Shown here: positions 1 through 64,000 of the stretch, in pieces | How the letters are laid out: every line of letters begins with the position of its first letter | Position numbering within the stretch: position 1 is the stretch's first letter | NCBI RefSeq assembly: GCF_037126465.1 | Contig: NC_088201.1 | Span: forward strand, 130,572,665 to 130,636,664 | DNA length: 64,000 nt | Direction of reading: 5' to 3' | Origin: Ornithodoros turicata | Lineage: Eukaryota > Arthropoda > Arachnida > Ixodida > Argasidae | Program-made: the position numbers and the translations under genes | Notes under the pieces: model-generated | What the model was told of the DNA's origin: nothing | Seen by the model: only the letters and a program-made list of their open reading frames with translations | Databases searched by the model: none

Positions 1-504
1 CGTATTCCTTGGAGGAATAATGCACAAACATGTGAAATCTTGCGAAGTATTTTCCAAAGCGGACAAAGGTAGCATGTCCTGCGGCGCGGAAAACATGTAG
101 CAACTTGCTCTGGGAGGTGTTGCACGACGCACTGTCGCAAAGCTGTCTGAGAGGTCCCCCCAAACCCCTCAGGGCTGCATGTATGATTCTATAACGTCTT
201 CCAGATTTTCTGTAAAAGGTCCTCTCAGACCCCTCTGTGCTGAATGAAACGTCTTACCAAACATTTCAAGATTTCTTGAAAGGTCCTCTCACACCTCTCA
301 GGAAATTTTGAAAGGTCTCTTAGACACATTTTCGATAGGGACCCACATCTATTTCATGCAGCGGGCGACAACAGTATTTGTCTCTGTTCCTCCTGGATCT
401 CCATTGTCATGCATCCACCATGCATCGACGAGAGGATTCAGCATGGCCAAAATACATTGCATAAGACTATGAGTTTGGTCCACATAGAAAGTGGATACAC
501 TGAA

Positions 505-760
505 AAAAACTACCGTAAAATTTACGTATATTTTAATGGCAGTTATGTTGCCGGACTTTTCCCATTAAAATTGTGGCCACTTCGGGAGAAGTACAGCTGT
601 TAAATTTACTGTAATTTGGTGTAACCAGAATGCTGGTTTTTCCCCGTGCAAATTACAGTGTCTTACAAAAATGCAGCCATAAAATTTACAGGGATTTTAA
701 TGGCAGCTATGTTGCCGGCTCTTTCCCGTAATTTTCACGGCCACCTGAGAGAGTCAGCTT
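505..760. repeat. Degenerate quasi-palindromic word patch (GTAAATTTTAC type)
   Basis: Two loosely similar units (about 500-600 and 665-755) share words such as TAATGGCAG.TATGTTGCCGG and many variants of the self-complementary word CCGTAAATTTTACGG. No coding potential is seen. It looks like subterminal or internal sequence of a non-autonomous DNA transposon, but I could not identify paired ends. Confidence 0.45.
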
Positions 761-3380
761 TTGGTTGAAGTGTGGAGAGCATTGATTCCCACAAATGTGG
801 GAACAGCACCGTAGGATGTGTAACTGTGTGTGTCTTCCTTTAATAGAATTGCAAGTCATAAAGTAATGTGTGACACACGTCATAGAGTACAGGATCGAGC
901 ATTTATTTTACATACAGAGAAAGGGTGGAAAAGTCTGTGAAGTCTGTTGAAGCCGCAGCGATCAAAACAACATCTTAGAGTTGCAAAGTACGTTAAGTGT
1001 ATTTGGTTACCAAGTAAAACGTTCCCTTACAGTTCTGCTGTTTTCGAAACAAGCCCCATAACTTCGTAGGTCGTGGCTCTGTTCTTCAGCTTGCTGCCCC
1101 TGCAGGGCTGATACACGGTATACTACTATAAGAAAGAAAATGAAGGATATGTAGTACGACAGTTGCTGCCATTTGAATGCAGCTCCACATGCACACTTGT
1201 ACATGGTGGCACTAGTACAGACACCTTTATGGTGCTGGCTGAGTACTTATCCAATACAGGCGAAGATATATCTTAAGGTCTTATACTAGTCATAAAGACC
1301 TTAAATCACTCATATTTAGATAGTACATATATTGATTTAAATCTTGTTAGATATTGATGATTTTGTATGGAGTGCTTGTGTGAAGACGCAATGCTGTTAG
1401 ATTGTTTGTCATTACAGGTGTGGTCTAAAATTGTTGTAAAGAATATGTTTGGTTACAAAATAACCACTCTTCAGTCATACAATCACAAATGTCACTGAGA
1501 TTATTCCAGGAAATACATGCAAAGCAATTCAACAGGTAGTTCCAATCACAAGATAAGTGTTAAATGAAAGGATCAGCAACACCGTCGGTGGAGTAAGTAT
1601 ATACTTTTACTTTTGATGACTAGTGCCATGGGTGATGTATGCAGGAATGAGAGGGTTAGTTTATAGCAAATCACTGCAATAACCTCACCGTGCACCAGAG
1701 AATTGCGCGCCTGTGTTTTTTTCCATAAAATATGTACCTCACAAATTCGCTGCACCCTAATGTCCTTCATTATGCCACATGCACGACCCGCGCCTGTACT
1801 ACACATCACCGAAAAAAAAGGGAGAGAAAGCACACAATTTCTTTGTTCCGTGCACAAATCATGATTTTGAACCACCTCCCCATTTGCCTCGCATCCATTT
1901 CACGAACTAATCATATAAATAATTTAATAGATAATCATTTTAATTTTCAATAAATAATCATTTTAAAACAGCATACTGCAATTACGTCGCACCAGTATAA
2001 CATTTTGTGACCAAAGTGGACTTTCTTTACTACTCGGTTTTTAGACTATAAACATAACAAAGAAACAACTCTGTAATGCTTGTTGCATTCTCGGTGAATA
2101 AATACTTTGGAGAGCAGAGCACAGCATCGCGGTGCACCAGCCTTACAGAGGGTACCACACTTTCTTACTGCTAGGGAGAAACAGAAGCTCTCAATATAAT
2201 ACGATAGGCAGCTACATGTACTAGCCAGCGACCAGTAGCTTTACTCAACTACTTTGACAAAAAATAAGGACAAGGACATCGAACATTATGTGCCATGCTA
2301 TGCACTTATTGCCGCAAATTGTAAGTGAGTAAAAAGGCGCGATTTCAATCGCAAAGGAATGCTAATGTTCAAGGATGGACAAGCAGCATGGCAACCCAAC
2401 AAAATACTCGAATTTCATGTGAAGTTACAAGGGACACCAGCTCCCTAGGTTCTACCTTTCTAGAAATAGGTGTGTAGAGCGAGAAATGAGGCGACCAGGC
2501 TCTACTGAGGTTGATGGGTTTAATGACGGTTAATGGCGATGAACCGAAAACGAAAGCTCGGGTCACGCGCAGTGCTGCGCGTAACCGATGGCGGTGCTGG
2601 TGATGATTATGACGCTGCTGCTACAGGTGTGACATTTAAGTTATGAACACTACAAGCATGTGTCACAGTCACTAAAGAACGTCGGTAAGTACGGCTAAAG
2701 CAAATAAACCGGAATAATATCAGTTTTAGGTTGAAAGGTACTGCTCCAGAGTGAAGGAGTGGAACGATACGGTGATGCAAGACTGATTGATGATAAAAAT
2801 TGAAATACTCACTCAGTGTCACGAGAAACCATACAAAAGAGATGCTCCCTCCTGGGTCTTCTTTGAGCAAGTGATCCAAGGTCAAGCGTGTCTCGGATGC
2901 CTTTCCACGCGATTTGGCCAGGAAGGATGGTGTGCCCAGAAGTGACCATCTCTGCTGGAGCAGAAGGGAACTGAACAAATTAGGCAGGGGTCAAGAACAC
3001 GTAAAACATGTTCAACAATCACGACATCGTACAAGTAACACAACATCGACAAGTACATACGCATATCAAGCACATGATATGTCCTATACGCATGTTCTTA
3101 GATCTTTTCACCTAGAATACAAAATATACAGCAGAACGGTTTAGCATTCAGTATCTTGAAGCACTGAAGTGGGACCAAGAAGTAAATCTAACACATCAGC
3201 AAGATAATTTACCTCCAGGTTACATCAGTGGGCATAAGCGCAAGGAGCTTGCTCAGTTTCTTATAGCCGGTAGCAGCTTCATGTAACGGTACCTGGAAAT
3301 AATACACGGGATCATTTTCCTTTTCGCGTGCAATAAGGCGAAAGTACGCCTCTTCTGGGAAAGTACGCTTCAATGATGTG
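761..3380. other. Non-coding stretch, no gene recognised
   Basis: AT-rich sequence with only short open frames (up to about 120 codons), none with a recognisable motif or convincing splice-site pairing. I see no gene here. Confidence 0.5.
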
Positions 3381-3387
3381 ATTGTCA

Positions 3388-3560
3388 ATGATAGTCAATT
3401 CAATGATGTGATGTGATGTTGAGTTCGATGTTGAATGATGGGGAATGATGTGATGTGATGTTGAGTTTGGTGTTGAATGATGGGTAATGATGTGATGTGA
3501 ATTTGAATTTTATGTTGAATTATGAGCAATGATTTGATGCTGAGTTTGATGTTGACTTGT
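3388..3560. repeat. Degenerate minisatellite (TGATGTGATGTTGAGTT..)
   Basis: Three to four imperfect copies of a unit of roughly 50-60 bp, built from the words TGATGTGATG, TTGAGTTTGATGTTGAATGATGGG. Sequence drift increases towards the right end. No protein-coding signature. Confidence 0.6.
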
Positions 3561-4203
3561 GTGCGAAGATGAGATATTTAATTTGAAGACCCTGCAATGG
3601 GTTTTTCAAGTTGAAATCTGCGGTTTAGAGTGTGGGGTTGACATTAGTCATGGGTGGTTGGATGGGTGCATACAACTGCCCATAGAAGTAAGCATTGCAA
3701 GTATGCATGACTAGACATGAATATGGTAGCGGACCTGTGCTCGTGCCCTGTCATAATCTGAGCTTAACGGTAGTGGCGGGAAGGTTTCAGTTGTATGTGT
3801 GACCTTGCTGTTGGTGGGTGGGAGGTAGGGGGAGTTTGTAGTTCACCGTTATGTTCAGGCTTTGGAGTCGGGGTCCCGGTCGTTTGGGCGGAGCTGCACT
3901 TGGATGAATAACAAGGAGCAGGGGAGGTGGGCTGACCTTGGCGCGCTCGCGCTCTTGTTTTGCGTCGCCTCAGAGCAGGTGTGGTGTTGTGGGGATGGCT
4001 CCAGCATTAGGAGCTGCGGGCTATTATATCTGATGTGTCATGTGTGGGAAGGGAAGGGCTTGCCGTTCAGCGTTGTATTTAGAGTTGGGGACTCTGTGGT
4101 GCTGCACTTGGATGTCATTCGTAAGGACAGAAAATGAGGCCCCCTCCACGAAGCTTGTCAACAATATAACCACCAAGGTATTCCAAAATAGCACCATTGG
4201 TGG

Positions 4204-6384
4204 TCACACTGGTTGCCTGGTGAAGTTGGGTGTCACATGTAGTAGCTGGGTCGAGCAGGATACTGTCCAGCTTCTCGATAAGGCGTTCGACCTGTGACAG
4301 TAACGTCGTCCTCCATCACCAGGAATATGCCTGACGATGCCGAAGAATTTCTGGAAGATGGGATTAGGTGACTCCTTGTAAGAAAACTTTATCTGTCGCA
4401 GCGGGTACATTGGTAGATATTTACCTCCAGTGGATCCTCACCGATCTTTCCGTTGAGAACATACTTGTATCCCAAAGCTCTCAAGTCTTCAACGAGTACA
4501 ACAGTGCTGCGTAGAGTCACCCTTCAGGCAGAACAAGTCTGTTTGCTTAGAAAGCATGCCTGCTGCTGCTGCTGAGTCAGTGTCTTCCTAAATGCACACC
4601 ATTCCTCCAGCCATGCAATGCTCTCTTTTATGACCTGAAAGATCTTAAGTTTTAGAAACATATGAACGATTAATAGGATGTGAAGACATACATTTAGTTG
4701 TCCTGGCCCAGCCTTTGCCACGTCATCTGGCCGCTGAAGGTTCAGACTGTCGAGGAGTGCATTCAGCCTTCGATTGAAAGAAACTGTTCCTTCACCGCCA
4801 TGCAGCTTTTTGCATTCTTCTCGTGTGGTATAAACCTCCATGGATGTCGCCACGGATTCACTGAACAGCTGAAAAATTTTGAGATGATCATCATGCTGCT
4901 GCATCAACACTAGCACAAGAATAGCAAAATATGGACGGAGGCTCACCTGCACTGCGAGCTTCACGTTCATCTTTTGAAATGCATTTGGGTAGATGTGTGC
5001 CTTTGTGAGCTTCGCCACAACAACAACTTTATTTATGACCTTAGAGAGTGGGGAGTTTCATCGCCACAGGCGATACTCTACCCCATTGCTGGTTGGAATG
5101 GGGGGAATAAAATAACGAGCCCCTTCACAATAACGATCGAAGTCCGATGGTGTCCAGAAATGTCAGAAGAGCTTTGAGCTTTTGCGAGCTGTGGCTTCGC
5201 CACAGCTCGCAAGCCACCCTGTTGTTCTTCGTACTCAAGAAGAGCTTGATAATGGTGATGGTAGAGTTCTTTACCACCAGGAAGCTACAGCATTAAACGT
5301 AATGCTTTTGAACATGTTACACACACTAAGCGATCAACCAACTTACAATGAATTTTCCTACTTTCAGGAGGTTGTTCCGGATGCATTTAAAAATGTGTGG
5401 AACATCTATGATGCAGTAGACTTTCATGTCTGGAACTGTAGGGTGCTCAAAGGACGTGACTGGGTCTCCTTCAGCTGATATGCCTGGAAATATATGGTTC
5501 TCGATGAATGTGTCAAGCTACGCTATAGTCTCCTCTGCTGCAAATACTAACTCTAAGGGAGGTGGAGATGCATACAAAGAGCTAGTGCATACTTAGAGCC
5601 CTCAGTGCAGCCTGGTTTTTTGTGGAGTTGTCGCATGTGATGGCTTGCACAAGAACTGTTGCGTTGGCCAGGTGTACGATGCACTGAAGGATGAGCTTTG
5701 CCAGGACAGAGCCGGGTGCTGCTCCTGCTGTACAGAACGTTCCTATTGTTTGCGACCACTCTCCAAAGAATGGCCGGAACAGGAAAACGAGCACATGGTC
5801 TCCGTCTTTTACTTCGTCCTGTGGCCGTGTGTGATCACCATGGTCCACCTTGCGGCTTCGCCGTCTTCTTCTTCCACGTCTAGGAAAGGATCCGCGTTTT
5901 CCTTGGAATGGAGCCTCAGTATTTTACGCGGTGGTCCACATACTGGGTGCCCGCCCTCCACGGGGGACGCACACGGGGCTTGCTTGCGTTTCGTCGCGGT
6001 CTTGCTAGGTCAGGACTGGGTACTTGGCACACGAGTCTTGCGCACACGGCTTTCTGGCTTCTGTGTCGTCAATTACGACGGGCAGTTCGGGAAGATGCGC
6101 GGCACCGCGCCGGCACGAAGCTTCTGCGCAATCGTGTCGTACGACACAACCTCCTGGTTGATGACGAAGTTGTCAGTCCTCACGATGTCGCATGGGTCGA
6201 AGTGCAGGGCACAGACTCTGGTTCTTGGAGAGTCAAACCTGAACCTTTCCGTTTCCACACGCGGAATGGCTCGTTTCCACCGCTCTCTTTCGACTGGGTC
6301 CGACGGCAAACGAAAGAGAGACGTCTTAATCGTGCACGTCGGTTTTCCAACGTCACAAGCAGTTACACAGCACGTCTTGGGCAT
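4204..6384 (-). pseudogene. P-element (THAP9-like) transposase remnant
   Basis: The minus strand reads as pieces of a P-type transposase. At 6073-6384 there is a complete THAP zinc-binding domain: an N-terminal MPKTCCV start, C2CH spacing with CALHF, and the closing AVPRIFP box. At 5582-5848 there is a stretch resembling the RNase-H-like core (LVFLFRPFFGEW .. ITCDNSTKNQ). At 5340-5455 comes DVPHIFKCIRNNLLK, matching the Asp-Pro-His/Lys-Arg-Asn block of the P-element GTP-binding region, followed by a GTAAGT donor. At 4524-5018 there is LTKAHIYPNAFQKMNV with further exon pieces, and near 4322-4410 a C-terminal fragment. A stop-containing linker between 5850 and 6070 and several frame breaks suggest a dead copy. 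The large plus-strand open frames over 5645-6463 are its antisense. Confidence 0.7.
5020..5170 (-). mobile_element. Possible short retroposon insertion in the P-element remnant
   Basis: A block of about 150 bp interrupts the transposase sequence. On the minus strand it ends in ATAAATAAAGTTGTTGTTG-type A/T-rich sequence, and similar GAGCTTCGCCAC / GTGGCTTCGCCAC sequence lies on both sides. This fits a small SINE-like insertion, but the boundaries and family are uncertain. Confidence 0.25.
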
Positions 6385-8422
6385 GCTGGTACCGCGTCAA
6401 GCGAACAAATTGCAAAAAGCGGACTGTCGATGCAAGCGGATTGATATCCAGGGCCCGGACTGAAAGCATGTGACATTACAGGAGTGTCGTCTGCTAAAGG
6501 AGAACGGTTCCTTTCGAGCGATGCGACCGCCCCCGCGCGGCGCCTTTTGACCCTAAGAAGTCTGCTCGATTGTTTACGGGAGGAGTTTCTTGACCAGAAA
6601 GAGTATCAAGGGACCGTGCTAGTATGGTTCGGTAAGGAAAAGGGGAAGGGTATACAATACAAACGAAGTACGCGGATGCAAACGTGCCATGGCTAATTAT
6701 GCACTACTTATTATTCATGCTGCTGACGTCATATGTGACGTCATTTATTTACAAAAGTAGTAATCCGCGCAACGGATGGATGGCGCTGACAGTCTCTATC
6801 ATGGCGCCATCTGAAGACGCATGGCGCTATGGGAGTTTCGCTACCTGTTTATATATACCTTGCGTACTGTGCCAGACGATAACCGGCTTGCATGGCACCT
6901 ACACCGCGCGAGGACACTTGGAACTTACTGCTCCTCTCTGAATCGGAGACGTGAAAACTAACATAAACAACGAAGCGTAACATAACAAAGATAAATAAAT
7001 GTTGTAGGGCATGACCAACGCTGGTAGATCAACAACCTCAATTCAGGGGTCTCCTCTTCCTCCACGAGTATGCGGTCCTTGTTGTGGAATGTCGTTGCAT
7101 GGGTTATTTCGATATACGTCTCAAAGTCGTTGTCGTAAAGCCGGGGAGCAAAAAATAAATAAATAAACGACTTACACACATGTCTACCTACAATAACACA
7201 CATTGACACTAATTGTTGGTAATGGGTTCCTGAAATGCAATAATCCGACAAAGCAGGCACGTGTTGTTCGAGACGACACTTAACAATGAGCCGTTTCGTG
7301 CATAGTTATTCTTGTGACACACCGAGTGCTGCCGATATAGAAGCAGTAAGGTCGCATAGGTTGCAGCCATCCTGCCTGGAAATTAATACCTTGCGGGATT
7401 TGTACGAAACCAATACATTAATCGCGTTCATTGGGGAGGGAGGGGGGATGCCCGGAATCACATACAAGGCCTCAAGTGTTCTTGGCGGACCCTGAACATG
7501 TCTAGGGGTTGGAACTTTGTGGAGGGATTTTGGGGTGAGGGTTAATATAGAGTGCTATTTTTTCTTATTGAATTCAGAACGCTTTACAAAGAGAGATTAA
7601 AGAAAACCTGAGGCTGTCTTTACGCTACTTGTGTTAGCAACAGGTGTTACATGAAAAGTAGCACCTATTTCGTAGCACCCTCCCGTACATGGAAAGTACC
7701 ACAGCGGCACCATCGTGGGGCGCTCCGTATTGATTGTAACAGATATCAGTGTATGTATCAGTTCCATAGCGGTAGTCAAAGTTGCAAATCGCACGCAGTC
7801 CCAAAGAGGTAATGCAAGTAAGCAAGTAAATGATGAAATTTAACGCGGAATGGAAATAGCAGGGGAATTATAAAAGACTGTCAAACAGCTTCACGTACAC
7901 AGATGGACACACTTACGGACCACCATGACAATCTTCTGGCGGCAAAATGTCCCAAGACCGGATGCTGCACGGTCAGCCGTATGCTTCAAAGCAGCATGGG
8001 TGCATGCATCTAGGCGTAAATATGTCTTTCTTTTTTCTATCATCGTTATTTATTTCTAAACGCTTTTTCCTCACATTTCCTGCTTTATTGTCGTTGCCAG
8101 TAATTGTCATGAGCGCACGTTATACAGGCTGCCTGTTTCTATTGGGAACAGAACACTTCACAAACACAGAGCAATGATGTGAGGAATTGTGGCGAGGAAA
8201 TGCTGAGCAAAAGTGCAATTGCTCACCGCGGCACCGCTGTAGGCGGTTCAGCCCTTCAGCTGCCCTTCAGCGGTTCCGTGGTGAGCAATTGTCCGGTGAG
8301 CAATTGTCCGAAATCCACAACACTATAGGTTGCCACAGCATGATGCGTAGTCCCCTCTGTGCGACAACACGCAACACTTTCATTCCTCCATGCAAAGGGG
8401 CCTCACGGCCATTCACAGCACA
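6385..8422. other. Non-coding stretch, no gene recognised
   Basis: No supported gene. Around 6776-6835 the words GATGGCGC, GGCGCCATCT and ATGGCGCT recur. They resemble the AGATGGCGCC core bound by insect CTCF. This is only a motif resemblance. Confidence 0.4.
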
Positions 8423-8424
8423 TA

Positions 8425-9301
8425 CAGGGTGTCCCAGAAAACGTGTCATTGAATTATAATAAAAAAACTACACCACCTACAGTCATGCGGTCAACGGCAT
8501 TTGTTCTTACTAGGTTTTTGCCACCTCCTGACGTGAATGTCGTGTAACGTAAATTTAATTATGTAAATTTTTGCGAGCTTAAGTCGGAAATTTCCCAAGT
8601 AAAGGTCACTTTTTTACCCCACCAATGTGAAGAGCGTGTCTAATTTAGTCAAATTAATGTTAACTGACAGGGCTATTCAGGAGCTATTCCATCGGAAAAA
8701 ATAGCCGAACATCATGCTCTACGCAGGTCGCGCAGAATAGCGCACGATGAATTTTTCAACGCAATCTTTGTCAGTCCGACGAAAGGAGGTTGGAAACCCA
8801 GCCCTCTCCGACATCGCAGAAAGGGATAAAACAGGAACGGCTTATCACGTCCGACTTTTGCTGGGATAATGCTTTCCCTCTTCCAATTTTAGGAACTGTT
8901 ACTTTTTCTACTATCACTCTGTGGGCTGGCTTCGGAACCTCCTTTCGTCGCACTGAGAGCGATTGCGCTCAAAAAGTCATCGCGCGCTATGGTCCGGTGC
9001 TCCGAAAAGCATGATATTCGGCTATTTTTTCCGATGGGGTAGCTCGTGAATACCACTGTGAATCATCATGAATCTGAGTGAATTCCGCACGCTCTTCATG
9101 TTGGTGTGGTAAAAAAGTGACATTTGCTTGGCAAATTTCCGAGTTCAGTTCGCAAATATTTACATAATTAAACTTGGAGTGCATGACATTCACATTAGGT
9201 GGTGGCAAAAACCTAATAAGAACAAATGCTGTTGACCACATGATTTTAGGTGACGTAGATTTTTTATTATAATTCAATGACACGTTTTCTGGGACACCCT
9301 G
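8425..9301. mobile_element. Long-TIR mariner-type MITE, copy 1
   Basis: Starts CAGGGTGTCCCAGAAAACG and ends with its reverse complement, flanked by TA on both sides, as expected for Tc1/mariner insertions. The inverted arms run for roughly 200-400 bp each around a unique centre. No transposase is present; the small open frames inside belong to the repeat. A second copy of the same family lies at 17906-18779. Confidence 0.85.
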
Positions 9302-9303
9302 TA

Positions 9304-10224
9304 TACTCCTGCGCTCCACCTGAGTGGATGTTTCGGTTTCGGAATCGTCCCAAACGCCGCAACTAGCCTTCGGTTCCACTATGGCTTGTTTTACCCACGT
9401 CTTACCCACGAGAAATTCGACAAAGTGAGGAGTTTCGCATGAACTTTCGATGCCTGATACGTCTCCTGAGCCAGAACTTAACAACCGAACACTCTAATTC
9501 TGAAAGATGAAAGAACTGATGTTCTGAGGCTGGAACAACATAAAAGGGACAAATACATACAAAGCCTGAATTAATTCTGTTTCGACACTTAATTCAACTC
9601 TAATTCTGTTTCCATCAGGCTCAGTGTGCTTTGTCTTGGTCGTTGCCAGTGCAAAAGCGATCCAGAAAAATGTACTGCGCATACGCGTGGAACAACGCAG
9701 AACTACGATAAAACAGACAGCTACAGCTAACATATGATGTGAACTGTGCCCAAAACCAGTCACTAACGTGACATGATCCGGTTACGACATTTCCAGAAAT
9801 CTGTACTTCTGTGCCAACAACACTGACATTTAACATGGCGCTTTCTATATGTGCGTCTGGTTAGGCGGTCAACAACAAGACGCAAGATCCTGAGGGGTAT
9901 CATTGCCGCGTCACTCACTCTTCCAGATAATTCAACGCAAAAGTGTAGCTCCTACTTCTCATTGGCTGCTGTGTGGTCTACCTTGCATACTAGTTTCATC
10001 CGCGTGAATAATGAAGCCTTTATTTCAATTTCGTTTTTTTATTGTTGTGGCACTTATTCTTCGGCCTATTTTCTCACGTGACTCTCTTTTTCAAGTTTTT
10101 GCAACAAGATCGGTAATTTTAAGCATGGTTGTAATCTGCTTGCCAGTGTATTGAAGGTTCATTACGTGCTCTATGTGCTGTGTGTGTCCCTATCACTCTC
10201 AGCCAGATTTATTCCTTTTGGGAT
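9304..10224. other. Non-coding stretch, no gene recognised
   Basis: Short frames only, no recognisable domain or repeat boundary. Confidence 0.4.
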
Positions 10225-10560
10225 ATAAACGGCTAGTCCTGTGGCTCATCCCCCCAAAGGGATAAATGTATACTTTCAAAGGAGGTACAAAATAAGTATC
10301 TCCTCTTTGTGGTATGTAAGCCTAGGGCTCAGGGTGCAAAAATATACCACGGTAAAGGTGCGAACGTTATACCTGTAGGGCATTATAATATACCTGCAAA
10401 AGAATGTGATAAGTAAGCCGTGTGGTATAGTTTCTGCAACTGCCACGAGGGATAAAAGCACACCTTGGGGAGTAAGACGCGCGCCATTTATAAACCTTCG
10501 ATGAGGTAAAACTGAAGTGCTATATTTACACCCATTAAAGGTGCAAGGTGCAAACTTGAA
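10225..10560. repeat. Quasi-palindromic word patch (ATACCTTTAAAGGTG type)
   Basis: Degenerate repeats of words such as AAAGGTGC, TATACCTG, AAAGGAGGTA and ACACCTTGGGG in both orientations. It has the same style as other patches in the window but a different core word. Non-coding. Confidence 0.4.
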
Positions 10561-10715
10561 GCCCAATGCACGCGATAGTTTTATATCTTCGCTTAGACCG
10601 TTCAGATACCATTTCATTGCGAATAGAGCTTTATCACCACACAGACGTGAAAATCCGCTCAAACTTTTTATTGATACTAAGGCATGTTGATAAGGTCCAG
10701 ACATTTTGCTCGGGG

Positions 10716-13700
10716 CTACGTCACGTTCAATTTACATACTGTCCTCTCAATGAGAGTCAGGTTGTCAGCACACTTTTTGGGATATTTGACATTGAAAATC
10801 CAATACACCGCGAAGAGTACCGACAGCGCAATTGTCATCGAGGAGCAGCGGCAGACATGTTGTCCATCCACGAATGAGCTGACGTCATCGCCAGTGGTGC
10901 GCAGGACAGGGAACAGTGGCAACTCCTCTTTCTGAAATAAGAGGTTCCGTAAACATGTGTTGCCCCTGGAAGATGATAAACCTACCTCCGTGATAAACAC
11001 TGTCAACTCGTCTTTGCACTGTTCTGCGACCACCCCTATGCGAGCTGAGACGTGTCATCTGAAATATTTTACATGTAACTTGTTAAGGTGGTAGAGGTAA
11101 CATCAGGAAACAAGCCTACCATTGCACTCGGTGATGAGCAGACCCGTACGAAACTTCCTGAATAACCTGAATCAGACCTGATTCCGGGCACTATCCGGCT
11201 GATTCCGGCGGAATCCGGCACTGTTCAGGCACTATCAGGACATTCCGGCGTAGGTCCAGCCGGATTCCGGACGGCGCTTTCCTGAATCCGCCTGAATATC
11301 GCCTGAACCAAACCGGAAGGACGTGCCTGATACTTGGCCGTCAACCGGGATTCCTTTGACAATCTTTGAAAATATTTCAAGTGTGGCAATAGATATTACG
11401 TAACATGATTACAGAGATCCTCGATCACGTTGCCCTCAAAGTCTGGAATTATTAAATTATATGTAGCGTATCTACGACCGTTATCGACAGAATCCCGCAA
11501 AACATTTTTTCCCGATTATAGCAGCAGCAGAAACGGAAATACATTCAAGGTGAGCAAGTACTCGGGATCCCTCAACACAATACACCCAGGAACATTTTTC
11601 TGGAGCCACGTGCTGTGTGTACATTATTTCGAGATTCCGTGCATTGCCAGACGAACCAGCGATGAGATGATGTGATTGCAGGACGATCAGGTGAAGCGAC
11701 CTTTGTAGCGCGGGACTATGTTAAGCTTATGTTTGACGTAAAACCACGAATTAGTATTAATTGTTATTGCTGAGATAACTTTCTGGGCAGGGAAAAGGGA
11801 CACCAGTGAATGCCGGAAATGCACAGTATGATATGATTGATAACTAATGCGTAAACAGGTTGACAAAAAGCAATAAAGCTTAATATATCATGCGTATTTT
11901 TTTTCTTTTTGATAACTTGATAATACGGATGTGTTGCAAAAGTTCCGTTTGGCTTCGAAATCACCAAACCACACGTACATTGCAGTCCCCCTGGACAAAA
12001 GTGTACGAGGAACTAAACTGGTTTCGACTAAATGGTCGAAACCAGTTTAGTTTAGGTCAGCGGGAAATTCCAGAGCTCAATGGGAAGCATACACTGACCC
12101 TTCCCCTTCTGCACCGCTGCTCCCTTCGGGCTGATAGGGAACATACTTATTTTTGGAATATTGTCAGTAGGTCACCTGACCTCCGTAGTCATTTGAAGTG
12201 CTAGGCCCAGACAGGATTCATTCGCCATCGTCAGCATCAAGACGTCCTCGTGTGAGACAACGCTTTTTTTTTTTTGTGTGTGTGTGTGTGTGCGTGCTCC
12301 ACATAGAAAACTACAACGGTGAAACGTGTACAGGTAGGGGAGTTGGAGTACGCTGACAAGGAAGAAGAATATTTGATGAATATTTCTGGTAAGTGGCCGC
12401 TTCTTACTGCGTGTGCTTTTTCCTTCATCACTTCGTCTTTCTTTCTTGCAGACGACAAGACTGCACTCCAGGATGAAATTGACGTTTTAATAGAACAATG
12501 CAACAGGAATTTGCTTGCGCTTCCTGAGAAGGCGGTTGTGTGTGTGTTGTGTCATGCGTTCTGTGTTCCATGCCATGTCGTCCATCGATAGGAACCAACT
12601 CGATCGCATCAGCGCTCTCTTGGACTACCACAAGACAAGCCTTCTCCTCCCAAAACGGTAAGTTGTCTTGCTATAAGTATTCGTGCCGCGATTCCGCTTA
12701 GTGACTTCTTTCTCTGTCTTCATGTGGTTGCCTTATTTGCAGAAGTCACTCAGGCACACAGCGTAGGACGAGAGGAATGGAAGGCGTCGCCCCGGCTCTA
12801 CTGAAATCTATTGGGACCAAATTAAGTGAATTGAAAGGCAAACGAAACCATGGAAATAAAATTGTCGACTAAATCTTACACTTTGTGTTCCATCCATGCA
12901 TGTAGTATGTAAAGGCACGACAAGGGTGCATGGTCAAGTAGCCCGATTTCAGGTTTCACACTAATCCTGCATGCATCTCTTGCTGGTCTAGTCACATTTT
13001 TGTTGTTTTCAAATAGATCCACTCGAGTAAAGGTTTATAGCAAGCGAATGCATGCACCACCATGGATTCAGCATTTCTTCCGAAATTATTCAGGCGCTCT
13101 CCGTTTTCATTCAGGAATCATCCTGTATTCTATCAGGCGCATATCCGGGTATGATCACATAAATGGCGAGTTTGTTCCGGTTACATTCAGTTTCGAGTTC
13201 AGGACCCATTCAGTCCCGGAATAAATTACCGGAATAGATCCTGGTACCCCATTCCTGATCGTCATTCCCGCCCAATTTTGGGTTCAGTCCGGAATCAGGT
13301 CTGATCGAAGAAACCTGATTGGTTTCGGATTCAGGAATTTTCGTACGGGGATCTTCCTCTTCGGACCCGTGCACGGTCACGATATCCAGGAGGCGCTTCA
13401 AACCTCTCTCCATCAGTGGAAGGATGTCCGTTTGATGGAGCACCTCGAACTCCATCAAATGGTACATACGAAATGGCCTTATTAGTCGGACCTCTCGAAC
13501 TGTACACCTCCTCACGGTGCGTAATAAGAGCCTGCCAAGCACAAGTTTCTTCTGGCTAGTAAGCAGAACAAAGTTGGATTGGGGAAAATTACACAGCCGG
13601 CATGGTGGTGATAAACATTTTGTTTTCAATTCCCTACTCTTGTGGGAAACAAAATGACTAAATGGCACTGTTACCGTCTGACTGTCCTTTAAACAGGGAT

Positions 13701-16700
13701 AGATGCGCAGAGCATCTACCACAGTCAGCTCCTGTATGCGGTTATGCCGAGCTTCGGCTGTAACAAGCAGCCTCTCACGGTATACGGCAGAGTCCAGGGA
13801 AGATTCAGCGGTCATGAGCCACTGCTTGTTCTGGGATGCGCTAGCTTCTGTCTCCCCAGGAATCACACGATGACCTGCGTCCTAAAATCAAATTTCTATG
13901 AAACCTGTAACTTCCCAAGAGATATACGTCGATGCATGGTATGTACGCGTGTTATCGCTTCGTGATAAGATATCGCCTGTCTTCTGTGTTTGGGTTACGC
14001 CCTCATCGCGACTTACTTAAACAGTGATTTACAGCATTTCCGTTCTTTATGCTACGTACTTCCTGCTTACTTCTGACAAAGCACTATCTTCTTGTCGAGT
14101 GCCGTTCTTCACGACTGAGGTTAGCCAGTCAATGCTACATGGTGTCAGGAGTGGCCCAGGATGCAGGGTACATCTACGATACCAGGTCCGGCTACGCTTT
14201 TCACCAGTCTGCTTCCACCACCAAGGCCGCTGAATGTTCCAACAGCTGACCTCGCCACAGCGCTGAAAAGTTGGGTAAGTGAGCTTACTCTTTTCGCAAC
14301 GGCTACAAACTTAAAGTCTCAGCCCAAAGAAGTGCAAGCGGCGACGTTCCTAGTAGACATCGGTGAGGAAGGACGGAAAATTTTTGAGACGCTTGTTTTT
14401 GACAGTGAAGATGAAAAGCACGACATTGACGAATTGCATCATATATTTGAGGATCACCACAACGTAGCAGTAGTCATGGATGACATCGTAGTCCGGGCGC
14501 CGATTCATCAGAACACGATGAAAACCTGCGAAAAGTTATGAAAACATGCCGCAATGTCAACTTGAAGCTGAATCGCAGAAAATGTTTGTTTCGACAGAAG
14601 CAAGTGTCTTCTTAGGCTTCGTGCTCACCGACCAGTGAGTTATATTGTACAGGTCCCGACAAAAGTTTACGGAACACGCGAGCGGTGTATTTTCTCCTCG
14701 GTACGACACCCTAGCGGCAAGCGGAAGCTGGCGAAATCAGGCCAGTTCACTACCTCAGAGGGGTGGACGACTGCGCTCTTAGCGACACACAGCGGTAGTT
14801 TCGGTATGATTACTGTTGTATGTGCCCGCGAAGTGAGTTGGATTTTACTGTTGTGCTCGCCAACAACACGTGATTCAACGATTGTTGAGACAGGGAGCTC
14901 TCCGCTATCATCGTGATAACAAGGATGAATCATGGTGGCAACACTTTACGGTGTATTGCTTTTATTGGAAAGCCATGATACGTAGACAAGAGAAAGAAAG
15001 GTATCTTGTAAACAGTTGCTTTATTATGGACTACGCGTGACGAGCTGATAAACAATTGACGCTGACATTGATAATTGATTGATTGATAAACAACTGACGT
15101 GAGTCACGAGTTGTTGACGAGCACAACAGTAAAATCCAACTCACTTCACGGGCACATACAACAGTAATCGTACTGAAACTACCGCTGTGTGTCGCCAAGA
15201 GCGCAGTCGTCCACCCCTCTGAGGCAGTGAACTGGCCTGACTTCGCCAGCTTCCGCTTGCCGCTAGGGTGTCGTACCGAGGAGAAAACACACCGCTCGCG
15301 TGTTCCGTAAACTTTTGTCGGGACCTGTACCAGTCTAGGATCCAGGACGTGCAAAATTTTCCTGTCCCGGTCAACAAAAAACACCTCCAAACCTTTTTAG
15401 GTATGGTAACCTACGTGTCCAAGTTTATGCCGAACATGTCTACAATAATTAGTGCGCCGCCACGTAAGCTGCTAAAAAAGGATGTGATACAGGAGTGGAC
15501 TAAAGAGCAGGACACTAGTTTGGATGAGCTGAAACCTCAGTTAACTACGACACCAGTGTTGTCCTATTACGATGCGTCAAAACCAGTTGCGCTAACAGTT
15601 GACAACGCAGCGAAGGCGTTGGAGCAGTAATGAGACAAGATGCCGCTGAATGAACGCTGTTTATTGTAAATCACTGTTTAACTAAGTCGCGATGGGGGCG
15701 TAACCCAAACACAGAAGACAGACGATATCTTCTCAGCAAGCGATAGCACGCGTGCAGGTCGAAGCAGAGTCAACTTGAACGCGCCTCCGATCTGCGGGGT
15801 GGGAAGAGAGCCACCCTGGCGGCGCTTACGAGAAATAAAGAGAGTGTTTCGAGAGTCCCACTTGTGCCGCAGGGGTGTCCGCCTCGCTATGAGCTGTTGA
15901 CTAGGCATCGCATTACCGTCAGCTGTTATCATCGCGACGTTTGTTTGGTTTTGCGGCGATTAAGTAGAGGTGTATGCTGGCCAGTATCGCAAGGATGCGA
16001 TGTCGTTATCTCATTGATACACGCGAAGGTGGCCGCGTTCGATGAGTGGGGCATTTTCAGCATTACGATAAGATAAATGAGGATGCATGGACTCTTGTGG
16101 CAAATTTGTTGGATTCATAATGATTAGGAAATAACTTGGCTGACCTGTAATGATTACAAACAGGGCTAGCCAACTCTATCTGTCGAGCATCAGAGAGATA
16201 TCACATCAATGAGATAATGGCATCGCATCCTTGCCATATCGGTCAGCATACACCTCTACATATTCGCCACAAACCCAAGCAAACATCGCGATAATAAGAG
16301 CTGATGGTAACGCAGTGCCGAGTCAACAGCTTAAGGCAAGGCAGACACCCCCGCAGCACAAGTGGGACGGTCGAAACAGTCTTTCCCTTCATTTCGCCTG
16401 AGTGCCGCTAGGGTGGCTCTCATCCAGCTCCGCAGGTCGGAGGCACGTTCCAGTTAACTGTGCTTCGAGCTGTACATGATATGCTACACTAACCCCAAGC
16501 CGTACAGCCCTGGTATGCTGCTCTGATAAACGTATCCGTTTAGTTGTATGTATCTCCCTCATCTTGGCCAGCATGGGCATGTCACCTTTCATCCTTTAAC
16601 TTTCTCCTGAGGCCTTCTTTCCAGCTCTCCCGTATGTGCAACAGGGATAAGCTTTTGATGACAGGCATGAATAGCAACACAGCTGGGCCATTCCAGGCAA

Positions 16701-19665
16701 AACCAGCCAGAGGTGCAGCTCGACCCGCTTAGATTTTGCTGAAAAAAAATGTGTGCATTCCTTTAGCTGTGTGCATGTAGGACGTAAACTTTTTTTCTCA
16801 AGATTTTGTTTTCTTGAACATTGGGGGCGCCTCGAACTTGGCTCAAGCAGTGAAAAAGTGTTGTCCTAGAAGTGTTGTGTTGTCCTTCCTAGAAGACGTC
16901 AACTAACGAATGAGCTGCAGCGGACTATGGTGAGGGAAAAAATATTTTTTTTCTCGTTTAAGGGAAAAATACACCTGTAGATTTGCGTTATGTTACAGGA
17001 GACGACTTGTTCTACAAATGACACGATTTGTTTCACTTCCTAGACGACCCCAGGTATGTGAAAATATTATCTGAAAAGTGTCATTTTTTGCGAATTCTGG
17101 ATATTCACGGTCGCTTAGTTAAACAACGAATATAGATCGGCGTCATATTTTTGCGTTAACCTAATCTCCATACAGTAGTTTATGAGCACAAATAATCGGG
17201 GGATCCTGCGATAATGCTAAGTTGCTGAAAATTAATCATAAACTTGGCCCAAAACGCGCTCCGTTCTTAAACTCTCCCCACGTCAGCTGATTCGTTCTCG
17301 TTCCATGTGCACTTCGGTAAGGTCGATCGACCCTCCTCCTCTAACACCATGCAAAGAAAGCGCAGAAATGTCGTCTGTATGTGTCAGAAGGGCGCGCAGA
17401 ACGGACAACACTTTTTCATGTTTGGGCCAAGTTCGAGGCGTCCCCAATGCTCAAGAAGCCCAAAATCTCGAGAAAAGTTTATATCCTACATACACACCCA
17501 TAAGGGAATGCATACATTTTTTTTTTTTTTTTTCAGCGAAATCGACGAGGGTCGAGCTACACCTCTGGCTGATTTCGGCTGTAATGGCCCGGCTGTACCT
17601 TATTAATCAGTTCTCAATTTCAGTTCTGTTATACGCAACATTGCATGTGGAACTGTCTCAGCAGCACAAAATAAAAAGCAAGTAACGCGTGGAAGATGCT
17701 AATATGGCGTCCCAGAGCACAGCAGACACAAAAGAAAAGCATTACCATGCCATCTTCCAGATGGTCCCTCAAGTGCAGATGCTTTGTGAGCAGCATAACA
17801 ATCACTCGATGATACAGTCGCTGAGATGGGAACCTGCATATGTATAACAAAAGCCATCAGTATAGTCGGCAAAGAATGTAATAATTGGATTCGGTACAAG
17901 ATATACAGGGTGTCCCAGAAAACGTCATTGAATTATATTTAAAAAACTACGCCACCTAGAGTCATGCGGTCAATTGCATTTGTTCTTACTGGGTTTTTGC
18001 CACCTCCTCGTGTGAATGTCGTGTAACGTAAATTTAATTATGTAAATTTTTTGCGAGCTTAAGTCGGAAATTTGCCTAGCCAAGGTCACTTTTTTACCCC
18101 ACCAATGTGAAGAGCGTGTCTAATTTAGTCAAATTAATGATAACTGACAGGGATAATCAGAAGCTATCCCATCGGAAAAAATAGCCGAACATCATGCTCT
18201 ACGGAGGTCGCACAGAATAGCGCACGATGAATTTTTCAGCGCAATCTTTGTCAGTCCGACGAAAGGAGGTTTGAAACCCAGCCCTCCCCGTCATTGCAGA
18301 AAGAGATAAAACAGGCACGGCTTATCACGTCCGACTTTCGCTGGGATAATGCTTTCCCTCTCCCAATTTTAGGAACTGTTACTTTTTCTACAATCACTCT
18401 GTGGGCTGGCTTCGGAACCTCCTTTCGTCGCACTGCGAGCGATTGCGCTCAAAAAGTCATCTCGCGCTATGGTCCGGTGCTCTGAAAAGCATGATATTCG
18501 GCTATTTTTTCCGATGGGATAGCTCGTGAGCATCACTGTGAATTATCATGAATATGAGTGAATTCGGCACGCTCCTCATATTGGTGGGGTAAAAAAGTGA
18601 CCTTTACTTGGCAAATTTCCGAGTTCAGTTCGCAAATATTTACATAATTAAACTTGGAGTATATGACATTCACATGAGGAGGTGGCAAAACCCATAAGAA
18701 CAAATGCTGCTGACCGCATGATTCTAGGTGGCGTAGTTTTTTTATTATAATTCAATGACACGTTTTCTGGGACACCCTGTATGTTACTGCGCTACGCTGT
18801 TGTTGCATGCCGGACTGATCTTTCCCGCTTCTCTGCGTTCACATTTTGAAAATTTTGTGAGAAAACAGAAGCTACCGTTTAGCCAGCTCTGTGATACTCT
18901 GTCACGATCTCCCAGAATATGCTCATTTTTGGAGGGTTGGCTCGAACCAGTCCTGCTGTAAATTGTATGAAAAGACTCAAAAGGCAATGAAATGAGAGTG
19001 CAACACGAACGCAAGTAACTCACCATGTGATATTCACGCGTGATTGGAAAAGTTCGCAGATAATAAATCTACGAACTTTCCTACTTGGGGGCTTCCCAGC
19101 TTCCAGAATGCGATCATACGACCCGAACGATGGGAGAACTGCTTTCTTGTAATCGTATGAGTCTTTCAGGAAGACGTCCTCCTGGTGAAATGGAGGCTCT
19201 GGAAGCAAGTTCCTAAGTAAAGACAAAGGTCACACATGAAATTTGTAACTGGAGGAATTGAACCGCGTATCATATATCTACCGAGGCTCCGGAAGAGCAA
19301 ACTACACATCGTGTGGTTCGATCACCCCTGCGCTCTGCCTTGCCACCGGAGCCTGCACAAGCATTACAATGCATTATGAAACCCACGTCCACCTGTAGAC
19401 TTACAGGGCAATGATTTACGCAAACAGTTAAAAGGCTACTTAATGGCAACGCGCGAATAACGTTGCACGCTCACGTACATATTGCCGCTACGTTTAAGCT
19501 CAAGAAATTGTTTCCTGTGCCAACGAGCATGTCTCATAGCAAACTCACCTGAGGCATCAGACCTGTCTCAGAGACCTGTTTCCTCGTCAGCATTATATTC
19601 GCAGCATCTGGAATGGCTTCCTCCTCATCGATATCTATGTAATCTTTTACATCCTCATCGTAGAT
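10716..19665 (-). CDS. Multi-exon gene or pseudogene resembling the SAMD3-like family
   Basis: I see minus-strand exons with splice consensus at both ends. Exon 19549-19665 (IYDEDVKDYIDIDEEEAIP, PB1-like acidic block) lies between a TTACCAG acceptor and a GTGAGT donor. Exon 19024-19212 (PEPPFHQEDVFLKD) ends at GTGAGT. About 16494-16626 holds WKEGLRRKLKDER, with a frame irregularity. Exon 13675-13847 (VVDALRIYPCL) ends at GTAACA. About 13360-13480 holds MERGLKRLLDIV and HGSEEED. The last exon, 10716-11035, holds AVYWIFNVKYPKK and the stop. The order of these blocks matches the widespread, often multicopy family annotated as SAM-domain-containing protein 3-like. Phases between neighbouring pieces do not all match, so exons are missing or the copy is decayed. 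Family assignment is from memory of the pattern. Confidence 0.45.
12011..12051. repeat. Short perfect hairpin
   Basis: 17-bp arms (AACTAAACTGGTTTCGA and its complement) around a loop of 7 bases, inside the non-autonomous element. Confidence 0.7.
12264..12297. repeat. T-tract and GT microsatellite
   Basis: A run of T residues followed by about ten GT dinucleotides. Confidence 0.9.
13866..14137 (+). repeat. Probable LTR of a Ty3/Gypsy element
   Basis: The block ends just before TGGTGTCAGGAGTGG, which looks like a primer-binding site. Part of it (about 13960-14040) reappears in reverse orientation at 15655-15745. I infer an LTR; the left boundary is uncertain. Confidence 0.4.
14138..14640 (+). 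pseudogene. Ty3/Gypsy gag-pol fragment, 5' part
   Basis: After the putative primer-binding site there is a gag-like stretch (SWVSELTLFATATNL .. VQAATFLVDIGEEG). From about 14460 it switches abruptly to a reverse transcriptase piece containing VVMDDIVVRAP, KLNRRKCLFRQKQV and GFVLTD across frame breaks. The gag-to-RT jump shows a large internal deletion. The RT continues at 15328 beyond an inserted element. Confidence 0.6.
14650..15327. mobile_element. Foldback element inserted into the Gypsy RT
   Basis: Left arm 14650-14940 begins CAGGTCCCGACAAAAGTTTACGG and right arm 15108-15327 is its reverse complement. TA flanks both ends (14648-14649, 15328-15329), as in Tc1/mariner-type insertion. The reverse transcriptase reading resumes after it. 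A solo arm of the same family is at 42893-43185. Confidence 0.75.
15328..15630 (+). pseudogene. Ty3/Gypsy pol fragment (RT thumb/RNase H)
   Basis: Continues the interrupted pol. KKHLQTFLGMVTYVSKFMPN is the classic block after the RT palm, then LLKKD..EWT, and LTVDNAAKALEQ at the start of RNase H (the usual catalytic Asp-Ala-Ser is here DNAA). It stops at 15630. Degenerate. Confidence 0.75.
15655..15745 (-). repeat. Inverted LTR piece
   Basis: Reverse complement of about 13960-14040, including the words TGGGTTACGCCC and ATCGCGACTTA. Its opposite orientation to the first LTR means the locus has been rearranged. Confidence 0.55.
15855..16368. repeat. Inverted repeat with arms of about 215 bp
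   Basis: Left arm 15855-16072 (starts GTCCCACTTGTGCCGCAGGGG) pairs imperfectly with right arm about 16150-16368. The spacer is about 80 bp. No coding content. It may be a foldback element or inverted LTR debris. Confidence 0.65.
16640..17903. other. Non-coding stretch, no gene recognised
   Basis: AT-rich with a T-tract at 17517-17535. No recognisable coding exon. Confidence 0.4.
17906..18779. mobile_element. Long-TIR mariner-type MITE, copy 2
   Basis: Same family as 8425-9301. It starts CAGGGTGTCCCAGAAAACG, ends with the complement, and is flanked by TA. It is nearly full-length and highly similar to copy 1 throughout, including the central unique segment. It lies between the 19024-19212 exon and the more 3' exons of the minus-strand gene. 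Confidence 0.85.
19230..19350 (-). other. tRNA-like or SINE-like fragment (weak)
   Basis: The reverse strand has GCGGTTCAATTCC, a good Pol III B-box-like word, and an upstream TGGCAAGGCAGAG that could be a poor A box. There is no complete cloverleaf. Confidence 0.2.
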
Positions 19666-19669
19666 CTGG

Positions 19670-21827
19670 TAACAAAAGATGGTTAGGTTAGTGCACGCTG
19701 CTGATTTCCATAGCTTTAGCACTAATGCCGAGCGTTTGTCCTGCTAAACCTTCCGTGCGTTTTGTTTTCTTTTTTTCCCTGCTAGTAAACACATTGCTCC
19801 CAGCTTTCGCAGATCGGTAGTTTTAACGCGTCGCGATCAGCGCGGCAGGCGCAATGGCCGTTTGTTAGTAACTACGGAGCTCAAGTAATTGTCACGCTAT
19901 GAAATAACAAACGGCAGCGCAGCACATAATTGAAAATGTAAGACTGCGCAAAGTCGTGCAATGGCTATGATTACTTAAATAGTAGCTCCTATCCTGAGTA
20001 CGAGACGACGGCAAGCTATGCAGGAGGTAACCCGTGTTTAATGTCTATCACTCCTGCAGCCAGCAGTGGTCGGTACTGTCCATAATCGGAGTAGGGGGTA
20101 AAGGATCCAGCGGTTGAAATTAGAATCCACTTATCCTGGAAAGGTTATGGTCACACGAGCTATTGGTGCTGAATCTCATGCACTGCCACGACATATGGCT
20201 TACCCTTGACTCACCGGAATTATCGCGCAATCTATATCCGGCTTTACATTCATTAACTCCCAGATGTTACCGACAACAGTGTTCGAGGTCATGTATGTTT
20301 CAATCCTCTACAAAAATTAATGGATGAATGTGCTTACCAAGATGTTGCAGGCGCTGCAGTAAATGAATAGCAAGCAAGTTTTCGTAGGTTGGGGATACAA
20401 GCTTCACTTTCTTGTGGCTGCCACGAGGCAAGATCACTATGCAAAAGAGCGGCATGATTCCTGGGTGGTACTTTACCGACAGACTTCTGACCCACTGACG
20501 ATACTCACTGCTTTTGGGCAACCACAACCGACCACTGAATGACCTTGGCGAACGCAAGCCCTCGAACGAAAAAGAAAGAGCGAAAGACCGTCGAAGAGCA
20601 CAATGACTCTTGTGGGCCATACATGTCCAACTGGGGCACCGACAATGACGAGTTCTCAGGATTATGGCAGGTCGTCCAAGGGTGATTAACCCGAGGGGAG
20701 CCTCACGAAATATAGCAGTTCATTGGAAAGAAAAGAGGGCTCCGTTATTTGCGTTTTCCCTGCGGATGCGAAATTAAAGACACGTGTGTACACTTCAGAA
20801 TGTCATGCGCGTCCACTAAATTTCGCGAAGTTTGTTGTAAGAGGCCCTGCAGGGCCAGGCCCGCCAAATTAGGTACTGCAGGTAGAAGTTACACAACACG
20901 TCCCATTGATGAAACCAGGTCCCACGATGTGCACTATTTCTCAGTGTACAACAACCACCGCTGCCACGTCTGATAGTAGTCCGAGCCGTCTACTAAGTCG
21001 CCATAGCTTGCTGAACCAGGTAAAAGCTTGCTATAGCTCCCTTCGTATTGAAAATTCTGCGAGAGGCCGCTGAAACAGCAACTGGTATAATTATCGAATC
21101 GGTTTAGAAATTGCATGCGGCAGCAAGCGCTGAGGAATTCTGGATTATGATGAGAATGGGAACTGCTGTGACGCGAGCCGCGCTAGACACATCTGTACTT
21201 GCACTGACAACAAGCGGCGCGCCATGGTGACGACGTAGAGGTCCGGCTGCTAATGCGCTTGGTGGTGCAACATCGATCATTGTTTTCGGTCCTCGTGACG
21301 GTCGCATGGCTGAATCCTGAATTGAAAAGTTCTTCGGTCTCGTCACTGAACAGTTTTTAAGGTTCAGGAGTACAGAGCTGCAACTACTGTCACTGAGCAC
21401 GTATTTTTTTCAAAAAAAGCTATAACAAAGATCGCGCCATAGTCTGAGTCAACATTGGAGTTGGCACAGCATGACCCGCGCTGTTATTAAGATCATAAAC
21501 CCGCAACGGATAGTAATGCACATTGACGGACTGGGTACACCCGCGTTCGGGGTGCAGTAAAAAATGGTCCCGGAAGAAATGTTCCGAAGGCAAGGGCGGC
21601 AAAAAATGTCCTGCGGCTATAACCGATGCCGGAATATAATTTAAAAAAAAAACTCTTAACGGAGCGTTTCCCCAAGTAACGAGTCTGTTTTTTGTGGATA
21701 ATGCTATCTAGCAATACTGAAGTGCAAACTTTACGGCAGAACGTGAACGGTGACACGGACGGCACAACCACAGCGCTGTGGTTCTGAACAAGCGCAGAAA
21801 GTTGGGCTAGTTGGTGAGACAGCATAC
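19670..21827. other. Non-coding stretch, no gene recognised
   Basis: Open frames up to about 106 codons (20300-20620, minus) show no motif I recognise. An upstream exon of the minus-strand gene may lie here but I could not place one. Confidence 0.35.
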
Positions 21828-22359
21828 TGCAGATGTTGGGACGCGAAAGACAGGGACTGAAAGAAGTACACAAACACAAGCGTCATTCGCAACTAATATG
21901 TATTGCAGGCAAAAGAATGCTTTTAAAACACAACCGGTAGGCGACACGTGCCGGGTTATAAGCCTCAAACCGTGCTGATAGACGCACGGCAGCCAGTAGA
22001 TAGAAAGGACGTAATTAGGTACTTAGGAAGGCAAGTTCTTTATCAGAAAGTGTTAGAGATGGTTGACTGACACACTTGCCTTCAAAAGCAGCTTTGGCAG
22101 GGGAAGGCAAGTGTGTCAGTCAACCATCTCTAACACTTTCTGATAAAGAACTTGCCTTCCTAAGTACCTAATTACGTCCTTTCTATCTACTGGCTGCCGT
22201 GCGTCTATCAGCACGGTTTGAGGCTTATAACCCGGCACGTGTCGCCTACCGGTTGTGTTTTAAAAGCATTCTTTTGCCTGCAATACATATTAGTTGCGAG
22301 TGACGCTTGTGTTTGTGTACTTCCTTCAGTCCCTGTCTTTCGCGTCCCAACATCTGCAG
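21828..22359. repeat. Near-perfect 530-bp palindrome
   Basis: Left arm 21828-22083 and right arm 22103-22359 are reverse complements with only a few mismatches seen by eye. The loop is about 19 bases. Outside the arms the left flank and right flank share a further block around CCACAGCGCTGTGG, which is separated from the arm on the left by extra sequence missing on the right. No transposon termini were seen. Confidence 0.9.
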
Positions 22360-23190
22360 CGCTGTGGTTGTCTGAAAGTTTCCGATGCATGTGCGAGCAC
22401 AAACATCGTACCGAAGAATAAAATTCAAACCCGAACAAGCAAACTACGCAACCGCTTTGAAACCGGATCGCTGCCATCTCACCTGTCACCGTATCACGAC
22501 TCTGTCATGTAGTTTGCTTCATACCCACCAAAATTAGCTGCATTCCCCTTTGTGGCATTCTACGCCAGGGAATGAATTCGTGCGTTAGCGGGTTCCCGTG
22601 TTCTGTACGTCAAGGTTTCGACGGGCTCGTCCTCTGGCAAATTGGCAACACTGTATAGCAACCGGCGCGGTATACAAACACTGTTTTGCAGCTGCTCCCA
22701 TATCTGTGACGGAATGTACGGTACGATATCTACACTTTCTTTGAGTTAGTGGAAACCTTCGTCCTCCGTTTTCACTGGTATACGGAGACAGTCGCCTTCT
22801 TGCTCCACCGTGTCATCGCAGGAATTAGTATAAACGCCGTGCGCTCAGCAGTGGATTTCTCTCCCACGCTGACTCCAGCTGGCAGGTAAGGCTACCATGT
22901 GATTTTCTCTACAGTATGTCCTAATATCGTTGTGCTTCGTTCATTCCCTCGCTTTACGACCCGCCGAAAAACCGATTCAACTTTCCTTTATTTTTGCGCT
23001 GCTTTCTACGGGGTAGCAAAATGTTGGGGGGTTGCTGGGAAAATGCCTGATGGCTGGGATGCAAGAGCGCTGATGTGCAAGGTATCCCTAGAGGTATACC
23101 TGAAGAGTTGATGGCGACATATTAGTTGTGGGTTTTTGGCGGTTGTATCTGTATCCTGAACCGTACTATGTTCTGCTGTAGGTGTCACCG
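22360..23190. other. Non-coding stretch, no gene recognised
   Basis: Could be promoter or 5' sequence of the C2H2-containing gene that follows. No motif supports a specific call. Confidence 0.3.
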
Positions 23191-23223
23191 CCGTGCAAAT
23201 CAACCATTTTTCTTTTTGCGCTT

Positions 23224-25592
23224 TGCAGATGAAATCAGTGCCTGTCTACGTCTGTAGAAGATGCAGCCACAGGGCACAGACGGTGAAAGCGCTCTTCAGA
23301 CACCGTACAATTTGGCACAGCCATGAGAGCAATTGGTCCTGCTCCATTGATGGATGCGCAAGAACCTACCGGTTGCACTCATCGTTCAAAAAGCATGTGA
23401 ACCGGCATTACAGCCACATTTTTTATAAAGCCTCTCAGTTCACCAGTCACTGTAGTGTCCACGTGGGGACCACACCTCAAGTACATCAAGAAAGTCCGGA
23501 TGAGCCTCTGGAATACTTTCCTGACGTCTCCACCAAAGGCACATGCTTAGAATTACCCTCATGGTGGACTTGCCGTAAGCGTGACCCTGTTGAGCAGCTT
23601 TCACTGTTGGTGCTGAAGTAGGAGCAGCGACAGCCACCAGAATCTACACTAAACGACATTTGTAATGATATCATAGAGTACCTGGGGACCCTCAGAGAAC
23701 AGCTTTCATTCCAACCATACAACTGCAGCATGCTGGCTACAAGGCGACAAAAAGAAAAATAGTGGACAACTGTATTGAACTACATCCCCCCTGTGACCAT
23801 GCCACTTCCCAATGCCGAAGACTGCTGTAAAAGGGACAGCTTTAAGTATGTTCCCATTTGTGATGTGATACCAGCATTAATGCAAGCTGAGACGTACCAG
23901 ACAGGTGACCGTAGCAGAAACATTTTGCTACAGGATGTGGATGACTGCTGCTATTTTAAGTCACCCTGTTTTTGGACAAGGTGATGAGAAAATAATCATC
24001 CAGTTGTAATTTGAAAAATCCGAAGTCTGTTTGCCCCATTGGCAGTCGGAGAGGGAAGCATAAGACATTAGCAGGATACTTCACCTTGCTGAACAGCCCA
24101 CTGCAGTGTAGATCATAGGTAAATGACAAACATCTGGTCCTCCTTGCAATGATGTCAGCTGTGGACTTCAACGGTCTCAAAAAGATCATGGAGCCATTAG
24201 TGAACGACATAAAAAGGCTAGAAACTGAAGGAGTACTAATACGTGGGAGACGGCTTCCTGGCACAGGGTTGTACGTTACAGTGGACAATCTAGCATCACA
24301 CCAGATTGGCGGATTCCGCTTGTGTTTTTCCAGTGGTGCTATGTACAGATTTTGTATGGCTACAAGAGATGAGATCAACCTCAATTGGGAAGAACGGTAG
24401 TTTACTCCCCGGACACCAAGTGCTCACGCACGCCATGTGACGCTTGTTGAAAGCGACCCGTTACTTTTCAATGCGTATGGAGCAAATAGTGAAAGTTTCC
24501 TGAATGAACTGATCAGCTATGACGCAACAGGGAGTTTAGCTCCTGATATTATGCACGATCTCTTTGAAGGGGTCATACTTTTTGTTCTTAAACATGCATG
24601 TTGTCAAGAAGCTACTGACGGATGGTGTGGTAACAATGTTGAACAGCCGTTGAACGGCTGTGGTTCAGAACGATTCAGCTGGTTTCAGAGCGGTTCAAGT
24701 TTCAAGGCAATGATGAAAAGTCGCAGTCTCCAAGATTGACACGTCCTGCTATATTTGGTAGCACCAGCATAACTGGATCAACCTCTGAGAAGTGGTGTCT
24801 CTTCCGCTTCTTTTCGTTTCTTGTTGGAGATATCGTGCCTCATGATAATGAGGCCTTTAATGTGTACCTATGTTTGCAGGATATAGTTGATATTGTTGCT
24901 GCGCCACAGTTAACGCCACAGGTCATTCCATTTCTGCAAGTTCAGATTGCTTTTTTTTTTCTTACTTCACAGAAGTTTTCCCTAATGTACCCTGCATTCC
25001 CAAAATGCACTTCATGATTCACTACCCAAAACTACTGATGTATGGCCCGCTGTGAAGGCTGTCTTCGATCAGGTTTGAAGCGAAGCACCAGTACTTCAAG
25101 TCACTAGCAAGGAATGCTCATAATTTTGTTAATATATGTCGGTCTTTCAGCAAGAGGCACCAAATGAACGAGATGTATAATATTGCCCAACCAGATGAAG
25201 AGATGGTAACCTCAGGTTACAGACGAGTACCCTATGAAGCGTTGCCACAGCTGCTGAAGGACCAACTGGAGGACCTCGAAATGGACAGCGACGAAATCAG
25301 CTCTCTTCTCTCTGTTACTGTAAAGGGTCGCTTCTTTCCAGTTGGATGTGTCATTCCAGTGCCAGTGTTTGATGATGACCTTCCGGACTTTGCTCATGTG
25401 ACACTTATTATTGTATGCAAGCAGAGGCTGTTTGTACACTGCCAGCTGCTTGATACAAAGGTCTCCGACGAGCACATTCATGCTTTTGTTGTAGAACGCA
25501 CACCGGAGGCCATTGTTATTGAGGACTGCGAGCGCTATAGTGAGTTTCCTGACTTGGTATACTGTACGAAGTTTGCAATAGGACTTATGTAA
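23224..25592 (+). pseudogene. Transposon-derived C2H2 zinc-finger protein, decayed
   Basis: The N-terminus carries two to three C2H2-type fingers (YVCRRCSHRAQTVKALFRH, CSIDGCARTYRLHSSFKKHV). About 23740 starts a block TRRQKEKIVDNCIELH. About 23960-24130 holds FGQGDEKIIIQL and TLAGYFTLLNSPLQCRS across frame breaks. Then follow LYVTVDNLASHQIGGF, RFCMATRDE, DPLLFNAYGANS and APDIMHDLFEGVI. An interval near 24600-25160 is damaged. A C-terminal open frame at 25164-25592 contains GRFFPVGCVIPVPVF. This domain order recurs in a large animal family of transposon-derived proteins of unknown activity. Several frameshifts show it is not intact. Confidence 0.55.
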
Positions 25593-25889
25593 ACTTGCGT
25601 TATACAGTGTTCACAGGAATGTATGTCTACTGACCAGCACTTGCGCAACAGCGCATTTCAACTACATAGAGTTGCATTATGCAACCAGTTTGTTGTCATG
25701 TGTTCAACCTGAATCATTTCGCTTCGTGTTCACGATTTAAGCCAATTTTTTCACTTTGTACAACAAGTGATTTTAGTTATGCATTTGTGACCTTTGCAAG
25801 AAGTTATCTCCAGTTCCTTTTACTCCCGACTGCTTTAGAGTTAATAAACATGTTCATGATAACACAAAACCATATTCCGCTTGGCTCTA

Positions 25890-26890
25890 ATTTCTTGTCA
25901 CGTAATGCACCTATCATGGGATTCCCCAAATGGGTTGAGCACGGTGCAGGGGAAGCAAGGAGCCTTCATCACATGCGAACGCTTTGTCATTGACTACGAA
26001 ATTGTACCGGACTGTGACGTACACATTGCATTACAGTGCCTGAAGCAATCCGAACGCCTGCTAAGAGCAACCTTTGCTCGCTGTTGTTCAGAACAGTGGA
26101 ACTCACCAAGGCGATGTAGCTTGTGCAAGGTTCTGTGGCAATAATTGTGGCTGGCTGTAATTTTTCATCACGTAATGCACACCTATTGTGGAATTCCCCA
26201 CAGCGTTGAGCACGGTGCATGGGAAGCAAGGAACCTTCATGACACGCAAAAGCTTTGTCATTGACTGTAAAATTGTACGGAACTGTGACGTACCCATTGC
26301 ATGACAGTGCCTGAAGCAATTCGAACACATGCTTAGAGCAACCGTTACTGGCTGTTGTTCAGAGTAATGGACCTCACCAAGGCGATGTAACTTGTAGAAG
26401 GGTCAGTGGCAATAATTGTAGCTGGCTGTAATGCACACCTATTATGGTATTCCCCACAGCGTTGAGCACGATGCCGGGGAAGCAATGAACCTTCATGATA
26501 CGCAAAAGCTGTGTCATTGACTAAAATTGTACCTGACTGTGACGTACGCATTGCATGACAGCGCCTGAAGCAATCCGAACACATGCTTAGAGCAACCGTT
26601 GCTGGCTGTTCTTCAGAGTAATGGACCTCACCAAGGCGATGTAACTTGTGGAAGGTTCAGGGGCAATAATTGTGGCTGGCTGTAATGCACACCTATTATG
26701 AAATTCCCCACAGCGTTGAGCAGGGTGCAAGGGAAGCAAGGAGACTTCATGACACGCAAAAGCTGTGTCATTGACCATAGACTTGTACCTCACTGTGATG
26801 TACGCGTTCCATGACAGTGCCTCAAGGAAACCGAACACATGCTTGGGGGAGCAACCGTTGCTGCTGTCGTACAAAGAAATGGAATGATTT
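25890..26890. repeat. Satellite with a unit of about 255-270 bp, four copies
   Basis: The word ATTCCCCA recurs near 25920, 26190, 26450 and 26702, each followed by GTTGAGCA.GGTGC, AAGCAA.GA..CTTCAT and TTGTCATTGACT. The arrays of similar minus-strand open frames across it are by-products of the repeat. Confidence 0.85.
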
Positions 26891-26899
26891 TCATTTTGC

Positions 26900-28175
26900 A
26901 TCACGTAATGTACAACCATCATACAGAAAATATGATTAAAATTGTTTAAGAATTAAAAATCACAGTGTAACTTTACGTATATTCATCAGATATCCAACTT
27001 ATTGAACAAAAGTTCATTCCTATAAGACATTTATTAAAATGTTAAGACGTTCTGACCTCTTCGCAGCAGGGAGGTATACCTAATATTTTTATTTTCAAGT
27101 ACAGAAGGTACAGTACCCTACCTTGCAAGAACTTGTTTTTTTTTTTTTCAATGTCTTTCTCTCTATAATACTTCAACATAGCTGATGTATTGAAAAAAAC
27201 TCGTCAAACTTAACAAATGCACACTCACATTGGAATAGCCAAAGCAATATTTGATTGTGAAAGAAGTATCACAGATGATGACATTCCCACCAAAAGAAAA
27301 AAAAATATTTTTGAGTATTTTTATTTTTTGCGACTTAGGGGGGATTTGTCCATATTTTAGAGCTTAGTTCAATACTCGAAAGTTGAAAAGTGTACCTGGG
27401 CTGTGTAAATCATTTCATTATCTGTAAACGCCTTTATAGAAAGATTCATAACTTTTTCGTTTCTTTCCTTTTTTTCTGTCTTGTTTTTTCATGGGGGAGT
27501 GTTAATGTGTCCCATCGCCTGCGAATTTAAGTAAAACAGAAATGACACCAGAATTGGAGTGGTGTTGGTTTGCTAAAAACGTCCGAATGGGAGCAAATTT
27601 CGCAGTACCACTTTCAAAATCGCCATCACTGCGCTTCACATAAATTAGACGACGTTTACACGGAACGGACAAACTTTAAAGCACGAACGCAACAACGTGT
27701 CTTTCACCGAGCGCTTCGCGCTGAGGAAAGCGCCAAAAAGGGCACATTTTAGAACTTCCTTGCAACTTTGCCATTTTTTGACAAAACACCTACGTGACGC
27801 AGAGGAACATGGAGTCATCTACTTGGGTAACAGACAGAAAACGTTTCGACATTGTGGAACGTTTGTGGTTGGGGGAAGTCATCAAAGTAGCGACTGGCGT
27901 CATGCCGGACGACCTGCGCATTCTGACTGCAGTTTGGAACTTAGAAGGAGGTTATTTTTGCATCGTTTGGCATAAACTCAAAATGAACGTTGTCGGTTTC
28001 GGGACATTTCGTCGGATGCCGCTTGAATGAACGTCATTTCGTCGAAAAACAGGCAAAGACACAGATACACAGATAGCACGATAACAATTTAGCGCTTTTA
28101 AGTTAGCACAAAACCAATTTTAGCGCTTTTAAATCCGCCATCGCGTACCAACAGGTCCCGTGTGACGCTTCGCGT
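26900..28175. other. AT-rich stretch, no gene recognised
   Basis: Homopolymer-rich. A 78-codon plus-strand frame at 27794-28030 has no recognisable motif. Confidence 0.35.
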
Positions 28176-28179
28176 CGGT

Positions 28180-28626
28180 TCATCGGACACTGCTCCAGAG
28201 GGTCAGTGACAGCCGTGTAATCGAATCGAACGAGAAAGGCCTGGTGTCCCTCCCGCCTTCATATTCGCAGCGTCCAACAATGGCTGAGAGACTCCCCACA
28301 AAGTCCTTAACCGACTCGTTTTCCTCCTGTCGGGACCAGGAAAGCTTGAAACGCTCAAATTCTTTGAACCGCTTCGGTGTGTAATGTTCCGACAGCTTCG
28401 GCATGATGTCATTGGAAGAGACTTCCATAACGTCTTTGTGTTGTAGTATATTGTACAGGCGCTTGAAAACTTCCGGGCTCAATGAAAAACTGAGATCTCT
28501 CTTGTCGGCGTAGGTAACTCTCCATACCCGAATAGCAGAGAGGAACCTCACTTGAAACATGTTGCATGCTTCCTTCGAAGGATCGAATGTTCCCACGAAA
28601 GCCGCGAAGCCCCTGAGGTACTCCAC
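28180..28626 (-). pseudogene. Ty3/Gypsy gag fragment
   Basis: The 148-codon frame contains LSPEVFKRLYNIL, LSEHYTPKRFKEFERFKL and SRQEENESVKDFVGSL. These match the retrotransposon gag core layout: helix, conserved F..R..Q..ES...F..L, then a C near its end. The rest of the element is absent on this side. Confidence 0.65.
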
Positions 28627-28639
28627 TCATCGAGCTGGA

Positions 28640-30300
28640 TGACTCTTCGTCCTCTACTAATATCGTAGAAGGTCAGACTCGTCGCAAGTTGTGATAACTA
28701 GTAGAGACGTTGAGTAGCAACAGCAACGTTTATTCCAAGGTGGATCCGCGGCTGGAATGCAGCGCGGACCGGCAAACAAGCACACCAACATCAACAACTC
28801 AGTGCGAGCCAAAATCAATCTTAGCTTCGTGACCTGAACCTCTATCACAGTACGGAGGTGATTTTATATGCGGAAGTAGGAGTGTATCGAGTGACATGTC
28901 TAGAGGCACTAAGATTATTGAGGTACATGTTTTGAATATGTCCATCCCAGTTTAGGTTTTCCTAGTAATGACACCCAAGCACTTTAAAGTAATCAACATT
29001 CTTGAAGAGATTACCCCGTAGGACCCCGTCAATTTTCCAAATGCCGCTAACTTTTGCGTGTAAGAATGCAACAGAATAAATAGCATCTATCATTCCAGGC
29101 ACTACTGGGTTATGTTGTCAAAACTGCTCATCAAGTTTTTTAACTGGCAAACAAAAATCACCAGTAATTGGATTACATTACATTATGTCGTAACAGTGCT
29201 CAGGGAACAGGGATGTCGTAAAAATCACTCTGCTCATCCCGTCTCCTTCAGACATAGAAATGAGGCCGTCTTAGGGCTAGCCAGATACAGGTCGTTGCCA
29301 CACAGGAAAGAATGGAAGCGTGTGCCACTTATCCCTCTGAACCACAATCCTTCTAAAATAAAGACATTATTTTCGGAAATGGCGTCTTGTAGTCGGGACT
29401 GTCTGGAGCACACGTGGACCGTGCGTCAAAGAAATTCAATGTATCAATTAAGATACTCAGCATATGGTCAATAAAATGCCACAATTTTTTGCAGTTTGAG
29501 TGTTATGCGTGAGTGCTGCAAATAAAAACAAGTCTTTCACTTGAGGAAGGCACAAAACAGTCGCATACAGTTTGACAGTCGCATACAATTAACACGCGGT
29601 GACAGAACGCCGGGGACACAAGACGCGCACAGGAACTCTCAGAGTTACTACATAAGGGCCATGCATGTGTTGTATTTCGTTGTTAAAAAATCCCGAAATC
29701 CCGTCCCGGGATCCCGGAATTAGACGAAACAATCCCGGAACTGTAAATGTGGTCCGGGTTCCCAGCACTGGTCTGAACAATTGCTCATCCCCAAAGGCTC
29801 CGTGCTCCTTATCAGATCGATGCACTTAGACTTTGCAACTTTCAGTTCAGTAATTTTCAAATAAGTCAATATATTTATGGAAATAATTGCCCTGCTATAC
29901 ATGACACGAAATACGGTAAATAAATAGTCAATACTGAAATAAATAAATGTCTGGCGGAAGTGGTCGTATCGTATTTGTGTTTTTGCGCATTATGCTGCTG
30001 TCCTTTCTACGTATAGTAAACTGCCTTAAGTATAGCGCTGATGTTTTTCGTACCCCTGTGTCCATGTGTGTCTGCGCTTGGATGGAATGTGTCTAAATGG
30101 AATACGAACATGCCCAACATTCAACTCTTCTAGATGAGAAATAAATGACAAGAAAACAGTTGAACGATACGATAGCATTTGTCCGTTCCGAGCATTTGGA
30201 GCGAATGGCTCTAGGACATGTCGGCGCGAGACATTATCGTACAGACAGCTTGGCACACGGACATTTCGGTGCACGGGCATCTTGGTACAGCTTCGTCCAA
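28640..30300. other. Non-coding stretch with a short quasi-palindromic patch
   Basis: No gene seen. At about 29690-29765 there is a degenerate patch of the words TCCCGGGATCCCGGAAT. Confidence 0.35.
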
Positions 30301-31382
30301 ACTTAACTTGAACACGGCGCCGGCCTGCGGAGCAAGAGGGACGACACCCTAGCGGCTCTAATTGGAATTATCGGGAGAGAGCGTTGAGGGCTGGCCTATA
30401 CTCGCATCACGGGGGTGCCCGTCTGGAAACTGTTGCTCCGCTTCGAATGGGCAATGATAGGAGACCCAAAGCGTCAGCTTGTTTTGTAGTGCTTACGTGG
30501 CCTTGTGCCACCTGATATCGCTGATAGCTGTGAAGCAACATGAGTTGCCTCAAAACTGCCGTTTCCTTGCTATTAAGTGCGCGGGAGAGGCTTTGTGCGT
30601 TCAAGCGCTACAAGATAATTTCACTCGCATAACGTACCCAAGTTATTCTTGAAGCAGGATGGAAGTGGTAATGGACAGTGAATATGTGAATAAAGCGAGC
30701 GAGTAACCAGATTGTGATGTCGCATGGAAAATTCCATTCTTACGACGTTCTACAAAGCTTTCTTTACCATAAATTATTTCGACGTATAGCAAGCTGCTCA
30801 CCCTCGTTTTTGTTGTTTGAAGAAATAAATAAAGGGTAGCACTCATAAGAGCGCCTGCTACTCCACATTATTTAGTTAGCATGTTTAACTTCTTCGCTAG
30901 CACACTGCGACACAAGGGGAGTCACTGGGAGAATGGAACAAGCTTGTCAACTGGAGCGACATATGATACAACATGGCGCGGAATGTGGTGCTTTAAGCAA
31001 CAATCTTTTCCAGCGCAATGCATTTACATTATGCTCATTCCATTGCTTTCATGCTAATGCTTAATTCCAATCAATGTGACGCCACTAGAACAGTATGACG
31101 CATAAAAATAGCATGGTTGCTAACTGCGCGGACAATCACTGATCAGATGGCGAAGATTTCAATCGCCCACAGCAATCTTCAGAACAGAATGGAACGATTT
31201 GTAGATAACAAATATCCACGTAAAAGTCAGCGCTCGTTCGAAGCGGAGCACCAGTTCTCGCACGGGCACCCCCGTGATGTGAGTAGGACAGCCCTCAACG
31301 CTCTCTCCCGATAATTCCAGTTAGAGCCGGTAGGGTGTCGTCCGTCTTGCTCAGCAGGCCGGCGCTGTGTTCAAAGTTAAGT
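30301..31382. mobile_element. 1.1-kb non-autonomous foldback/TIR element
   Basis: Left arm 30301 to about 30450 begins ACTTAACTTGAACACGGCGCC. Right arm about 31232-31382 is its imperfect reverse complement. The interior has no coding sequence. Both arms carry the GACACCCTA.CGGC word found in other repeats here. Confidence 0.7.
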
Positions 31383-31869
31383 ATGGACGTAGCTGTACCT
31401 CCGACGCGGAGCGAAAATGTTCGCACACCAGTTCGTTGGTTTTAGAAGTTCCAGCCTGGGAAATGGGATATGCATTGGAATTTTTGTGGCAATGTAGATT
31501 TGGGGCTCAGACAGCGGCCCTTCTGAAAGTGCAGCAACTCCCAATTTTCAAAGACTCTATTTAATCGTGATGGCAGTATCATTCCCCTGCACAAGTATAG
31601 GCCCGGTAGAAGGCAGAAACACCATGCATGAGCGGAAGCTGCGGAAGTCGCGGTATTCTGGACCCAGTCTTCACCCAGCAACAACACACTAAAATGAACA
31701 ACAATCGAAGTGAATGCGAAGCGAATACATAGTTATGTATAAGACGTACGGCACACATATACAGCACGAGCACGGAGCACAGCATATCTAGATGATATAC
31801 GTATTTACATATGGAGCGTCCTATGATGCAGCACTCGCTTGGCTTAATACTCACTCTTGTTGCGGTTCC

Positions 31870-32010
31870 AGGATTATCCCAGCGTAGCTTCCGAAATATT
31901 CCAATCTATTTGTTTTAGAAAAGCAATCGCGTCGATTCGAAATTCCAATATAGTGTTCCACATTCGATTGGAATCCGAATCGAATATACAAGTCAGTATC
32001 CGAAAAAATC
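31870..32010. repeat. Quasi-palindromic word patch (GGATTCGAATCC type)
   Basis: Repeated degenerate words ATTCGATT, GGAATCCGAATCGAAT, TTCGAAATTCC in both orientations. Non-coding. Confidence 0.4.
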
Positions 32011-33813
32011 CTAGTATTCGCACGACACACAGTTATAATGTATACTGCAAGTTGCGCAGAGTGTTTCAGAAAGACGACTAAACTTCCGAAAAATTAGCCG
32101 TATTAGTTCATCAACATGATTCTCTTACACAATTAACTGAATTGAATTGCGTAACAGATAGCTCAATTGCTCCATGGAATTGTTCATGCAAAAATAAATT
32201 TAGGACAAATTATTTGTATTGGTCTCCGCGTAGTATTTCTTCGTATGCGTAGGGTTCTTTTGGTACGTTGTAAGTAGAAATGGGCATGAGTATTTTCGAC
32301 CCATCAAATAACCGTAGTGTCAGACAGAGGAGTTCCTAGGGGGTGTGAGAGGGGCCGCCGCCCCGGGCCCCTTTCCTAGACGACAGACGGCATGACGGAC
32401 AGCATGGTGCATGGGCAATAAAGCGACAGTCGGCAGCCACGCGCACAAACAATGGAAAAAAGTGAAGTGTGTACATATGTTGTTGCGGATAATAACATGA
32501 TAAAACTGATGTTTGTTTGCAACCTTTACAGTTTGCAATTACTAAACCTAATGCCAGCTGTGTGTATAGCCGAAGCTGTATAAACGTTCAAGTGGGAGAA
32601 ATTTTCGTATCGTGGAAAAAAATTGTCGTTGATGTCTTGGGAAAACACTTCAGGTTCATCGTGCCCCAGGCGAACTTCGACATCGCGACTGATCTGGCGT
32701 CAGATCTATGTGAATGTTAAGACTATATCCAGCTTGAGTTAATTGATGATCAGTCATGGGTTACTTACTATAAGTGTAGTAAGCTCACTCACCAGTATAG
32801 AATGGAGTTCAGGTGTCACTATCGCCACAATTTCACGTGAAGCACACATTTTTTTTCTCTCTCTTACACCTCGAGTGACAAAAATGTACGGGGATGTCAT
32901 GAACCTTTGGAGTTGAGACTATAGGAGGTGCACGGACTCACTACTTCTTGGTTTATCAATTTGTCCGCTCTGTGAATTCTCCAAGATCCCGAGCGATGTA
33001 GTGACCTAGCGCGCGGCATTCGTGTGGGAAGGTATAGGCGTTTTTACCGTCTGGCGAACCGGTTACCGTATCATATTTTTTTGGTTCAGTTCCGATTGGT
33101 TCAAGGGGAGAGAAAAAATGTTACCGTTCTGTTCGGGTTCGGTTCGGCAAAAAATAACGTTTTTTTGCGGTTTTCGGTTACGGTTCAGTTCCGGTTTCGA
33201 CCCCTGGATTATAGATACTGACGACTGAACCGCGTTCTTTTTGGAAACGCGGCCTATGCGGAGAAGGCGCTACGAGGCGCCTGAGAGGATTGGGACGGGG
33301 GAATGGTGATATAACCTTCGCTTTCACCACTTTGTACACCGATATCATGACAGATGATGTCCGCATTTAAACCTGTGGCGTCGCGCCGAAATTCTTGTGT
33401 GTTCTTAGTGAATGCGGCTTTGTTTTACCGTGTGATTCCCAATAAAGTGCTCAAATTTTGTGAAATATCATCAACTTAGTTCAGTCTATCGTTTTTTTCG
33501 TCGTCTGCAGTAATATATACCACACATTGCTTTATGTGGGACTGCCCATCTCATCATCGTCGCTTTATGTATGTGCGCGTGTGGGACTGCTATTACAAGC
33601 CTGTCTTGCTTTGACAGGCTGGAACAAGCCATTTGTGACATGGCTTTCATACTTATCACACGAAAAAAAAAACTGCATTTTTTTAGGTTTGGCATATTCC
33701 GAAGATTGTTAGTGCACAGCTGCATACATATTGCTTATTGCATGCATATGCGTGCTGCATTCATGCTGTACGCATAAGAGCTTGTAGCGGATATTTATCG
33801 GTCAGGGTTTGTT
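32011..33813. other. Non-coding stretch with a CGGTTCGG-type patch
   Basis: No gene seen. 33045-33215 is enriched in degenerate CGGTTCGGTT, GGTTACGGTTC and CCGGTTTCG words. Confidence 0.35.
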
Positions 33814-34830
33814 CTACCAGTAGAACGCGAGCCATTGTGGTAGACGGTTGGTGACCCTGACAAGGGCCGTTTGTTTGCTTAGTTTGTTTGCTGCGGGTTT
33901 TCCATTTCCTCTCCTAGTGTATCCTGAAGCCACTGCAGCCTCCCTCACTGTGGCCGCTTCTTCTCTTCCAGGACCATAGTCCCCTACGGTAGCACACCGT
34001 GCGCACTTGAGAATCCGCGGGGTGATGTATCGCCGTGGAGGTGGTGCCAGCGGAATGCTCTTGACGGCATTCACGCTTCGCTGAGTGCAGTAGGCCAATG
34101 CGTTGAACCCATGAGAGCGACTCACGTGATAACCATCTGCCGCCAGAAGCCTCCTGTTTAATCGACCGTGTTTGAAAAACTTGAACTGAAAGTAAAACAT
34201 GATTGTAAGTGGTGTGAAATTGCAGAGAACCTCAGCAGGGAGTGTCTAGTTACATACCTCTGTGCCCATAATATGTATACGGACATCAGCTTTCTTCTTC
34301 ATGAGTCGATATAAGTGATTGTGTTTTCGACACAACGTTTCTTCCGTTCGTGCCTTGAGCTCGCAAAGAAAAACAATCCTAAACTGGCCCAGCAGCCCAT
34401 AGGCGAAGGCATGAAAAGGAAAAATAATGAGCGACATGAGCCCAACGGGGTGGCCATTGGAACTAGAAAACTGTAGGTAATCCCCCCTTCTTTCCCTTTC
34501 CTTCTTCTTACTTTGCATTAAACATATTCCCCCCTTCTTTGACCCCCATTTTACAGGGAAATTAAATAAATACAAATACAAAATAACTAAATATAGGTAA
34601 TAATAATAATTAGTGCATATGAAATAAGCAGATGTCCACTTACGAAGAGATCGTTTGCCACCTTCGTAAGGTTCCCTTTCATTTTCTATGTCATTTCCAC
34701 CAAGGTAGACAACGACGAAACTGATGTTCTGTTGTTGTAGCTGGTTTACTCGCGCTGGCGCGTCCTGAAGCCTCAACCCAGGTATTGCAAAAGTACAAAT
34801 TTGGACATCGTCGTCCAGAAATAAGCGCTC
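33814..34830 (-). CDS. Possible SGNH/GDSL-hydrolase-like gene (three exons, perhaps decayed)
   Basis: Three minus-strand blocks are bounded by splice signals. Exon A 34644-34830 follows CTGTCTCAG, contains FVVVYLGGNDIE (like the Gly-x-Asn-Asp block III of SGNH hydrolases) and ends at GTAAGT. Exon B 34258-34462 follows TTTTCTAG and ends at GTATGT. Exon C about 33814-34185 follows TACTTTCAG and contains RLLAADGYHVS with a His that could be block V. The phase between A and B does not match in the best reading, so a boundary is wrong or the gene is broken. Assignment is tentative. Confidence 0.4.
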
Positions 34831-35556
34831 CTGAGACAGGAACTTAAACTGAGGCGATCCGACAAAACCCCTTTCATTTTGCTAGCAGTTGTGACCGGCT
34901 TAAGACTTATTTTTATAAGTCCAGGGATGCCCCCCCTAAAAAGCATGCTGTTGTCAAGGGCCTCTGGAGTACTGAGAGGCAATCCCTTTTTACCTTGTTT
35001 CTTTTCCGTTTCTTCTCGTCCCGAATTCGTTCAAGACCAGATCAGCTTTAATTCCTTCATTTCACAGCAGTTCTAGCGACATCACATTTTTGAGGATGTC
35101 TGGCAGGCGACAGAGAGGCGACGGTGTGTCTAGCTGATATCATTTTCCAAAAGAGACTTGCATGCAAACAATGTCCGATGAGCAAGCAGCCACACACACA
35201 CACACAAAAAGCAGAACGCTGCGTGACGTAACATCCTTTGCTTCTGTGTTCGGTGAGCGGTGCCAAGAAGGAAATCGGTTGAAGTTGAATCAAGGTCCAA
35301 GACCCCTCTCTCGAATCACTTTAACAGCGACGCTTGCTTCGTCCATTTTTGCTTTGGCCGTCACCGTGATCGTGATTTCCTCGCAATATTCGTTGTTCTT
35401 GGAGACAATCATCGGAGTGTTCCTGTGCCCCTAGCAAGACCCTACTGAACATCCGGAAACCAGGTTCTGTAGATTTATTACTTTTTCATTTCCATTGTTT
35501 GCGAGTCGATAGTTTCGATACCGCGGTTTTGAGGGCCGCAGCTTTCACACGTTGTC

Positions 35557-37040
35557 ATGGCGTCGGTGACAACGTCCGAAACATGGCCGTTGAAAGTTTT
35601 CAGGTGTTTGGATTGTCCCAGCACATTTACGATCGTAAAAAACTGGTACCGTCATCACTGGACAAAACACAACCTTGACGCTAAAGGAGCATCATAGAAA
35701 TTTCTTCTGCGGTGGAAGAACCAGAATGCGAGTTTTTCACAAGGAACAAGCATGAGTTGCGGAACCATCGTGCGAATGAGCACAGCATCGACCTCAACGT
35801 CGTAAAGCTCACGCATACTTTCATGGAAGAGTTCCGCACCTGGCTCGATGTTTTGACATCCAGCGGAAGTTCCAAGTTTTGCTTGCAAAGGGGGGCTCTG
35901 GCTCAGGGTGCCCGGAAGGTCTACTCCTACCTTACAATCGCTCTGGAACGTACAGTTGTAAATTGACTGCGGAATATAGGTCGAGACAAATTAAATCCCA
36001 AGGCTAATGCAAAATTGGCGGCATGTGCATTGACTACAGCGAGGTTATGTTTGAGCACCGGTCAAGTTGCAGTGAGCGGTTGTCTCACTCATTCAAGTTC
36101 AAGAAGTTCAACACCTTCGAATGCAACAGGCCGACAGGCCGGCTATAATTGACGATTATGTTCGGGGTGTCCCAAACGAAAGGATCGTCTGAGACGTGCG
36201 AGGCAACATGCCTACACGTACTGAATACCTCAGACGCTCTCATCTGGTAAAGACAGCGGACTTGCGAAATATTGCCGACTGAGAAGGGCTCATGAACTGG
36301 AAGCTGGACAAAGATGATGGAATCAGCGCAAAAGCAGCGCAAAAAAAGATGGTTCATCTGTTCCCCAGGAGACCCACAGAATTGTGTGCTGATATGCAAA
36401 CAAACAAAAAATAAAGAACACGTGCCTCATGATGTTCCTGATGAACCCCTGCCTACAACAGACGTCACGCTATCGTTGCAGACAGAGTTTCAGAAGCAAA
36501 TGCTCACTTCATTCGCGGTGAAAGTCGTGCGCCTAGATGCCACACAGGGCACAAACGGCTACAACTTTTGTCTCATAACTAAGCTTGTGCTAGATTCGGG
36601 TGGTGAAGGCGTTCCAGTTGCATGGCGCCTTAGTAGCACAGAGACAAAGACTGCTATTTACCAGTTCCTCAAGTCAGTCAAACAAAATGTCGGTGAAATA
36701 GTTCCCAAATTCTTTCATGACTGGTAACGCAAAGCAGTATCACAGAGCGTGGTGCGAAACGTTCCAGAGCCGGCCAAGAAAACTAGTGCGTAAATGGCAC
36801 GTTCGCAGAGCCTGGTCAAACAAGTTGCACAGCACTGTGAAGGACGAAGGAAAGAGGAAAGAAATTGAAAGTGCCATTGACCTTCTCCTGAAACAAGAGA
36901 CAGAAAATACCTTTCGTGAGCAGATGACGAGTTCCACAGAAATGCTTCAAAGCGATGAATCCACCCATTCGTTCCTCCAATACTTTGTACCGACGTACTA
37001 TACACGTAAACGCGGTTTGATGAGTGTGCGCCGCCATTAG
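35557..37040 (+). pseudogene. MULE-like transposase remnant (zinc finger plus DDE core)
   Basis: Starts at ATG 35557 with a C2H2-like finger (FRCLDCPSTFTIVKNWYRHHWTKH pattern, CxxC...HxxxxH), then EFRTWLDVL at 35712-35966. At 36400-36730 the catalytic-core-like block appears: VVRLDATQG, NFCLITKLV, GVPVAWRLSS, AIYQFLKSVK, with FFHDW before a frame break. The next frame (36717-37040) gives YHRAWCETF and RKWHVRRAW, as expected after the second Asp. At least three frame breaks. The reading stops at 37040, and related C-terminal material may lie at 41380-42188. Confidence 0.55.
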
Positions 37041-37202
37041 TGCGACACGTGCCGCCATCTAGTGGCGGTCGTTTGAAGTAGCGCCCGTGGACTGCCTTTT
37101 ACCAACCAAGCCCAAGCAGCCCAAGTTTGTTAGTTTAATGTTGAATGCTGTCTCGCACCCGTTGCTGCTTGTGCTTCCCGTATTTTTTAGCTTGCTGCTG
37201 TT

Positions 37203-38757
37203 ATGACAACACAAGATTCGCTGAAAATTTCAGGTGAGTACTTCTGTGAGCGTCTGTGGCCGCCCGTTGGGGAGCATCATATATTTCAGTACCTTGTGAA
37301 AACCAAGGCTTGCGACTTGGAAGATGTGAACGCTCTCAAAAGCATGGAATCTTTCAATTATGTGGCAAGCGGAAAAGTTGGGAAGGTTCTGATACACAGT
37401 GTCTCGGAAGACCATGTGTACGTGAAAGCGGAAGTGACGCCTTCTCAAGCAGCAAATGCATCACCACACAAGCCGTGGATATGTCTGGATAAAGGAGGGA
37501 AAGCTGTTGCCGCCTCCTGTACCTGCATGGCGGGACAGGCATCGGTATGCAGCCACATTGGTAAGAGAGACTTGAATTTCAATGCTTACACAGTGGGAAC
37601 AGTATCTTCAAAATCTGTTTACTCAAACAGGCGCCCTTCTTTGGAAAATGGAATTTGCGCATCGCCTACAGCTGACGGGTTCCTCTTGCACTGACAAGCT
37701 GGCCGCATGGAACAAGGGAACGAAGCGCAATGTTGTGCCGGGTCAAATTCATGATATTGACTTCAAGCTACGGAAGACGACAGACTTTCTATCTTGTGAT
37801 GTGAGACATCGACGTGTTGAAAACTATCCCAATGAAGAATCATTTGTTCGCTGTATGACGACATCTGACATTGCACCACTATTAAGTGTTCCTGGAACAA
37901 TTCATGGACAAGGGGCTGCACCAAGCTCACTGCTTCCAGAACATCCGGACCACACGACCTGTGAAAATCTACCTCAGGACTGTTCTCCATGCATGGAATT
38001 TTACGCAAAGTATGTAATGATGTCTGACGTGGCCAGGACTGTGCTAGAACAGAAAACAAGAGGAGAAACAAGCAGGTTGTGGCACACAAGCAGACAAATA
38101 CGTCTCACAGCATCAATCCTCTCTACGATCCCAAAGAGGAAATCAACATGCCCTAGGAGTGCTGTTAAACGAATCATGAGTAGTGCATTTGCTGCAAATT
38201 CTGCCACTCTGCATGGAACAATGCATGAAGACATAGCCATACAAGCGCTTGAGGAGATAACAGACTTCAAAGTTGTTCGTACGGGAACATTTGTATCCAG
38301 GAGCCATCCCTACATTTCTGCAACTCCTGATGGGATGATAAACAATGATGTGTGTGTCGAAGTGAAGTGTCCTGTAACTGACGACTGTAGCCTGTTAGTG
38401 AATGCTAATAGTGGCAGGAGATACGATGTAGTGGAGGTAGAAGGTGGTGGATACACACTATCTAAAACAGGTCCACGAGGCTACTACTTCCAAGTACAAT
38501 TTGAAATGTTTTGTACTGATACACGAGAATGCTTGTTCTTTGTGTGGTCCAAAAAGCGACAGATCCTTATTTCTGTGGAGTATGATGATGCATTTGTTGC
38601 AAGCAATTTACAGCGCTTCCATGACTTTTATTTCATGCACTATTTACCTGTCTTAAAAATGAACATGCTTGTGGCAGACTCCCATTGTGTAAAGCATATA
38701 CAGACATCATGGTGCAGCAGTAAAACAATGTCTTCATTTATTGCAGTTCTCCTCTGA
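37203..38757 (+). CDS. SWIM zinc-finger / YqaJ-type nuclease protein
   Basis: Two exons, 37203-37560 and 37631-38757, separated by a 70-nt GTAAGA..AAACAG intron. The joined length is 1485 nt, a whole number of codons (494 residues). Exon 1 ends in a SWIM finger, CTCMAGQASVCSH (CxC..CxH). Exon 2 carries a lambda-exonuclease/YqaJ fold signature: HGTMHEDIA (Glu), ISATPDG (Asp), VEVKCP (ExK) and YYFQVQFEM (Gln). These are the metal-binding and core residues of PD-(D/E)XK nucleases. It converges tail-to-tail with a THAP-DDE transposase less than 100 bp downstream. That pairing suggests it is the accessory nuclease of the same DNA transposon (ISL2EU/Harbinger-like, from memory). The frame is intact. 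Confidence 0.8.
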
Positions 38758-38819
38758 AGTACTTTTTGAGATGTACAACAATGTCTTCGCTTATTGCAGT
38801 TCTCATCTTTCTAAGTACT

Positions 38820-40970
38820 TTTTGATATTAGTGCACCCTTGAGGTTGCACAGTCCTGCACAAACTGTAACGATATCATCCAGTGCTTTTCTGTGTGATAT
38901 TGGGAGGGTTCCTTTCAAGATTCTGTACGACTTGATTCTGTTAATCAGCCTCTCAACGTGTATGCGAAGTGTTGCGATACGCCTTGTCAGAGCACGAGGT
39001 TACAAGAACATGTTCTTGTAACCTCGTGCTCTGACAACTGTGACTTGCCTCGTGTAAAGGCTGGAACGTTGAGCTGCACGCTTTTCGCAAATAGCTCAGG
39101 GGTCAGTGCAAAGCCTCTGTCCGCCATCACCTCATCTCCACGGTTGAGGTAGTTATCCAGGTCAGCTTCTTGCAAAATGACCTTATCCGATGCCCGTCCA
39201 CCATACACATAGGAAACGAACATCACATGTCCGTGTGGTGCAATAACTACAAGAAATTTAGCAGTATTCTGTCCTTTGTAATTACTATATGTCTGTGCCC
39301 TTGCATACAACTGCTTCGGCCGCTGGAGATACACTTCAGTGCCTTGTTATTTTACCAACCACCACCACCACCACTTCAGTGCAGTCTATGATGCACGTTG
39401 TATTTGAGTAGCCACTGCTTCGGAACGACTGTGGTAGTTCTCGCTGGATCACATCTCGTGGTAGCCATACAATTGTCTTTCTTAGCAACCTTGACAGTAC
39501 TTTCAACGTAGCACGAAATATGTCTCCAGCAAGAGTCGTAGAAATGTTAAACCGGCGAGCCAGATCTCCATAGAGCAAGCCAAGTCTTAACCTCATTAGA
39601 GTCAACAAAACTTGGTCACAGAGGGCAACTTTAGTGCCAACTGGCTTAGCGACATTGTTCACAGCCATCACTAATCTGAGAAACATTTCCAGGCACAGGC
39701 CTGTGTAAAAATGGCAGTCACTGTTTGACATTGTATCAGCTGCTGTTTGCGGGAGTGTCTGTGTAGATACACACACTGGTGCCTCTTCATCTCTGCTGCA
39801 GTAAGAATGTTCCATTACAATTTGCAGGTAGGGGTCTTCCCACTGCGTTGATTGATCTTGAAGTTCGGGCAAAACTTGCGTCCCTTGATCTCGAAGTTTG
39901 GGCAAAACTTGCGTCCCCTGATCTCGAAGTTTGGGAAAAACTTGCATCCTCTGATTTGTAGCCAGTCTTGTATTCTGAAGCTGGCTACAGGATACATTTC
40001 CCACAGCTGTGCAGACACTGTCCAATGTGTCATGCTCTCCTGTAGTAATATTGCTGCTTGAATCATCTGTTTGTCTAGGTGACTCCTGCTGGCTTGGCTG
40101 ATATTCCAATGTTTGCGAAGAGTACCTAGCATTCTTGTCACACACAAACTCACACACGGTGTCCTTCGCAGATTCACACATGGTGTCTTTCGTAGATTCA
40201 CGCACAGAGTCTTCCACAGATTCACAGATAGTGTCTTCCACAGACTCGCACCTGGTGAGCAGCAAGCCACTTGTACTGGCTTCAGTGGCATTTCTGTTAA
40301 GATCTTGTCTTTCATGAAGTGGGTCCTGTCTCCTCTGATTCCCCATGTGTCGTACCAGCTTTCTCCTGGCAGGCACAACCTGTTTTGTGAAAAATAATTA
40401 TATTAAATTAAAAATTATTTAAATTGTGGCCATTGTTGTATACCTACTTCATTGTTTCTAATTTTTACAGCTGCAGATACTCACTTTAGTGTGTAAATGT
40501 GTGTACAGATACCTCACCTTTCTGCTGTAACCCATATGGAGCTGGGGCACTGGGTTTTCCTCTGTGGGCTTTCCATCGACGAAATGAATCCAGCAGACCT
40601 AGAATTGCAATAAGATAATAACAGCAATGCATCACTGCAGGGTAAGGTATAAGATGACGAATCTCAGGCAACATAGAAAACCGCCGGAGTGATTGCATGC
40701 AGTAATGGGAAGCGGTGTGAGCAGCTTACCCTGGCATTTTTCGTTGGTACAAAGCCGACCCTTTTCACTGCTACAATCCATTGCTGTCGAATTGACTGTT
40801 TGCTTGGCGCGCTAGGAAATCTGTGGAGGCTGAAGATACCACACCGGCACTCCTCACGTAGGCAGTCGTGCGCATTGCACGTGGTGACGAGCAGTCTTCC
40901 TCTTTTTCTTTGGCTATTTGTACACTGGTATACCACGCAATGCTTCCCTGACGACGTTTTATATGATAGC
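38820..40970 (-). pseudogene. THAP-DDE transposase (DDE_Tnp_4 / Harbinger-like), disrupted
   Basis: Exons on the minus strand. About 40730-40970 holds the THAP domain first half (HCVVYQCTNS .. QQWIVAVKRVGF .. TKNAR), then a GTAAGC donor. Exon 40518-40598 (VCWIHFVDGKPTEENP) closes the THAP domain and ends at GTGAGG. Exon 38820-40379 has a low-complexity acidic linker with Cys/Glu-Ser repeats, a helix-turn-helix-like region (LLTLMRLRLGLLYGDLARRFNIS), and the DDE triad: CIIDCTEV, GGRASDKVI, and HVERLINRIKSYRI. Two lesions break the main exon: a 40-bp insertion at 39332-39371 flanked by an 11-bp direct repeat, and a 54-bp perfect palindrome at 38984-39037. The protein made is therefore probably inactive, although the catalytic residues remain. 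Confidence 0.75.
38984..39037. repeat. 54-bp perfect palindrome within the transposase
   Basis: 27-bp arms with no spacer, centred on ACA|TGT at 39010/39011. It splits the transposase between EHEVTR and the HVER block by inverted duplication of local sequence. Confidence 0.95.
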
Positions 40971-41379
40971 GTCCTGCAAGGGCAAAACGACGAAGCTGAT
41001 GACCACAATCTGTCATGTCCACATGAAGGGCAAGGACATATCCGCACTTAACATAACCCGACTTGAGGGTGAGAAGTGGCGAGTTCGCGGTACGGAAGAG
41101 TACGAAGTACTCGCAAGGAATAACTGCAATGCACCCTGCCAGCTCCGATGTAGGGAGTGCAATGTCTCCGTTCACGCCTATATTGGTTCGTGCCCTTGTA
41201 CACTCATGCACCAACCATATCCATGCAGTGCACCTATATTTTGACTGCAAAGAACTGCGCTCTGTCGAAACCATGCCATCAAATGTGCTGCTTGCTGCAG
41301 CAACTGACCGCATTAATTCCAAACTCATTAATTTACTACTTACTACTTACTACTAACTACCCTTTAATTCCAAACTCAT

Positions 41380-42188
41380 TGTCACTTGAACCACAGGACA
41401 GCCCAGACGAACAATCTGGTAAGTATTCCCCATCCCTTATGGGACCGCGGCTAGCCAAGACATTAAAGTGTCTTGGCAAAATTTATCTCCATGTAACTCG
41501 ACTTGTTTCTTCAACGACTGATGCATTTCCCAATTCCGCTGAGGGCGTATTTGCAGCAGCTAATGAAGGGATCAAAGCGGCATTGGCCCTTAAGCGAGTC
41601 TTGGCCCCAGCGTCTATGTCGATGCATCGCGATCACGAATATACACCAGCAAACAAAGCAATTGCCGCGCAACGAAAAGCGAAGAGACGCAGAGAAGCTT
41701 CAAATCGACCGAGACGAAGGACAGTAAAACAATCCTTGTTTCGGAGACTGGAGAATCTGAAATACATCCACGCGAGGAAGAATTTGGCGAAACGGACGGA
41801 GAGGGGAAAGTAGTGGAAGTTGCGGATGAGGATTTACGACTCGTTTTCCGCCTCACTGGCACGGGCATCAAGGAGAGAATACTGCACGGGGAAAAGGCAG
41901 ATGAAGATTCCCGACTAGATAATCGGCGCCGACATTTCTCGCATACGGTGGTTTTTCACTCACGAAGGATGGGAGTGCGTTATGCAAGTGCTTAACGCTA
42001 AGCGCAAGCATTGGGCCTGCAAAGCCTGTGCCACGACCACGACAAAACCTCGAATGATCCAATGCGACTCCTACAAGAAATTATATCATTACAAATGCGT
42101 TCATGTGAAACGTGCTCCTCGAGGTAATTGGCACTGCAGTGGCGGAATAAAAGCGCTAAAAACACAAGGACGACGGACACACAGTTAG
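41380..42188 (+). pseudogene. Basic C-terminal segment plus PHD finger (MULE- or Penelope-associated)
   Basis: 41380-41813 encodes SPDEQSG..PSLMGPRLAKTL, then a very basic tail (AAQRKAKRRREASNRPRRR). After frame breaks 41815-41995 reads VADEDLRLVFRLTGTG. 41998-42188 encodes a PHD-type finger (WACKACATTTTKPRMIQCD..YHYKCVHV..GNWHCSG). This order is seen at the C-terminus of some MULE-type proteins, which would make it the other half of the remnant at 35557-37040. That link is inference. Confidence 0.4.
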
Positions 42189-42189
42189 C

Positions 42190-42680
42190 GCCGTTTAGGG
42201 CGATAGTTTCGGAGGGTTCTTCGTGGCAAGGGGCTTTAAGTCGGTTCCTGTGCAAGTGTCTAAACCAGTTGCCAATTTCGGATCCCTTTCTGGTAAAAAA
42301 CTCAAATGAGCTTGTGGAGTGGCTAAAATTGCAGGGGAGGGGGGAGGGTAAGATGGTGTGGTCTTTTGATATCGTGGACTTGTTCTACTCACTTCCTACG
42401 TCGGGAATTGTGGATGCTGTTGAGAGGGGGATTGACAGGGTGGGGCTGGTTAGGTTTCAAAATGCTGTGGGTTGTACTGTACCCCAGTTTTTGTGGTTGT
42501 TAAAGGAATACCTTAGTTCCACCATGGTACAATATAACAACTGTTCTTTCAGACAAAAGAAGGGAGTATGTATTGGGTCTAGGATTGCCCCAGTTCTCAG
42601 CAGTTTATACTTGGCTGAGGTGGATTCCAAAATTGAATGTATCCTTAAGGAAAGAAAGGTCCCTGTTACACGGATTTTTA
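42190..42680 (+). pseudogene. Penelope-like reverse transcriptase fragment
   Basis: The frame contains SRFLCKCLNQLP, MVWSFDIVDLFYSLP (first catalytic Asp block), FLWLLKEYL and KKGVCIGSRIAPVLSSLYLAEVD, matching the Penelope-like RT order. The YxDD block that should follow is missing, because a word patch begins at 42681. Confidence 0.75.
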
Positions 42681-42880
42681 CCCAAGCAGCACACAATATT
42701 GGGCCCATATTGGCTGGTCATTGGCGATACGGGTCCAATATGGGATCCGTTTCGCAAAGATTTGGCAAATGGGATTTGGGCAATATGGGGCCCATATTCC
42801 CCATTTTCAGCCAATATTGGGAAAATCCTGGCGATATGGGCCCCATATTGCCCGCGTACACCCCATATTGACTGAAAATA
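42681..42880. repeat. Quasi-palindromic patch (CAATATTGGGCCCATATTG type) with CCCAAGCAGCACAC header
   Basis: Starts with CCCAAGCAGCACAC and continues as degenerate repeats of CCATATTGG, GGGCCCATATT and CAATATGGG. It interrupts the Penelope-like RT frame, so it behaves like an insertion. Confidence 0.6.
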
Positions 42881-42892
42881 CAGAAAATTGTA

Positions 42893-43185
42893 CAGGTCCC
42901 GACAAAAGTTTACGGAACACGCGAGCGGTGTATTTTCTCCTCGGTACGACACCCTAGCGGCAAGCGGAAGCTGGCGAAATCAGGCCAGTTCACTGCCTCA
43001 GAGGGGTGGACGACTGCGCTCTTTGCGACACACAACGGTAGTTTCGGTATGATTACTGTTGCATATGCCCGCGAAGTGAGTTGGATTTTACTGTTGTGCT
43101 CGCCAACAACACGTGATTCAACGATTGTTGAGGCAGCCGCTATCATCGTGATAAGGATGAATCATGGTGTCAACACTTTACAGTG
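42893..43185. repeat. Solo arm of the CAGGTCCCGACAAAAG foldback family
   Basis: Closely matches 14650-14940, starting right after TA (42891-42892). No partner arm is found nearby. Confidence 0.8.
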
Positions 43186-43188
43186 TAT

Positions 43189-43415
43189 CCCAAGCAGCAC
43201 ACCGATGTCGGCCCGACATCAGCCCGATGTCTTGCTGCCGACACGCCCAATGTCGGGCCAACGTCCAACTTGCAACATCGCCCGGAGTTGGGCCGATGTA
43301 ATGTGCCAACTTTGTACCGATATCATATGCCGACAGGTAGCCGATGCTGGTCCGATGTCGTGTGCCGACATGGTACAGATATCATATGCCGCTTGCCAGC
43401 CGATGTTAGGCCAAC
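43189..43415. repeat. Quasi-palindromic patch (CCGATGTCGGCC type) with the same CCCAAGCAGCACAC header
   Basis: The identical 14-base header precedes a different degenerate array (CCGATGTCGGCCCGACATC, TATCATATGCCGAC). Non-coding. Confidence 0.6.
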
Positions 43416-43419
43416 TTGA

Positions 43420-45160
43420 TTTTGTATTTAGTCTGCAGCATGTGTTTTCTACACACTATGATATTAAGACATGAAAGGTGATTTATGTGAATAAACATTT
43501 ATTTGAATTCTGTACTGTACCGGCCCTCTCAGCCTTCTTGTGAGCAGGGCACCTCTTGTGAACTGCAACTTCTGAAGAAAAAAAAAGTGGAAGCAATCAG
43601 TTTCTGTGCATTGCACACCATAACTAGGTAGCATCATTATGAACAGTAAACATCTTGAAAAAAAAATGCATATCTGCTAACAATTCATGCAAAGTACAAT
43701 GACATTTTTCTCATTGTGAATTTATGAAGAAGTCATGTTCAATTATTCATATATATATATTATGTATCTCTGTGCACAATGCAGAATGATAAGCTTCAGT
43801 TATTAAATTCAAGTAACCCTCAACGGACTGCATGATTGGTAATTCCCAAAAATATGAAAGACGGCGAAGAGATATCTGCACGCTAACCACGCAGCGTGGT
43901 GATGCTTGTAACATCACTAAGAGCATCCACCTGAAAAAAAGTTGCCATCCAAACATCTATGGACAAGTCCACCTGCCCATCACAACTACAACACAATTAC
44001 AATGGTTTGAAACACAGAACGGACTTCACAAAGGCCAAAACACGAAAGTGGCTCCCTAAGAAACTGTAGCGAACAGGGCTGCGTCACTGTGCGCATCAAA
44101 TCTACATAGCTAGTACTGATACTAGACACATTTCCCCCAGAAGTGTGCATGAATTTAGACCACATATTTTGCCCGACCTTTACCATGAGACAAAAATTTT
44201 CCCAAAAACTTTATGGCTTTAGTAATTTGTGAACTAAAAGGCAGCACAGTACACAACTCTTTCTTATACATGCTTCTGTCACCCTCAACTTATCAGCACT
44301 GTGGTGTTGATTACTACATCACTTACATTTTGGACACCCTTTGTTAGCCCCCACGTTAGTTAAAAAGGGCCTGTCCAATGCATGAATAAATAAATTAGTG
44401 GAGCACTTTCTTTGGTCTGCATGACCAGCAAGACTAAAAAGTAATCTACGAATATCTTACCCAGGAAATAAGCAAACCGCTTTAATGCCTCACAGCTCTT
44501 TGTTTCCTTCCGCCTTCCCTGTCACCTGCGCAGGTCAAGTATCGTCCCACACGGGCAGTGATCTCTTTGTCCGTTACAGGGACTTTGAGGGTGTCCATCC
44601 GCTTATGGACGGCAGCTTTCAAAGAGAGGAGAAAGAAATGTTTTTAGGCTATATGTACAGCATTGAAGAACTACCACAAAACGAGCATCACAAGTGGGTG
44701 AGGTTATGTTCAGATTGGTATACTACAAGGTTGTATAGCAGAGATATGCCAAAGAAAAAAACAAAATGGAAAACAAAAAGGGAAACAAGAAAAGCCAATA
44801 AACCATCGTGTGGAAATTGATTTCTACTTCCAGCTAATTAATGTGCACATATCAATATAACGCTGCATAGCTAATGGATGATGCTCCAGCAATGCTTACA
44901 AAAAAGAAAGTTTCCCAATAGGTGACACCGTTCTCAAATTATTCTGCCCGGAGATTTACCTGATGCACCCTGTATACCCCATGTGATAAACAGGTTTGCC
45001 ATATCATGAAGCTAGCTTAGCTTGTGTATAAAGTTATATAAATATGTGCCTCATGCTGTTTGCCCATCTGGCATTACTGTATTACATTTTCCTGGGGTAA
45101 AGGTGGGGAAGCATAATTTATTATCACTTCCAACAAAAACACCTTCCAAAAACGGTACTC
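43420..45160. other. Mostly non-coding; 3' region of the DUF4806-type gene expected here
   Basis: The last exons of the minus-strand gene should lie here, but I could not place them with confidence. A 111-codon plus-strand frame at 44485-44820 (QVSSHTGSDLFVRY .. lysine-rich end) has no recognised domain. Confidence 0.3.
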
Positions 45161-45162
45161 AC

Positions 45163-48100
45163 TGAGGACACAGTCAAAAAGGCGTGTGCCCTTGAAGGAT
45201 CGCTTTCCATTCCGGCCCTCAACCGTAATCTTCTGCTGCAGTGATTTCTTGGTGCATGTTTCCATTATGACACGCACCACATCATCGAGATTTGCACCAC
45301 CCAGGACTGCTAGTCTATCCGCCTAGCAAACAGAAGAGCATTGATCGTTGTTAGCATTATCCTGCAAAACAGGGGGTATTTTCTGGTGGGGATCACACAG
45401 GGCTCCCAAGCAGTTCACTACATGACACAAAGTTCATTTGGTTCGTCACATACACCCACTGTATTAATCATCACACTTTTCACGTTCAATTCATAAGGAT
45501 GCACTTACAAGGTTCCTCCTTGTACTATTGTCCTCTAGCTTGCTCTCTAATTCTTCCCACTCTTCACAGGTTGAAAGTGGCTCTGGCAGAATATCCCCGA
45601 GCAAACCACTGGTCTCCTCCAGTGCTGCTGTCCCCATATTACACCTGCATTCTGCTACTGCAGCCCTAAGGTCTCGCACCGCTGCCTTTAGTTCAATTAA
45701 CATTTTGAGAGTCTTTCTCTCAAAAGCTGCAAAGCAATATGGGTCAGGTTAGGTTGACATAAAACCATTTTCTGATTACCGCGTAACTAGGTGCCCAAAA
45801 CTGTCATTGCACATGTTCACCTGCACCTAATAAAGGACTTCAGAAAATCCCAGAAGGCAGTGCACCGTGCTTTGAATTGCGGGACCTTATTACGACAGAG
45901 GAAGAGCCATCAAACCATTTTGGTTCTCATTGCCTGCCTATAGTCCACCACGGGTCAAGATCAGGGGAAGTGAAACTTGAAAGGCATAAAAAAAAAACTT
46001 TTTTTGTCCGCTCTTAATAAGTTCCCGGAATGCTGCATGCCTGCAAAGCTTGTCAGGATTTTCTGAAACAGTCGAGTACCCTTGAAACCATCAAACTGTG
46101 GGATTTTATTATGAGACAGGAAAAGCCGCCAAACTGTTTCAGTTTCTTCTTTCCCACCTATTATCCAGCAGGGCAGGGGGGCATTGTTTATTGAAATAAA
46201 AAATCAACAGGGAGAAACATGAAAGACATAAAAAAAAGCTTTTTTTTTCTCCACTATTAGTAAGTTCCCCGAATGTTGGATGCCCACAAAGCCTGTCAGG
46301 ATTTTCTGAAACTGTCTAGTATACACAATTTCAACTTCAGTTCAACAAGGGCTAAGTGACGACTGACTCTCAGTACATGCGTAATTGTGATTTACTTTAC
46401 TAGAGGTTTTTGATGTTACAAAGAGTAGTAGAAGGGCAGAGATACGCAGAACCAAAGAGCATGGTGACCATCATTCCCCACCGCTCTAGATAGGAAGGTA
46501 TTTGGAGCAAGAGCGTTCGCGCCAAGGAGGAGCACGCACCAAGACCGCCCCCGCGCGTTTCGCGGCCGCGCGTCGCGTAGAGAGGGGTTTCCTTCTCGCG
46601 TTTGAACATGCGTGAACATGCAAAATACATCTTATTCCCTTTCCACATCTTTTAATACATCCCCGAGCGGGGAGTTTTAATCGTCATTTACCAACGATCA
46701 ACTCACCTATCAACTTTCTACACAAAATGGGAGCTGCATGGAAGCTTTTCACTCGATGTTTTGGAAAGGAATATGATGATGAGCGGGAGACGGCGGACGA
46801 GAAAAAATGGCGACTTAAACAAGAAATATATGAAGCAAAAGCAGAAGCTGTGAGGAGGTTCCTCGCACACGAGCGTCTTATAGAAATGAAGCGTCGTTCC
46901 GCGAAAAGTCAAGACGATCAAATCGATTGGTGAGATGTACAATAAATCCATTTCTCACACCATCACTTATTCATTGTCTCATTTACTTTTGCATCGTGAT
47001 GTCTGACGCAGGTCGATTTGCTTTTATCCACCCTGCAAGGGTTATTATTTGCGGTCCTTCAATGTCGGGTAAAACCTATCTCGTTCGTAACATTTTAAGA
47101 AATCTTACAGTATTCACTGTAGTCCCAGAGCAAATCTTTTACGTTAGCAAATATGATGCGACCTGGCAAAATGAATTCGCAAATGATGTTACATTCCAGA
47201 AAGAGCTACCAAAGACATGGGATGAGAGCGTGCCTACTTTGATTATAGTCGACGATCTCATGACTGAGAAGAATGTGATGCAAGAAATGGTTCATCTCTA
47301 TACGAGAGCATCACATCATAAGAACGCATCCATTGTTTTTCTTTGTCAGTACTTATTTCACAACGACGTCAACTATAGAACATTATCTCACAATAGCACA
47401 TATATAATATTATTTAATAATTTAAGGTCACGCACGCAGCTGGAACTTTTAGGACGCCAGATCTTCGGCAAAGCTCAATTACCATACTTTATCAGTGCAT
47501 TTGAGCAGGCAACAGAGAAACCATTTGGTTATCTAGTGATTGACCTACACCCTCTGACGCAGTCTCAATTTCGTCTGCGAACAGGCATTACTGGAAACGT
47601 TCGACAGTTTGTTTTCTTGCCAAAATGAAAACTCTGCGTCATCATTTAACTTTTCTAAAAGTCCTTGCAACATGTACACCTAAAGAGCGCGATGAGATTT
47701 TAAAGGAGGCGCCACCTCATAGCATAGAAGCTCTTTCTGAAGTCTGTAAGAATATATTGAATGGTAATATTAAGCTACCGCCCAGATTGTTCAAAGAGCT
47801 GGAAAAGTATAAACACACCATTCGATACATTGCATATAAAACGCTGCACAAATCACCAAAAAGACTAAGATCCTTCCTCTATCGTCAGAGGGGTGGATTA
47901 GTGCCACTAATCCCCTTATTACTCACGGGATTAACCAGTGTGCTCGGTGGTGTCGCAGGTCGTGCTCTAGCAAAGACGGTAGGTGTCTAAAAAATGGCTA
48001 CAAAGGTTGAGGTATTGACTCCTATCGAATCAATTCTGGAATCTAACGAAAGCGATGATATTAAAGTAAAACGAATGTTAACTGCTATGTACTACATTAT

Positions 48101-51100
48101 AAAAAATCATCAGAAACCATCTAATGAAACAGAGCCAGCATCCACAGTACAGGAAGAAAAAAATGATGAGTCACTTCCAATGGGACGCTCATTTGATTAC
48201 AATTCGCTACCTTCTAATGTCAACATTAAAAAAGTAAGACGTGTAGTCTCAGTGCTACCTAGGAGCTTGACTTGGAATGATAAGGGAGAAATCATTCATA
48301 ACAACCAAACAATCGCTGGTTCTAATATAAAAGAATTGGTGTTGCATCTGTCCGGACACAAGAAAGGGAAGCCTGCCTGGTATCGAAAAGTGGCAAAGTT
48401 CTTGCAGCCACACAAAATACGTCAGAAGAGGAAAGCAAGGAAACGTATACTCTGGGAAACGTATAAATCGCCCCAAAGAACAAAGTTGCTTTCATCATCA
48501 TCATCAGATGAATATATCACAGAAGAAGAATGAATTATAGGGATCCAAACGCTGGTTTGGGGGGGGTTGCCCGATACTGCAGAGGTCGAAACATCTCTAA
48601 GAAACAGGCAATCGAAGAACTACAGCGAGATGATGTCTACACACTTTACAAAGAAGGAAGACGTAGATTTAAGAGAAGAAAGACCATCTCACTGCACATC
48701 GACGATCTTCATCAAGCAGACCTGATTTCATTCCTGCAGTACAAGAAACAAAATAAAGGATTTTCCTTCATACTCATTGTGATAGACTGCTTATCAAGAC
48801 GACTCATGGCTACACCCATTAAGACCAAGCGTGGTGAAGATGTGAAGAAAGGATTGATCAAGCTGTATAGGAGTCATAAAGTCTATCCAAATCACCTGCA
48901 GGTAGATAGAGGGCGAGAGTTCTATAACAAACATGTGAAAGCATGGTGTAAACGTCACTCAATACATATGTATAGCTCTAGATCAATATACAAATGTGCT
49001 TTAATTGAGAGGGCGATCAGGACTATTAAAGCTAGACTTTATCGTTATTTCGCCAGTAAAGGTCATCACAAGTACATTGCTGTTCTCCCAAAGATCATCG
49101 CTGACTACAATTCATCATATCACTCGACTATCAAGATGGCCCCGAACGACGTCGATAAAAATAACGAGATTGAACTATTCAATAGACTTCACAGTAAAAA
49201 TGACAACAAACCAAACAAGATTACATTGAATATCGGTGATCAGGTGCGCGTACTCACAAGTAGATCAATTTTTGACAAGGGGTACATTGGGCACTGGTCC
49301 TTAGTTGTCTACACGATCACACGATACAAGAACTCGGATCCACCAGTGTTTTACATAGCTGGACCAGATGGGGTCGAAGACGATGCAACTTACTATGCCA
49401 ATGAATTGCAACGTGTAGTGAAATCGCAAGACGACCCATACCCGATTGAACGCATAGTAAGTCGAAAGAAAATAAACGGTGTCACACATTATAAAGTGAA
49501 ATGGCTAGGTTACGATGACTCATTTAATTCCTGGGTTCCAGCCCAAGATGTCGCGAAGTTCTGATTTTTACATGTATCTCCTATCCAATGATTGCATGGA
49601 TATGCATCCGAACAACAGTCTCAATGACTTTACAATCACTCTGAGTGCACCACTACAAGTGAATGAAGAATATGAAGTCGGCCTGCATGAACTTTCCATC
49701 TCTAATGTATTCTACAACGTTCCACGGACTAACGATGCTACTATACATATTACTTCCAGAAGCATTATTGAGCTGCGTAAGGAAGTTGTTGTGATATCGA
49801 CTTTGGAACACGCGCTGCAAGATTTTTTAAAAGAATTCAACATCGCATTTGGTTATGTTGATGGAAGGTACACATTCCAACTACCTCAAATAATTCGTTC
49901 TATTAAGTTTTTGGATGAAGAACTGCAACAAGCCATGGGTGTGTCCACTATACAGGGTTTGAAAGTTGCAGGTGCTAAAGTTCCACGTCAGAACATGTAC
50001 ATGGGAGAGGAAGCTATCTCAAAGATGCTTTTAAAGGAAGAGGTGACTATCATTACACAATATGCTCCAATCATATTCATACCAGGTCGCCCTATCACTG
50101 TCACACTAAATCGCTTCTTTAAAAGATATGAAATCGATGGAAAGATACTATTTCAAAACAATACCTATACATTATTGGTCCCACGTCTCTTTGTTATCCC
50201 TGAACAACTCAAGAGACTCCTCAAATTAAACTCCAGTAAACTGTTAGAAAATACAACACAATACATTGGAGATCCATTTACATTCAGTTTTAGTGTTGTT
50301 CTAGAAAAAGTAATACTTGCAAGGGAAGAAGTCCAAATTCCACCAAATTATTACGAGACACCACGTTCGCTTCTACAAGCTATCAGAGGTGTGATAGGCA
50401 GCAATGCTATACTAACGTACAATGAAGATACACAGCTGTTTACTTTCACTCCACTTGATGGAGTAACTATAGATCTTTCTGAATATTTGAGTAATATGTT
50501 GGGTTTCGCACCAATTCAGTCTATTGCAAACACCACCACCGGAACCACACCACTCAATCTTAAACCATTGTTTCATAATTTCGTGATTTATTGTGATATT
50601 ATCGAATCATCTCATATAGGTGCAAAAAAGTTTCCCATTTTGAAACTCGTCCCATATTTACATAAAGATGATCCCCAGATTCATTACAGCTTCCATAACG
50701 TGCAATATTTGAAGCTGTTACAGAACGAAATCACGTCAATTTCGATTAAGTTGTATGATGAGACAGGTCGTCCACTTCATTTTAGAGGACCAGGTCGTAC
50801 AGCTCTAGTTCTACACTTCAAAAATGTATCTTAAAGAAGTGCCGGAGATCCATTATGGATTGGGACTTGGTGATTTAGTGCCGTATAAAGGACCTCTTTT
50901 TCAATCTGGGAATGGCTTCTTTAGTTCTTTGCGTAAGCTAGCATTGCCACTATTGCATCGTGCAAAGCCTTACATAGCCCGTACTGCGATGAGCGCAGCG
51001 AAAAAATTGGCGAAAAAGTTATCTGAAGGGCAAAACATCAAGCAAGCACTGAGAGCAAGCTCAAATGAATTAGGCACACAGATTTTGAAGGACATTGCAG

Positions 51101-54100
51101 GCAGCGGACATCGAAGGAAAAAGAGGAAGAGAAGAGACATTTTCGATTAATCCTCTGTAACCATGAAATAAAGAAGACACTTTTTTTTCATACGTTGATG
51201 TTTCTTCTTTATAAAGAAAAAGGTTTTTCTATGGAAAAGGGTCGCACTCCGAAAATGGCGACCAAGAGGGGTTAGAAGTCGGGACAATGGGTCACCCCCT
51301 TTCACCTGTAGAAAGTGTGGCGGACAATGCTTCGAAGCGGTCATCGCGTTCCGAAAAAACAGGTGGCCCAGGTAGGGCTGGCTTGTGAGGGCGATGTCAA
51401 AAGGTAAAGGGGGATTGGAGGACAATGATTCCAATCGTGAACGGGATCGCATTCAAAAAAGTGGTCGGCGGGGGGTTAGAGGAGTGGAACGGCTGATGGT
51501 TAGCAAAAACGGACCATGCTCGCCAGCGGACAATGTCAAATGGTAGGGGGACTGGAGGACAATGATTCCAATTGTGAACAGGATCGCATTCTGAAAACAG
51601 CGGGTCAGTGGGGGGTTAAAAGTGTGCATCAGCATCCAAGCTGGTTAGAAGTCGAGCAATGGGTCGCCTTTCACTTGTAGAAAGTGTGGTGGACAATGCT
51701 TCGAAACGGCCATCGCATTCCGAAATACAGGTGTGCCAGGTAGGGTTGGGTTAGAGGGCGATGTCAAAAGGTAAAGGGGGATTGGAAGAGTCTTTTTTGC
51801 TCGGGTAAGATGCTAACAAATAAAGCTATGAGGAAAGCATTGTACCTTTTCATTTGCAAAGATGTCGCAGGTCAACGTTGTACACGCACAGTCCCAGCTG
51901 GCTTTGAACGGGGAGTGTGAGTTATTCAACATACCTCCGACCCAAGTTTCAATAGAATCATGCGAGGCGCAAGTTTATTATCCTGTTTCTACAATCAGCG
52001 GAGGAGAATCGACGATCGAATGGAACATAACAAATCTCTCAGACTTGTATCTCGATTTATCATCTCTGTATTTTAATATAACTATGCAGATATTGAGGTC
52101 GGACGGGAGTGAACCAATTACCCGAAGAGCAGATGGTATCACTGAGGACATTGTATTCCCAGTCAACAACTTGGGTGCCGCTTTATTTAAATATGTAACC
52201 ATTCACTTGAATCAACGTCTTGCAAGCAGCAACTGTTTGAACTCCTATCGATGTATGATTGATACCCTACTTCATACGAATACTCATCTGCAGAAGACTT
52301 TAGATGATTGTGCAATGTATACATATGATACAGGAGAGCATGCAGCAAATGATCCAGTCGCTCGGGATGCAAAGTTGCGCATAGCTAGGACAAGTGGGGG
52401 GAAACTATTTGAAATTGTCATGAAAGTTAACACAGACCTCACAAACCAAGGGAGGCTTTTGTTACCCGGTGTGGGGGTTCGAGTGACTGCTCTACATAAT
52501 ACGGATAGCTTTAGATTGCTAACTGGCACCAATGAAACTCATAAGCATCAATTGCAAATCCACAGCGTGGCACTTGTAGCACGCAAAGTCAAAGTTAGCA
52601 ACTCAAGTTTTATTGCACACCAGAAAGCCCTTAGATCATCCCCGGCATGTTACATCATGCGTGGACTAGAAAGCAAAGTCCGCTCGCTTTCGCCGGGCCT
52701 TCATGATGCAATCTTTGAAAACTTATTCCCTGATAGAATTCCTGATCAACTTACTGTATGTCTAGTTCGCACCGAAGCTTATCAGGGTGATTACAAGTCG
52801 AGCCCCTTTTGTTTCGAACATTTTAATGTTTGTTCTGTAACACTATCAGTTGATGGACACAGGAAGCAACTATCCTATGACTGGGAAAATGATCTGGGTA
52901 GAGCAAGCTACTACGAATTCTTGTATCAACTGAATGAAAAACATGTCGAGTTGAGTTATGAAAAATATAAAAAAAATTCCTTTATCATGCATTGGAACTT
53001 GAGCGCTGACGAAAGTTTTGGTTCCTACTTTAATCCATTGCGGAAGGGCAATTGGAGGATTGAAATGAAGTTTGCTAAGCCATTACCTTGCGCAGTGTCG
53101 GTTATACTTATTAGTGAAGCACCCAAGATTTTATCAGTCGATGGTGATCTTGTTGTTCGAGTGGACTAAGCATGAATGTGTTTGATCTGGAATTATTGTT
53201 TTCTCTGAACCATGAAACTTTGAATCTGTATCGCGGGACCTTCGCAATTGATATGGTACCAAGTTTAACGACAGAAGGGTTTATAGTTATCAATACACAC
53301 CCACACGACGGTCCAGGAGAACACTGGCTATTGTACATGAGAGACAGGAATGACAAGTACATCTATGTGGACAGCTTTGGTCTACCACCGATTGAAGAAG
53401 AGCTGCTAGATCTACCCATTGATCAGTATTGCGAGAAATGCATTCAAAGCATTTACAGCTCACACTGTGGACTTTTTGTTTGTTTCTTTGCTTCCCGCCT
53501 TTGTAAGAATTACCAACTCAAGAGCATTGTTTCCTTATTTGACAATAACCTTGTACACAATGACCTCAAGATAATAAAAATGATTGAAGAGGAATACCTC
53601 ATTTAAAGAAAAATGTCTCATTTTATTTCTTCAATGTACAGACCTCTTTCAGATAGTCCTCCAGACTCGACACCTTGCGACAACCATCTTTCTTGCGACG
53701 CACGATGTATTCCGAGTGTTGGATGTAAAAGTTTCGAATTATTGGTCGCTTGAGTCCAGCATTAAGTATGGTTGGAGAGATATTGTCACCCTGACGATAC
53801 CGTCGCAACAAGTCACACTTGATGGCGACGAAGCGTTGGAGCCTCCGACTAATCTTTCCTCGTTTCGTCCGCATCGGAAACTGGAGAATTTGCATAATGA
53901 GACGAAAATCGGCCTCTGGCCCGTTGCAGTTCAGATAGGAGTTTAATTTCATCAAATCCTTGTACATCAGCCATTGTACCGTCAAAGCAAATCGTTCACT
54001 GGGCTTCATGGTTGATCCGAGCTTGGATGGCAACCGAGATAAGGTCGGATGTTATTGTCTAGCCAATGAGATGGATTCGATGACCACAATCCACCACAAC

Positions 54101-57100
54101 GACAGCGTCGCAGATGCTCATCATATTGTATAAAGAAAGTTCTGGGTGGTGGCTTCAATGTCTTCACAAGAGGAAGATCCCCCGTCAGGAGACAATCAGA
54201 ATCTTAACAAAGAATCACATTTTTAGAGAGGGAAAAAACGGGAAAACTTTCTATACATACAATCGTCCTCGGAGACCGCGTAGCACTTCTGCGCTTCCAT
54301 CGTCGACTGTGAGGGGGATGTTGAAAAGGAATCCGATGGAGAGGATGTGCATACTTTCCCTATTGGTTGCGTTTTTCCTTAGTTTGCAATTGGTTGTTTA
54401 CTACAAAGACTTTTGCTACATGTGGATTTCTCTAGCCCACCATCTTGTTGCTAAAAGTTGTTTATACAAAGTAGGAGAGGATGTGATATGATAATGAGGA
54501 TGCGTCAGCTTTAAAAAATGAAGATTTGGTTCCTAGAACATCATTTGGAAGCAATATGGCCAACGATGGTGGTAAGTTTTGTTGGTTTTTACCTTAAAGT
54601 TAGGTTTCTTATGAAAGTTGTCTTTCTCAGTTTTCTCGAGTTTTGAAGATGATGATGATAGTGGTGAGTTTTGGTGGTTTTTTCTCATCAAGTTCATTTT
54701 CTTAAGAATATTATCTCTCTCAGTATTCACGTCGAGCCCTGTGTTTTACTTCGAAGACGGTAAGGAAATGGTGAATATGAAAAGCGAGAAGTATCTAAAG
54801 TTCCATTCTTTTCAGCGCCTGAGTCGCCACCACCAAGCTGTATGTATTAGCGACATTTCATAGATTTCATGTTAATATATGAGTTTCATTTCAGATGAAT
54901 CAGTTTGTGTGGTATCAAATGAAAGTACGTACCAGCATATGACTTTGATTACTTGATCTTAATAGCAAATATCTTTTTAGATGATCATCGGGTACCACCT
55001 CCTGACAGTGAGTGTAGTTATAGATCTCGTTACCATGCTTGATCTGAATTGCAAATATCTTTTTAGATACTAACTGGATACCACCTCCTGACAGTGAGTA
55101 TAGTTATAGGCCTCGTTACAATGCTTGATATTAATAGTTGTTGTCTTTGTTTTCAGACTACCCGGGCCCCCCTATGCAGTGTATGTATTAGTGAACATTC
55201 TCTTTCAGGATATAGTGTTCCAGTGGCATATCGTTTTTATGTAGCCGATATTAATAGTTGTTGTCTTTGTTTTCAGACTACCCCGGCCCCCCTATGCATC
55301 GTATGTATAAGTGAATGTTCTCTTTCAGGATATAGTGTTCCAGTGGCATATCATTTTATGTACATGATGATATTCATAGTTGTTGTCTTTGTTTTCAGAC
55401 TACCCTGGCCCCCCTATGCAGTGTATGTATTTAGTGAATATTCTCTTTCAGGATATAGAGTTCCAGTGGCATATCGTTCTTATGTAGCCGATATTAATAG
55501 TTGTTGCATTTGTTTTCAGACTACCCTGCCCCCCCTATGCATCGTACGTATATGTGAATGTTCTCTTTCAGGATATAGAGTTCCAGTGGCATATCGTTTT
55601 TTATGTAGCCGATATTCATAGTTGTATTTGTTTTCAGACTACCCTGGCCCCCCGTTTTCAGATTACCCTGGCCCCCCTATGCAGTGTATGTATAAGTGAA
55701 TGTTCTCTTTCAGGATATAGTGTTCCAATGGCATATCATTTTATGTACATGATGATATTCATAGTTGTTGTCTTTGTTTTCAGACTACCCTGGCCCCCCG
55801 TTTTCAGATTACCCTGGCCCCCCTATGCAGTGTATGTATAAGTGAATGTTCTCTTTCAGGATATAGTGTTCCAGTGGCATATCGTTTTTATGTAGCCGAT
55901 ATTCATAGTTGATGTCTTTGTTTTCAGACTACCCCGGCCCCCCTATGCATCGTACGTATATGTGAATGGAAGTGTGGATGTTGTTCTTTAATATTTAGGT
56001 TCTCTTTCAGATCATTGCTGCTACTGCTGCAGTGAGTCATCTGGTTGGGTAAGCAATGTGGCGAATGCTGATTATATGTTATCTTTCAGATCCGGACGCC
56101 ATTAGGGACATTATTCGAGAAAGTTTATTTCAATCATTATTTGATTTACTAAATATGGAATAAAAATATTTTCTGTTGTAGAAAATGTGTACTGTCTTGT
56201 ATGTTTCTTCTGTTTCAGGTGTGAAGGTTTTTCCGCTGGGGTTTTCTCCTTCACGCAGATTGGCAACATAATTGGCAATCCCCAGCACCATTGGCTTTCA
56301 TTGGCATTACTAAGCATCATTGACTTTAATTGGCATTAATAAAATATTTTTCACTTGTACAAATGTGTATGTCTATTGCTTGCATGTCTTCAGGATGAAA
56401 GTATGCTATGTTAAGTGCGGTAGGAAAACTCCCCGCTCGGGGATGTATTAAAAGATGTGGAAAGGGAATAAGATGTATTTTGCATGTTCACGCATGTTCA
56501 AACGCGAGAAGGAAACCCCTCTCTACGCGACGCGCGGCCGCGAAACGCGCGGGGGCGGTCTTGGTGCGTGCTCCTCCTTGGCGCGAACGCTCTTGCTCCA
56601 AATACCTTCCTATCTAGAGCGGTGGGGAATGATGGTCACCATGCTCTTTGGTTCTGCGTATCTCTGCCCTTCTACTACTACAAAGGATTGCTTCCTGTTC
56701 TGTAGCCCAAAAAGGGTTGAGCACACAATCAACTAACAAATTTTACTTCCTCAGTTTGGGGTTGTAATATTTTGCAAAAAGTAGCCAGGCTGTTTTTGCA
56801 AAGTGCAAAATCCCACAACACTTACAAAACTGCAGCAGGGACACACAAATGTCACTGTGTATCAGAGAAGAAAGTACCGGGGCACGAGCTAGCTGCTGCT
56901 GAGCAGTTGATGAGCACGTGACCCTGAGCAAAAAGGGCATAGAAGTGAACATCCATAGAGAACATGGAAGTCCAATAAGCTTACGTGTAAGATTCCCTTC
57001 AGCATCCAGCGCTTCTGTGTGAATTGCGCTGTTGCTACGTCCTGAGGTAGGGGTACGTGAGCCTGAAACAACCATGAAATGAAGTAAAGTACAACAAATT

Positions 57101-60100
57101 GCTCAGACTGCAGTGTTTTAAGAACGCCTTGCTGCAGAAAAGCTATAATGGCCACACGACGAAGGCCTGTCCTTAAGCCCTTTGTAACACCGCAGTAACA
57201 GCTGTCATTATGACGAGATGAGACGACAAGATGGCGCCGCCGATACAAGACGTGTGTGGCTCCTGCTCTGAATCTTTCGTGGTAAAAGCAAAGACGATTG
57301 CTTGCTCTGGTGCCTGCAAGAGCCGGTTTCACTTATCCTGTGCCAATGTGACTACAGCGGATGTCCCATTTTTGGTGAAGGATGGGAAGAGCATCTGGAA
57401 ATGTGAGTGTTGTTGTCGAACCGGTAGGCGTAACCCGGATCAACCTATTTCCTACTCCAACGAAGCCTTCAGTCAAACAAGTAAGTCAGATCGTCAGACG
57501 ACAGCCGTAACGCCTGACAAAGAAACACTTGATGTTTGTCTTGTACCTCGTGTACAACTCGATAGCTTGTTGTCGAAGATTGACGAAATGGCAATGGAAC
57601 AAAAACAGTTGCGCTGTGAAATCGTGCATCTCAAAGACCTGCTTTCTCGGCTTGTGCCCCATGGCGTTTTTCAGCAACCTGATCAAAAAGAGCAAAGCTA
57701 CGCGTTTACCTTGAAGACTACAGTGCCCGCAGCGTACGCCCCAGTCACGGAACGTGCACCGGTAATGCCTCGTCGTCCTGATCGCCCTCCAGTGAAGGCA
57801 CCGGTTAATAATAATGCAGTGGAGAATGTAAATGCTTCACATCGGCGCACAAATGCGACGAATGAAAATGACGGTTTTACTTTGGTACAGGGGAAGAAAC
57901 GTGCTCCCGTCGTGGTCGGCAAGAGCACGGCCAGTAAGGTAAAATCTGCGCCTCGTGGTCCACCGGTCAAGTCGTTGTTTCTGTCAAGGATTGTGCCCGG
58001 CACGACTTGTGCCGACGTTAAGTCCCTCGTCGATGTCGTCCTCGGTCATCAACGTGCGTCCATCAAACAATTAAAGACAAGGTACTCAACATATTCTTCC
58101 TTCCATATCACAGTCGATGCCAGCGATTTTGATCGTATAAACCACGAAGACATTTGGCCTGAAGGCTGTATCTTCAAACAATTCTTAGGTAGGCTAGACG
58201 AGTCGCGTGTGACTAACGACCTTGAAGATGATAATAACGAGCCAACAGAGAATGTCGTCTGATTGTAGCGATTCTGTCTTTGATATGCGTAGTAATGCTA
58301 ACCACGTTACTAACACGCTTGGCTGTAATATTTCTTTGAATGTGCTTCACGTCAACATTCGCAGTATTCGAAGAAACTTCGATGCGCTTTTGGGACTTTT
58401 ATCACAGACAGCCACAGAATACGATGTGATCTGCATGTCAGAGACATGGCTACATACTGACGAGTTTTATAAAATACCAGGTTACATATTCGTGTCTTCA
58501 CCGCGAATATATTCGGCTAAGATGTCAAGGGGCGGTGGTGTAGCAATGTTTATTCTGCAGTCACTATCGTTTCATATTAGAAATGATGTTACCTTTTCTA
58601 TTCCTGATGCATGTGAGACACTATTTGTGGAAATTGTAGGTCATGGTATACTGGGTTGCATATATAGATCACCAAGCTGTTCAATGCAGACCTTCATACA
58701 GAGGTTTGAGGATGCTCTTTCTCAATTAAACTGCACCAGACACTCCGTTGTTATAGTAGGGAATTTTAATATAGATTTATTGTGTTCAAGAGTACATCGC
58801 TTTGCTTGAATGCTATGGCATGACGAATATGATTGACGCGCCCACAAGAACCACAGTCGGATCAAGGTCATTGATTGACCACGTAATTACAAAGAAGGGT
58901 GCAACTTGTACTTGTGGTGTTTTGGATTTGCACGTCAGTGATCATTGTCCTGTTTATTGTCATCGTAGCGTTGTTGGTAAACAAACCTTAGATACTAAAC
59001 CAACTGCAGCCACTTCTATTAAAACTGACTATGTTATGCTTCGCACCCTGCTATGCACGTATGACTGGAGTGATATCTATCATGAGGACGTTAACCGTGA
59101 ATTTGACGAATTCCTTAGAATTCTTAAGGGCTGTGTGGAGGCATCAACTATTGTTCTTCCCCGTCGACGTTACGAAAAACCGATGTGTCCTTGGATGAGT
59201 GTAGAGCTCCTGAATATATTGGCGGATAAGAACTACTGGTACAAGAAGTATAAGCGCTGTCCTGGTAACACCACGTTTGAATCACGTTATAAAGCGTTTC
59301 GTAACCGAGCAACGACGCTTGCACGTCAACTAAAGCGAAAATACTACGCTCAACTCATCCTGCAATGCAGCCGAGATTCTCGAAAGGTATGGCAAATTAT
59401 CAATTCTATTACCAAGCCTTCCAAATCAGGGAACGTTTTGCCCTCTGTTGAATTGTCAACAAGGGCTTTATGTGAGCGTTTTAATATTTACTTTACGTCA
59501 ATAGGGCATCAACTTGCTTCCAAAGTTGTAAGAAACTCTTCTTCGCCTGAAACAAGTTTTAACGGGCCAACTGTGTCCAATTCTTTTTTTATGGCGCCAT
59601 TTACTATACTGGATGTCGTTACAACCATTCGTACGATGAAAAACAACGTCGCTGTCGGTTGGGATGGCATCTCAGTACGTGTTCTCAAGACCTGTGCGAA
59701 TGTTCTAGCAGTACCTTTGCACCATATTTTCAACCATGCTTGTATCGCCGCTGTCTACCCGAACTCTCTTAAAGTTGCTCGCGTTGTGCCAATATATAAG
59801 GCAGGCGATAAGGAAAAGGTCGAAAACTATAGACCAATATCTGTGCTTAGTGCTATTAATACGTTATTTGAAAAGCTGTTGTGTAAACAGATCAGCCGAT
59901 ATCTGAAGAAATATAACATACTTTGTGATGCCCAGCACGGATTTCGAGCTGGTTTGTCAACTGCATCTGCAGTCTTGGCTGTTAGTGATGTGATACATCA
60001 GGCCTTGAATGATTCACGTGTGGCTGTTGGTCTTTTTGTCGATCTGCGGAGAGCGTTCGACACTGTTGATCATTATATCCTTCTTTATAAGCTTTATTGT

Positions 60101-62779
60101 TACGGCTTTCGTGGTTGTGTATGGCGTTTCTTGAAAAGTTATCTTTCTTCACGCACTATGTATACGAGTATTGACGGCGAGTATTCTGTTCCTATGCCAA
60201 TTGACATTGGCGTGCCCCAGGGCTCTGTTTTGGGCCCTGTCTTGTTCTCTCTGTATATCAATGACCTTCCACAGGTGTCCGATATTTTGTCAACCTACAT
60301 GTATGCCGACGACACATGCTTTTTGTATAGTTCCTCAAACACTTCTGATATAGGCCCTGCAATGTCCTATGAGGCCAACAAAATCGCTCAGTGGTTCGAA
60401 GCGAATCGTTTATCTTTAAACACGAGTAAGACGAAGTTTGTAATCTTCTCTAGATCATCATCTATCAGTAGTACTCAGATTAATATTACCGTTCAGAATC
60501 AAGCTGTGGAACAAGTGCATGAAATTAAATATTTGGGAGTGTTGCTGGACTCATCTTTTTCTTGGAGGCCACATATTGACAAAGTCGCAAAAAATATATC
60601 GCAGTCCTGTCACGCTTTATTCCTTGCTAGACAGTACTTCCCCCTGTATGTGCTGCGTCAACTGTACTTTGCTCTGGTCCAGTGTCACTTGACTTACTGT
60701 GTTACCTCATGGGGCAATGCATTTACAACATACCTTGAGCGTCTATTTAAACTACAAAAGAGAGCTGTCAGATTAATAACATTCTCTAATAGTCGAACCT
60801 CATGCGTTGGGTTGTTCATTGAATTGAATATTTTGCCTTTTCCCGATCTGATTCGTGAAAGATGTACCTTGCTTGTCTTTTCTATTGTAACGACAAATGT
60901 GCCCTACAATAGCTCTATATTTAAAAAATGCAACAGGAGCAATCGAAGTGTTGCTTTACAAGATTACATTTTGTATAGGCCAAAGAATGCATATGGAACC
61001 CGTTTGACTGTGTGCTTTGGTACGAGACTGTGGAATGCCTTACCGTTCGACGTGAAAACTAGTCATTGTTTCGCCGCGAAGTTGAGACAGCATATACTTG
61101 CCTCATCAAAATACTTGAAAATTGTTTAGTATTTCAGTTACCGCTTCAACGTTGATGTTTTTTAACTGTGTGTCGATGATGTTTTACACTGTGTGTCGCA
61201 GGAGTCTCCACTAGCATGCGCTACTGACCCTGTACCGCAGTATTTCCTTTGGCTGCAATGCCTTGTGTTTTTTAAATAAATACAAATACAAAATACAAAT
61301 AAATTATGTCTACGTGCTTTGTCATAAGTCGTTAAGCAGTAAAAATGATCTACAGAAGTACTTGTCCTGTTACACTTTTCAAAAGCTTTGACAAAGGACA
61401 TCATGTACCACAGAGGTTCATGTGCCACAGAACGCATCGGAGCAAAAAATAAACTGGTGTACAATCAGCCTTACTGTGTCCTAGGGATAATGGATCCTGC
61501 CTGCTCCTACTGCTTGAAGGCTGTGATACTGGAAGCACATATGAGTACAGTGTGCACAATATCAAAAAGATACTTCCACCACACAAACTTGGTAGCAAAA
61601 TGTGTTTTGAAGTACCACATTGTTCAAATAATGGCTGGTGCTGTACCATCATCACATGAATAATTTAAGTTTGGGTTGCAGCTTGATGTGAATCCCTAAT
61701 TGTACACATATTGACAATTCAACATGTATTTAAAAGAACTTCAGTGCACTCACCAGGGCTAGAAGATGCACTTTCCATGTTTCTGGCTGGGCAGACAATA
61801 CAATATTACACATCGCATAACCTCAGGAATTCTCAGTTGTGGAAGAAGGTGTAGCTTACGTGGTGATGGTAATCTCATTCTCTTTGTTGTCTGACTTGCA
61901 TTAACTATGAAAAAGAGGACATTCTGTAAAGCACCAGTGATTAAACATGTTATTTGACATGACATTTTAATTCTAATTTCAGCTTTATGCGTTTCCCTAA
62001 TGGTACACATATCCTCAATCCAATATGTATTTAAAATAACTTCAGTGCACTCACCAGGGCTAGACGGTGCACTTTCCATGTCTCTGGCTGTACAAGCATC
62101 ACAATATTGCAAATCACATAATCTGATAAAGTCTCAGTTCTGGAAGAAGGTGTAGCATACATGGTGATGGTAGTCTGATTCTCTTCCTTGGCTGACTTGC
62201 GTTAACTACGAAAAAGAGCACATTCTGTAAAGCACCAGTGATTAAACATGCTATTTGACATGACAGTTTAATTATAACAATACCTGCACCAGTATCCTCT
62301 CCTTCGCTGGATTCCGACTCGAGGTGCGACGTGTATTCCGCGTCCCTTGCGTTTTTCTTTGCCTTCTTGAAGCTGTCTATTTCACAAAAACAACACTTAG
62401 AAAAAACTGAGGGGCAGCCTGAAAGTCACGGCAATATTCGCTACACTTACTGAAGGACGCCATGCACTCGCAAGGACAAATCTCCCAGTCGGCCTCCGGC
62501 TCGCACAGTTCCTTTACCATCTCCAATATCTTTGAATTTGGTTTGTTTGTTGGCCACAAACACATCCTTCCAGCAACTATCCACTTCGTTGGCACGAATT
62601 CGACGGTGTCATTCCCGAACTTCACGACCGTGAATTTCTTACTGAAATCCACAAAGGAAATAAGTTAGAAGGTAGGTGCGCATTTGCACCAAATTGCGGC
62701 GTGGTGTCGGGTGGGCGGTGGACGAAATTCACCGCCTAATAACAAAAAAGAAGATAACGTCTGTGACAGCATACCTCAT
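45163..62779 (-). CDS. DUF4806-family gene with transposons in its introns
   Basis: Minus-strand exons. The 5' coding exon ends at 62775 (ATG at 62777-62779, then AG, donor GTATGC). Exon 62451-62641 continues in phase, giving KKFTVVKFG, EFVPTKWIVAG and CLWPTNK, the usual N-terminal block of this family. Exon 62284-62376 is acidic (HLESESSEGEDTG). Exon 56985-57062 (SRTPTSGRSNSAIHTEALD) has phase 1 at both ends. Exon 45509-45726 (FERKTLKMLIELKAAV; ends RRNL at GTAAGT) and exon 45163-45322 (ADRLAVLGGANLDDVVRVIM, then GRNGKRSFKGTRLF; ends at GTGAGT) form the DUF4806 domain. The phases agree if exon 62284-62376 joins 56985-57062 and that joins 45509-45726. The Polinton and the CR1-like LINE lie in the introns on either side of 56985-57062. 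The function of DUF4806 proteins is unknown. The 3' end is not located. Confidence 0.65.
46418..46423. repeat. Target-site duplication, left (ACAAAG)
   Basis: Six bases identical to 56680-56685, immediately outside the inverted repeats. 6-bp duplications are the hallmark of Polinton integration. Confidence 0.92.
46424..46678. repeat. Polinton left terminal inverted repeat (255 bp)
   Basis: Reverse complement of 56425-56679. Translations of both arms agree over 75 codons in two frames, so divergence is very low. GC-rich centre (about 46548-46580). The minus-strand open frame inside is a by-product of the repeat. Confidence 0.95.
46727..46933 (+). CDS. Small charged Polinton protein, 68 aa
   Basis: Begins MGAAWKLF, a start compatible with N-terminal myristoylation (MG then small residues). 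The rest is a highly charged helix (ADEKKWRLKQEIYEAKAEAV). It is the first gene after the left inverted repeat, with a 48-bp leader. No known family recognised. A membrane-associated or virion-accessory role is only a guess. Confidence 0.6.
   Translation: MGAAWKLFTRCFGKEYDDERETADEKKWRLKQEIYEAKAEAVRRFLAHERLIEMKRRSAKSQDDQIDW
46999..47628 (+). CDS. Genome-packaging ATPase (FtsK/HerA type)
   Basis: Walker A GPSMSGKT lies about 20 residues from the N-terminus. Walker B TLIIVDDLM follows, then a sensor-like LCQYLFHND. This is the compact A32-like ATPase that drives DNA into Polinton and related virus capsids. I choose ATG 46999 (MSDAGRFAF) rather than the in-frame ATG 46927. The upstream extension is not ATPase-like and would overlap the previous gene, and the 210-aa length fits the family. 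The stop overlaps the next start as ATGA (47625-47628). Confidence 0.9.
   Translation: MSDAGRFAFIHPARVIICGPSMSGKTYLVRNILRNLTVFTVVPEQIFYVSKYDATWQNEFANDVTFQKELPKTWDESVPTLIIVDDLMTEKNVMQEMVHLYTRASHHKNASIVFLCQYLFHNDVNYRTLSHNSTYIILFNNLRSRTQLELLGRQIFGKAQLPYFISAFEQATEKPFGYLVIDLHPLTQSQFRLRTGITGNVRQFVFLPK
47625..47990 (+). CDS. Small hydrophobic-tailed virion protein, 121 aa
   Basis: A helical, charged N-terminal two thirds is followed by RQRGGLVPLIPLLLTGLTS and a Gly/Ala-rich hydrophobic tail (VLGGVAGRALAKTVGV). The RQRGG-L context resembles adenain-type cleavage sites followed by a membrane-active peptide, as in minor core or entry-associated proteins of this virus group. It starts inside the ATPase stop codon and ends 3 nt before the next start. 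Role inferred only. Confidence 0.6.
   Translation: MKTLRHHLTFLKVLATCTPKERDEILKEAPPHSIEALSEVCKNILNGNIKLPPRLFKELEKYKHTIRYIAYKTLHKSPKRLRSFLYRQRGGLVPLIPLLLTGLTSVLGGVAGRALAKTVGV
47994..48533 (+). CDS. Basic Polinton protein of unknown function, 179 aa
   Basis: Acidic N-terminal helix (IESILESNESDDIKVKRML), then a middle domain VLPRSLTWNDKGEIIHNNQ..GSNIKELVLHL. The C-terminus is very basic (IRQKRKARKRILWETY), ending Ser/Asp/Glu-rich. A similar small globular domain recurs in Polinton gene runs, but I know no activity. It may bind DNA or core. Its stop overlaps the integrase start (ATGA at 48530-48533). Confidence 0.6.
   Translation: MATKVEVLTPIESILESNESDDIKVKRMLTAMYYIIKNHQKPSNETEPASTVQEEKNDESLPMGRSFDYNSLPSNVNIKKVRRVVSVLPRSLTWNDKGEIIHNNQTIAGSNIKELVLHLSGHKKGKPAWYRKVAKFLQPHKIRQKRKARKRILWETYKSPQRTKLLSSSSSDEYITEEE
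48530..49564 (+). CDS. Retroviral-type DDE integrase with C-terminal chromodomain
   Basis: 344 aa. The catalytic core has DLHQADLISF (first Asp), LQVDRGREF (second Asp) and ALIERAIRTIK (Glu). It ends with a chromodomain (YPIERIVSRKKINGVTHYKV..W.GYDDSFNSWVP). This inserts the element and makes the 6-bp duplication. No clear HHCC zinc finger is seen at the N-terminus. The last 17 nt overlap the start of the next gene. Confidence 0.93.
   Translation: MNYRDPNAGLGGVARYCRGRNISKKQAIEELQRDDVYTLYKEGRRRFKRRKTISLHIDDLHQADLISFLQYKKQNKGFSFILIVIDCLSRRLMATPIKTKRGEDVKKGLIKLYRSHKVYPNHLQVDRGREFYNKHVKAWCKRHSIHMYSSRSIYKCALIERAIRTIKARLYRYFASKGHHKYIAVLPKIIADYNSSYHSTIKMAPNDVDKNNEIELFNRLHSKNDNKPNKITLNIGDQVRVLTSRSIFDKGYIGHWSLVVYTITRYKNSDPPVFYIAGPDGVEDDATYYANELQRVVKSQDDPYPIERIVSRKKINGVTHYKVKWLGYDDSFNSWVPAQDVAKF
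49548..50834 (+). CDS. Penton-like minor capsid protein
   Basis: Begins MSRSSDFYMYLLSND. It is followed by NNSLNDFTITLSAPL and EEYEVGLHELSISNVFYNV, the typical opening of the Polinton minor capsid/penton family, then beta-rich sequence to the end (428 aa from this ATG). Its usual place next to the integrase and capsid genes supports the call. An in-frame ATG at 49515 would lie deeper in the integrase gene and I think it unlikely. Confidence 0.75.
   Translation: MSRSSDFYMYLLSNDCMDMHPNNSLNDFTITLSAPLQVNEEYEVGLHELSISNVFYNVPRTNDATIHITSRSIIELRKEVVVISTLEHALQDFLKEFNIAFGYVDGRYTFQLPQIIRSIKFLDEELQQAMGVSTIQGLKVAGAKVPRQNMYMGEEAISKMLLKEEVTIITQYAPIIFIPGRPITVTLNRFFKRYEIDGKILFQNNTYTLLVPRLFVIPEQLKRLLKLNSSKLLENTTQYIGDPFTFSFSVVLEKVILAREEVQIPPNYYETPRSLLQAIRGVIGSNAILTYNEDTQLFTFTPLDGVTIDLSEYLSNMLGFAPIQSIANTTTGTTPLNLKPLFHNFVIYCDIIESSHIGAKKFPILKLVPYLHKDDPQIHYSFHNVQYLKLLQNEITSISIKLYDETGRPLHFRGPGRTALVLHFKNVS
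50824..51150 (+). CDS. pVI/pX-like amphipathic, basic virion protein
   Basis: 108 aa. FQSGNGFFSSLRKLALPLL resembles an adenain-type cleavage site followed by an amphipathic helix, then AMSAAKKLAKKLSEG, and a basic end HRRKKRKRRDIFD. It overlaps the end of the penton-like frame by 11 nt. The sequence shortly after the stop has AATAAA near 51167. Confidence 0.65.
   Translation: MYLKEVPEIHYGLGLGDLVPYKGPLFQSGNGFFSSLRKLALPLLHRAKPYIARTAMSAAKKLAKKLSEGQNIKQALRASSNELGTQILKDIAGSGHRRKKRKRRDIFD
51151..51861. repeat. Central non-coding region with paired direct repeats
   Basis: Two alternating direct repeats lie in order A1 51270-51420, B1 51416-51478, B2 51553-51618, A2 51643-51787. Frames are broken and the copies differ by indels not in multiples of 3, so it is non-coding. 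It separates the two blocks of virion genes and contains AATAAA (about 51167) on the left and a second AATAAAG near 51820. Confidence 0.75.
51862..53169 (+). CDS. Major capsid protein (double jelly-roll family)
   Basis: 435 aa. Has LFNIPPTQVSIESC and YYPVSTIS near the N-terminus, VFPVNNLGAALFKYV, a middle SFIAHQKALRSSPACY, and PLPCAVSVILIS near the end. These blocks and their order match the Polinton capsid family widely annotated as F54H12.2-like. It lies directly upstream of the protease with 2 bp between them. Confidence 0.85.
   Translation: MSQVNVVHAQSQLALNGECELFNIPPTQVSIESCEAQVYYPVSTISGGESTIEWNITNLSDLYLDLSSLYFNITMQILRSDGSEPITRRADGITEDIVFPVNNLGAALFKYVTIHLNQRLASSNCLNSYRCMIDTLLHTNTHLQKTLDDCAMYTYDTGEHAANDPVARDAKLRIARTSGGKLFEIVMKVNTDLTNQGRLLLPGVGVRVTALHNTDSFRLLTGTNETHKHQLQIHSVALVARKVKVSNSSFIAHQKALRSSPACYIMRGLESKVRSLSPGLHDAIFENLFPDRIPDQLTVCLVRTEAYQGDYKSSPFCFEHFNVCSVTLSVDGHRKQLSYDWENDLGRASYYEFLYQLNEKHVELSYEKYKKNSFIMHWNLSADESFGSYFNPLRKGNWRIEMKFAKPLPCAVSVILISEAPKILSVDGDLVVRVD
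53172..53606 (+). CDS. Adenain-like cysteine protease
   Basis: 144 aa. The catalytic His is in PGEHWLLY, the acidic residue in YVDSFG and the Cys in SSHCGLFVCFF, the order and spacing of adenovirus-type maturation proteases (C5/C48-like). It should cleave the small virion proteins of this element. All catalytic residues are present. Confidence 0.9.
   Translation: MNVFDLELLFSLNHETLNLYRGTFAIDMVPSLTTEGFIVINTHPHDGPGEHWLLYMRDRNDKYIYVDSFGLPPIEEELLDLPIDQYCEKCIQSIYSSHCGLFVCFFASRLCKNYQLKSIVSLFDNNLVHNDLKIIKMIEEEYLI
53623..54033 (-). CDS. Unknown basic Polinton protein on the opposite strand
   Basis: Up to 136 aa. It may start at the internal ATG near 54009 (MKPSERFAL). Basic, with FPMRTKRGKISRRLQRF, NFYIQHSEYIVRRKKDG and LEDYLKEV. 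It converges with the protease and diverges from the micro-exon gene, leaving about 125 bp as a possible shared promoter. No family recognised. Confidence 0.5.
   Translation of the reverse strand: MPSKLGSTMKPSERFALTVQWLMYKDLMKLNSYLNCNGPEADFRLIMQILQFPMRTKRGKISRRLQRFVAIKCDLLRRYRQGDNISPTILNAGLKRPIIRNFYIQHSEYIVRRKKDGCRKVSSLEDYLKEVCTLKK
54034..54157. promoter_or_regulatory. Possible divergent promoter
   Basis: The only gap between the minus-strand unknown gene and the micro-exon gene. It contains TATTGTATAAAG at 54125-54135. If the first ATG is at 54158 this box is very close to it, so the true start site may differ. Confidence 0.3.
54158..56163 (+). CDS. Micro-exon gene encoding a predicted type II membrane protein
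   Basis: About 18 exons by splice signals and phase: 54158-54183 (tentative), 54227-54470, 54537-54573, 54631-54663, 54724-54759, 54816-54839, 54895-54924, 54981-55007, 55067-55093, 55157-55180, 55277-55300, 55399-55422, 55520-55543, 55638-55685, 55784-55831, 55928-55951, 56011-56031, 56090-56163. Total 795 nt, 264 codons plus stop. All 14 internal exons from 54631 to 56031 are 21-48 nt, multiples of 3, and phase 1 at both ends. Introns are 43-98 nt with donors such as GTAAGT, GTGAGT, GTATGT and GTACGT, and acceptors in T-rich tracts. The second exon encodes a basic head and a membrane segment (CILSLLVAFFLSLQLVV). The third starts with an NTS glycosylation sequon. Later modules are acidic (FEDDDDS), then PPPD, then YPGPP units, then CCYCC and a helical tail. 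TAA overlaps an AATAAA signal (56159-56164). Function unknown; exposed outside the membrane by the positive-inside rule. Confidence 0.75.
55157..55951 (+). repeat. Tandem array of micro-exon plus intron units (about 120-145 bp)
   Basis: Seven units, each with a TTTGTTTTCAG acceptor, an ACTACCC.GGCCCCCCTATGCA exon, a GTATGT/GTACGT donor, a short spacer and TTCTCTTTCAGGATATAG. Units five and six have a doubled exon (48 nt). Exon ends alternate between ..CAGT and ..CATC. Concerted duplication of exon plus intron is evident. Confidence 0.9.
56159..56164 (+). terminator. Polyadenylation signal AATAAA overlapping the stop codon
   Basis: GAATAAAAAT: the TAA stop (56161-56163) lies inside AATAAA. 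A second AATAAA is at about 56338. Confidence 0.6.
56164..56424. other. Polinton right subterminal region
   Basis: No open gene. It holds further acceptor-like tracts (TTTCTTCTGTTTCAG ending at 56219; CATGTCTTCAG near 56394), repeated TTGGCAT words and a second AATAAA. These could be alternative 3' exons of the micro-exon gene. Confidence 0.35.
56425..56679. repeat. Polinton right terminal inverted repeat (255 bp)
   Basis: Reverse complement of 46424-46678, ending CTACTACT. Confidence 0.95.
56680..56685. repeat. Target-site duplication, right (ACAAAG)
   Basis: Identical to 46418-46423. Confidence 0.92.
57231..58262 (+). CDS. CR1-like ORF1 with PHD finger
   Basis: 343 aa. N-terminal PHD-type zinc finger (CGSCSESFVVKAKTIAC..CKSRFHLSC..WKCECC), then a short coiled coil (LDSLLSKIDEMAMEQKQLRC), a proline-rich linker and a C-terminal fold (KSLFLSRIVPGTTCADVK). 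Such ORF1 proteins bind the element RNA. Its last 11 nt overlap the ORF2 start (ATGTCGTCTGA, 58252-58262), suggesting coupled re-initiation. Confidence 0.8.
   Translation: MAPPIQDVCGSCSESFVVKAKTIACSGACKSRFHLSCANVTTADVPFLVKDGKSIWKCECCCRTGRRNPDQPISYSNEAFSQTSKSDRQTTAVTPDKETLDVCLVPRVQLDSLLSKIDEMAMEQKQLRCEIVHLKDLLSRLVPHGVFQQPDQKEQSYAFTLKTTVPAAYAPVTERAPVMPRRPDRPPVKAPVNNNAVENVNASHRRTNATNENDGFTLVQGKKRAPVVVGKSTASKVKSAPRGPPVKSLFLSRIVPGTTCADVKSLVDVVLGHQRASIKQLKTRYSTYSSFHITVDASDFDRINHEDIWPEGCIFKQFLGRLDESRVTNDLEDDNNEPTENVV
58252..61129 (+). pseudogene. CR1-like ORF2: AP endonuclease and reverse transcriptase, one frameshift
   Basis: The endonuclease portion has NVLHVNIRSI, VICMSETWLH, GGGVAMF and VVIVGNFNIDL. 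The usual GDFN is GNFN, so a catalytic Asp is lost. It then has SLIDHVI and HVSDHCPVY. The reverse transcriptase has NYRPISVLSAINTLFEKLL, HGFRAGLSTASA, FVDLRRAFDTVDH, GVPQGSVLGPVLF and MYADDTCFL, and the C-terminal thumb KTKFVIFSR. The frame shifts near 58770-58802: the first frame ends at 58809 and the second is read from 58802 to 61129. The RT half is intact, but one indel and the Asp loss should disable target cleavage. Confidence 0.85.
61306..61750. other. Intronic sequence, no gene recognised
   Basis: Between the LINE end and the duplicated cassette. No supported exon. Confidence 0.35.
61751..62163 (-). repeat. Tandem duplication of a possible exon cassette
   Basis: About 61740-61980 and 62035-62270 are similar. 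Each minus-strand copy ends in ATGGAAAGTGCA..TCTAGCCCTG and a GTGAGTGCACTG donor, preceded by a CACCTTCTTCCA tract. The right copy could be an exon of the minus-strand gene (about 62055-62122), but its phase does not fit the flanking exons cleanly. Confidence 0.5.
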
Positions 62780-63325
62780 GTTTCGCTAGTCCCTTTCAAC
62801 GTCGGAGCCACCACCTCTGTCAGACGTACCCGATAGCAAATTAAATGAAACAACGAAAAGATGCCGCAAGCTGAAATACACCGTGCTGAAATACGAAAGA
62901 CAAAAATGGCGCGGAAACAAGAAGCAGGAAGCGGAAACGCGTGAAGGCGCGCACTTGATTCGGTACATTTGATTCGCGCAGTTTTCATTTCGTTAAAAAA
63001 CCGCAAAATATAAGAACACACGAAAAAAACGTAATATAAAGATATATATCCTTCAGGTGTACAGGAGAGTTCCTGAAAAACATGTCTGCTTCCGGCCCGA
63101 AGTTGCTGTTCGCGGCGATCCGCTTGTTTACATCTGCAGAAAGTCGTCGCAACGCTGATTCTTTTTGTGGTCATTCGTAGTGTCGTACTGTTTCCGATCT
63201 GTATATTTTGTATTTACTTACATACGTCTGTTGTCGCACGATATGTACTGAACCTGCCTCCCACGCACAGCTGTGCGTTGTACGGAATACCGTATCCTCC
63301 GTCTGTGAAAGGTGCCGTTCGCGTC

Positions 63326-64000
63326 ATGTCGAGGTGGACGCGTTACCGGCAGATACGTAAAGAATACGAGCACGCCGTGAACGAAATAGCGAACAGTGAT
63401 GCACCGGAAGCACCTGCCCCTCCGAGTACGAGCCCCATGTTCGGAAACGGGGAAGACGACGGCCGTGAACTGCATAGTGATGAGGACGAAAGCATCGTGC
63501 CGCGTTTCGATACGTCGGAATCGGATCTGTCGTGGGGGGAGTCCAGTGATCATGAAGAGGTACAAGACGAAACACGTGAAGCTACCCTACGTCCAGAAGA
63601 TCCAGAACAGGATTTGGTGAACCAACTGGCCAATCTTTCTTTGAAACATAATTTGACGCACGCATGCATAAACGACATTGCGGCTCTGCTCAGGTCCCGT
63701 GGTCATAATGTTCCAAAAGATGCAAGGACCATTCTCGGGACAGAAAGGAAAGCTCCGGTGGATCAAAATGGGACATTTGTCCATTTTGGTCTAAAGACTG
63801 CTATCATGGAGTCTATCCAAGTTGGGCCTCCACCTGCTGAAGTCAAACTTCAAGTAAATATCGATGGACTGCCATTGTACAAGAGCTCCTCGACGAGTTT
63901 CTGGCCGATTTTGGGAATGGTCATGGGCTGTAGCATGAAGGAGCCATTTCTCATCAGCGTGTACTGTGGCACAGGAAAGCCGCCAGATTTGCAGGCGTTT
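63326..64000 (+). CDS. Transposon-derived protein, N-terminal part (runs off window)
   Basis: ATG 63326 opens a frame of 225 codons with no stop to the window edge. A basic start (MSRWTRYRQIRKEYEH) is followed by a long acidic Ser/Glu-rich region, then LTHACINDIAALLRSRGHNV, PKDARTIL, FVHFGLKTAI, VNIDGLPLYKSSSTSFWPIL and KEPFLISVYCGTGKPPD. These last blocks match the N-terminal half of a large animal family of transposon-derived proteins of unknown catalytic activity; the domain at 23960-24600 may belong to the same or a sister family. It is head-to-head with the minus-strand gene starting at 62779. Confidence 0.6.
   Translation, partial: MSRWTRYRQIRKEYEHAVNEIANSDAPEAPAPPSTSPMFGNGEDDGRELHSDEDESIVPRFDTSESDLSWGESSDHEEVQDETREATLRPEDPEQDLVNQLANLSLKHNLTHACINDIAALLRSRGHNVPKDARTILGTERKAPVDQNGTFVHFGLKTAIMESIQVGPPPAEVKLQVNIDGLPLYKSSSTSFWPILGMVMGCSMKEPFLISVYCGTGKPPDLQAF

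What the first reader, a model, noticed from the sequence alone, without database searches (positions are those of the whole stretch)
54158..56163. A micro-exon gene inside a Polinton
Within 2 kb there are about 18 exons. All 14 internal exons from 54631 to 56031 are 21-48 nt, exact multiples of 3 and phase 1 at both ends. Summed lengths give one unbroken 264-codon frame ending in a stop that overlaps AATAAA. Any internal exon can be skipped or repeated without breaking the frame. This is the logic of schistosome micro-exon genes, where it generates variant secreted proteins. Here it sits in a virus-like transposon and would make variants of a membrane-anchored, Pro/Tyr/Gly-rich ectodomain. 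Exon structure is read from the sequence; variation and surface exposure are inference.
Basis: partly seen in the sequence, partly recalled or inferred. Interest (0 to 1): 0.96.

Follow-up and report, generated by a model that had tools for sequence, protein, structure and literature searches.

The report
Micro-exon gene replacing a Polinton polymerase
In the soft tick Ornithodoros turicata, some copies of a virus-like transposon (a Polinton) carry, in place of their DNA polymerase gene, a predicted gene cut into many tiny exons that can be duplicated or lost without breaking the reading frame; such copies likely depend on the polymerase of sibling copies to spread.

Summary
The exon observation holds: 14 internal exons (54631-56031; 21-48 nt, multiples of 3, phase 1 at both ends) lie where stated. 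In 30 gap-free genomic copies the phase-1 frame of exons 1-4 has no stop (18 and 30 of 30 in the other frames) and pN/pS 0.23 against 1.38 and 1.08. One NCBI protein model from this genome (LOC135388778, Ornithodoros turicata) reads across six of the same exon joins.

54158 lies antisense inside a predicted two-exon minus-strand gene, and the hydrophobic stretch lies in a 136-nt leader shared with copies that carry PolB instead. The likelier start is ATG 54556: 167 aa, no membrane segment.

The larger finding: this gene occupies the PolB slot. Of 17 sampled family members without a first-pass array match, 13 switch at about 54441 to PolB, 4 carry the micro-exon gene, and none shows both there. 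The window copy has identical TIRs and a 6-bp duplication, so a PolB-less form moved recently, probably with PolB supplied in trans.

Octapeptide-exon number varies (3 to 40 per copy), but all five scored copies with eight or more are broken; open ones encode 126-168 aa. Splicing itself and alternative splicing are untested.

The parts
46418..46423 (.). left target-site duplication ACAAAG
46424..46678 (+). left terminal inverted repeat, 255 nt
   Evidence: 100% complementary to the right arm
46834..47628 (+). A32-type packaging ATPase (stop-to-stop ORF)
   Evidence: Pox_A32 E 9.1e-8, above the curated cut-off
48512..49564 (+). rve integrase with chromodomain
   Evidence: rve 4.9e-10, Chromo 1.7e-9
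49548..50834 (+). conserved Polinton ORF of unknown function (homologues at 30-33% identity near PolB genes)
   Evidence: structure attempt without an alignment failed, pLDDT 32
51859..53169 (+). double-jelly-roll major capsid protein
   Evidence: model pLDDT 74; mavirus MCP 6g44 E 3.3e-13
53148..53606 (+). Ulp1/adenain-type cysteine protease
   Evidence: C48 0.0016, C5 0.0044, both below the curated cut-offs
53623..54051 (-). conserved minus-strand ORF, also in a PolB-bearing Polinton at 40% identity
   Evidence: 75% identity over 61 aa in the sister family
54261..54300 (-). exon 1 of the same minus-strand gene
54306..54441 (.). leader shared with PolB-carrying siblings; likely a two-way promoter; contains the hydrophobic ORF start 54318-54392
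54442..56187 (+). cassette that stands in place of PolB (right edge uncertain, about 56182-56193)
54556..54571 (+). coding part of the first exon (MANDG)
   Evidence: ATG invariant in the 31 aligned copies
54631..54663 (+). micro-exon 1, 33 nt
54724..54759 (+). micro-exon 2, 36 nt
54816..54839 (+). micro-exon 3, 24 nt; joined to exon 4 it spells PPPSY
54895..54924 (+). micro-exon 4, 30 nt
54981..55007 (+). micro-exon 5, 27 nt
55067..55093 (+). micro-exon 6, 27 nt (related to 5)
55157..55180 (+). octapeptide exon A1
55277..55300 (+). octapeptide exon A2
55399..55422 (+). octapeptide exon A3
55520..55543 (+). octapeptide exon A4
55638..55685 (+). double octapeptide exon A5, 48 nt, with an internal acceptor
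55784..55831 (+). double octapeptide exon A6, 48 nt, with an internal acceptor
55928..55951 (+). octapeptide exon A7
56011..56031 (+). Cys exon (HCCYCC), 21 nt; a second GT donor lies 17 nt further on
56090..56163 (+). terminal exon with stop
56425..56679 (-). right terminal inverted repeat
56680..56685 (.). right target-site duplication ACAAAG

Best explanation
A reading frame running through 14 symmetric phase-1 micro-exons stands in this tick Polinton where sibling copies carry their DNA polymerase gene, and it is predicted to be spliced into a Pro/Tyr-rich protein. Shown by sequence: the same backbone, ends and leader exist with either PolB or the micro-exon cassette, switching at about 54441 and 56187; the spliced frame is under purifying selection; exon units have been duplicated and lost in steps that keep the frame. 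Inferred: (1) the pre-mRNA is spliced as drawn, starting at ATG 54556; (2) the product (about 126-168 aa) is a soluble or lipid-anchored adaptor, with an acidic head, a PPxY motif formed across the exon 3/4 join, 4-9 YPGPPM(Q/H)(Y/H) repeats, a CCYCC cluster that could be palmitoylated and a short amphipathic tail, possibly engaging NEDD4-type ligases or the ESCRT pathway; (3) the PolB-less form is a satellite, replicated in trans by PolB from siblings with near-identical ends; (4) tandem exon duplication tunes repeat number, whereas very long arrays are decay.
For: Exons and chain. Exons 1-4, 30 gap-free of 32 copies: stops 0, 18 and 30 of 30 in phases 1, 0 and 2; pN/pS 0.23, 1.38, 1.08. Cys + terminal exon: 0.54 against 1.40 and 1.57; stops 3 of 30 against 30 and 29 of 30. 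A exons: 257 of 285 with a donor from my list are multiples of 3, while A-A introns fall 101/27/84 by length mod 3. PPxY kept in 31 of 32 copies, CCYCC in 29 of 32. Open ATG-to-stop in 16 of 27 complete copies; the two other frames are stop-free in 2 and 0 of 27. One NCBI protein from this genome reads across six of the joins. Cassette swap: 9 of 9 siblings fetched first, then 4 of 8 more, carry PolB after the shared leader; right junction and PolB Pfam hit 2.9e-14. Mobility: window TIRs 100%, TSD ACAAAG; eight other copies have different, perfect 6-bp TSDs.
Against: No RNA evidence is at hand. The NCBI model does not join exons 1 and 2 (it reads through that intron) and reads on past the Cys exon. 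With a generic donor matrix 447 of 546 exons are multiples of 3; most misses are the Cys exon, whose second donor at 38 nt scores higher in 31 of 32, and A exons with weak donors. A-exon constraint is modest: 0.63 against 0.96 and 0.82. Three of the 16 open copies (L010, L028, L038) are open only with unrecognised exons left out. The tree does not settle whether the swap happened once. Trans-replication, adaptor function and palmitoylation are inference; no Pfam or PDB sequence match.
Confidence: 0.7

Rival explanations
1. Same gene, but it starts at ATG 54318 with a hydrophobic exon, so the product (18 exons, 210 aa) is membrane-anchored.
For: ORF with a strongly hydrophobic segment (Kyte-Doolittle 2.29); no stop in 28 of 28 gap-free copies and third-position excess 14 of 28 changes; GT/AG at the added introns in 30-31 of 31 copies.
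Against: pN/pS of this exon 0.74; the two linking exons 1.27 and 1.44. 4 of 31 copies have frameshifting indels in it. The stretch is upstream of the swap point and shared with PolB-carrying siblings; a TATA-like TTTATACAAA lies in the supposed second exon (by eye).
Confidence: 0.2
2. The gene works as a schistosome-MEG-like variant generator: exon skipping yields many secreted or surface forms.
For: Symmetric exons; array length differs between copies; a second donor in the Cys exon and internal acceptors in A5 and A6.
Against: No RNA test; under the favoured start no hydrophobic segment (maximum 0.43); five of five scored copies with eight or more A exons are broken; repeats are near-uniform (YPGPPMQ or YPGPPMH in 160 of 239), little suited to antigenic diversity.
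Confidence: 0.08
3. The array is a minisatellite or decayed stretch without a protein product.
For: Tandem repeat units of about 120 nt; many copies broken, 11 of 27.
Against: pN/pS 0.23 in the spliced frame only; single-copy exons 1-4 and the terminal exon are conserved too.
Confidence: 0.04
4. The cassette is a captured host gene, and the PolB-less copies are ordinary non-autonomous derivatives with passenger cargo.
For: Intron-rich layout is unlike the open ORFs of the element's other main genes; exact replacement of one gene.
Against: No host copy found: of the 36 array places fetched, all but L018 lie next to element parts in the pieces read. Absence is weak, since only the best candidates were scored and a DNA search with the 5' half did not complete. 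Constraint across subfamilies suggests more than a passenger.
Confidence: 0.15

Closest known systems
Polinton/Maverick transposons (adintovirus-like)
   Same: TIRs, 6-bp target duplication, rve integrase with chromodomain, A32-type ATPase, double-jelly-roll capsid
   Different: this form has no PolB; a micro-exon gene stands in its place
Schistosome micro-exon genes (MEGs)
   Same: 10-20 very short exons, mostly multiples of three (passages of PMC10526429)
   Different: MEG introns run from 100 to almost 5000 bp, here 55-98 nt; MEGs keep a signal peptide, which is lacking under the favoured start; no detected sequence relationship; lies in a transposon
Aphid bicycle genes
   Same: many small internal exons that start at codon position 2 (passages of PMC9168663), as here
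   Different: bicycle homologues carry N-terminal signals and CYC motifs; here a single CCYCC and no signal under the favoured start; no detected sequence relationship
Helper-dependent satellites (for example defective interfering genomes; recalled, no call)
   Same: structural and end sequences kept, replication gene lost
   Different: the lost gene is replaced by a conserved spliced gene; helper dependence is inferred only

Membership tests
Polinton/Maverick | terminal inverted repeats and 6-bp target-site duplication | tested here: met
Polinton/Maverick | retroviral-type integrase | tested here: met
   rve 4.9e-10
Polinton/Maverick | A32-type ATPase | tested here: met
   9.1e-8
Polinton/Maverick | double-jelly-roll major capsid protein | tested here: met
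   (predicted structure)
Polinton/Maverick | adenain-type protease | tested here: inconclusive
   both hits under the curated cut-off; homologous ORFs lie near PolB genes
[quoted passage not shown]
   absent between the TIRs of this copy; present in sibling copies. So: a PolB-less derivative of a Polinton family, not a complete Polinton
Schistosome MEG | many very short exons, mostly multiples of three | tested here: met
Schistosome MEG | long introns (100-5000 bp) | tested here: not met
   55-98 nt among the micro-exons
Schistosome MEG | N-terminal signal peptide | tested here: inconclusive
   none from ATG 54556; a hydrophobic N-terminus only if ATG 54318 is used
Schistosome MEG | alternative splicing to protein variants | not testable with these tools
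   no RNA data
Aphid bicycle gene | internal exons start at codon position 2 | tested here: met
   definition
Aphid bicycle gene | secretion signal and CYC motifs | tested here: inconclusive
   one CCYCC exon in 29 of 32 copies; no signal under the favoured start

The most novel reading that the evidence does not exclude
A Polinton family lives as two interchangeable forms: a polymerase-bearing helper and a satellite that has traded its polymerase gene for a spliced 'exon accordion' gene. The accordion's micro-exons let the satellite change the valency of a PPxY/YPGPP scaffold by copying exon-intron units, and its product gives the satellite an edge over its helper, for instance in egress or packaging.
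Probability: 0.3. Interest if true: 0.92.

Novelty: new variant of a known kind. Interest (0 to 1): 0.8.

Why it matters
It would show that a capsid-encoding animal transposon can give up its own DNA polymerase, keep spreading, and maintain in that slot a spliced gene whose tandem micro-exons change number without breaking the frame. That makes two questions testable in one genome: whether Polintons have helper-dependent satellites, and why micro-exon genes arise again and again. The natural series of copies (3 to 40 octapeptide exons) is a ready record of how such exon arrays grow and die. My listings for Polinton with microexon or micro-exon held no paper, and broader listings showed nothing on PolB-less satellites by title or abstract; only an open-licence library was searched.

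Tried and rejected

Alternating second exon type (GATATAG..ATATC) inside the A-A introns: rejected by eye, as it would need a 28-nt intron and lacks GT in some units.

Phase 0 as the coding frame: open in the window but 18 of 30 copies have stops.

38-nt Cys-exon donor: scores higher, but the frame it gives meets stops in 31 of 31 copies.

Micro-exon genes in other Polintons: none found in the pieces read of two PolB-bearing elements; longest chain 3.

Homologues: none for the 210-aa model; one NCBI model with an alignment of six spliced copies (only the 7,996 candidates sharing most words were scored). Capsid in viral contigs: none. Structure of 49548-50831: useless, pLDDT 32. CEP55/ALIX idea: GPPxxxY occurs 7 times in the predicted protein, and one review says CEP55 binds ALIX and TSG101 at GPPX3Y (passage, PMC5037681); whether ticks have CEP55 was not tested, so it is not used. 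One search timed out; one search placed exon 0 one base off and is superseded for the frame test.

Full report
What was checked. A chain search for symmetric exons finds 14 in the region, against at most 3 or 6 (by acceptor threshold) in 95 control windows from the rest of the window and its other strand, and at most 4 in 200 dinucleotide shuffles (phase 1). A first run with stricter thresholds saw only 3, 1 and 1 here against 1 in controls; the second thresholds were set loose enough to admit the weaker sites. Phase 0 is equally open in the window, so the window alone cannot name the frame.

Which frame is read. The window's own genome was searchable: 1.07 Gb in 379 contigs, with 67 matches to the array. 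I grouped these into 36 other places and fetched pieces of about 3-7 kb; two of them (L027, L044) may belong to one element. In the 30 of 32 aligned copies that are gap-free over exons 1-4, the phase-1 frame has a stop in none, phase 0 in 18 and phase 2 in 30; pN/pS is 0.23, 1.38 and 1.08. For the Cys exon with its 21-nt donor plus the terminal exon the ratio is 0.54 against 1.40 and 1.57. For 68 distinct 24-nt A exons it is 0.63 against 0.96 and 0.82, a weaker signal. Acceptor AG was found for 32 of 32 exon 1 hits, 33 of 33 exon 2, 33 of 33 exon 3, 32 of 34 exon 4, 32 of 32 Cys and terminal exons, and 289 of 307 A hits. With donors taken from a hand-made list, 257 of 285 A exons are multiples of 3, while A-A introns spread 101/27/84 by length mod 3. 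With a generic donor matrix 447 of 546 exons are multiples of 3. The PPPSY motif exists only if exons 3 and 4 are joined, and a PPxY is kept in 31 of 32 copies.

An outside witness. A profile of six spliced copies found one protein in 5.77 billion: NCBI LOC135388778 of Ornithodoros turicata, 111 aa, E 6.6e-22, on a contig of 108,618,500 bases, the length of C3 of this genome. This names the host, a soft tick. Its peptide reads across six joins of my model (2/3, 3/4, 4/5, 5/second 5-type, to A, A/Cys), but it reads through the exon 1-2 intron and on past the Cys exon. I do not know what evidence NCBI's model rests on, and I did not read the DNA of that copy.

The 5' end. A plus-strand hydrophobic exon at 54318-54392 can be joined in frame through two more exons (18 exons, 210 aa), but its pN/pS is 0.74 and the linking exons give 1.27 and 1.44. 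It lies in a leader shared with copies that carry another gene downstream. I therefore favour ATG 54556, which is invariant in 31 copies: 16 exons, 167 aa, no hydrophobic segment (maximum 0.43).

The element. Terminal inverted repeats of 255 nt are 100% complementary, flanked by ACAAAG on both sides. Of 30 other copies whose predicted left ends were fetched, both ends were located in 14; eight show perfect, different 6-bp duplications, one a duplication with one mismatch, and five could not be read. Integrase, ATPase and a weak protease match are there. The 51859-53166 protein has 7 relatives in the protein search and a model (pLDDT 74) that matches mavirus, Sputnik and PBCV-1 capsid proteins. 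No PolB lies between the ends, although the genome holds at least 91 PolB places (capped).

The swap. A capsid search gave 97 rows (capped list); I counted 61 places of at least 89% identity, 20 with an array match downstream and 41 without. Of those 41 I read 17. The first nine (L079-L087) are 96.9-100% identical to the window through protease, minus-strand genes and the leader up to 54441 (L082 is interrupted by an insertion), then turn into a PolB reading frame. Of eight more, four carry PolB and four the micro-exon gene in older form. None showed both at the junction. On the other side the shared sequence resumes in PolB's last intron, about 56182-56193, and the siblings' TIRs match the window's at 90-97%. 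The PolB part reads as DNA_pol_B_2, E 2.9e-14. A sister family at 66-71% capsid identity has PolB in the same place, so PolB is probably the older state. A tree of 31 micro-exon copies, 8 PolB siblings (L082 left out) and 2 sister copies needs two changes and puts the PolB siblings in one supported clade inside the micro-exon copies, but a single micro-exon clade is not rejected (p-AU 0.295).

Variation. A exons per fetched copy range from 3 (L043) to 40 (L023), and one copy has its 27-nt exon 5 at 13 places (L041). Of 31 copies with an aligned 5' part, 4 are incomplete; of the 27 others 16 are open from ATG 54556 to the stop and 11 broken. Three of the 16 (L010, L028, L038) are open only because exons with unrecognised sites were left out. 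The open ones encode 126-168 aa. All five with eight or more A exons (L013, L015, L019, L022, L023) are broken. So exon number does change in frame-preserving steps, but giant arrays look like decay, and variation by splicing is untested.

How it most likely works. The PolB-less form keeps capsid, ATPase, protease and integrase genes and moved recently; it likely takes its polymerase from siblings with near-identical ends. The cassette's gene is conserved, so it probably helps the element to spread. Its motifs (acidic head, PPxY, YPGPPM repeats, CCYCC, amphipathic tail) suggest an adaptor at membranes or to ubiquitin/ESCRT partners; this is inference from motifs, partly recalled.

Noticed in passing
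window 54006-54202 and 54261-54300, minus strand: Small two-exon minus-strand gene with a CRCGGLW..GC pattern (zinc-ribbon-like by eye), conserved in PolB-bearing Polintons; in L075 a longer relative has a repeated CGGLW motif.
   Followed up: partly
window 49548-50834: Conserved Polinton ORF upstream of the capsid gene, 30-33% identical to ORFs near PolB genes (L075, L077); no Pfam match above cut-off and no usable structure model.
   Followed up: partly
window 51859-53166: Best Foldseek hit in the viral library is an uncharacterised protein of a Cotesia sesamiae bracovirus record (R9XLG5, 24% identity, but TM-score only 0.36), followed by adomavirus LO7.
   Followed up: no
L041 (C173:11500-14400): A copy in which the 27-nt exon 5, not the A exon, has been amplified (13 places).
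   Followed up: partly
L082 and L087: Sibling copies with an insertion inside the minus-strand gene (L082) and with the leader repeated four times in tandem (L087).
   Followed up: no
window 26172-26883, 61679-62277: Tandem repeats of 254 and 301 nt outside the element.
   Followed up: no
window 57222-61129: ORFs that look like a LINE (endonuclease and reverse transcriptase, by eye) directly beyond the element's right flank.
   Followed up: no
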